A DNA stretch of 36,252 nt. It comes from Bacteroidales bacterium (GTDB taxonomy: Bacteria; Bacteroidota; Bacteroidia; Bacteroidales; F082). The position numbers and the translations under genes are program-made. The stretch lies in assembly GCA_024400195.1 (NCBI GenBank), contig JAKSNC010000019.1, positions 1 through 36,252 on the forward strand. Direction: 5' to 3'. Every line of letters starts with the position of its first letter. Within the stretch, counting starts at the first letter, position 1. The notes under the pieces are model-generated. The model did no database searches. It was not told the DNA's origin and saw only the letters and a list, made by a program, of their open reading frames with translations. Positions 1 through 36,252 of this stretch are shown here, piece by piece.

Positions 1-53
1 TTGTTTCTCAAGTCCTCGAAGCTCTGTATGCCGATTGGAAGTTTCTGTCCCAT
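1..53 (-). CDS. AAA-ATPase-like / PD-(D/E)XK family protein, N-terminal fragment (runs off window)
   Basis: The minus strand from the ATG at 53-51 reads MGQKLPIGIQSFEDLRN and continues past the window edge. This matches, from memory, the N-terminal signature of the very common Bacteroidota 'AAA-ATPase-like' proteins (KLPIGIQSFE.LR), which carry a C-terminal PD-(D/E)XK domain and have no settled function. Only 17 complete codons are visible, so the family call rests on this motif alone. A matching promoter lies just upstream at 76-108. Confidence 0.6.
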   Translation of the reverse strand, partial: MGQKLPIGIQSFEDLRN

Positions 54-75
54 AATCTTTTGTTTTTAAACAACG

Positions 76-108
76 CAAAGTTAGAAAAAAAACAGACATT
101 TTGACAAA
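76..108 (-). promoter_or_regulatory. Bacteroides-type promoter for the gene at the left edge
   Basis: On the minus strand TAACTTTG (83-76) fits the -7 consensus TAnnTTTG, and TTTG (108-105) fits the -33 element, with 21 bp between them. The ATG at 53 lies 22 bp beyond the -7 box. The -33 box overlaps the T tract of the neighbouring terminator, so the two genes are packed tightly. Confidence 0.6.
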
Positions 109-112
109 AAAA

Positions 113-140
113 GTGGAGACGGTGCATGCACCGTCTCCAC
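113..140 (-). terminator. Rho-independent terminator of the T9SS cargo gene
   Basis: A perfect 28-bp palindrome (arms GTGGAGACGGTG and CACCGTCTCCAC around GCAT) is followed, on the minus strand, by a run of seven T at 112-106. It lies 22 bp past the stop codon of the gene at 163-2550. Confidence 0.85.
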
Positions 141-162
141 ATAGAGAATATCTAATCGCGAA

Positions 163-2550
163 TTACTTCACGAATTTGATTCTGTTGTCACCAGCGCGGA
201 GGACATAAACGCCATTGGCGAGAGCCTCAACATTGATTTCACGACCTTCATAGACGAAGCTCATGACTTCGCTGCCAGTAACGTCGTAGATTCTGACTTC
301 TGTGCCATTCTCGACACCGGTAAGGCTCATGACGCTCTTGACAGGGTTAGGATAAACGGCGACTGCTTCGCTGTTGTTTTCTTCAACACCCGTATAGATT
401 TCAACTTTCATGTTGTCGATTTCAACGAAATAGTTGTCATAATCTTGATGGTGGAAGACCACGCGGACTGTTGTTCCGGCGTATGCTGAGATGTCAGCAA
501 TGCGTTCGGCCCATGGGTTAGGTGAAATCTCACCGTAAACTGACACAAAGTCGCTGACATTGGTTGATCCGTTAGGAGCAATCATCACTTCGTATGAGTC
601 AGGATAGCTCGGGTCTTGAGCCTGGGCATACCATGAAAGTTTTATACTTTCGCCGGCAGGAAGAACGAACTCAGGTGATACGAGGTAGTTATCGGCAGCA
701 AATGCGCCAATGTTGTTGTCGTATGACTGTGAGACGAGGCAGTTCGAACCGTCAACACCAAAGCCATTACCCCAGTAGTTTTCTGTTCCGGTGAACCATG
801 TCTGACCGTCACCGTCGTTGTCGATGTCGATCCAGCAGTCTTTCTCATTGAGGAAGTTCTCGAAATCGTTGAAGTACGGGAAATCGGTGATAGGATCACA
901 TGAAACAGGAGTATTGTCAACTTCTTTAACTTCAACATCGTCGATTGTGAAGCTCCAATTATCATAACTGTCGAAGTGACGGAAAGCTATGCGAACGGTC
1001 TGTCCGAGGTAGTCCATGAGGGAGACTGACTTCTGAGAGAAGTTTGTACTTGAAGCTGTCTGGTCTGCAAGCTGTGTGGTGAAATCTGCAGGCTGGTCAC
1101 CTGTTGTGGAGATATAAACGCCGTAGTGGTCTGGATATGAAGCTGAATAACCTGCAACGTACCATAACAGTTGGATTTCAGCAAATTCGCTACTGACTGT
1201 TGCAGGAAGAGTGATTTCAGGGCTGATGAGCCAGTTATCAGGATCAAATGAACTTCCGCCGCTATATGACTCTGATTGAGCACCCTTTCCGGTCTTACCG
1301 GCAGCGAGTTGCCATGTATGGCCGTCACCGTCTTCGTCGAAGTTGCCCCAGCAATCAAGGCCGTTGCTGTCGAAGTTCTCAACAAACGGGAAGCCGTAGC
1401 CACCGCAGTTGGCAGCAGTCTCAATGCCCATGTTGTCGATTTCGAGGAAGTAGCAGTTCTCGCTCTCGTGGTGGAAGACCACGCGGATTGTTGTACCGGC
1501 ATATTCGGTGAGGTCAGCTGTGCGTTCCGTCCATAGGCCAGCAGCATCACCGTTGTAGATTGACACGAAGTCGCTGATTTCGGTTGAGCCGTTAGGAGCA
1601 ACCATCACTTCATACCAGTCTAACCAATCCTCGTCTTGTGATTGTTCATACCATGAAAGGGTAACGAACTTACCGGCAGGAAGGACGAACTCAGGTGAAA
1701 GAAGGTAGTTGTCGGCATCTCTTGAGCCAGTTTCGTTGTCGTATGACTGTGAGACGAGGCAGTTAGAACCGTCAACACCGAATTCATTGCCCCAGTAGGC
1801 TTCTGTATCGGTGAACCAGCTATAGCCGTCGCCGTCGTTGTCGATGTCGATCCAGCAGTCTGTTTCTTCGAGGATGTTCTCGAAATCATTGTAGTAAGGG
1901 AATGTCGAGATCGGCATGCAGGAAACACCGGGATTTTCGCTTGTCGTGTTGGCAACAATCATCCAAGGCTGGATCTGGAAATCGCCAAGTTGGTTAATCG
2001 GCAACCATTCACCCTGGAAGTACATCATGCAGCAGTCTGTGGTTGTGAGTACATCGCTGCTGTAGGCGGCAGGATAATCAGGATCGGTAGCACCTACTGC
2101 AACCCACAGAGCCTTTGTGTGGTCAATTTCCACGACGGCATGGTAGATCGGCAGGTTAACCCATGCTTCAGCTTCTGCGACTTCGTAGTCACGCGTGTAG
2201 AGAAGGTTCGCGGGAGCGGCAGCGGCAGGGTCGCTGTCATAGATGTTGAGGGTGTAGGTAGCAGCCCTATAAGCGAAGAAGTCAACAGAGGTGACGAAAT
2301 TGTCGTCAGCCGTGTACATTTCCGGACGGAAAGCAGCGCCCCATTCGATGTAAGTTCCACCACCAACACCGATTGCGCTTACCACATCTCCGGTGCAGTA
2401 GGTAAGTTGAGAATCACCAGTGACGGCTCTGTCGGAGCTCACCACGTTTGCCTGTGTCGGATTGACACTAAGCTTTGCAACAGTCTTTTCCTGGGCAAAC
2501 ATGCTTGTACCCACGAACAAGGCTAAAGCAGCAAGTAAAACTTTTTTCAT
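163..2550 (-). CDS. Secreted T9SS cargo protein with three choice-of-anchor J / cleaved-adhesin-like domains
   Basis: This 795-residue protein starts with a signal peptide (MKKVLLAALALFVG..FAQ). Residues about 21-210 form an unassigned N-terminal region. Three domains of about 165 residues follow (about 211-378, 383-545 and 552-716). Each opens with a Cys and an FP..(N)DFE or FPFVENFD motif, then a D.DGDG turn, a 'LLSPE..LP' strand and a closing 'IDN/IDD' motif. This layout is that of choice-of-anchor J (cleaved adhesin) domains, which are common in surface and secreted Bacteroidota proteins. Residues about 717-795 (VYPNPV..., then IYDVTGSEV, GVYVLR and IKFVK) form a type A T9SS sorting domain, so the product should be exported by the Por system and released or attached at the surface. 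The ligand cannot be told from sequence. It is monocistronic, with its own promoter and terminator. Confidence 0.88.
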   Translation of the reverse strand: MKKVLLAALALFVGTSMFAQEKTVAKLSVNPTQANVVSSDRAVTGDSQLTYCTGDVVSAIGVGGGTYIEWGAAFRPEMYTADDNFVTSVDFFAYRAATYTLNIYDSDPAAAAPANLLYTRDYEVAEAEAWVNLPIYHAVVEIDHTKALWVAVGATDPDYPAAYSSDVLTTTDCCMMYFQGEWLPINQLGDFQIQPWMIVANTTSENPGVSCMPISTFPYYNDFENILEETDCWIDIDNDGDGYSWFTDTEAYWGNEFGVDGSNCLVSQSYDNETGSRDADNYLLSPEFVLPAGKFVTLSWYEQSQDEDWLDWYEVMVAPNGSTEISDFVSIYNGDAAGLWTERTADLTEYAGTTIRVVFHHESENCYFLEIDNMGIETAANCGGYGFPFVENFDSNGLDCWGNFDEDGDGHTWQLAAGKTGKGAQSESYSGGSSFDPDNWLISPEITLPATVSSEFAEIQLLWYVAGYSASYPDHYGVYISTTGDQPADFTTQLADQTASSTNFSQKSVSLMDYLGQTVRIAFRHFDSYDNWSFTIDDVEVKEVDNTPVSCDPITDFPYFNDFENFLNEKDCWIDIDNDGDGQTWFTGTENYWGNGFGVDGSNCLVSQSYDNNIGAFAADNYLVSPEFVLPAGESIKLSWYAQAQDPSYPDSYEVMIAPNGSTNVSDFVSVYGEISPNPWAERIADISAYAGTTVRVVFHHQDYDNYFVEIDNMKVEIYTGVEENNSEAVAVYPNPVKSVMSLTGVENGTEVRIYDVTGSEVMSFVYEGREINVEALANGVYVLRAGDNRIKFVK
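402..1930 (-). repeat. Internal duplication inside the T9SS cargo gene (first and third adhesin-like domains)
   Basis: The segments at about 402-905 and 1425-1930 are alike at DNA level over most of their length, with long identical blocks, for example around the D.DGDG coding region and the 'GSNCLVSQSYDN' coding region (about 718-760 and 1738-1780). The middle domain (about 915-1405) is clearly more diverged. This indicates a recent duplication or gene conversion between domains 1 and 3. Confidence 0.8.
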
Positions 2551-2634
2551 TTTGTTCGCGTCCCGTTATCAACCATCGGACTCTTCGGCTCTAATTAAAA
2601 TTATTAAAAGTGTTAATTAAAATTTTTATTGGTG

Positions 2635-2669
2635 CAAAAGTACAAAAAAAAAATATGTTATACACAAAA
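2635..2669 (-). promoter_or_regulatory. Bacteroides-type promoter of the T9SS cargo gene
   Basis: TACTTTTG (2642-2635, minus) matches TAnnTTTG, and TTTTG (2669-2665) lies 22 bp upstream of it. The start codon at 2550 implies a leader of about 80 nt. The rest of the 2551-2690 interval is AT-rich and holds nothing else I can name. Confidence 0.55.
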
Positions 2670-2690
2670 GTGGAAAAAAATATTTAGAAG

Positions 2691-4190
2691 TTAGAAGATA
2701 GAAGTTAGGCGTTTTTTATATCCGGTTAGTGCGACAACAATCACTGCGGCTATTCCGGGGAAGGTCGGATCAACGGGCATTGCCGAAAGTTTTACTATTA
2801 GAAGCACAATTGTTCCTATTATCACTGCCGCGAGCATTCGTTTTCCATCGAATTGTTTCGGTAACAGCATTGATAATGTAAGCGGAATGAAAACGGCTGT
2901 GGCGCGAAGTCCCATAGAGAGGAATCCGAGGTCGTTTATAAAGCCGCCCGAAGTCGCCACACCTATTATTATAGCGGCGGCAAGAAGAAAGACTATAGTC
3001 AGTCGCGAGGCGAGCAGGATATGTTTGCCGGTTTTTGAAGACAACTGCATAAAGACGTCTCTGACGAGGATGGCGGATGCGCCGAGTGAAAGTCCGGAGC
3101 CTCCGACGATAACAGTAATAAGTAATGTGCCAAGCATTATTCCGCCTATAAATTTAGGTATATACGTTGTGATAAAAACGGGAAATGCCTGTGCCGAAGA
3201 AGTGAGAACGCCAATTCCTTCCGGTATCGAGATATTATTTTCCGCAAGGATGTTATACTCGTCCGCAGTGATATAATGCCCGCGCATATACAGACCGACG
3301 AAGACGCATGCCGCGCCTATCGGGATGGTCAGCAGAGCCGAAATGAGCGCGCTTTTTTTCGCGACTCTGTCGCTTTTTGCCGCATAGATGCCTTGTGCGT
3401 AACTTTGTGTCGAAAGGACGCCGAGTATGACCGAGATACAGGAGCCGATGTCTTTGCCGAAGCCTCTCGCGAAGAGATTAGAATAACGGTGCATCACGTC
3501 TTCTGAAGACGAAAGTCCGCTTATCGTATGGAAACCGTTTTCCGTAAGAAGTCCTTTTATGTTAGAAAACAGTCCGTTATAACCGTCTGAGAGATACAGC
3601 ACGACTAAGCCGGCAGTCAGCGACGAGATACATAGTAGCACCAATTTCACGATTCCGCCAATTCCGGCGCTCCACACGCCTCCAAAGACGACGAAAAGAA
3701 CCATTATCATAGCGGAGACGAGTGCCGCGATCCAGAGACGCATCGGAAAAAGCGTCATCAAAAGGGCTGAAGATGAAACGATTTGCGCAACGATACTAAC
3801 GAAAATGCCAATAGAGCAAAGTATCGACGCCGTAACTTCAACCTTACGTCCGTATTCTTTGGAAACGATTTCGAGGAGTGTCGAAGTGCCGCTTTTACGA
3901 ATCTTCACGACATAAACGAAGGCGAGGAAGACGCAGCCCAAAGCCGCGCCAAGAGTGAACCACCACGCCGATATTCCGAAGGAGAATGCGAGTTGTGCCG
4001 TTCCGATGGTCGATTGTCCTCCTATGAGCGTTCCCATGATGATGCCGCACACCGTCAGCGTTCCGGCCCTGCCGCCGCCTGTATCGAAATCCTCTGAGTT
4101 CTTGACGCGCCTCATGGAGACGATGCCGAAGACCTCGATGAGCGACACTGCGAGGACTATACCTATAATATGATATATCGATATCGACAT
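2691..4190 (-). CDS. Sodium:solute symporter family (SSS) transporter
   Basis: This is a 499-residue, strongly hydrophobic protein with about 13 predicted membrane helices and no signal peptide. It has SSS-family features: an N-terminal helix followed by a basic loop, a Gly-rich second helix (GTLIGGQSTIGTAQLAF), a 'FVVFGGVWSAGIGG' segment and a 'LGVLSTQSYAQGIYAAKSDRVAKKSAL' loop typical of the core LeuT-like fold. Members couple Na+ to uptake of sugars, amino acids, nucleosides or organic acids. The substrate cannot be assigned here. It is divergently transcribed from the EF-G gene, with facing promoters in the 109-bp gap. Confidence 0.85.
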   Translation of the reverse strand: MSISIYHIIGIVLAVSLIEVFGIVSMRRVKNSEDFDTGGGRAGTLTVCGIIMGTLIGGQSTIGTAQLAFSFGISAWWFTLGAALGCVFLAFVYVVKIRKSGTSTLLEIVSKEYGRKVEVTASILCSIGIFVSIVAQIVSSSALLMTLFPMRLWIAALVSAMIMVLFVVFGGVWSAGIGGIVKLVLLCISSLTAGLVVLYLSDGYNGLFSNIKGLLTENGFHTISGLSSSEDVMHRYSNLFARGFGKDIGSCISVILGVLSTQSYAQGIYAAKSDRVAKKSALISALLTIPIGAACVFVGLYMRGHYITADEYNILAENNISIPEGIGVLTSSAQAFPVFITTYIPKFIGGIMLGTLLITVIVGGSGLSLGASAILVRDVFMQLSSKTGKHILLASRLTIVFLLAAAIIIGVATSGGFINDLGFLSMGLRATAVFIPLTLSMLLPKQFDGKRMLAAVIIGTIVLLIVKLSAMPVDPTFPGIAAVIVVALTGYKKRLTSIF

Positions 4191-4208
4191 TTCGGGTTTT
4201 TAGGGACG

Positions 4209-4216
4209 CAAAGATA
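4209..4216 (-). promoter_or_regulatory. -7 element for the SSS transporter
   Basis: TATCTTTG on the minus strand matches TAnnTTTG and lies 18 bp from the ATG at 4190. I see no good -33 TTTG at the usual distance; the closest sequence is TTTCG at 4236-4232. Confidence 0.4.
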
Positions 4217-4227
4217 GCAAAAAATGC

Positions 4228-4260
4228 TTGACGAAACTGGGCTAAAAATTGGTATCTTTG
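4228..4260 (+). promoter_or_regulatory. Bacteroides-type promoter of the EF-G gene
   Basis: TATCTTTG (4253-4260) has a TTG at 4228-4230, 22 bp upstream. The ATG at 4300 gives a leader of roughly 33 nt. The same TATCTTTG octamer occurs in the opposite direction 36 bp away for the divergent transporter. Confidence 0.6.
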
Positions 4261-4299
4261 CAGGCTGAAACCATAATAAAATCATTTTAAGTCGAAAAG

Positions 4300-6372
4300 A
4301 TGGGACAATTTATCTCAAAACTAAGAAACATAGGCATTGCCGCGCATATTGACGCCGGCAAGACGACGGTGTCGGAACGCATTCTCTTCTTCACCGGCAT
4401 TAACAGGAAAGTCGGTGAGACGCACGACGGCCAGGCCACGATGGACTTCATGAAGCAGGAACAGGAACGCGGTATCACCATTGCGTCCGCGGCCATTACG
4501 ACGCATTGGCGCGACTGCCAGATCAACCTCATCGACACTCCCGGCCACGTCGATTTCACCGTGGAAGTCGAGCGCTCGCTGAGGGTTATCGACGGTATGG
4601 TCGCCGTTTTCTGCGCCGTCGGAGGTGTCGAGCCGCAGAGCGAGACAGTCTGGAATCAGGCCGACAAATACCGTGTGCCGCGCATAGCCTTTGTGAACAA
4701 GATGGACAGGACCGGTGCCGACTTTCAGGAGGTCGTCGCGCAGATGAACAAGTATCTCGGTGCCAACGCGGTGCCTATTCAGATGCCCATCGGAGCGGAA
4801 AACGACTTCATTGGAATGGTGGATTTGGTCAATATGAAGGCCGTCACTTTCAAGGAGAAAGAGAGAATCGTCGGAGACATTCCAGAATCGCTGATGCAGC
4901 AGGCTTCGGACGCGCGTCGTTTCCTCATAGAGAAACTCGCCGACGTTAACGACACTATCGCAGACCTTTATCTTGAAGACAAGGAGATTGACGCCGCGAC
5001 TTTGATGAAGGCCGTTCGCGAGGCCACAATAAAACTGCTCATAACGCCGGTACTATGCGGAGCCGCGTACAAAAACAAGGGAATCCAGCTCCTTCTCGAC
5101 GCAATCGTCGATTATCTCCCCTCGCCCACCGACCTCGGCACAATCGACGCCCACGACCTTTACGACGAAGACAGACTCATACACAGAAACCCCACTGCCA
5201 ACGAGCCTTTCTCAGCCCTCGCCTTCAAACTCATCAACGATCCCTTTGTCGGACAGCAGACATTCATACGCATCTTCAGCGGCGTCCTCACAACGGGAAT
5301 GAGCGTCTTCAACAGCACGAAAAGCAAAAACGAACGCATAGGACGTATTTTCCGCATCAAGGCGAAAGAACGCGAAGAGATTTCGGAAGCCGGAGCCGGC
5401 GAAATCGTCGCCCTCGTCGGAATGAAATACACACGAACCGGCGACACGTTATGCGACGAAAAGAATCCTCTCACGCTCGAATCGATACATATTCCACCGG
5501 CGGTTATCGAGATGAAAGTCAACCTCGAAGACCGCAAATCGCGTGACAAACTCGGAGAAGCCCTCGCCAAGTTATGCAACGAAGACCCGTCATTCCACGC
5601 GCATTACGACGAGGAGACGGAAGAGACGATTATCTCCGGCATGGGCGAACTACATCTTGAGATTCTTGTCGATAGGATCAAGGACGAGTTCAAGGTTCCA
5701 ATCAGCGTCGGTGCGCCGTCTGTCTCATTCCGCGAGACTATCACGAGCGAAGTCGAAAACGACTACCGTTTCGTCAAACAGACGGGCGGCAAAGGTCAGT
5801 TCGCACATACCGTCATCCGTTTCGAGCCCAATTCCGGCAAGGGTTTTGAATTTATCGACATCACCAAGGGCGGCGTTATCCCGAAAGAATACATTCCTTC
5901 CGTTCAGAAAGGACTTATGGCGGCGATGGACAAAGGGCCTTTCGCCGGCTATCCCGTCGTTGATGTCAAATGCGTCCTTGTTGACGGCAGCTTTCATCCC
6001 GTCGATTCAAGCGATATGGCGTTCCAAGTCTGTGCGCAGATGTGTTTCAAGCAGGCCTTCCGCAAAGCGAATCCCATACTTCTCGAGCCCGTCATGAAGG
6101 CTGAGATAAACACGCCAGACGACTATATCGGCAACGTCACCGGCGACCTCAACAAACGCCGCGGACGCATAGAGGGAATGCGCAGATTCAGGAAAGGTTC
6201 GCAGAAAATCGACTGTTTCATTCCTCTGATGGAGATGTTCGGTTATGCCACTACCCTACGCAACCTCACATCGGGACGCGCCAACTACTCGATGGAGTTT
6301 CACCAGTATATGCCGATGCCGGCAGCGAGACAGGAGGAGATTGTAAAAGAGAGGAACGAGAAGAAGGAGTGA
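4300..6372 (+). CDS. fusA: Elongation factor G (translocation GTPase), probable paralog
   Basis: This 690-residue protein has the full EF-G domain set. The G domain shows G1 AHIDAGKTT, switch I with ERGITI, G3 DTPGHVDF, G4 NKMD and G5 GAAYKNKG. Domains II-III follow, then domain IV with [11 protein letters not shown] and the tip loop, and a C-terminal domain V (RGRIEGM, GYAT.LR..T.GR). EF-G drives tRNA-mRNA translocation and, with RRF, ribosome recycling. The gene stands alone, not in an rpsL-rpsG-fusA cluster. Its motif '[15 protein letters not shown]' differs from the usual bacterial '[15 protein letters not shown]' and recalls the EF-G subfamily described from spirochaetes and delta-proteobacteria. 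It may therefore be a second, specialised EF-G; that part is inference. All GTPase motifs look intact. Confidence 0.93.
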
Positions 6373-6376
6373 CTAT

Positions 6377-6450
6377 CAACCCTTTGACTTTTTGACTTTT
6401 TGACCTTTTGACTTTCTTGATTCTCGACCCTTGGCCCTTAACCTTTTGAC
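6377..6450. repeat. Low-complexity TTTGACTTT-type intergenic repeat
   Basis: Just after the EF-G stop lies a degenerate run of 7-10 nt units built on CTTTTTGAC, CCTTTTGAC and CTTGATTCTCGAC. A similar run occurs at 35945-36056, at the other end of the window. I see no terminator hairpin here. Together with the fragment at 6457-6627 it fills the 303-bp gap between EF-G and the next gene. Confidence 0.6.
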
Positions 6451-6456
6451 CCTTGA

Positions 6457-6627
6457 TTAGGATGGGACTGGCAGCCGTTGGCTTCCTCCCTTGCCGAGTC
6501 TGCAGTCTTCGGAGATGAGTTTCAGGAACTCGCGGAAGTGGTTGTTTTCGGGACAGAGGCGGTTGAGGGTGGTGCAGTCGATTTCGGTGTTGGCCTTGGC
6601 GGAGAACAGAAGTGGGCTTATCGCACT
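6457..6627 (-). pseudogene. Possible 3'-end remnant of an unidentified gene
   Basis: The minus strand reads an open stretch of about 54 residues (ISPLLFSAKANTEIDC.., then ..LNRLCPENNHFREFLK.., ending RLPVPS and TAA at 6459-6457). It has gene-like codon use and a higher GC content than the region to its right. It has no start codon or upstream gene body; a stop lies about 13 codons upstream. It could be the tail of a gene truncated when the accessory island arrived. I do not recognise the family. Confidence 0.25.
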
Positions 6628-6675
6628 GGATGATTGTTGGATTGCGGTTGTCTATGTTTGGAGACATTCTATTTA

Positions 6676-9600
6676 TCAACAATTAATTTCTTCAATTCTA
6701 TCATTGCTGTCTTCACTCTTTCCGAGACAAGCATATTCATCACTTAAATTATCAAAAATCTTTGCCACAACAGGATAAAGACAACGAATTTTATCTGCAT
6801 ATCCTTTATACTTCTCAGACAAACTATTTTTGACAAAACCTCCTGAAAAGCATGGTCTACTTGTAACTCCTCGTTTGTTAAACATCCGTATTTTATATCC
6901 CTGATTCAAATCTTTGTTATCGTATTTTTGAATGATAGAACAAATAATAGTATTCGGGAAATCCTGATTTTCAGGATAATTTGCCAGTAAATGCCCAATT
7001 GTTTGATATGCCACTTTTTTTCTATCTGCCTTTTCTCCCAACTCAATTAACTTACTCATATAGTTTTTCAGTCCGTTTTCGTCAATCCGACCGTTAGCAT
7101 CCACATGGGGACATTTATCCAAGTTATATAACACACTGAAACTCAAATGAACGTTCAACCTCAAAACATTTTTATCTGCTTTTTCTAATTCGATTTGTCG
7201 TTTTTTTTCGCTTTTTGGTAGATAAACCATTGTTAATAACTCCATCATTAATTCTGGAGATGTCAATATGGCTTTGTTAAATCTTAAATCATCAGCATAT
7301 TGTTTGAGTAAATCATAACAAAGGAATTCCAATGGCACAATGTCGGCATCACTAACATCAGGTCTTTTGTCGAGATGTTCTATGATTTTACTTAGATCAT
7401 ATTGGCTCACTTTGTTGGAACTTGCATTTGAAAAATACCCTTTAATAGAATCAAGGATTAGCTGAGAAGATATTTGTTGTTTATCACAAAAAGACAACTC
7501 AATTATTTGTAAGGAATATGCGTATCGTTTATGTTCGTTGATTTTTTGGATGATAAATTCTATCTCTTTTTTGACATTAGATGCGGGCCTGCGAGTCACT
7601 GTTTCCCAATATTGATTCTGAACTTTCTCTGGAAGAGTATTCAAATAGTCTAAAACTTCTTTGAAAATTGCAATTGATGTCAATGGTAAATATAATAAAT
7701 CAAGATAATTCTGTTTCAAGGACTTTGTATGGCAAATGAAACTATTAAGATTATTTTCTCTTAGAAAAGCCGAATAAAATCCCCTGACGAAATTCAAATT
7801 AACTTTGTTTTCTCTATAGGCGCATAAAACATCTAAAAATGCGCAATCATCGCACATCACCACATAAGCTTCGCCAACAGCCCTTGAACATTGAACTTTT
7901 CTTGAAAATACGAAAATGCCTTCTTTTCCAAAAGCATCTTGAATTATTTTTAATGCTTCCCCGCGAATTTCAAGTTTTTTTCTTTCTGTTTCTTCATAGC
8001 TCTTTGTTTCGATATTTTTTGTCTCAGGAATGTCAAGATAGTCATCAGCAAACATCCATATATTTTGTTCCATAACATCTTCTGGCATTATTTCTTTTAG
8101 AAATGATTCCAAAAGACCAATATCTTCTTGCGGCAAAGACCAATCTGAATCTTGAAATGATTTATGGTGATTGATTTCCTTAATAGTTGCTTCGTAGATT
8201 TTGACATTGTTTTTTAGTTCGGCTTGGTGACTGACCAAGAATGACATAATTGTTTGACGATTTACGCTTCCTATATTCTTGTCTCCGAACAAATCAATAA
8301 GATTTATTATTTGTTCATCAGACATATCGCAAGTGTTTGTTAGAACACTGATTGCATTATCGACTCCCGAAAACAATTCATTCCAAGTAACAGAATCTTT
8401 GGATTCCTTATCAGACAATCTCCATTTCATTTTAGGAGCGCTGATAACAGTTCCTCGTAGTGATTTTAAAAGTTTTACGCATAGTTCAAAACAGTTATTT
8501 GGATATTTTTTTGATAGTGTATAGAGAATACTGTTTCTTCCATCAACATCCACATAAGTTTGTGGAAACCAAACATTATAAATATTGCTAAGCGTATTTA
8601 TCGGTGTATTCGAATAATTTGATTCATTTTTCAAGTGAACAATTTCAAATAAAATTGCAGTTACTTGAGACAAATAATGTTCATCCCATGCCAATTTTTC
8701 CAAAGCAAAGAGAATGTTTGTATAATGAACACCATCGCCAAACAACACATCTGATTTGTGTTTCACAGTGAACAACTCCTTTATAATGGAATCGCTCTTG
8801 TATAAATCTTGTTGCACATAATCAAGAAACACTTGTGGAGCAGCTTCTGCCATGAGTGGAATTTGATGTTCAAATGAAAGCCACCATTCTAAATTAGAAC
8901 TCTTTAGAATGGACATAACTATTTCGTTTATCCAAGCATCGCCTTTTTTAGGTGTATTGGGAAATAGAGAATTTTGCCAAGAAATCAAAATAGCATTATT
9001 TAGAATGCCATCTTTAAGTCTGCTTGAAAATAGTTGGTTGTTGGACCAAAATTGCAAGCCTGAACTTTTATATCTTTTAATGGCTTCTGGATTAGTGTCT
9101 TCAAAAATGAGTTTGAAAACTGTTTCAAAATGTTGCCAATCATCCGTTGTTATTCTGTCTGCCAAATACATCAATGCCTCAAATGGAGATATGATTTTCC
9201 AATAGTTGTTGATATGGCATAATGGACTGTCTTCTACACGTGAATAATCAGTTAATATGGTTGAATATTGCTTGTAGTTTAGACCGAATTCTTCAAATAA
9301 AAGAATGTCATTTGAGCCTTCGTTATCAAATAATAAAACGTCATTTAAGCCGTCATTATCATACCATTGCCCAATCAGGATAGCAGGAATCAAATCTCTA
9401 ACACTATTTGATTTAGTCCATAGTGGTGCATTATTTTCACATCTGAGTTCTCTGCGTAAAATTGTGATGTTACCACAAGTTTTGCTGTACAACTTGGATG
9501 ATTTGTCATAATCCAATCCACTGCTTTGCAAAGAAGCAATAAAGAATTCTCTATCCATTGGGGGTAACTCAATAGCATCTTTGATATGATCTTCTATACA

Positions 9601-10455
9601 TGTTGCATATAAAATAGTATGACCTTTTGACGTAGCATATCTATGGCTAACATTAAGAATATCTGTAATAATGATTAGATGTTCGTAGCAATCCAATATT
9701 TCAGTTAAGGTTTGTTCGTTTTTTATAACGATACATCTGTCAAGACACGGAGTCCCTTTTTCTAACAAGAGTGCCAAACAGAATGCTAATGATTCCGTTC
9801 TCGATTGAGATTGAATTATTTTGATCGAAGGAGCGTTTAAATTGCTAATGATTTCATCAGCAATTTTCATTCTTCTTTTGCCTAATAAAATTGTAGGTTT
9901 AAGTTGAATGTTTTCTCCTGCAGACCAGTGCTCCCACTCCAATTCAACGGTTGACAAACCATTAGTAGGCATTCCTATTTTTTTAGCTAACCAAACCGCA
10001 ACTGAATAGTTTCGCGCTAACCAATCTTCTAATTCAATAGCTGTTAAAACAATAACATCTTTCCAAAAGTTCTCTTGTTTCTTTTCATTTACCCATTCTT
10101 CTGCCTATGTCCATCGTCTGGGTGTCACAAAGACAAAAATTGAATCGCTTGAGGTAAAGCCATTAGTATTATCTTTCCTTTTAGAATAATCATCATTTGC
10201 TTTACCCTTAACATCTTCGGTACAACCAAATTCCCATAAGGAAAGTCCTTGAATATTTCCATAAATACGTTCCGAACAGTCTAAAATTCCATCCCAACCG
10301 GGAAGATATGTACCGTCTCCTGACGGAAAGCGGAATTTGTTCGGATTGGATACGGAGGAACGAATGAGTCTGGCAACAAGCTCGGGGAGATAATTCTGCC
10401 CGTCTTTTGTGTCTGCCCATTGAGCAAGATGCGTTGCTGTTATAAGTTTATTCAT
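6676..10455 (-). pseudogene. Large PD-(D/E)XK-like plus STAND-like putative defence protein, split by one in-frame amber codon
   Basis: The reading frame from the ATG at 10455 to the stop at 6676 spans 1,260 codons and is open except for one TAG at codon 117 (10107-10105). The sequence reads continuously across it (FVFVTPRRWT, stop, AEEWVNEKK). Residues about 30-115 carry FPSGDG, PGWDG, LWEFG, KGKANDDYSKR and FVFVTPRRW. The order of Asp, Glu and Lys resembles a PD-(D/E)XK nuclease core, which is inference. Residues about 160-330 resemble a degenerate NTPase region (LLGKRR, then IKIIQSQSRTESLAF in place of a GKT loop). The long C-terminal part is alpha-helical-looking and unassigned. It follows hsdS in the same direction and is far more AT-rich than hsdM, which fits a separately acquired defence gene. 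After the stop, a product could only restart at an internal ATG such as 9972. Confidence 0.7.
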
Positions 10456-10535
10456 GGCTTTTCTTTTTTACTCCACACTACTGAGATTCATATTGTTTAT
10501 AGCTCTTTTATTATTCATTTTAATGTATCTCCTTC

Positions 10536-11948
10536 TCACTTCATCCCATCCACCATCGCCATCAACTCCTCTATCTTCGCCACTATGCGCTTCTGCTCGG
10601 CGAGAGGAGGAAGAGGAATGATTGTTCCCAAAAGCACATCTCGTGAAATACCCGGAATAATGCTATGTGCTTGTTTTTCTAATTTTGGGACGAAAAAATC
10701 TAGAAGAACTTTAATATATGACAGATGAATTTCAATTGGCGATATGGCCATTACTTGTCTTGCAATATGAATATCACCAATATTATTGTAAGCCATCGCT
10801 CCTACCGTCCCCTTGCACGTGATAAGCAAATCTCCCTTTTTAGAAACAGAAGTAGGAGTATCTGTCCATCTGCTGATTACAAGATTTCCATTGATGAAAT
10901 TACTCGCTCCCGTAATGTATGGAATTCCCTTTTCTGTATCAAAATATCTATCAGGTGTCAAATCTTGACCCGACAAAAGATTAATGACAAATCCCAACCT
11001 CACCCACTCCCAGCTTTCCGGAATCTCGAACGGCTTTTCTTCGTCCGAGATGGGCGTGGTTTCGAGGTCTTTCTTTCCTGCCTGCCGGCAGGCAGGTTTC
11101 AGTTTGCCGGCTTTCAGCAGTTGTTCTTTCTCCTTGCGGATTTTGGCGAGCAATGCAGAAGCGGGCTCGTCGTTGGCATCCTGCGGCACCAATTTACCCT
11201 GTATGGCCTGCTGCAAGATGCTCTTCTTCAACGCTTCCGGCAACGCTTCGTTCAAACGGTTCAACTTCTCCTGCGCCGCGCCGTACTTCTCCACCAACGG
11301 CATCAACTCCTCAATCTTGGAAACAATACGGTGTTGCTCGGCGAGAGGAGGGAGAGAAATGAAGGTTTCAAGAATATTGGCCACAGACAATCCCGGTTGG
11401 GCAGTTGCTGTTGCGTATTGATTCAAATTGGATGCTGTAAGAAAATAGTAAGCCCAGAATTCATTTGTCTGAGCATAAGTTGTTACAACGACCGCATGTT
11501 CTGTAGCTTGAAACTTTCCAGTTGCCATATTAACACATCCACATAAGGCACCTTGACGTCCCACAATAGGAAAAATACCTTCGTAATTATATTTACCAAT
11601 ATAGCCTCTTACTCCATTCCCACCGTAACATAAGTATGGATGAGTCCCATTCTTTTCTTGACTTAGTTCTGAAGCATTAATATTTTTCCCTGCTTGCATC
11701 GAAAAAACATCCTTTAACCTTACCCACTCCCAACTTTCCGGAATTTCAAATGGTTTTTCTTCGTCGGCAATGGGTGTGGTTTCGAGGTCTTTCTTTTTCA
11801 GTTTGCCGGCTTTCAGCAGTTGTTCTTTCTCTTTGCGGATTTGGGCGAGCAACACGGAGGCGGGCTCGTCGTTGGCATCTTGTGGTACCAATTTGCCCTG
11901 TATGGCGAGTTGGAGTATGGCGTTTTTCAGTTGTTTTCCTGTCATCAT
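10536..11948 (-). CDS. hsdS: Type I restriction-modification specificity subunit HsdS
   Basis: This 470-residue protein has the two-fold HsdS layout: conserved region (residues about 1-78), target recognition domain 1, central conserved region with a helical spacer (LPPLAEQHRIVSKIEELMPLVEKYGAAQEKLNRLNEALP), a second conserved block, target recognition domain 2, and a closing LPPLAEQKRIVAKIEELM helix. HsdS sets the bipartite DNA target and joins HsdM and HsdR in the complex. The conserved blocks (IQGKLVPQDANDEPAS, then EEKPFEIPESWEWVRL) occur twice, almost identical. The second copy alone holds a seven-residue insert, PACRQAG, encoded by a palindrome. The start MMTGKQ has two adjacent ATGs, 11948 and 11945. 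It lies 9 bp after the small secreted-protein gene, so it is probably in the hsdM operon. Confidence 0.93.
   Translation of the reverse strand: MMTGKQLKNAILQLAIQGKLVPQDANDEPASVLLAQIRKEKEQLLKAGKLKKKDLETTPIADEEKPFEIPESWEWVRLKDVFSMQAGKNINASELSQEKNGTHPYLCYGGNGVRGYIGKYNYEGIFPIVGRQGALCGCVNMATGKFQATEHAVVVTTYAQTNEFWAYYFLTASNLNQYATATAQPGLSVANILETFISLPPLAEQHRIVSKIEELMPLVEKYGAAQEKLNRLNEALPEALKKSILQQAIQGKLVPQDANDEPASALLAKIRKEKEQLLKAGKLKPACRQAGKKDLETTPISDEEKPFEIPESWEWVRLGFVINLLSGQDLTPDRYFDTEKGIPYITGASNFINGNLVISRWTDTPTSVSKKGDLLITCKGTVGAMAYNNIGDIHIARQVMAISPIEIHLSYIKVLLDFFVPKLEKQAHSIIPGISRDVLLGTIIPLPPLAEQKRIVAKIEELMAMVDGMK
10995..11948 (-). repeat. Near-identical repeated blocks inside hsdS
   Basis: The blocks at about 11715-11948 and 10995-11225 encode the same segment (IQGKLVPQDANDEPAS..LLA.IRKEKEQLLKAGKLK.., EKPFEIPESWEWVRL) and are nearly identical at DNA level. 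They flank target recognition domain 1. Repeats like these can let domains be exchanged or lost by homologous recombination, a known route to altered type I specificity. Confidence 0.8.
11077..11096. repeat. 20-bp perfect palindrome inserted in-frame in hsdS
   Basis: The sequence CCTGCCTGCC followed by its exact complement sits inside hsdS. Comparison with the matching first block at about 11786-11806 shows a clean 21-nt insertion (the palindrome plus one T) that adds PACRQAG between GKLK and KKDLE. The length keeps the frame. It looks like a dispersed palindromic element rather than HsdS-derived sequence. Confidence 0.85.
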
Positions 11949-11957
11949 CTTTCTTTA

Positions 11958-12458
11958 TTAAAAGTTATCATCCTTTGCCTTCGCTTTCAAATATAACTGA
12001 TATAGTTTCTTGCCAATCTTATCCTTCTTGAAAGTTCTTTCGTGATCCATTGGTGTCATAGACAAACGCACTTTTGAAACACCACTGTTTAGCATTTCCA
12101 ACTCCTCTGGCGTTATGGCAAATTGGGCGGTAGAGCTAATTTCAGTTACTGGAATAACAATATATCCTGACACTATGCCAGCAGATTGGCTCCCGCCACC
12201 TATTACTTTCCCTTTTAAGGTAATTACATCATCATTGAAAGTTCGTATTTTCATCGTTGACTCATTCAAGAAATTCATACGGTCAGAACGAACGGTGGCT
12301 ATGATGTAGTATGCAGAGTCCTGTTTTACAACACTGTACTCCATACTACACCCTTCTGCGGCTAATGCTTTATAAGAATAGCCAACAGTTTGTGCCATGG
12401 AAGGATAGGCGAATAAGAGCAAGAGACTTGCAATGATATGTTGAAAAAATCTTTTCAT
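11958..12458 (-). CDS. Small secreted protein of unknown function inside the restriction operon
   Basis: This 166-residue protein begins with a clear Sec signal peptide (basic MKRFFQH, hydrophobic IIASLLLLFAY, cleavage near SMAQ). The mature part is a beta-rich-looking domain of about 140 residues (YSVVKQDSAYYIIATVRSD, VITLKGKVIGGG, FAITPEELEML) ending in a Lys-rich helix. I recognise no family. Its ATG overlaps the hsdM stop by one base (TAATG), so it is probably translationally coupled to hsdM, and hsdS starts 9 bp after its stop. An exported protein between hsdM and hsdS is odd, because restriction enzymes act in the cytoplasm. Confidence 0.75.
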   Translation of the reverse strand: MKRFFQHIIASLLLLFAYPSMAQTVGYSYKALAAEGCSMEYSVVKQDSAYYIIATVRSDRMNFLNESTMKIRTFNDDVITLKGKVIGGGSQSAGIVSGYIVIPVTEISSTAQFAITPEELEMLNSGVSKVRLSMTPMDHERTFKKDKIGKKLYQLYLKAKAKDDNF

Positions 12459-14008
12459 TACTTGTTGATTTTAATGTTTAACAATTCTTCAATCTTTTTC
12501 AAAGTGGCGTCAATCTTGTGGTCGAGTGCCTCGCGCTGCTGCCAGTAGTTGCGCAGCAGTTCGTCGGGCGGCAACACCTCCTCCTCGTCCTTCGGAAACT
12601 TGCACTGGTCGAAATTGCAGTCGAGGTCGAGCAGTTGCTGTGCCGTAAACACGCGCGATTTTTCGCCCACCTCATCGTTCACAATTTCTTGTCTATTGTT
12701 CCACCAGTCCTGAATGGGCTGCGTGTGTTCCACCTTCATCGGCTTGGTCTTGCTGAAGTGTTTGTAGCCGTCGGGCATATCCAAGCGGTAGAACCAAGTC
12801 TCTTTGGTGCAGAAGCCCTCGGCAGCGTCGTCGGCCTTCTCGTTGTTGAAGAAAAGGATGTTGGTGGCGATGCTGGTGTAGGGCGAAAAGATTGAGCCGG
12901 GCAGACGGATGATGGTGTGCAGGTTGAACTTGCGGAGCAGATTTTCCTTGAGAGCCAGTTTTGCGCCGTCGGTGCCGAAGAGAAAACCGTCGGGGATGAT
13001 GACGCCGCAGCGGCCGCCCGCCTTGAGCCGGTACATGATGAGGGCGATGAAGAGGTCGGCGGTTTCGCTGCTGCGGTAGGCGCTCGGGAAGTTGCTCTGC
13101 ACGCTGGTGCCGGTGCTTCCGCCGTAGGGCGGGTTCATCCCGATGACATCCACGCGGTCGCTCTCCTTGAAGTCGCTCACGTTGGTGCCGAGCGAGTCGC
13201 AATGGCGGATGTTGGGCGCTTCAATGTCGTGCAGCAGCAGGTTGGTAATGCTCAGCAGATACGGGAGAGGTTTCCACTCTTGGCCCACGGCGGCGCGTTG
13301 CAGTTTGTCGTTGTCGGCGGCCGATTTCACCTGTGGGGCGAGGTGGTTGAGTGCGGAGGTGAGGAAACCGCCCGTGCCGGAGGTGAAGTCGCCGAAGGTT
13401 TCGCCCAGTTGCGGGTTAAGCATCTTCACGATGAAGTCGGTGAGGGCGCGCGGCGTATAGAACTCGCCCGCATTGCCCGCCGACTGCAAATCCTTGAGGA
13501 TGCCCTCGTAGATGTCGCCGAAGGTGTGGCGGTCGGCCGCATCATCGAACTCGATTTCGTTCACGATATTCACCACCTGCCGGAGCAGGGTGCCGTCTTT
13601 CATATACTGGTTGAGGTCGGCGAAAGTCTCTGGCACGATGCTTTTGGATCGGGGCGTGTCGGCGGTCACGGTAATGCCCTTGATTTTTTGTCCGTCGTAT
13701 TCCACGTCCTGACCTTTGATGACGGGGAAGAGGGCATTGTTGATGAAGTTCAGCAGAGCGTCGCCGGTGAGGGCGTTGCCGTCTTTGTTGTCGATAGCCC
13801 AGTTGCGCCACCGCAGTGGTTCGGGAATAATGCTGACATACTCTTTCTTGTCCTTATGTGCTTTATACTCCCAGGTTTCCTCCTGTGTGTCATATACTTT
13901 GAGGAAAAACATCCAGGTCATCTGTTCGATGCGCTGCGCGTCGCCGTTGATGCCGGCATCGGAGCGCATAATGTTCTGTATTCGTTTGATGATGTTGTTG
14001 ACGGGCAT
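12458..14008 (-). CDS. hsdM: Type I restriction-modification DNA methyltransferase HsdM
   Basis: This 516-residue protein has an N-terminal HsdM helical domain (MPVNNIIKRIQNIMRS, EQMTWMFFLKVYD) and an N6-adenine methyltransferase core: EFYTPRAL then FGDFTSGTGGFL (AdoMet-binding motif I, about residue 211) and GMNPPYGG (catalytic NPPY, about residue 289). The C-terminus ends in a helical segment (EALDHKIDATLKKIEELL). It methylates host sites and protects them from HsdR. The gene is intact, GC-richer than its flanks, and directly preceded by a detached hsdR tail (14016-14109), showing that an hsdR once sat immediately upstream. Confidence 0.95.
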   Translation of the reverse strand: MPVNNIIKRIQNIMRSDAGINGDAQRIEQMTWMFFLKVYDTQEETWEYKAHKDKKEYVSIIPEPLRWRNWAIDNKDGNALTGDALLNFINNALFPVIKGQDVEYDGQKIKGITVTADTPRSKSIVPETFADLNQYMKDGTLLRQVVNIVNEIEFDDAADRHTFGDIYEGILKDLQSAGNAGEFYTPRALTDFIVKMLNPQLGETFGDFTSGTGGFLTSALNHLAPQVKSAADNDKLQRAAVGQEWKPLPYLLSITNLLLHDIEAPNIRHCDSLGTNVSDFKESDRVDVIGMNPPYGGSTGTSVQSNFPSAYRSSETADLFIALIMYRLKAGGRCGVIIPDGFLFGTDGAKLALKENLLRKFNLHTIIRLPGSIFSPYTSIATNILFFNNEKADDAAEGFCTKETWFYRLDMPDGYKHFSKTKPMKVEHTQPIQDWWNNRQEIVNDEVGEKSRVFTAQQLLDLDCNFDQCKFPKDEEEVLPPDELLRNYWQQREALDHKIDATLKKIEELLNIKINK

Positions 14009-14015
14009 AGATTAT

Positions 14016-14109
14016 TTACGCTACTTTATAAATTTCTTCTTCTAATTCTTTTATTGCTTTTTCGAAGCCGTCTTGGCCGCCGAAGAGTTTGATGATCTTG
14101 GTGGGTTTG
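14016..14109 (-). pseudogene. Detached 3' end of an hsdR gene
   Basis: The minus strand reads KPTKIIKLFGGQDGFEKA, then IKELEEEIYKVA and a TAA at 14018-14016. This is nearly identical, in protein and DNA, to the last 32 residues or so of the intact HsdR encoded at 15873-18209. Similarity starts abruptly at about 14109, where the 5' side becomes AT-rich unrelated DNA. It has no start codon and is a remnant. Confidence 0.9.
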
Positions 14110-14155
14110 TTGTTTTATCATTATGGGGGATTATTTTTGACATAATAATTGTATT

Positions 14156-15370
14156 TTATTCATCTTTTGCCTCGTCACTAATAATTCTTTTCAAATCTTC
14201 AAGATCGGGCAAGGCTTTCCGTAAGTCTTCCGGCATATCGGCGGCTGTTTTGTAGGTGGCCACGCCCATAGGACTTGTGTATTTCTGAATGACATATTCC
14301 ACAAAGTCTTTGTTGGCGGACTTGCAAAGAACAATTCCTATCGAAGGATTTTCGTGTGGCTTGCGCACGTGGTCATCAAGGATCTGCAGATAAGTGGTCA
14401 GTTGGGCAAGATAGGCAGGTTTGAATTCGCCTAATTTCAGTTCAACAACCACCAGAGAATTGAGTTCGCGATTAAAAAACAGCAGATCAGGGAAAAACTC
14501 AACGCCATACACTTCCAGATGATATTGATTGCCAATAAAGGAGAAATCTTTCCCGAATGTCATTATGAAGTTTTTGATATTCTGGACAATCCTTTGTTCA
14601 ACAACTCTCTCATCAATATCCTGGCGATCACGTTCACCAATTTCTTCCGTATTGACAAACTCCAATGCGTATGAATCTTTGAACATCATTACCGCCTTGC
14701 GCGCCATATATGAATTTGTAATGGTTTGAGAAAAGTTGTTGGGTAGTTTGTCCCGGTTTTCAAACGCCTGCTGTTTGATGATTTTTTCAAGAGCATCGAC
14801 TGAAAGATGCTCTTCCGCAGTGCGATGTATGTAGTAATACCGAGCCGGAAGGTCTTTGCACTTTGACATAATGCGGATGTGATGAGTAAACGGCACCTTG
14901 AAGAAATCCTCAATCGGAAAATCAGGAAGATGGGGGATTCTCATTGAATGATATATATCAATCAGATTCTCAAGCGGTTGTAATTTTCCAATTGTGATTG
15001 GAAAATTCATTTCTTGTTTTGTGATTGATGCGTTGCTATCTATAGAAGAAGATTCTCCAATTGGAATTGGAAAATCTATGTCCAATTCATTCCATACATC
15101 GTAAAACTTACGCATTTCATACAAAAGCGAAGTCGAAAACCCTCTCAATCCCGGCATTTCTTTATGCAACTGCTCACTTATTTTTTCCATTGTTTTTGCT
15201 CCATACGCAAATCTTTTATTATTCTTCGATAAATATTTTCCAATCGCAAAATAAACAGCGAGTTGCACCCGATTTACATCTTTCAATGCCTCGTACTGGC
15301 CTTGCAAAATCGCAGTTTTAATTGCCTCAACCGCTTCGGTCAATGATATTAGTGATTTTTCTTTATCCAT
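14156..15370 (-). CDS. DUF1016 (YhcG-like) PD-(D/E)XK nuclease family protein
   Basis: This 404-residue protein has an N-terminal DUF1016 helical domain (VQLAVYFAIGKYLS, AYGAKTMEKISEQLHKEMPGLRGFS..LLYEMRKFY) and a C-terminal nuclease-like domain (residues about 285-380). The latter shows VEFFPDLLFFN, VVVELKLGEFKPAYLAQL.TYL and GIVLCKS, that is the D...ExK arrangement of PD-(D/E)XK enzymes. Family members are often found in or beside restriction loci, and their role is not settled. Residues about 115-150 contain a doubled segment (DFPIPIGESSS.. and NFPITIGKLQ..). It has its own promoter, is AT-richer than hsdM, and lies exactly between a truncated hsdM and a detached hsdR tail, so it probably arrived with, or was trapped by, the rearrangement. 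Confidence 0.88.
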   Translation of the reverse strand: MDKEKSLISLTEAVEAIKTAILQGQYEALKDVNRVQLAVYFAIGKYLSKNNKRFAYGAKTMEKISEQLHKEMPGLRGFSTSLLYEMRKFYDVWNELDIDFPIPIGESSSIDSNASITKQEMNFPITIGKLQPLENLIDIYHSMRIPHLPDFPIEDFFKVPFTHHIRIMSKCKDLPARYYYIHRTAEEHLSVDALEKIIKQQAFENRDKLPNNFSQTITNSYMARKAVMMFKDSYALEFVNTEEIGERDRQDIDERVVEQRIVQNIKNFIMTFGKDFSFIGNQYHLEVYGVEFFPDLLFFNRELNSLVVVELKLGEFKPAYLAQLTTYLQILDDHVRKPHENPSIGIVLCKSANKDFVEYVIQKYTSPMGVATYKTAADMPEDLRKALPDLEDLKRIISDEAKDE

Positions 15371-15477
15371 AACGTTGATATGTTCCTTCGTAATTTATGT
15401 TTCGTTTTCGCTATTCCGTCATTCGGTCTGAAAGCCAGTGCGTTAGTAGGCCTCTTTCATCGGGACTTGGAATGCTG

Positions 15478-15508
15478 CAAAATTACACTATTTTTACAAC
15501 AGAAACAA
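15478..15508 (-). promoter_or_regulatory. Bacteroides-type promoter of the DUF1016 gene
   Basis: TAATTTTG (15485-15478, minus) and TTG (15508-15506) are 20 bp apart. The leader to the ATG at 15370 would be about 100 nt. I see no other element in 15371-15557. Confidence 0.5.
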
Positions 15509-15557
15509 TTTACTAAAAAAGAAAATACGATATTTCTGACAATCATCCTTGCCATTT

Positions 15558-15863
15558 TTATGCTAATGCGTAAGTGCCGTGATATTGGTTGAGGTACTGC
15601 TGTGAGATGCGCCATTCGATGAACTTGTAATCTTCATATTCGGGCTGGAGGTCGGCGAAAGTCTCGGGCACGATGCTTTTGGAGCGGGGCGTGTCGGCGG
15701 TCACCGCAATGCCCTTGATGTTTTATCCGTTGTACTCCACGTCCTGCCCTTTGATGACGGGGAAGAGCGCGTTGTTGATGAAGTTCAGCTGCGCATCGCC
15801 GTTGATGCCGGCATCGGAGCGCATGATGTTCTGTATTCGTTTGATGATGTTGTTGACGGGCAT
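15558..15863 (-). pseudogene. Decayed hsdM copy: internal deletion, nonsense codon, foreign tail
   Basis: The minus strand starts MPVNNIIKRIQNIMRS..INGDAQ, identical to the intact HsdM N-terminus. It then jumps in-frame over about 60 residues to LNFINNALFPVIKGQDVEYNG. Next comes TAA at codon 47 (15725-15723), where intact hsdM has CAA, and then KGI.VTADTPRSKSIVPETFADLQ. From there it switches to an unrelated tail (PEYEDYKFIEWRISQQYLNQ.., ending ..TYALA, stop 15560-15558) that I cannot assign. It begins 9 bp after the hsdR stop, as a genuine hsdM would in an hsdR-hsdM operon. Confidence 0.9.
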
Positions 15864-15872
15864 AGTATTTTC

Positions 15873-18209
15873 TTATGCTGTTATTTTATAAATTTCTTCT
15901 TCTAATTCTTTTATTGCTTTTTCAAAGCCGTCTTGGCCGCCGAAGAGTTTGATAATTTTGGTGGGTTTGCCAATCCGGTTGAATGGCGGGATTTCCAGAA
16001 TGTCGGCGCGCTCGAAGTCGAGGATGCCGTTTTCGGCGTATTTGTCGAGCAGAGCTTCCAACACCTCGCGGGCCTTGCCTTCGTACTTGCCGAAGTAGTT
16101 GCGCTTCTTCACGTTGTTGGCGCGTTCCTTACGGGTGAGCGGCGGCTGGTCGTAGGCCACGTGGCAGATGATGTCGAAGATGTCGGCATCTTTCAGGGCG
16201 GCATTTTTCTCGCGCACGGCATCAATGAGGATGGCGTACTCTTTCAGCTCGTCGAGGATGGCCTGCTTGCGCTCGGTTTCCGTCCAGGTCCGGATGAACT
16301 GGTCGAGGGTTTCATAACGTAGGCGGATTTGTTTGCGGGCAAAGGTCTGCACACTTTCCGTGCGCATCGTCTTGCCGTCTTCGCCCAACACGCTCACAAT
16401 CTCCGACTCAATCCGAATGTCCTGTCCGTTGATGACATATTTGTGACGCGCATTATATTGTATGTCATCATTTTCGCTCGCCATTTGAGGAAAACCATTG
16501 TTTTCGCCACAGTTGTATTCCTTGGTATTTTTAACTGGCGGCTCGGGGTCGCCATCGAAATCGGGGTCTTTGAACTTGGCGGTGGCGTTACGGAAATCCA
16601 AAATCTCCAAATGCCACTTGCCTTTATCTTTGCGTAGTCTTGTGCCACGCCCGATAATCTGCTTGAACTCCGTCATCGAGCCAATCTCCTTGTCAATGAC
16701 GATGAGTCCGCAAGTCTTGCAATCTACGCCTGTGGAAAGCAGTTCGGAGGTGGTTACAATAACCGGATAAGGTTCATCCACGCTGATGAAATTGTCTAAT
16801 TGCTTTTTGCCTTCGCGGTCTTCGCCCACGATGCGCGTGACGTAGTACGGATTTTTCTTGCACATATCCGCATTCATACTCACGAGGAGGAAACGCATTT
16901 CGGCGGCTTCCTCAATGTCGGAGCAGAAGACGATGGTTTTGGTCATCCGGCCGATGTCGTGCAGCATTCGCGTGATGCGGTGGGCGACAACTTTGCGCCG
17001 TAGCTTAATGGCGATGTCGCGCCCGAAGTTCTGGCGTTGGTAGAGTTTCTGTTCTATCTCATGTCCGAAAAGGTCGAGTTCGCCTTCGTCGGGAGTCCAG
17101 CCCTGCAAATCCACATTGATGAAATCGGCAGTGACGCGATATGGCGCGAGAAAACCGTCGTTGATACCTTGCAGCAGCGAATAGGTGTAAACGGGTTCGC
17201 CGAAATAATCGAGATTGTTGGCGCCTTCCACGGCCTTGGGCGTGGCTGTCATACCGATTTGGGTGGCGCTGTCGAAATATTCAAGCACCTTGCGCCAGGC
17301 GGAATCGTCCTTCGCACTGCCACGATGACACTCATCCACAACAATGAGGTCAAAGAAGTTCTTCTGTACTTCCAAAAACGGATCCGGCTGTCCCTCTTTT
17401 CCCACAAGTTGATGATACAATGCCATATACACTTCGTAGGAGGTGTCAATCTTATCGACGCCTTCGCCATTGGAAGTGATTTTGGTCATAAACTTCTTGA
17501 ATGGCTTGAAATCCTGCGCCATCGTCTGGTCGATGAGGATATTGCGGTCGGCGAGATAGAGGATTTTCTTTTTGGCACCGCTTTTATGCAGCTGGTGGAT
17601 GATTTGGAATGCGGTATAAGTCTTTCCTGTTCCGGTGGCCATTACAATAAGGACACGTTGCTGTCCTTTGGCGATGGCTTCCACCGTGCGGTCGATGGCG
17701 ATGCGCTGGTAGTAGCGTGGCTCGTAACTATAGGCATCAAAATAATAGGAAGTTTCAACAATTTTCTGTTCTTCGTCGCTATAATTTTTGCTGGCGAGAT
17801 AGCGCTGATACAACTCATCTTCGGTTGGAAACTCATCCATTTTCAACTCGGTTTCCTTGCCCGTAGTAAAATCGTGTTCAAGGAAAGCTTCGCCATTGCT
17901 GGAGTATGCAAATTTCAAATCCAGAATTTGAGCATAGTCGATGGCTTGCTGGATGCCGCCGCCAACGGCGTGTTTGTTGTCTTTGGCTTCCAAAACGGCA
18001 ATCGGTTTCCCGTTATGGTAGAGCAGATAATCGGCTTTTTTGCCATCTGCGACGGAATGCAGGTTGCCGGCCACCAGCACGCGACCATCAGTGAAATAGT
18101 ATTCCTCACGCATATTATCACCCACTTTCCAACCTTTGTCATTCAAAGCCGGAGTAATAAACATCGTGCGGATTTCCTGCTCCTTCAGGTCTTTTTTATC
18201 AATGTTCAT
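15873..18209 (-). CDS. hsdR: Type I restriction endonuclease subunit HsdR
   Basis: This is a 778-residue motor and nuclease subunit. The N-terminal nuclease region shows KKADYLLYHNGKPIAVLEAKD (D...ExK). It is followed by an SF2 translocase with MATGTGKTYTAF (Walker A, about residue 190), VVDECHRGS (motif II), GMTATPK (motif III), TIVFCSD and QIIGRGTRLR (motif VI), and a C-terminal HsdM-contacting region ending ELEEEIYKITA. HsdR translocates DNA and cuts at a distance when HsdS/HsdM meet unmethylated sites. I chose the ATG at 18209 (or 18212, adjacent). A longer frame reaches 18290, but that stretch is the out-of-frame reading of an hsdM remnant. All motifs look intact, so with hsdM and hsdS at 10536-14008 a working enzyme is possible. 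Confidence 0.93.
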   Translation of the reverse strand: MNIDKKDLKEQEIRTMFITPALNDKGWKVGDNMREEYYFTDGRVLVAGNLHSVADGKKADYLLYHNGKPIAVLEAKDNKHAVGGGIQQAIDYAQILDLKFAYSSNGEAFLEHDFTTGKETELKMDEFPTEDELYQRYLASKNYSDEEQKIVETSYYFDAYSYEPRYYQRIAIDRTVEAIAKGQQRVLIVMATGTGKTYTAFQIIHQLHKSGAKKKILYLADRNILIDQTMAQDFKPFKKFMTKITSNGEGVDKIDTSYEVYMALYHQLVGKEGQPDPFLEVQKNFFDLIVVDECHRGSAKDDSAWRKVLEYFDSATQIGMTATPKAVEGANNLDYFGEPVYTYSLLQGINDGFLAPYRVTADFINVDLQGWTPDEGELDLFGHEIEQKLYQRQNFGRDIAIKLRRKVVAHRITRMLHDIGRMTKTIVFCSDIEEAAEMRFLLVSMNADMCKKNPYYVTRIVGEDREGKKQLDNFISVDEPYPVIVTTSELLSTGVDCKTCGLIVIDKEIGSMTEFKQIIGRGTRLRKDKGKWHLEILDFRNATAKFKDPDFDGDPEPPVKNTKEYNCGENNGFPQMASENDDIQYNARHKYVINGQDIRIESEIVSVLGEDGKTMRTESVQTFARKQIRLRYETLDQFIRTWTETERKQAILDELKEYAILIDAVREKNAALKDADIFDIICHVAYDQPPLTRKERANNVKKRNYFGKYEGKAREVLEALLDKYAENGILDFERADILEIPPFNRIGKPTKIIKLFGGQDGFEKAIKELEEEIYKITA

Positions 18210-18324
18210 CATAATAATGTTTTTCAAAAAACGAACCCGAATTTCGTGCCGCACGCAGTATGTCGCGGCAATTGAACAGGATATTGTCAAGGTTGATGAC
18301 GTTTTCGGTAGATTTCTTTGCCAT
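18199..18324 (-). pseudogene. Truncated head of a different hsdM, fused to the start of hsdR
   Basis: From the ATG at 18324 the minus strand reads MAKKSTENVINLDNILFN, then CRDILRAARNSGSFFEK, which is the N-terminal signature of a second type I HsdM family unrelated to the HsdM at 12458-14008. After FEK it breaks off into HYYDEH and a TGA at 18201-18199, overlapping the hsdR start (18209). The 41-codon frame may now act as an upstream leader ORF, translated before hsdR. Confidence 0.7.
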
Positions 18325-18390
18325 GGTTTTACATTTCACAGGGTTGAGAAACAAATGCAGTTATTTATCACCCCGAATTTTTCACAAATG

Positions 18391-18398
18391 CAAAAATA
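18391..18398 (-). promoter_or_regulatory. Probable -7 element for hsdR
   Basis: TATTTTTG on the minus strand matches TAnnTTTG. The nearest upstream TTTG candidates (18413-18410 or 18434-18431) are not at the usual spacing. It would start a transcript that first covers the 41-codon hsdM remnant and then hsdR. Confidence 0.4.
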
Positions 18399-18450
18399 AA
18401 ACAATAATCCAAATTGTTAATAATTTTTTACAAATAAAGTTTCTTTGAAC

Positions 18451-18611
18451 AAAAACCGGCCAACTTGGTGAATAAAAATCGGCCAACTTGGTGAATAAAA
18501 ATCAGCCAACTTGGTGAATGAAAACCAGCCAACTTGGTGAATAAAAATCAGCCAACTTGGTGAACGAAAATCGGCCAACTTGGTGAATAAAAACCGGCCA
18601 ACTTGGTGAAT
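18451..18611 (+). repeat. Array A: seven tandem copies of a 23-bp repeat upstream of a DUF4143 ATPase
   Basis: There are seven contiguous units of exactly 23 bp, starting at 18451, 18474, 18497, 18520, 18543, 18566 and 18589. In the sense of the ATPase gene each unit is RAAAAYCRGCCAA followed by CTTGGTGAAY. Only columns 1, 6, 8 and 23 vary, always by a transition. The unit contains the small dyad CCAA-C-TTGG. There are no spacers, so this is not a CRISPR. The period is not a multiple of three, so no repeated peptide is encoded. The array fills the gap between the hsdR promoter region (minus strand) and the ATPase promoter (plus strand). It ends 14 bp before that promoter's -33 element. Confidence 0.97.
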
Positions 18612-18625
18612 AATTTTTATAAAAG

Positions 18626-18657
18626 TTTGATTTATAATAAAATAATTTGTATTTTTG
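18626..18657 (+). promoter_or_regulatory. Promoter of DUF4143 ATPase A
   Basis: TTTG (18626-18629), 20 bp, TATTTTTG (18650-18657): a strong match to the Bacteroides consensus. The ATG follows 24 bp later. Spacing to the array and to the ATG is almost the same as at the paralogous locus (32664-32695). Confidence 0.8.
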
Positions 18658-18681
18658 CAGTTCAAAAAAGTGCATTAAAAA

Positions 18682-19962
18682 ATGCAAGAAAGTAATTATA
18701 AAAATCGCATTGCAGACAAGATTCTTGCCGAACAACTTGAAGCCTCCGGTGTTGTTCTGATACAAGGTCCCAAATGGTGTGGGAAAACGACGACGGCGGT
18801 TCAGCGGGCAAAGAGTGTCGTTTACATGGATGATCCTCGCTCGGTAAAATCAAACTTGTATTTTGCGGATACAAACCCCAATGTAATTCTTGACGGAGAC
18901 ACTCCTCGGCTGATTGACGAATGGCAATTGGCTCCAAAACTATGGGACGCCGCAAGATTTGAAGTGAGTCATCGGGGGCTGCCCGGCCAGTTGATATTCA
19001 CCGGTTCTGCCGTGCCTCCGAACATGTCGGAGATTTACCATTCGGGGGCAGGAAGGTTCGCTCGTGTGGTAATGCGCCCGATGACACTTTGGGAGTCGGG
19101 TGATTCTAACGGCGGAGTAAGTCTCAAATCGCTCTTCAATGGTGAGGATTTGGCGGTATTGTCGCCCGACCATCCATTAGATGAAATAGCCTACCTGACA
19201 TGTCGTGGCGGATGGCCCGGCACATTGCTTTTGAGCAGAAAAGCGGCTTTGCGGCAGGCTGCCAACTACGTTGACATTATTATAAACTACGATGTTTCAA
19301 GAGCTGACGGCTCAAACAAAGATGCGGAATTTGCCAGCAGGCTGTTGAGAGCATACGCGAGACATCAAGGCGGACAAGTGCCGATAAGCACGTTTTACAC
19401 TGACCTTGAAACGAATAAGCTCGCAAGTATGAGCGAAGACACAATAGCTTCGTACATTAACGCTTTCAAGAAGATTTTCACCATTGAGGACATGCCGGCT
19501 TGGAATCCCAACCTCCGCTCAAAAACGGCGATACGCACATCCGACACGCGGTATTTCGTCGATCCTTCGATTGCGGCAGCCGCTCTTGGTCTCGGCCCGA
19601 ACGACCTGCTGAACGACCTCGAAACAATGGGACTGCTGTTTGAGACATTGGCCGTCAGAGACTTACGTGTCTATGCCGAAGCGATGGATGGCAAGGTCTA
19701 TCATTACCGCGACAAAAACGGGCTTGAATGCGATGCCGTGATTCACCTCCGCAACGGTAAATACGGTCTTGTCGAGATAAAACTCGGCGGTGACACTCAC
19801 ATTGAAGAAGGTGCGGCGAACCTCAAGAAGTTACGTGGCAAAATAGATACCGAAAAGATGCAGGAGCCGTCGTTCATGGCCGTCGTGACAGCCGTTGGCA
19901 AATACGCCTTCCGCCGCGCCGACGGTGTGTATGTCGTGCCGATCGGAAGCCTGAAGGACTGA
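18682..19962 (+). CDS. DUF4143 family P-loop ATPase A (repeat-associated)
   Basis: This 426-residue protein has an N-terminal AAA-type ATPase domain: Walker A GPKWCGKTTTA (residues 29-39), Walker B-like PRLIDEW (75-81), and the sensor-like IFTGSAVPP. A winged-helix-like middle region follows. The C-terminal DUF4143 domain (residues about 285-426) includes RTSDTRYFVDPS, HYRDKNGLECDAVI and YGLVEIKLGG. The D..EIK pattern in that last part resembles a PD-(D/E)XK core; whether it cuts DNA is unknown. The family is very common in bacteria and archaea without an agreed role. A close paralog is encoded at 31363-32640. This gene has its own promoter and stands directly after repeat array A. It is GC-richer than the adjoining leader and is intact. 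Confidence 0.92.
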   Translation: MQESNYKNRIADKILAEQLEASGVVLIQGPKWCGKTTTAVQRAKSVVYMDDPRSVKSNLYFADTNPNVILDGDTPRLIDEWQLAPKLWDAARFEVSHRGLPGQLIFTGSAVPPNMSEIYHSGAGRFARVVMRPMTLWESGDSNGGVSLKSLFNGEDLAVLSPDHPLDEIAYLTCRGGWPGTLLLSRKAALRQAANYVDIIINYDVSRADGSNKDAEFASRLLRAYARHQGGQVPISTFYTDLETNKLASMSEDTIASYINAFKKIFTIEDMPAWNPNLRSKTAIRTSDTRYFVDPSIAAAALGLGPNDLLNDLETMGLLFETLAVRDLRVYAEAMDGKVYHYRDKNGLECDAVIHLRNGKYGLVEIKLGGDTHIEEGAANLKKLRGKIDTEKMQEPSFMAVVTAVGKYAFRRADGVYVVPIGSLKD

Positions 19963-19996
19963 CATTGGCATCAACGTCATGAGAAAGTGTAAAAAA

Positions 19997-20024
19997 GCAG
20001 AGACGCGTCTAAACGCGTCTCTGC
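19997..20024 (-). terminator. Rho-independent terminator of ppdK
   Basis: A perfect 12-bp stem (GCAGAGACGCGT with its complement) encloses a 4-nt loop. On the minus strand it is followed by six T (19996-19991), so it suits ppdK. The hairpin may also slow transcripts from the convergent ATPase A gene, which ends at 19962. Confidence 0.85.
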
Positions 20025-20061
20025 TCATATTATCGTCTGACGTTAATCGTCATTTCTTATT

Positions 20062-22842
20062 TTACTTCTCGGCCTTGATAGCAGCCTGTGCCGCTGCGAG
20101 TCGTGCGACCGGCACGCGGAACGGCGAGCAACTGACATAGTTGAGGCCTGTCTTGTAGAAGAACTCCACAGAAGCCGGGTCACCGCCATGTTCACCACAA
20201 ACGCCGCATTTCAGAGATGTTCTTGCACTTCTGCCACGCTCAACACCAAGTTTCACCAACTGACCGACACCTTCCTGATCCAATGTGTTGAACGGGTCGG
20301 CAGGGATAATCTTCTGGTCGATATAGCTGTGAACAATGGCATTAACATCATCACGCGAGAAGCCGAATGTCATCTGGGTGAGGTCGTTGGTTCCGAAGCT
20401 GAAGAACTGTGCCACTTCGGCAATCTTGTCGGCGACCAATGTGGCGCGAGGTATCTCAATCATCGTTCCGTACATATATTCAATCTGGAACTTATATTTC
20501 TTCTCCACTTCGGCCTTGACGCGCTCGGCAATAGCTTTCTGGTGCTCAAGTTCCTTCACGTTGATTGTAAGAGGAACCATTATCTCGAGGTGAGGATGTT
20601 GGCCTTCCTTCATCAGTTGTGCCGTTGCCTCAAACAGGGCGCGGAACTGTGTCTCGGTAATCTCCGGATAGACGATGCCGAGGCGCACTCCACGGAGACC
20701 CATCATCGGGTTGACTTCGTGAAGCAGTTCGATTCTCTTCTGAAGTTCACGGAGCGACATTTTACGTTCAGCGGCGAGTTCCTTCTGTTTGTCGAGTGTA
20801 TGAGGGACGAACTCGTGAAGCGGCGGGTCCATAAGGCGGAATGTGACAGGTTTGCCATCGAGCACCTTCATCGTGGCCTTTGCGCTTTCGCGGATATAAG
20901 GTTCGAGTTCGTTAAGTGCGGTCTGGCGTTCCTTGATGGCCTTTTCGACAGCCTCTTTGCGTTTCTTGTCGTTCTTTATAGTCATTGCGAGAGCCTCGCT
21001 CGTAGTCGCGATAATCATATTGCGGAGTTTGGCGAGAGGTTTCTCGCTGTTCTTGCCGTAGAACATGTGCTCGATACGGAACAGACCTATACCTTCGGCA
21101 CCGAAGCTGACGGCTTTAAGAGCATCGTCCGGGTTGTCGGCGTTGGTACGGACACCCATCTTGCGGTATTTGTCAACGAGTTTCATAAACTCTTGGAAGC
21201 GTTTGTTCTCGGTGGCGTCAATCATCTTGATTTCGCCGTCATAGACGTAACCCTTCGTTCCGTTAAGGCTGATGATGTCACCTTCTTTGTATATCTTCTC
21301 GCCGATGGTGACGGTAGCATCTTTCTCGTTGATATGGACGGCTTCGCAACCGACTATGCAGCACTTACCCCAGCCGCGGGCGACGAGGGCGGCGTGTGAT
21401 GTCATTCCGCCTTTTGCGGTGAGGATGCCGTTAGCAGCGCGCATACCTTCGACGTCTTCGGGATTGGTTTCTTCTCTGACAAGGACGCAGTTTGTCTTGG
21501 CAGCGCGATATTCATTAGCCTTTGCGCTTGATAGGGCGATTCTTCCCACTGCACCGCCGGGACCTGCCGGAAGACCGTGAGCGAGAATCTTGTGTTTCTT
21601 CTCGTCCGAAGCATCAAGAATCGGGTGAAGAAGTTCGTCAATCTGATTGACATTCAGTCTCATAACAGCCGTTTTCTCATCAATGCGTCCTTCGTGAAGC
21701 ATATCGAGGGCCATATTGACGGCGGCGACACCTGTACGTTTACCGACACGGCACTGAAGCATATAGAGTTTCTTGTCCTGAATTGTGAACTCTATATCGA
21801 GCATGTCTTTGTAGAAGTCTTCAAGAATGCGGCGGACCTCACAGAGTTCTTTGTAAGTATCGGGCATAAGCTCCTGCATTGAAGGCATGTTCTTGTTTTT
21901 CTCGTTCTTGGTGTCGTCGTTGAGCGGGTTAGGCGTGCGGATACCGGCGACGACGTCTTCACCTTGGGCGTTGATAAGCCATTCGCCATAGAACTTGTTA
22001 TCGCCTGTTGCGGGGTCACGTGTGAAAGCGACGCCCGTTGCGGAATTTTCGCCCATATTTCCGAACACCATAGTCTGAACGTTGACGGCTGTACCCCAGT
22101 CTTCGGGAATACCTTCTATCTTACGGTAAGAGACTGCTTTCTTTCCGTTCCAGCTCTTAAACACGGCCTTGATACCGCCTTCGAGTTGTTTTTCGGCGTC
22201 ATCGGGGAACGACTTGCCGAGTTCCTTTTTAATGACTTTCTTAAACTCTTCGGCGAGATTTTTAAGTTCCTCGGCCTTGATGTCGGTATCTGACTTATAA
22301 CCCTGTTTCTTTTTGAAATTATCGAGCATATCGTCAAGAATCTTGCGGATTCCGACACCTTTGACCGGTTCCATATCTTCAGCCTTCTCCATGACGACGT
22401 CGGCGTACATCATGATGAGGCGGCGATATGAGTCATATACGAAGCGTGGGTTGTTTGTCTTCTTGATGAGGCCCGGAATAGTTTTGGAGCAGAGGCCGAT
22501 ATTGAGCACTGTATCCATCATGCCCGGCATTGACTGGCGCGCGCCGGAGCGGCATGACACGAGAAGAGGATTCTCGGCATCGCCGTATTTCATTCCCATG
22601 ATGGCTTCCATTTTCTTTATTCCGGCGTGAACATCATCCATCAAACCTGCAGGAAGCTGGCATTTATTCGCATAATAGGCGGTGCAGCATTCCGTGGTTA
22701 TGGTGAGACCTGCAGGAACAGGGAGACCGAGGTTGCACATCTCAGCAAGGTTGGCACCTTTTCCGCCCAAAAGATTCTTCATCGTCGAGTTTCCTTCAGC
22801 CTTGCGGTCGCCGAAAGAATAGACGTATTTGATTTTTCCCAT
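20062..22842 (-). CDS. ppdK: Pyruvate, phosphate dikinase
   Basis: This 926-residue enzyme interconverts pyruvate + ATP + Pi and phosphoenolpyruvate + AMP + PPi in the cytoplasm. The N-terminal nucleotide-binding domain has KNLLGGKGANLAEM and SCRSGARQSMPGMMDT..NIG. The central swivelling domain has the phospho-histidine motif GGMTSHAALVARGWGK (about residue 484). The C-terminal TIM-barrel PEP/pyruvate domain has GLFRIEHMF, GLRGVRLGI, SFGTNDLTQMTFGF..D and CGVCGEHGGDP with its catalytic Cys. Length and motifs are complete. In Bacteroidota it commonly serves as a PPi-linked step between glycolysis and gluconeogenesis. It is a single-gene unit with its own promoter and terminator. Confidence 0.97.
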   Translation of the reverse strand: MGKIKYVYSFGDRKAEGNSTMKNLLGGKGANLAEMCNLGLPVPAGLTITTECCTAYYANKCQLPAGLMDDVHAGIKKMEAIMGMKYGDAENPLLVSCRSGARQSMPGMMDTVLNIGLCSKTIPGLIKKTNNPRFVYDSYRRLIMMYADVVMEKAEDMEPVKGVGIRKILDDMLDNFKKKQGYKSDTDIKAEELKNLAEEFKKVIKKELGKSFPDDAEKQLEGGIKAVFKSWNGKKAVSYRKIEGIPEDWGTAVNVQTMVFGNMGENSATGVAFTRDPATGDNKFYGEWLINAQGEDVVAGIRTPNPLNDDTKNEKNKNMPSMQELMPDTYKELCEVRRILEDFYKDMLDIEFTIQDKKLYMLQCRVGKRTGVAAVNMALDMLHEGRIDEKTAVMRLNVNQIDELLHPILDASDEKKHKILAHGLPAGPGGAVGRIALSSAKANEYRAAKTNCVLVREETNPEDVEGMRAANGILTAKGGMTSHAALVARGWGKCCIVGCEAVHINEKDATVTIGEKIYKEGDIISLNGTKGYVYDGEIKMIDATENKRFQEFMKLVDKYRKMGVRTNADNPDDALKAVSFGAEGIGLFRIEHMFYGKNSEKPLAKLRNMIIATTSEALAMTIKNDKKRKEAVEKAIKERQTALNELEPYIRESAKATMKVLDGKPVTFRLMDPPLHEFVPHTLDKQKELAAERKMSLRELQKRIELLHEVNPMMGLRGVRLGIVYPEITETQFRALFEATAQLMKEGQHPHLEIMVPLTINVKELEHQKAIAERVKAEVEKKYKFQIEYMYGTMIEIPRATLVADKIAEVAQFFSFGTNDLTQMTFGFSRDDVNAIVHSYIDQKIIPADPFNTLDQEGVGQLVKLGVERGRSARTSLKCGVCGEHGGDPASVEFFYKTGLNYVSCSPFRVPVARLAAAQAAIKAEK

Positions 22843-22869
22843 TTTTAATAAGATTTATGATTTAAGGCG

Positions 22870-22877
22870 CAAAGATA
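22870..22877 (-). promoter_or_regulatory. -7 element for ppdK
   Basis: TATCTTTG on the minus strand, 27 bp from the ATG at 22842. No TTTG lies at the usual -33 distance. Confidence 0.45.
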
Positions 22878-22965
22878 CGATTTTATCCTTGATTTTCGAC
22901 ATTTATTTTTCAAAAAGAATGGGAATCAAGATGGCCTCTACAATATCCACGAATTGTTTTCTCAA

Positions 22966-22985
22966 AGTCGCGATGAATCGCGACT
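22966..22985. promoter_or_regulatory. Inverted repeat, possible operator upstream of the efflux operon
   Basis: AGTCGCGAT and ATCGCGACT form a perfect 9-bp dyad around GA. The word AATCGCG recurs at 23031-23037 and a partial copy (ATATCGC) at 23002-23008. The site is about 130 bp upstream of the presumed transcription start. Its short central gap and lack of a T tract fit a protein-binding site better than a terminator. Confidence 0.4.
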
Positions 22986-23113
22986 CTACCAGTTTTCGTT
23001 AATATCGCAAGCCATTCTACATTCAGATAGAATCGCGCCTCATTTTCATTGAAACAACTTTTATTTTGAGTGAAATAGAGCTTTGCGTCAGTCGAAAGCA
23101 AGTTTTTTTTTCA

Positions 23114-23121
23114 TATTTTTG
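23114..23121 (+). promoter_or_regulatory. -7 element for the efflux operon
   Basis: TATTTTTG matches TAnnTTTG. The closest TTTG (23082-23085) is 28 bp upstream, further than usual. The ATG at 23186 leaves a leader of about 60 nt. Confidence 0.45.
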
Positions 23122-23185
23122 CAGCCTCAAATTACGCCAATAAAAAGGCTCTTGTGGAAAATAAAAACCTTTAAATAATTAAATA

Positions 23186-24511
23186 ATGTTCAAATCAAAG
23201 TTATTAATTTTCTGTGTTTTGAGTATTTTCGGACTCTGGTTCGGAGAGGATGCCCGCTCACAGGAAAAGCTGACGCTCACTTTGGACGAGGCCATCGACA
23301 TAGCCCTGACGGAAAGTCCGACGGTGAAGATAGCCGACCTGACGGTTCAGAAGACGGGCTATGCAAAAAAAGGCACTTACGCCTCACTTTATCCAAACAT
23401 CAGTTTGAACGGCAATTATCAGCGCACCATCAAGAAGCAGGTCATGGCGATGGAGATGAACGGTCAGACTATGGAAATCGAAGTGGGTATGAGCAACAAC
23501 ATTTCAGCCGGTGTCACCGCGGCGATGCCACTTGTCAACGCCCAGCTTTGGAAGAGTCTCAAGCTGTCAGCAATTGATGTAGAGATTGCCGTCGAGAAGG
23601 CCCGCTCGTCAAAAATAGCGATGGTTTCGGAAGTGAAGCAGGCGTTTTTCGGCGTCCTTTTTGCGAAAGAGGCCTTAAATCTGTACAAAGAGACATACGA
23701 CAACCAGGTCCGCAATTTTGAGAATGTCGAAAAGAAGTACAATGTCGGCAAGGTTTCGGAGTTTGAATATCTGCGTGCGCAGGTCAACATGAAGAACGCC
23801 GAGCCAAACGTCTATAGCGGAGAGACGGCTGTTGAACTTGCGATATGGCAGCTCAAGGCCGTCATGGGCATCGACTTTGAAACGGAGTTGGATGTCGTCG
23901 GCGAGATAAAGGACTACAAAGACCCGCTTATCAATCCTTCTATCGAGCAACTCGAATACGATGTGGAACACAACACCAATCTGGTTCAGTTGGGACTGCA
24001 AAACGAGCAGATTGACGCTGCGATAAAGCAATACAAATACGGCTACCTCCCCACCCTGTCGGCCTCGTTCAACTACAATTACGTAACACTCAGCAACGAT
24101 TTCGACTTCCACTGGAATCCGTACTGCGTTGCCGGACTGACACTTTCGATACCGATATTCGATGGTTTGTCGAAACACTACAACATCAGCCAGTACAAGA
24201 AGACCCAGGAGATTTTGAAACTCACCATCGAAGACACAAAGAGACAGATTCAAATCGGGGCGAAGAACTACACTGACGTGATGCAGACATGCGTCAAGAG
24301 ATACGCAGCAGCCGAATCGACACTCTCGATGGCTCAGAAGAGCTACAACATCGCGGAGAAGATGTTCGAAGTCGGAAAAGCCACCATCATAGAACTTAAC
24401 GACGCGGAACTCGCACTCATGCAGGCAAAGCTGAACATCTCACAGTCAATCTACGACTACATGGTCGCGTTCTCGAAACTCAACGAACTCATTGGAAACG
24501 AATACAAATAA
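23186..24511 (+). CDS. TolC-family outer membrane efflux protein
   Basis: This 441-residue protein has a signal peptide (MFKSKLLIFCVLSIFGLW..ARSQ). Two tandem OEP repeats of the TolC fold follow. The first opens with LTLDEAIDIALTESPTVKIADLTV and the second with NTNLVQLGLQNEQIDAAIKQYKYGYLPTLSASFNYN, each with a long coiled helical hairpin; the end reads LNISQSIYDYMVAFSKLNELIG. It forms the outer-membrane channel of a tripartite pump together with the next two gene products. It is the first gene of a four-gene operon, with 34 bp to the next start. Confidence 0.93.
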   Translation: MFKSKLLIFCVLSIFGLWFGEDARSQEKLTLTLDEAIDIALTESPTVKIADLTVQKTGYAKKGTYASLYPNISLNGNYQRTIKKQVMAMEMNGQTMEIEVGMSNNISAGVTAAMPLVNAQLWKSLKLSAIDVEIAVEKARSSKIAMVSEVKQAFFGVLFAKEALNLYKETYDNQVRNFENVEKKYNVGKVSEFEYLRAQVNMKNAEPNVYSGETAVELAIWQLKAVMGIDFETELDVVGEIKDYKDPLINPSIEQLEYDVEHNTNLVQLGLQNEQIDAAIKQYKYGYLPTLSASFNYNYVTLSNDFDFHWNPYCVAGLTLSIPIFDGLSKHYNISQYKKTQEILKLTIEDTKRQIQIGAKNYTDVMQTCVKRYAAAESTLSMAQKSYNIAEKMFEVGKATIIELNDAELALMQAKLNISQSIYDYMVAFSKLNELIGNEYK

Positions 24512-24545
24512 AAACACTTGGAAAATAAAAAAAATAAGATATAAA

Positions 24546-25568
24546 ATGAAAACATTAGGTAATTTATTAGTTGCTTCTATCGCGTTGATAGCTGTTTCCT
24601 GCGGACAGAAGAATGACAAACAGGCGGCGGTTCTTGACGAGCTCCCAAAAGTCACCGTTGCAAAATGCAATGCGGAATATGTTCCACAAATCAATGTCTA
24701 TCCGACGACGATTCTGGCAGATGTCGTTAACAACATCGCCCCGCAGTCGGCAGGACGTATCAAACAGATTTTCGTCGAAGTCGGCGACCACGTGAAAGCC
24801 GGACAGAGACTCGCCACGATGGATGCCGTCAACCTTGAGAAAGCAAAACTTCAAGTGCTCAATGATTCAATCGAGTACGGACGCATCAAGGAACTTCACG
24901 AGATAGGCGCGGTCTCACAATCGGATTATGACGCGATGACTCTCGCATACGACATTGCGAAGAAGACATACGCAAACCTTCTTGAAAACACGTACCTCGA
25001 CAGTCCTTCATCGGGAGTCGTAACGGCCAGAAACTACGATACCGGCGACATGTACGCCATGGCACAGCCGCTTTTCGTCGTTCAAAGCATCACACCGGTA
25101 AAGATGATGATTAACGTATCGGAGACTGATTTCATCAATGTAAAAAAAGGTATGGAAGTTGACATCGTGACCGAATCATACAAAGATGAAGTTTTCAAGG
25201 GCAAGATCAACATCATTTACCCCGTCATCGACCAGCGTTCGCACACGTTCCAGGTGGAGATAGTGTGTGAAAACCGCGACGAGCGTCTCCGTCCGGGAAT
25301 GTTCGCCCGTGTGAGCCTCAACTTCGGCGAGAAATACAACGTCGTCATCCCCGACAGGGCCGTCCAAAAGCAAATCGGTGCCGGCGACCAATATGTCTAT
25401 GTCCTCAACGACGACAACACAGTGACATACAAAATCGTGACACTCGGTGCAAGAATGAACGACAGGTTCGAAGTCCTCAGCGGCCTTGATGACGGCTGTA
25501 TAGTGATAACGACCGGACAGAACAAGCTCAGAAACGGCATCAAAGTCGAAGTAGTTGAAAAGAAGTAG
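24546..25568 (+). CDS. Periplasmic adaptor (membrane fusion protein) of an RND efflux pump, lipoprotein
   Basis: This 340-residue lipoprotein has a signal ending in the lipobox LIAVSC-G (Cys at residue 19). An AcrA/HlyD-type core follows: a biotinyl-lipoyl half (APQSAGRIKQIFVEVGDHVKAGQRLATMD), a shortened alpha-hairpin, the second lipoyl half (YLDSPSSGVVTARNYDTGDMYAMAQPLFVVQSI), a beta-barrel, and a membrane-proximal end (ERLRPGMFARVSL, VIPDRAVQKQIGAGDQYVYVL). I chose the ATG at 24546 because it gives a proper lipoprotein signal. A longer frame from 24492 would overlap the tolC-like gene. The stop is TAG, useful evidence that amber is a real stop in this genome. Confidence 0.93.
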   Translation: MKTLGNLLVASIALIAVSCGQKNDKQAAVLDELPKVTVAKCNAEYVPQINVYPTTILADVVNNIAPQSAGRIKQIFVEVGDHVKAGQRLATMDAVNLEKAKLQVLNDSIEYGRIKELHEIGAVSQSDYDAMTLAYDIAKKTYANLLENTYLDSPSSGVVTARNYDTGDMYAMAQPLFVVQSITPVKMMINVSETDFINVKKGMEVDIVTESYKDEVFKGKINIIYPVIDQRSHTFQVEIVCENRDERLRPGMFARVSLNFGEKYNVVIPDRAVQKQIGAGDQYVYVLNDDNTVTYKIVTLGARMNDRFEVLSGLDDGCIVITTGQNKLRNGIKVEVVEKK

Positions 25569-25598
25569 TCAGCAAACAACCTTTTAAATTGATTATAA

Positions 25599-28500
25599 AT
25601 GAGTTTATATAGATCATCTGTCAACAATCCCGTAACCGTGACGTTGGTTTTCGTGACCATCGCCATCATGGGTGTGTTCGGGTTGATGAAGCTGCCAATC
25701 AACCTGCTTCCGAGTATGGAAGCGAATACCATTATGGTGTTCACGAGTTATTCGGGCGCGAATGCCGCTGATATTGAGACTAACGTTTCCAAAGTCTTGG
25801 AAAACACGCTCAACTCTGTCAGCAACCTCAAGCACATAACGTCCAATTCCAAAGAAAACATATCCATCATCACGTTGGAGTTTGAATACGGTATCGACAT
25901 CGACGAAGCGACGAATGACGTCCGAGACAAACTCGAGATGGTAAAGTCGTATCTACCTGAAGGAACTGGCAATCCGTTCATCTTCAAGTTCAGTATGGAA
26001 GACATGCCAATCTTGATGCTTTCGGCGACGGCTGAAGAGAGCACCAACGCTTTAGACAAGATTCTCGACGATAAGTTGACGACGCCGTTAGCACGTGTCA
26101 ACGGTGTCGGAACGGTGTCTGTATCGGGTGCTCCCAAACGTGAGATTCAAATCTTCGTGGAGCCTAACAAACTCGAGGCTTATGGTCTCACCGTCGAAGC
26201 AATATCGGGTGCCATTGCCGCTGAAAACAGAAACCTTCCGGCCGGCAACATTGATGTTGGTTCCGACACTTATTCTGTCCGTATTCAGAAGGAATTCGAA
26301 TCGGCCGGCGAGATGTCCGACATCGTAGTCGGTATGTTCAACGGCAAGGCTGTATATCTGAAAGATGTTGCGACAATCAACGACGGACAGCAGGAACGTC
26401 TGCAGTCGGCGTTCACCAACGGTCGTCAGGGTGCAATGATTATCATTCAGAAACAGACCGATGCCAACGCCGTCGAGGTTATAAAAGGAGTAAAGAAAGA
26501 ACTTGCGAAGTTGGAGAAAGGACTTCCTTCTGATGTTAAGATTAACACTATCATGGACACGTCCGACAACATCATCAACACAATCAACTCACTTGAAGAG
26601 ACCATTTTCATCACCTTTATGCTTGTGGCTTTGGTCGTGTTTGTGTTCCTCGGAAGATGGAGGGCGACATTCATCATCGTCTTATCCATTCCTATTGCCC
26701 TTGTCGGTTCGCTTGTTTATCTGTGGGCAACAGGCAACACGTTGAATATCATATCAATGAGTGCTTTATCAATAGCTATCGGTATGGTTGTTGACGATGC
26801 TATCGTCGTTTTGGAGAACATCACGTCCCACATCGACCGCGGCGCGAAACCTATGGAGGCAGCCGTTCACGCGACACAAGAAGTATCAATCTCCGTTATC
26901 GCGTCAACGCTCACCATGCTCGCCGTGTTCCTGCCTCTGACGATGGTCTCAGGTCTCGCCGGCGTCCTCTTCCAGCAACTCGGATGGATCGTCAGCATCA
27001 TCATGATAATATCGACGAGCGCGGCACTGACCCTTGTACCGATGATGTGCGGAAGAATGATGAAGCTGCACAAGAGCGACAGCAAGTTCCACAAGTTTCT
27101 CTTCACACCTATCGATAAAGGCCTTAACGCTCTTTCCAATGGTTACGGCCGTCTCATCAACTGGGCTGTAACACACAGAAAATCAACCGTTTTCATCGCA
27201 ATCATCATCTTCTTTGTCACCCTTGTTCTGACACTGCCGCGACTCAAGACCGAGTTCGTGCCGAATATGGACCAAGGTCGTCTTTCCATCACAATCAACC
27301 TGCCAGTCGGTACCGGAGAGGCCGTCACAAAAGAATTAGCTGAAGAATTATACAAAAAATACACCGATTCCATTCCGGAAATCGTGGTTTTCAACTACCG
27401 TTACGGTGTTGCTGATGAGGAAAACGCCTTTGCATCAATGCAAAACAACGGAACGCATATTCTTTCGATGAACATCAACCTCGGTTCTAAGATGACACGT
27501 GTGAGAAGCACTCAGGAGATAGCCGAATGGGTGCGCCGCGACCTCAAAAACAACACAATAATAAGCAAATACAGTGTAACAGAAGGACAAGGCGGAATGG
27601 GCGGCGCATCGTCCGTGAAACTTGAGATATATGGTTACGACTTCAGCGAGGCCGACCGCGTGGCTGCCGAACTACAACGCCAGATGATAGAGTCGCCGAT
27701 GTTCTCGCAGGTGCTCCTCAGCCGCGACGAATATACGCCTGAATATCACGTTGATTTCGACAGAGAGAAACTGATGCTCAACGGAATAGACCTCACCACC
27801 GCCGCGACATTCGTCAGAAACCGTATCAACGGTTCCATCATGACTTATTTCCGTGAGGACGGAGACGAATATAACGTGAGAGTTCGTTATGCACCTGAAT
27901 ACAGAAAGAGCAAGGAAGACATTGAAAACATCGTACTTTACGGCTCTCAGGGACAAGTTGTGAGAGTGAAAGAAGTCGCCAAAGTTGTTGAAGCTCTGAC
28001 ACCTCCTACCATTGAGAGAAAAGACCGTGAGAGAATGGTCTCCGTGACCGGCATCGTGGCAAAGGGATACGCACTTTCCGACGGCGTCGCCGAGACGGAG
28101 AAATATATCGCGCAGACCGACGTGCCGTCAGAGTTTATGGTCAAAATTGCTGGTGACTACGAGAACCAGAAAGACGCTTTCGCCGACTTATTCATGCTTC
28201 TCGCCTTGATTATCATACTCGTTTATGTCGTTATGGCCTCGCAGTTCGAGTCGCTTGTGGACCCGTTTGTCATCATGTTCTCGGTGCCGTTTGCCTTTAC
28301 CGGCGTTCTCATCGGATTGGTAACGAGCAATATGGCTCTCGGCATCATGGCTATGATCGGCGTTCTTATTCTGATGGGTATCGTTGTTAAAAACGGTATC
28401 GTCCTTATCGACTACACCATTCTTTGCCGTGCAAGAGGAATGAAAGTCAACGAAGCCGTCGTCACCGCATCGAAACAGCGTCTTCGTCCTATCCTTATGA

Positions 28501-28733
28501 CGACGTTGACGACCGTTCTCGGTATGGTGCCGTTAGCCATCGGTACCGGCGAAGGTGCTGAGATGTGGACAAGCCTCGGTGTCACTGTGGCATGGGGACT
28601 CAGCGTTTCAACACTCATAACACTCGTCCTTATCCCGACGTTATACGCCATCGTTTTAAGCAGAAGAGAACGCAAAGAACAAAGGAAGGCAACAAAACTG
28701 ACAGGCAACGACGCAATCATCGCAAATCTTTAA
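25599..28733 (+). CDS. RND (HAE1-type) multidrug efflux transporter
   Basis: This 1,044-residue inner-membrane pump has 12 helices in two halves, each with a large periplasmic loop. Visible marks are the N-terminal helix (NPVTVTLVFVTIAIMGVFGLMKLPINLLPSME), helix 4 with the proton-relay pair (SIAIGMVVDDAIVVLENI, the two adjacent Asp), FLPLTMVSGLAGVLFQQLGW, and the second-half motifs (PFAFTGVLIGL, GIVVKNGIVLIDY, RLRPILMTTLTTVLGMVPLAIG). It exports drugs or other amphiphiles by proton antiport, with the adaptor and TolC-like proteins encoded just upstream. Two Asp in helix 4 indicate the HAE1 drug-efflux group rather than the metal-exporting group; the substrate is unknown. Confidence 0.95.
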   Translation: MSLYRSSVNNPVTVTLVFVTIAIMGVFGLMKLPINLLPSMEANTIMVFTSYSGANAADIETNVSKVLENTLNSVSNLKHITSNSKENISIITLEFEYGIDIDEATNDVRDKLEMVKSYLPEGTGNPFIFKFSMEDMPILMLSATAEESTNALDKILDDKLTTPLARVNGVGTVSVSGAPKREIQIFVEPNKLEAYGLTVEAISGAIAAENRNLPAGNIDVGSDTYSVRIQKEFESAGEMSDIVVGMFNGKAVYLKDVATINDGQQERLQSAFTNGRQGAMIIIQKQTDANAVEVIKGVKKELAKLEKGLPSDVKINTIMDTSDNIINTINSLEETIFITFMLVALVVFVFLGRWRATFIIVLSIPIALVGSLVYLWATGNTLNIISMSALSIAIGMVVDDAIVVLENITSHIDRGAKPMEAAVHATQEVSISVIASTLTMLAVFLPLTMVSGLAGVLFQQLGWIVSIIMIISTSAALTLVPMMCGRMMKLHKSDSKFHKFLFTPIDKGLNALSNGYGRLINWAVTHRKSTVFIAIIIFFVTLVLTLPRLKTEFVPNMDQGRLSITINLPVGTGEAVTKELAEELYKKYTDSIPEIVVFNYRYGVADEENAFASMQNNGTHILSMNINLGSKMTRVRSTQEIAEWVRRDLKNNTIISKYSVTEGQGGMGGASSVKLEIYGYDFSEADRVAAELQRQMIESPMFSQVLLSRDEYTPEYHVDFDREKLMLNGIDLTTAATFVRNRINGSIMTYFREDGDEYNVRVRYAPEYRKSKEDIENIVLYGSQGQVVRVKEVAKVVEALTPPTIERKDRERMVSVTGIVAKGYALSDGVAETEKYIAQTDVPSEFMVKIAGDYENQKDAFADLFMLLALIIILVYVVMASQFESLVDPFVIMFSVPFAFTGVLIGLVTSNMALGIMAMIGVLILMGIVVKNGIVLIDYTILCRARGMKVNEAVVTASKQRLRPILMTTLTTVLGMVPLAIGTGEGAEMWTSLGVTVAWGLSVSTLITLVLIPTLYAIVLSRRERKEQRKATKLTGNDAIIANL

Positions 28734-28744
28734 TACTCAAGACA

Positions 28745-29038
28745 ATGAAAGGAATATTCGTAGCATACAACCAAGCCTACTTCATGGAGGTGGCAAACAT
28801 TCTTGAAAGACACAACAGCCGTGGATTCACACGCTGGAACGAGATAAACGGACGCGGAAGCGAGACAGGAGAGCCTCATTACGGCGATCACACATGGCCA
28901 GTGATGAACGACGCCATTCTGTCCTTTGTTGCCGACGAGGAGTCGGACGGCATTATGGAGGCCTTGCACAAACTCGACTCTATCACTCCGGAACTCGGTC
29001 TGCGGGCTTTCTGCTGGCAGATTGAAAAGAGTATATGA
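28745..29038 (+). CDS. PG0541-family transporter-associated protein (small PII-like fold)
   Basis: This 97-residue cytoplasmic protein (MKGIFVAYNQAYFMEVANIL.., GFTRWNEINGRGS, GEPHYGDHTWPVMNDAILSFV, ..LGLRAFCWQIEKSI) starts 11 bp after the pump gene. It belongs to the small family found directly downstream of TolC/MFP/RND operons in Bacteroidota, as at PG0541 of Porphyromonas gingivalis. The beta-alpha-beta pattern suggests a PII/CutA-like ferredoxin fold, so a sensory role at the pump is plausible but is inference. The His residues in 'EPHYGDHTW' could bind metal. I set the start at 28745; an upstream extension only reads the end of the pump gene in another frame. Confidence 0.82.
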   Translation: MKGIFVAYNQAYFMEVANILERHNSRGFTRWNEINGRGSETGEPHYGDHTWPVMNDAILSFVADEESDGIMEALHKLDSITPELGLRAFCWQIEKSI

Positions 29039-29076
29039 GATTAGATGTCGGTGCCGAATTTAGGCATCGACAAAGA

Positions 29077-29121
29077 AATTGCTTCGGCGGGTTCTGAATT
29101 TCAGAACCCGCCGAAGCAATT
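29077..29121. terminator. Long hairpin between convergent operons
   Basis: A perfect 21-bp stem (arms start ATTGCTTCGG and end with its complement) has a 3-nt ATT loop. It lies between the stops of the efflux operon (29038) and the histidine kinase (29131), so it can end transcription from both sides. The minus-strand exit is T-rich (TTTCTTTG); the plus-strand exit is not. Confidence 0.8.
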
Positions 29122-29130
29122 ATAACACCA

Positions 29131-30006
29131 TCATTTGAAAATCAACTGAAAAACCGTCTTTTCCTGAGAACTTTCGACAAGGTTGATACTTCCGTTGTGC
29201 AGATTCATAAACTGCCGCGAGAGGCTTAGACCGATGCCGGTACCGTTACTTTTGGTAGTATAAAAAGGTACAAACATCTGTTCCCGACTTTCACGACTGA
29301 CGACGTTTCCATTGTTGCTGACGGTGATACACACCTGCTCATCGGCATTGATACTCGCCTCAATATCAATCTTATCGGCTTCCGCCTGAAGCGCATTTTT
29401 AATCAGATTGACCATAATCTGCGACAACTGACTTTCGTCGGCATAAAGTATAATATCATCGGAAAATGCTGTATATGAACATTTCGCATTATACATAGCG
29501 CATTGTTCCGAAGTCAGGTTGATGATTTTCTCCATCAATTCGGAAAGCATGACGGCTTTTTTGACCGGACGCGCCACGCCTGCCAAAGTGCGGTACGACT
29601 CCACGAATCTGATCAAATCCTTCGATGACGACGAAATCGTTTTCAGCCCAACTTTGATATCTAACTGCTCCTCGTCGGGATGCTCGACGGAACGGCTCAA
29701 GGCCTCGCTCAAAGAGGCAATCGGGCTGACCGTATTCATGATTTCGTGCGTCAGGACGCGGATGAGCTTTATCCACGACTCTTGTTCGTCGCGTTGACGG
29801 TTTCGCTCTAATATCCAACGCATTCGGTTCAATGTGGTGTTAAATTTCCCATTTTCCTGAAAACGGAAATTCATCTCGTCGTCTTCAAAAGCATCAAGCA
29901 TATAGGCAACCTTGTTTCTATCCTTGCGCCGCACGATGATGGATGTAACTATAGCCGTCACCACAACAAATGCAAAAACAATCAATATCACAGGCCAAAG
30001 TTGCAT
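29131..30006 (-). CDS. Sensor histidine kinase, NtrY-like, with minimal sensor region
   Basis: This 291-residue protein has one N-terminal membrane helix (WPVILIVFAFVVVTAIVTSIIV), a short linker, then the kinase core: H box LTHEIMNTVSPI (His87), N box QIMVNLIKNALQAEA, and G boxes VSNNGNVV and GTGIGLSLSRQF. It should phosphorylate the regulator encoded at 30006-31331. I start it at the ATG at 30006, whose A is the last base of the regulator's TGA (TGATG), giving tight coupling. A TTG one codon upstream is possible. Only one membrane helix and no periplasmic loop or PAS domain are present, so the signal is probably sensed in or near the membrane or through a partner. Confidence 0.9.
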   Translation of the reverse strand: MQLWPVILIVFAFVVVTAIVTSIIVRRKDRNKVAYMLDAFEDDEMNFRFQENGKFNTTLNRMRWILERNRQRDEQESWIKLIRVLTHEIMNTVSPIASLSEALSRSVEHPDEEQLDIKVGLKTISSSSKDLIRFVESYRTLAGVARPVKKAVMLSELMEKIINLTSEQCAMYNAKCSYTAFSDDIILYADESQLSQIMVNLIKNALQAEADKIDIEASINADEQVCITVSNNGNVVSRESREQMFVPFYTTKSNGTGIGLSLSRQFMNLHNGSINLVESSQEKTVFQLIFK

Positions 30007-31331
30007 CAAATGCTGTATTTTTTTAGTTTGTTGTATAATGTCGGGCGACTGATATTCAACGATTTTGCAACCAACGTAAGATTACCGTCGTATTTTTCCA
30101 TCGCACTGCGGATGGCTTTTTCTTCCGTTTCATCCAAAGTCGGTATTTCCATCGGCTTTGAAACAGATGTGATTTTCAAATCATTTGGTGTAAGAGAAGT
30201 ATTTTCCGCGAGAATAACGGCTTTTTCGATACAGTTCTGCAACTCACGAATATTGCCGCTCCAACTGTGATTTTCAAGCACTTCCCTACCCGACTCGCTC
30301 ACGCCTTCGATATTACGGCGATATTTTTTGTTGAACTTTCTGATAAAAATTTCCGCCAAAGGCAAAATATCGTTTTTTCTATCCCTCAACGACGGAAGAT
30401 GCAGTTGAACAGTATTGATTCTATAGTACAAATCTTCGCGGAAATGACCTTCTGCGACCATCTTTTCAAGGTTCTTATTTGTGGCGCAAATCAAACGAAT
30501 ATCAACTGGAACAAGTTTATTATCACCGACTTTCGTAATATTTCTATTTTGAATGGCACGCAAAAGTTTAGCCTGAAGATGCAGCGGAATATTACCGATT
30601 TCGTCGAGGAAAAGCGTGCCGCCGTCGGCCTGCTCGAACTTGCCGATATGATCGGTATGTGCATCGGTGAACGCGCCTTTGACGTGGCCGAAGAGTTCGC
30701 TTTCAAACAAAGTCTCGGTGATGGCCCCCGCATCGACGCAGACAATCTGGCGGTTGCATCTCTTGCTCAAACGATGTATTTCCTGTGCCAAGACATCTTT
30801 TCCGGTACCGTTTTCGCCCGTAATCAAAACCGTGGCGTCGGTCGGCGCAATCTTGCCGACATTATGGCGGATAGTCTGCATAGTCGGAGTGCCGCCCCAA
30901 AACATTTCGACCTTATCATCTGAAAACGTGTCCTTTATAGAAGATTTGCAAGCCTTACAGCAGGCGTTTTTCAAGACGGAGATAAGTTTTTCGTTATCCC
31001 ATGGCTTCACGATGAAGTCGAAGGCACCTCGGCGCATTCCCTCGACGGCAAGAGCAATGTCGGCATAAGCCGTAAAAAGCACGACTTCTGTTTTCGGCAT
31101 CATCTTCTTTATCTCAGTCGTCCAGAAAAGACCTTCGTTGCCGGAGTTCGTTTCGGCGAAGAAATTCATGTCGAGAAGCACGACATCAGGTTTGAAGGAC
31201 TCCATTTCGGAGACCAAAGTGGCGGGCGAAGTCATCACCAGTACCTCTTCAAAATGCGGAGGCAGAAGGATTTTCAGCGCGGCGCAGATACCTTTATTAT
31301 CATCGACGACCAATATTTTACCTTTATTCAT
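30006..31331 (-). CDS. NtrC-family sigma-54-dependent response regulator
   Basis: This 441-residue protein has a receiver domain with Asp54 (VVLLDMNF) and the Lys of FIVKPW, followed by a sigma-54 AAA+ domain: Walker A TGENGTGK (171-178), the sigma-54 contact loop GAFTDA (219-224), Walker B GGTLFLDEIGN, and the REDLYYRINTVQLHLPSLR and WSGNIRELQN motifs. It ends with a Fis-type HTH (NLTLVAKSLNISRPTLYNKLKKY). The contact loop is GAFTDA rather than the textbook GAFTGA. I chose the ATG at 31331 because the promoter at 31350-31357 would start transcription just upstream of it; a start at 31352 would lie inside the promoter. It is co-transcribed with the kinase gene. Likely targets are nearby efflux genes, possibly the ABC operon with dyads at 36150-36190. 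Confidence 0.93.
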   Translation of the reverse strand: MNKGKILVVDDNKGICAALKILLPPHFEEVLVMTSPATLVSEMESFKPDVVLLDMNFFAETNSGNEGLFWTTEIKKMMPKTEVVLFTAYADIALAVEGMRRGAFDFIVKPWDNEKLISVLKNACCKACKSSIKDTFSDDKVEMFWGGTPTMQTIRHNVGKIAPTDATVLITGENGTGKDVLAQEIHRLSKRCNRQIVCVDAGAITETLFESELFGHVKGAFTDAHTDHIGKFEQADGGTLFLDEIGNIPLHLQAKLLRAIQNRNITKVGDNKLVPVDIRLICATNKNLEKMVAEGHFREDLYYRINTVQLHLPSLRDRKNDILPLAEIFIRKFNKKYRRNIEGVSESGREVLENHSWSGNIRELQNCIEKAVILAENTSLTPNDLKITSVSKPMEIPTLDETEEKAIRSAMEKYDGNLTLVAKSLNISRPTLYNKLKKYSI

Positions 31332-31349
31332 AGCACGTTTTATTCGTTG

Positions 31350-31378
31350 CAAATGTATGAAATTAATCCTTCAAACAA
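31350..31378 (-). promoter_or_regulatory. Promoter of the response regulator / kinase pair
   Basis: TACATTTG (31357-31350, minus) with TTG (31378-31376) 18 bp upstream. It overlaps the last codons of ATPase B. The ATG at 31331 would have a very short leader. Confidence 0.5.
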
Positions 31379-32640
31379 CCAATAGGAACGACCAAGACAT
31401 CATCAGTTCTGCGGTAGGCATAATCGCCGACACCGGTAAGAATCATCATAAAACTCGGTTTTTTCATACGGTCTGTATCAATTTTTTCAGACAGCCGAAG
31501 CAGATTTTTCGCTCCATCGTTGATGTTTGCATCTCCGCCAAGTTTGATTTCCACCAATCCGTATGTGCCATTTCTCTTGTGAATGACAGCATCGCATTCC
31601 AATCCAGACTTGTCGCGGTAATGATAGACAGTTCCGTCAATGGCATCGGCATAAACGCGCAAATCTCTGATACACAATATTTCAAACATAAGTCCCATTG
31701 TTTCTAAATCATCTAACAACTCTTCTGGACCAAGGCCTAATGACGCTGTCGCGATAGAAGGATCAGTAAAATAACGGGTATCGCTTGTGCGTATAGCCGT
31801 TTTAGAGCGCAGGTTCGGATTCCACGCCGGGACGTCCTCAATCACAAAAATCTTCTTTAAGGCATTGATATATGAATAGATGGTATTCTCGTTAAGCGTA
31901 TCTTCATCATTGACCTTTATGTCGGCCAAAATAGTACCGACAGTAGCTTGCGCACCTTGAAGCCGTGCATACGATCTCATCAGACGCTCGGCACGCTGCG
32001 AATCGCGCGTAACATCATCGACACGCGAAATATCTGAACGAGTGACCGCCTTATAATATTCCTTTGCCTGCATAAGAGCCGCTTTATCAGTCTTTTTCTG
32101 AGTAGCTTGCGGCCATCCGCCACGACAAATCAGGAAAGCGAGTTTATTGATGTCTATCGAAGATGTCCCGTCAACAACAGACGGATCTTTAAAGAGTTCG
32201 GAAAGGCTCACTTCGCCGCTCGAATCGCCTGATTCCCAAAGGCTCATCGTCCGCATTGTAAGCCATGAAAAACGTCCGGTTCCTGTATGAAAAATGTCGT
32301 CGTTTGACGGCGGAACTGCCGAACCTGTCAAAATAAATTGCCCGTCTTCGCCACGCTTATCAACTTCAAAGCGAACCGCATCCCATAATTTCGGCGCAAT
32401 CTGCCATTCGTCAATAAGCCTTGGCGCATCGCCACTCAACAGTTTACCGATGTTTGTTGTAACGAGCGTGATGTTTTGGTCTTTTTTCTCAGGATCTGCC
32501 ATAAACAACACGCTTTTTGCATGCTGAAGAGCAGTCGTCGTTTTGCCGCAATACTTGGGACCTTCTATCAAAACCGCTCCCATCGCTTCTAATTTTTCAC
32601 TTAACAAAACATCTGCAATTCGTCGTCTATATTCAACCAT
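31363..32640 (-). CDS. DUF4143 family P-loop ATPase B (repeat-associated paralog)
   Basis: This 425-residue paralog of the protein encoded at 18682-19962 aligns along its whole length. It has Walker A GPKYCGKTTTA (27-37), Walker B-like PRLIDEW, LTGSAVPPS, CRGGWPQ, the near-identical block PAWNPNLRSKTAIRTSDTRY, and C-terminal HYRDKSGLECDAVI with YGLVEIKLGG (PD-(D/E)XK-like). The N-terminal half and the region before the conserved block are more diverged than the C-terminal half. It carries its own promoter and its own 23-bp repeat array. It lies between an ABC transporter permease gene and a two-component regulator, with which it has no obvious functional link, so it looks like an inserted module. 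Confidence 0.92.
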   Translation of the reverse strand: MVEYRRRIADVLLSEKLEAMGAVLIEGPKYCGKTTTALQHAKSVLFMADPEKKDQNITLVTTNIGKLLSGDAPRLIDEWQIAPKLWDAVRFEVDKRGEDGQFILTGSAVPPSNDDIFHTGTGRFSWLTMRTMSLWESGDSSGEVSLSELFKDPSVVDGTSSIDINKLAFLICRGGWPQATQKKTDKAALMQAKEYYKAVTRSDISRVDDVTRDSQRAERLMRSYARLQGAQATVGTILADIKVNDEDTLNENTIYSYINALKKIFVIEDVPAWNPNLRSKTAIRTSDTRYFTDPSIATASLGLGPEELLDDLETMGLMFEILCIRDLRVYADAIDGTVYHYRDKSGLECDAVIHKRNGTYGLVEIKLGGDANINDGAKNLLRLSEKIDTDRMKKPSFMMILTGVGDYAYRRTDDVLVVPIGCLKD

Positions 32641-32663
32641 TTTTATTGATTTTTTTTCGACTG

Positions 32664-32695
32664 CAAAATTACATTATTTTTTTCTAATTATCAAA
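32664..32695 (-). promoter_or_regulatory. Promoter of DUF4143 ATPase B
   Basis: TTTG (32695-32692), 20 bp, TAATTTTG (32671-32664) on the minus strand; the ATG follows 23 bp later. The layout matches the ATPase A promoter almost base for base in spacing, including the GCAGT just after the -7 box. Confidence 0.8.
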
Positions 32696-32710
32696 CATTT
32701 AAATAAATTT

Positions 32711-32802
32711 GTTGTGGCACTTGGCCGATTTTCGTTGTGGCACTTGGCCGATTTTCGTTGTGGCACTTGGCCGATTTTTGTTGTGGCACTTGGCCGATTT
32801 CC
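32711..32802 (-). repeat. Array B: four tandem copies of a 23-bp repeat upstream of the second DUF4143 ATPase
   Basis: There are four contiguous 23-bp units, with plus-strand starts at 32711, 32734, 32757 and 32780. In the sense of ATPase B each unit reads RRAAATCGGCCAA followed by GTGCCACAAC. The first 13 positions are those of array A; the rest differs at six positions. The copies vary only at positions 1 and 2, by transitions. The array lies between the stop of the permease gene (32807) and the ATPase promoter, 15 bp from the -33 element. No terminator hairpin separates it from the permease gene, so it may also be transcribed by read-through. Confidence 0.95.
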
Positions 32803-32806
32803 TCAA

Positions 32807-35239
32807 TCATTCCGTCCGAATCGATTTTACCGGATTTTCCGTCGCGGCACGCAGCGAACGCAAGGTAACGACTGCCATCGTGATGACAGCGACAACTAAT
32901 AAAGCCAAGGCGAAAACCCACCAATATAGGCGCGTATGATAGGCAAAACCTTCAAAATAGCGTTTGATGATGAAATAGGCAATCGGGACGGCTATCGCGA
33001 AGCAAATCAGGACGATATAAATGAATTTGCGGTTGAACATGAGCAAGATGTCCTTGATGCCGGCACCTTGCACACGGCGCAGACCGATTTCCTTGCGACG
33101 ATATTGCGTCTCGAAAAGTACTAAGCCGAAGACGCCAATCAGCGAAATGAGAATGGAAATCAGGGAGAAAACAGTCACCAAAGTGGCAAGTTTTTGCTCC
33201 TGCTTGTATTGACGTCCCAATTCCTTGTCGAAGAAATCAATATCAAGTCCTTCGTGATTGATTTTCGGCGACATTTCAACAACTTTATCTTTCACATAAT
33301 CAATCACTTCCTCGATATTGGCATTCGGCGCGGTGCGGATATAGACGTGCGAAAGGAGCTTCCACGATTTCGGACCAAAAACATAAAAGGCAAACGGTTC
33401 GGATCCGTACTGCAAAGGCTTGAAATTGAAATCCTTACAAAATCCGGCAATGCGCGTCTCGCCATTATGTCCTTCAACTTTGTCTTCCAAAGTCATTTCG
33501 TATTGTTCTCTTGCCTGTTCATTGAAGATGAAAACGCCCATCGTGTCGAGTTCGTCGGCTTTGGAAAAATAAGAACCTTCGGTCATCTCTATCTTCATGA
33601 AATCCAAGAAGTTATAGGCAACCGGATAACACTGAAAACTGATGGACTTCTCATGAAACCAACGTCCCCAACCCATACGCTGTTCGGCAATCAAACTTCC
33701 ATTTGCGAAAGTAACATCTATAATCTGCGGATTCTTTTTCAATTCTGAAGCAAAAGTTTCCCTATCATCGAAACTGCCGACCATTGAAATCGGCATTTCT
33801 CCAGTCAGCAGCTGCTCTTTATCAAACCCCATATTGTAGCCCATCATATAATCGTGCTGCAACTTAACAAACGATGCACTGATTATCAATGCAATCGAAA
33901 TAACAAACTGTACGCCGACCAAAGTCATACGCAAACGTTGCCCCGATTTCGACGCGCCGAAATTACCCTTTGAAGTCAGGGCTAAAGGAAACGACGTGAT
34001 GTAATGCGCTGGATAAAGTGTAGCGACGACGGCAAACAGCAAGCCTGCACCAACAACGGCGGCGATAATCACAAAATTATCGGCAAGCGCGATTGAAGCG
34101 GAAATGTAATTCACTATAAATGAACTCTTTAGTGAAAGCACAATCAATGCGGCGAAAAGCAATCCGAGAATCACCAAACCGACGGCTTCGAAAATGAAAT
34201 TCAGCCTCATTTTGACCACCGAACAGCCATAGACGCGATGCGTGTTCACGCCACGGATGCGCTGCGGCACCATCGCCATAAAGAAATTGACAAAATTGAT
34301 GAAGGCAATGACAATCACTAAGATAGCAATCATCAGAAGCGCAGTTGCCGTTGACTTGCTGCCTTTGTGTCCAGTCGTACTTTCGTTGGCGAAATAAGTA
34401 TCGTAAACGGAAATCAGCCTGACACTGTTTATCATACTTTCCGTTTGACTTTTAACATCATCAGGAACTTCCACATTACTATATACATCAGAAAAATATT
34501 CCCTTGTCTTCATCTTCGCGACTTCCAAAAACTGCTGCACATCATCGGCGGAATGCAGTTTGACGAGATGATTGAAGCTCCATTCGCCATGGCTGTCAAT
34601 ACTCTGTTCGCCAATATCATAAAACAACTCAATATCTTCCCAGTCGCTGTTTTTCGGAAAGTCGGTCACTATGGCAGTGATTGAATTCTGACCTTTGCCC
34701 CATTCGTCGCCAAAACAAAAGATGTCGCCGACATCCAAGCCGATACGTTTCGCCGCCGACTCCGTGATAACGAAAGCCTCAGTCGCTTTAGACAAATCGC
34801 CTTTAACAAGCTGAACACCAAGTATTTCGGCGGCTTTACATGTCACACCCCATCCCAAGACCTTAATTTTGACCTTATCATACGAATCTGTTTCGGCGTT
34901 ACGAATTAGAATAGCATCGCTGCCAAAACCCGAAATCAGTTCGGAGATGCCAGCCGGTATCACGCCGAAGTCCTCAACGGTCGGGTTGTCATTGCAAATG
35001 GAATTGCCCAACGGTCGCGGTAGCCATGACTGAAACTTCCCCATTCCGGCCATAGAGCCGTCCATTTCCAAATAATAGACGCGTTCGCCATCAGGAACAG
35101 ATTGGTTGAAAGTGAAATCGTGGCGCACCTGAACGAGAATGAGATACGCCGTCGCAAAGGCCACCGCCAACCCGATGACATTCAGCACCGACGAGGCCGT
35201 AAAACGTTTTAATGTGGTTATAAAATTCTTGATAATCAT
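32807..35239 (-). CDS. FtsX/MacB-type ABC transporter permease
   Basis: This 810-residue inner-membrane protein has two FtsX-like halves. Half one opens with an N-terminal helix (VLNVIGLAVAFATAYLILVQVRHDF), has a large periplasmic MacB-like domain, and a three-helix FtsX segment (ATALLMIAILVIVIAFINFVNFFM onward). Half two repeats the plan and closes with VTVFSLISILISLIGVFGLVLFETQYRRKEIGLRRVQGAG..DI, two more helices and the C-terminal tail. Such permeases with a cognate ATPase export peptides, lipids or drugs, or act as mechanotransducers. The ATPase gene ends 21 bp upstream, so they form one operon. Lineage relatives are often next to NtrC-type two-component genes, as here after ATPase B. 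Confidence 0.9.
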   Translation of the reverse strand: MIIKNFITTLKRFTASSVLNVIGLAVAFATAYLILVQVRHDFTFNQSVPDGERVYYLEMDGSMAGMGKFQSWLPRPLGNSICNDNPTVEDFGVIPAGISELISGFGSDAILIRNAETDSYDKVKIKVLGWGVTCKAAEILGVQLVKGDLSKATEAFVITESAAKRIGLDVGDIFCFGDEWGKGQNSITAIVTDFPKNSDWEDIELFYDIGEQSIDSHGEWSFNHLVKLHSADDVQQFLEVAKMKTREYFSDVYSNVEVPDDVKSQTESMINSVRLISVYDTYFANESTTGHKGSKSTATALLMIAILVIVIAFINFVNFFMAMVPQRIRGVNTHRVYGCSVVKMRLNFIFEAVGLVILGLLFAALIVLSLKSSFIVNYISASIALADNFVIIAAVVGAGLLFAVVATLYPAHYITSFPLALTSKGNFGASKSGQRLRMTLVGVQFVISIALIISASFVKLQHDYMMGYNMGFDKEQLLTGEMPISMVGSFDDRETFASELKKNPQIIDVTFANGSLIAEQRMGWGRWFHEKSISFQCYPVAYNFLDFMKIEMTEGSYFSKADELDTMGVFIFNEQAREQYEMTLEDKVEGHNGETRIAGFCKDFNFKPLQYGSEPFAFYVFGPKSWKLLSHVYIRTAPNANIEEVIDYVKDKVVEMSPKINHEGLDIDFFDKELGRQYKQEQKLATLVTVFSLISILISLIGVFGLVLFETQYRRKEIGLRRVQGAGIKDILLMFNRKFIYIVLICFAIAVPIAYFIIKRYFEGFAYHTRLYWWVFALALLVVAVITMAVVTLRSLRAATENPVKSIRTE

Positions 35240-35260
35240 GATTTTATATTTTTGTAAAAA

Positions 35261-35941
35261 TCACAGCAAATCAGATACATTTTTAACAATCTGTCCGTCG
35301 AACAGGTTGATGATGCGGTCGGCGACGGCGGCGTCTTTCTGCGAGTGCGTCACCATGACAATGGTGGTGCCTTCGCCGTTCAGTTCTTTCAGCAGGTTCA
35401 TCACTTCCCTACCGTTTTTCGAGTCGAGGTTGCCGGTTGGTTCGTCGGCGAGAATAAGTTTCGGGTTGCTGACACATGCACGGGCGATGGCCACGCGCTG
35501 CTGCTGACCGCCTGAAAGCTGCTGCGGGAAATGCTTGGCGCGGTGCGTGATGCTCATGCGTTTCATCATTGCAGCGACTTTTTCCTTGCGTTCGGCGGCG
35601 CCGATGTTCATGTAACGCAAAGGCAGTTCAATGTTCTCATACACATCGAGTTCGTCAATCAGGTTGAAGCTCTGGAACACAAAACCGATGTTGCCCTTGC
35701 GGAACTTGGTACGTTCCTTTTCCTTGAGTTTTCCGACTTCCTCGCCTAAAAGTTCGTAGGAGCCTTCAGTCGGGTTGTCCAAAAGGCCGAGGATGTTGAG
35801 CAGCGTCGATTTGCCGCAGCCCGAAGGCCCCATGATGGCGACAAACTCGCCGTCCTTTATTTCAAACGATACGCCGTTCAAGGCTGTCGTTTCGATTTCT
35901 TCCGTGCGGAAGATCTTGCTCAGGTTTGTTACTTTGATCAT
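35261..35941 (-). CDS. ABC transporter ATP-binding protein (LolD/MacB type)
   Basis: This is a 226-residue ATPase with Walker A GPSGCGKST (38-46), Q-loop FVFQSFNLIDEL, signature LSGGQQQRVAIARA, Walker B LILADEPTGNLD and the switch His in VTHS. Length and the 'FNLIDELDVYENIELPL' insert fit the LolD/MacB group that powers FtsX-type permeases. I set the start at the ATG at 35941 (MIKVTNLSKIF). An open frame continues to 36124, but that stretch is the low-complexity repeat (VESRESKSRKSKVESQES..) and not part of the fold. Confidence 0.95.
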   Translation of the reverse strand: MIKVTNLSKIFRTEEIETTALNGVSFEIKDGEFVAIMGPSGCGKSTLLNILGLLDNPTEGSYELLGEEVGKLKEKERTKFRKGNIGFVFQSFNLIDELDVYENIELPLRYMNIGAAERKEKVAAMMKRMSITHRAKHFPQQLSGGQQQRVAIARACVSNPKLILADEPTGNLDSKNGREVMNLLKELNGEGTTIVMVTHSQKDAAVADRIINLFDGQIVKNVSDLL

Positions 35942-35944
35942 GAT

Positions 35945-36056
35945 GATATTTTTTGACGATTTGACGATTTCTTGACTTTTTGACAATTTGACGATTTGAC
36001 TTTCTTGACTTTCGACTTTCGACTTTCGACTTTTTGACTCTCGACTCTCGACTTTA
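35945..36056. repeat. Low-complexity TTTGAC/CTTTCGAC intergenic repeat
   Basis: About 110 bp are built from degenerate 7-10 nt units (GACGATTT, GACTTTTT, GACTTTC, GACTCTC). It lies in the leader of the ABC operon, between the putative promoter (36082-36097) and the ATG at 35941. A related run follows EF-G at 6377-6450. Confidence 0.8.
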
Positions 36057-36081
36057 GGTTTCAAATCACGACGTAATTTGT

Positions 36082-36097
36082 GTCCAATGTCGTGCCA
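36082..36097 (-). promoter_or_regulatory. Imperfect sigma-54-like promoter of the ABC operon
   Basis: On the minus strand TGGCACG (36097-36091) matches the -24 box exactly. It is followed by ACA and TTGG, against a consensus of four bases then TTGC. The downstream half is therefore one base too close and ends GG instead of GC. Support comes from the dyads just upstream and the NtrC-type regulator nearby; alone the match is weak. Confidence 0.35.
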
Positions 36098-36123
36098 GTA
36101 ATATAAACAATTATTTATCAACA

Positions 36124-36190
36124 CTTTACACTTATAGATAAATACAAAAGTGTAAAGAAATTTTACAGTTAGTGTAAAGAAACTTTACAC
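36124..36190. promoter_or_regulatory. Cluster of GTGTAAAG dyads, probable enhancer/operator
   Basis: Two dyads share one design: GTGTAAAG-AAA-TTTTACAG (36150-36168) and GTGTAAAG-AAA-CTTTACAC (36172-36190, perfect). They start 22 bp apart, about two helical turns. A further half-site CTTTACAC lies at 36124-36131. The pair is centred about 60-85 bp upstream of the sigma-54-like element, a plausible place for a dimeric activator such as the NtrC-type regulator encoded at 30006-31331. The rest of the window to 36252 is AT-rich with nothing I can name. Confidence 0.6.
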
Positions 36191-36252
36191 ACTAATTTTT
36201 AGTGAACATTAAAAAATAACTTGGTAAAGTTTTGAGTCAAGCGAAGACGATT

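Follow-up and report, generated by a model that had tools for sequence, protein, structure and literature searches.

Private 23-bp repeat arrays upstream of DUF4143 ATPase genes as candidate operators of the adjacent gene

The window analysed here, a stretch of 36,252 nucleotides of contig JAKSNC010000019.1 from a Bacteroidales bacterium (assembly GCA_024400195.1), carries two paralogous ATPase genes, each preceded by a tandem repeat array. The locus raises the question of what such an array does and whether it is read by the product of the adjacent gene. The sequence analysis described below points to self-control, each protein probably recognising the array in front of its own gene.

Two array–ATPase modules in the window

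Array A (18446–18613, plus strand; period 23, 7.3 copies and score 266 in Tandem Repeats Finder) comprises seven 23-bp units, each consisting of the core GCCAACTTGGTGAA and a spacer of about 9 bp. Its seven exact 14-bp cores start at 18459, 18482 and onwards to 18597, and span 18459–18610. Array B (32711–32800, minus strand; period 23, 3.9 copies, score 173) comprises four units, each with the core GCCAAGTGCCACAA and a spacer; the four exact cores start at 32712, 32735, 32758 and 32781. Across the family, the unit is made up of a core of about 14 bp (GCCAAnTnnCnGAA-like) and a spacer of about 9 bp. The initial annotation had divided the unit into a constant and a variable half. The boundary between the two was slightly misplaced and is replaced here by the division into core and spacer: the RAAAAYCR of the former constant half belongs to the spacer and differs in part from unit to unit of the same array, and its GCCAA is the first third of the core, which reaches into the former variable half.

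The two proteins, ATPase A (18682–19962, plus strand, 426 aa) and ATPase B (31363–32640, minus strand, 425 aa), are 60% identical, and both open reading frames match AAA_14 and DUF4143 (PD-(D/E)XK-like) above the Pfam cut-offs. Tandem Repeats Finder and Pfam thus agree with the original description of two arrays of 23-bp period, each before a DUF4143 ATPase paralogue. The spacing that had been reported as common to both modules (array, 14 or 15 bp, TTTG, 20 bp, TAnnTTTG, 24 or 23 bp, ATG) is also present in the sequence. Promoter A (18626–18657, plus strand) reads as TTTG (18626–18629), 20 bp and TATTTTTG (18650–18657), and promoter B (32664–32695), read on the minus strand, as TTTG (32692–32695), 20 bp and TAATTTTG (32664–32671). 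From its TTTG, 20-bp gap and TAnnTTTG box, we take promoter A to be of the Bacteroidetes −33/−7 type.

Both proteins match the PADLOC system PDC-S01 (2.7e-60 for ATPase A and 1.4e-58 for ATPase B), with the model PDLC04790 spanning residues 5–424 of ATPase A, a full-length match. By sequence, they belong to this candidate phage-defence family; its models are also matched by all nine scanned paralogues of other subfamilies. In two papers, PDC-S01 is described as an unvalidated PADLOC candidate of ATPase plus PD-(D/E)XK architecture; it is reported to rank fourth in frequency among prokaryotic defence types and to be the single locus found most often in a rumen survey, its experimental validation still pending (PMC12988326, PMC13356809). 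The main text of PMC12988326 does not contain the word 'promoter' and uses 'repeat' four times in unrelated senses; no paper naming the array was encountered among the titles and passages on DUF4143 and PDC-S01 that were consulted. The DUF4143 family is common but uncharacterised, and is listed as a candidate antiviral defence.

Conservation of the array and its rarity at other genes

Homologues were drawn from the same genus, other Bacteroidales and several other phyla. Among 222 homologues whose upstream sequence extended over at least 100 bp, a period-23 array was found at 212 (161 of 168 after dereplication), and ten loci lacked one by the cut-off. These counts support the proposal of a conserved module made up of array and ATPase. 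The number of sites per gene ranges from two to nine. A phylum-wide search at E ≤ 1e-90 gave matches in four of 218 genomes, including that of the window itself. Homologues occur in 51 of 72,556 plasmid records, every one below 60% identity, and are scarce among phage records (4 of 50,697); the viral loci number three.

The genome of the window contains 20 DUF4143 matches, six of which belong to the subfamily of the window, and each of these six genes is preceded by a 23-bp array built of a unit of its own. When the 300 bp upstream of each of 354 open reading frames of at least 100 aa (about 480 kb) were scanned, a period-23 score of at least 13 was reached at seven, all above 20: the six subfamily genes and hsdR. 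The latter was the only one of the other 348 genes to score at this cut-off, and its upstream window overlaps array A, which hsdR and ATPase A share divergently. One further gene of the 354 scored 10. Arrays are thus rare upstream of other genes in this genome and not equally frequent at unrelated ones. As the array is present at most of the homologues examined and rare at other genes of this genome, neither of the patterns by which a fortuitous link would be recognised was found.

Exact cores are confined to their own arrays in the 479,876 bases searched. One of the six cores, that of locus L005, has ten near-matches elsewhere, which exceeds shuffled cores (share of shuffles 0.025), and additional weaker sites may therefore exist beyond the arrays. 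Promoter repeats extend to the wider family: a repeated or inverted word 13 bp or more in length lies within 130 bp of the ATG at 15 of 18 DUF4143 genes in this genome versus 11 of 342 others, and the two other DUF4143 subfamilies examined have promoter repeats of 22 bp or about 33 bp, the units of which, as judged by eye, often lie in the −33/−7 spacer or just past the −7 box. One branch of the family therefore carries an exactly periodic, private array before nearly every copy examined, and the sampled branches carry other promoter repeats.

Covariation between core bases and protein residues

Between arrays, cores grow more alike as the proteins do, their identity rising from 0.43 to 0.99 and that of the spacers from 0.44 to 0.88. 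Covariation was calculated for 208 proteins (effective number 100). The strongest signals link residue 345 with core columns 2 (z 17.7) and 1 (z 14.0), and residue 253 with columns 12 (z 14.8) and 11 (z 8.5); the best spacer pair reaches z 4.6. When each array was swapped for that of the nearest relative, these values fell to 6.6 and 4.7 for residue 345 and to 3.0 and 2.8 for residue 253, and the highest z of any pair was 7.4. Residue 236 with column 8 (z 6.7) lies below this control maximum. Other pairs at z 5–7 involve column 3 and residues dispersed over the protein; this level is unspecific because of that scatter and because the swapped control itself reaches 7.4. The expected covariation of the variable part with protein residues is accordingly borne out for residues 345 and 253. 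At the presumed specificity positions ATPase A has S236, D253 and K345, and ATPase B (in ATPase A numbering) has G236, N253 and K345; their cores differ at column 8 (T in A, G in B) and column 12 (G in A, C in B).

Two forms of prediction bear on the same residues. With whole clusters left out, residue 253 predicts column 12 at 0.72 (next residue 0.57, majority base 0.45) and is the only residue singled out; the others are weakly supported or not supported, residue 345 being barely the best for column 1 and outside the best six for column 2. With 75 loci from named genomes as the training set and 70 genus loci of less than 75% identity to them as the test set, residue 236 gives column 8 correctly at 46 of 70 loci versus 18 for the majority base, residue 345 gives column 1 at 48 (versus 34) and column 2 at 53 (versus 41), residue 253 gives column 12 at 48 (versus 41) and residue 234 gives column 6 at 42 (versus 39), while residue 247 does worse for column 11 than the majority base (29 versus 34). 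A Fisher test on closest pairs was excluded as support: it is unspecific because more diverged pairs differ everywhere, and unrelated residues reached p values of 2e-6 to 1e-4. Taken together, covariation with bases of the core holds for residues 345 and 253 and, less surely, for residue 236.

The Walker A/B and E-D-ExK motifs are intact in all 208 aligned proteins of the 23-bp subfamily, in which K35, D79, E80, E321, D351, E365 and K367 are invariant. Searches for solved relatives gave none at E ≤ 1 for protein alignment A1 and seven matches for alignment A2 (E 0.36–1.5), all unconvincing; a winged-helix assignment for the middle region is therefore unsupported.

Array position and candidate roles

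At 129 of 166 loci the array is separated from the ATG by a promoter box, and the distance from array to promoter is quantised at about 11 bp. Measured from the last core to the TAnnTTTG box at 89 dereplicated loci, the best period is about 11.1 (R 0.81); the 32 loci outside the main cluster agree with it in phase (R 0.77, approximate p 6e-9, the period having been chosen on the same data). Because of the array position, this phasing and the confinement of exact cores in the searched part to their own arrays, self-regulation is favoured among the roles proposed in the initial annotation. The array is probably a private operator of the adjacent protein, most likely serving cooperative negative autoregulation. 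Each core would be read by the DUF4143 protein, with residue 345 in the nuclease-like domain reading columns 1–2, and the middle region reading columns 10–12 through residue 253 and probably column 8 through residue 236. We infer direct binding, with protein copies probably aligning cooperatively on units exactly 23 bp apart, and array occupancy most likely repressing the gene's own promoter. Repression would hold a potentially dangerous nuclease low and avert cross-talk with paralogues, and the ATPase state or a phage or plasmid cue may alter this control.

The helical phasing fits activation as well as repression, and the array position at 75 of the 129 boxed window-type loci, where the last core lies 36–41 bp upstream of the −7 box, could suit an activator. 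Positive autoregulation, in which array-bound protein would recruit RNA polymerase from one helix face and the switch would lock on once triggered, can thus draw on the phasing and on a main cluster of loci upstream of the −33 element. We nevertheless consider it unlikely, since 26 of the 129 boxed loci have units in the −33/−7 spacer or past the −7 box, as do many of the 22-bp and ~33-bp loci (by eye); at those 26, the last core ends 4–19 bp before the −7 box and a bound protein should therefore block the polymerase. It is quite unlikely that the array is more than an operator and gives a single-gene module for defence or addiction its self-address, marking self and titrating a parked nuclease that would be released on array loss or when replication, transcription or invading DNA alter occupancy. 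If this were so, gut bacteria would hold a large family of orthogonal array-addressed nucleases with a readable protein–DNA code. As a tether or antidote, the array would titrate and hold the nuclease, which would be freed or directed once the locus is lost or DNA invades, giving addiction or array-directed defence. This reading would account for the multiple private units per gene, the invariant catalytic residues, the occurrence of array and gene together at otherwise unrelated loci and the listing of the family as a defence candidate; against it stand the ten homologues without a clear array and the rarity of homologues in phage records, and we consider it improbable. The present data lend no support to the parasitic or addictive element or the array-directed defence suggested in the initial annotation, nor do they refute either.

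The array might also mark one end of a unit of about 1.45 kb that moves by its own machinery. Among 85 pairs at 76% identity or above, which are not independent, 50 share only array, promoter and gene. In 37 of these 50, homology ends on the left no more than 5 bp from the array edge, and in 35 it ends on the right no more than 5 bp from the stop codon. Such sharp limits are not special, because unrelated YhcG genes taken as a control family are likewise gene-limited in homology, several pairs at 74–84% identity sharing the gene only; a special mobility of array and gene is weakened accordingly. Inspection of junctions by eye revealed neither terminal repeats nor target duplications, and in empty-site searches for the B and G047 loci the flanks stop at the module edge, with no clean two-sided empty site. 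We regard a mobile-element end as very improbable. Regulation at the RNA level, or fortuitous repetition, has the least to recommend it: some arrays do stop 16–18 bp from the ATG (Treponema, a Sphaerochaetaceae MAG and Fibrobacter), but the promoter box between array and ATG at most loci, the residue–base covariation and the rarity of arrays at other genes render it extremely improbable.

Such arrays provide each protein with a predicted DNA target and a ready reporter, together with predictions of its specificity residues, and the family offers a large natural supply of candidate orthogonal protein–DNA pairs. Defence screens that express these genes from foreign promoters could mislead if autoregulation is tight.

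The modules resemble several known systems in part. The Rep proteins of iteron-controlled plasmids are autoregulated and have lineage-private direct repeats of about 20–22 bp beside the gene of the binder. The arrays of the window are likewise direct repeats with private units adjoining the gene of a predicted binder, but here single genes encode an ATPase with a nuclease-like domain and no Rep domain match. An iteron plasmid replicon is not indicated: the proteins match only AAA_14 and DUF4143, and genes for elongation-factor-G-like and PEP-utilising enzyme proteins lie on the same contig. In toxin–antitoxin and restriction–modification controller operons, a potentially harmful enzyme is autoregulated under a private operator. 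The likeness lies in a potentially harmful enzyme with a predicted private operator; the shared unit of the window module, however, includes no partner gene, and the enzyme itself appears to read the DNA. The initiators Orc1/Cdc6 and DnaA are of AAA type and bind repeated boxes close to the genes that encode them, and the window module similarly pairs an AAA-type protein with repeated boxes near its gene, the difference being that its proteins are AAA_14 by Pfam and have a PD-(D/E)XK-like C-terminus.

Distribution of the 23-bp array

The open reading frames directly downstream of array A (18446–18613, 7.3 copies) and array B (32711–32800, 3.9 copies), both 23-bp tandem arrays, match AAA_14 and DUF4143, and the array–promoter–ATG geometry that the initial annotation had described before both ATPases is present in the sequence as given. 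Array A is flanked by ATPase A and a divergent hsdR-like gene (type I restriction locus); ATPase B has a sigma-54 response regulator on one side and an FtsX-type permease on the other. The region beside array A (10536–18290) holds type I restriction HsdS, HsdM and HsdR genes with a YhcG/DUF1016 nuclease gene among them. Short 7–8 bp intergenic repeats (TTTGACTT/GACTTTC-like) lie at 35944–36055 and 6379–6456, and two DUF4143 modules of this genome (L223 and L224) are likewise flanked by short intergenic repeats, of other kinds.

The ATPase gene was present in 35 of 60 genomes in a search of the genus and in 35 of 257 in an order-wide search; a phylum-wide search gave four more loci, from other families. 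The best 80 loci of the matches in a named-genome scan were taken; among the taxa in their record titles are Bacteroidales, Treponema, Fibrobacter, Clostridia, Dialister and Gardnerella, and two are MAGs labelled Proteobacteria. From the 227 loci assembled, five with less than 100 bp upstream were left out and up to 450 bp upstream of the other 222 was scanned. The expectation that close homologues would carry 23-bp arrays upstream was borne out: a period-23 array exceeded the score cut-off at 212 loci (161/168 after dereplication by shared 5-mers), and the ten without an array by this cut-off include a poly-A artefact (L095). Among the order-wide matches outside the genus of the window, the array was found at 43 of the 48 loci examined and in 25 of 29 genera examined (30 had a match).

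The genome of the window, which is contig 11 of the 54 in this 1.84-Mb assembly, has 20 DUF4143 matches of several subfamilies. Six genes, ATPase A and five close relatives (44–62% identity to A) that include ATPase B, represent its subfamily here; all six are preceded by a 23-bp array, and the unit differs from array to array. As a control, up to 300 bp upstream was scored for 354 predicted ORFs (at least 100 residues, at least 150 bp upstream) from ~480 kb of this genome. A period-23 score of at least 13 was obtained for seven, namely the six subfamily genes and hsdR, to which array A is common; one further gene scored 10. For the YhcG control, sporadic nuclease genes of the genus, array-like scores were seen at 2/30 loci, neither with period 23. 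In another genome of the genus (G013), a search with ATPase A gave 11 matches at E ≤ 1e-40, of which some may be partial.

Of 85 locus pairs with at least 76% identity, 50 have only the array, promoter and gene in common, for example L005 of this genome and L076 (91%). The conclusion that array and gene move together stands. Special mobility of the pair was set aside because a control gene family also showed gene-limited homology. At the place that module B occupies in the window, two other genomes (L292:3565–3680 in G077, and the corresponding site, L293, in G059) have a tandem array of period 25 bp, in which GCGCAATTACACGTAAG occurs in three exact copies and one diverged copy, with no DUF4143 gene beside it among the ORFs listed; its 17-bp word (at most one mismatch) was found nowhere else in these two genomes.

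Unit anatomy and residue–base covariation

When the arrays are folded into 23 columns, columns 1–14 form a core (overall GCCAAATtaCcgAA) and columns 15–23 a spacer. Copy pairs within one array agree at 83–97% in core columns, at 66–74% in spacer columns 15–16 and 20–23 and at 84–88% in the A-rich columns 17–19. Arrays have 2–9 copies, mostly three or four. Between arrays the most variable core positions are columns 6, 8, 9, 11 and 12, and with rising protein identity core identity increases from 0.43 to 0.99 and spacer identity from 0.44 to 0.88.

Background-corrected mutual information was calculated for 208 protein–array pairs and compared with a swapped control, in which each protein received the array belonging to its closest relative under 85% identity. 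The top pairs were residue 345/column 2 (z of 17.7; 6.6 when swapped), 253/column 12 (14.8; 3.0), 345/column 1 (14.0; 4.7) and 253/column 11 (8.5; 2.8), followed by 253/column 10 (7.1; 1.8) and 236/column 8 (6.7; 0.0). Since the maximum for any swapped pair was 7.4, residues 345 and 253 are clear of the control, and residue 236 solely by its own drop. Column 3 pairs (up to 7.3) and residue 67/column 8 (6.4) reach a similar level, a signal that may be phylogenetic; the highest z involving a spacer column was 4.6. Column 2 is C in all weighted cases with lysine 345 (53.3/53.3), while column 12 is G with aspartate 253 (27.9/31.0) and C with asparagine 253 (12.6/19.0). The combinations in the window, S236 and D253 with T8 and G12 for ATPase A and G236 and N253 with G8 and C12 for ATPase B, agree with the family trend. 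Stricter tests gave a mixed outcome. Leave-cluster-out prediction clearly singled out residue 253 for column 12, with residue 345 barely the best for column 1, and a closest-pair test showed no specificity. Trained on the named-genome loci, residue 236 predicted column 8 correctly in 46 of 70 genus loci (majority base, 18/70), with smaller gains for other residues and a loss for 247.

Promoter phasing and proposed self-regulation

A TAnnTTTG box separates the last core from the ATG at 129 of 166 loci (6% expected from shuffling). Core-to-box distances cluster at ~5, 16–17, 27–28, 38–40 and 49–50 bp with a few outliers; the best period is ~11.1 bp (89 dereplicated loci, distances up to 70 bp), and the 32 loci outside the main cluster have the same phase. 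The array complex therefore seems to turn the same helix face toward the promoter. At 26 of the 129 loci the last core ends 4–19 bp ahead of the box, within the −33/−7 spacer, a position at which bound protein would be expected to keep polymerase out; this arrangement favours repression, short of proof.

Over 479,876 bases searched in this genome, none of the six 14-bp cores had a perfect match outside its own array. Near-matches beyond the arrays (one or two mismatches) numbered five for A, none for B, ten for L005, three for L007, two for L009 and six for L006, and exceeded most shuffled cores for L005 only (share of 0.025, uncorrected over six tests). Another DUF4143 gene, L003, is preceded by a lone site one mismatch from core A (L213:12573); the sequence of this site, GCCAACTGGGTGAA, is the core of the array of locus L074 in another genome (G024), and it is possibly the relic of a lost array.

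We suggest that the arrays would serve as private operators read by the protein encoded alongside, most likely so that this ATP-dependent, nuclease-like protein cooperatively represses its own expression. The Walker A and B residues and the E-D-ExK motif are invariant in all 208 aligned proteins, so the protein is probably more than a repressor; to judge from these alignments, selection probably maintains both the ATPase and the nuclease-like site.

Other DUF4143 subfamilies

Thirty loci each, some incomplete, were collected for relatives of two other paralogues. Units at L011-type loci are mostly 22 bp and often lie inside the spacer or past the −7 box; at L018-type loci they are spaced ~33 bp, with palindromic cores in many. 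Several of the fetched loci had no clear repeat. In the genome of the window, a word of 13 bp or more, repeated or inverted, occurs within 130 bp of the ATG in 15 of 18 DUF4143 genes (the 20 minus one fragment and one without a usable start) versus 11 of 342 other genes, and in 9/12 when the six 23-bp genes are removed. From these counts and the sampled subfamilies, self-addressed promoter repeats look like a wider family trait. All nine paralogues scanned match models of PDC-S01, an unvalidated PADLOC phage defence candidate family; the relevant passages of PMC12988326 and PMC13356809 treat this family as a candidate for defence purely on its genomic context.
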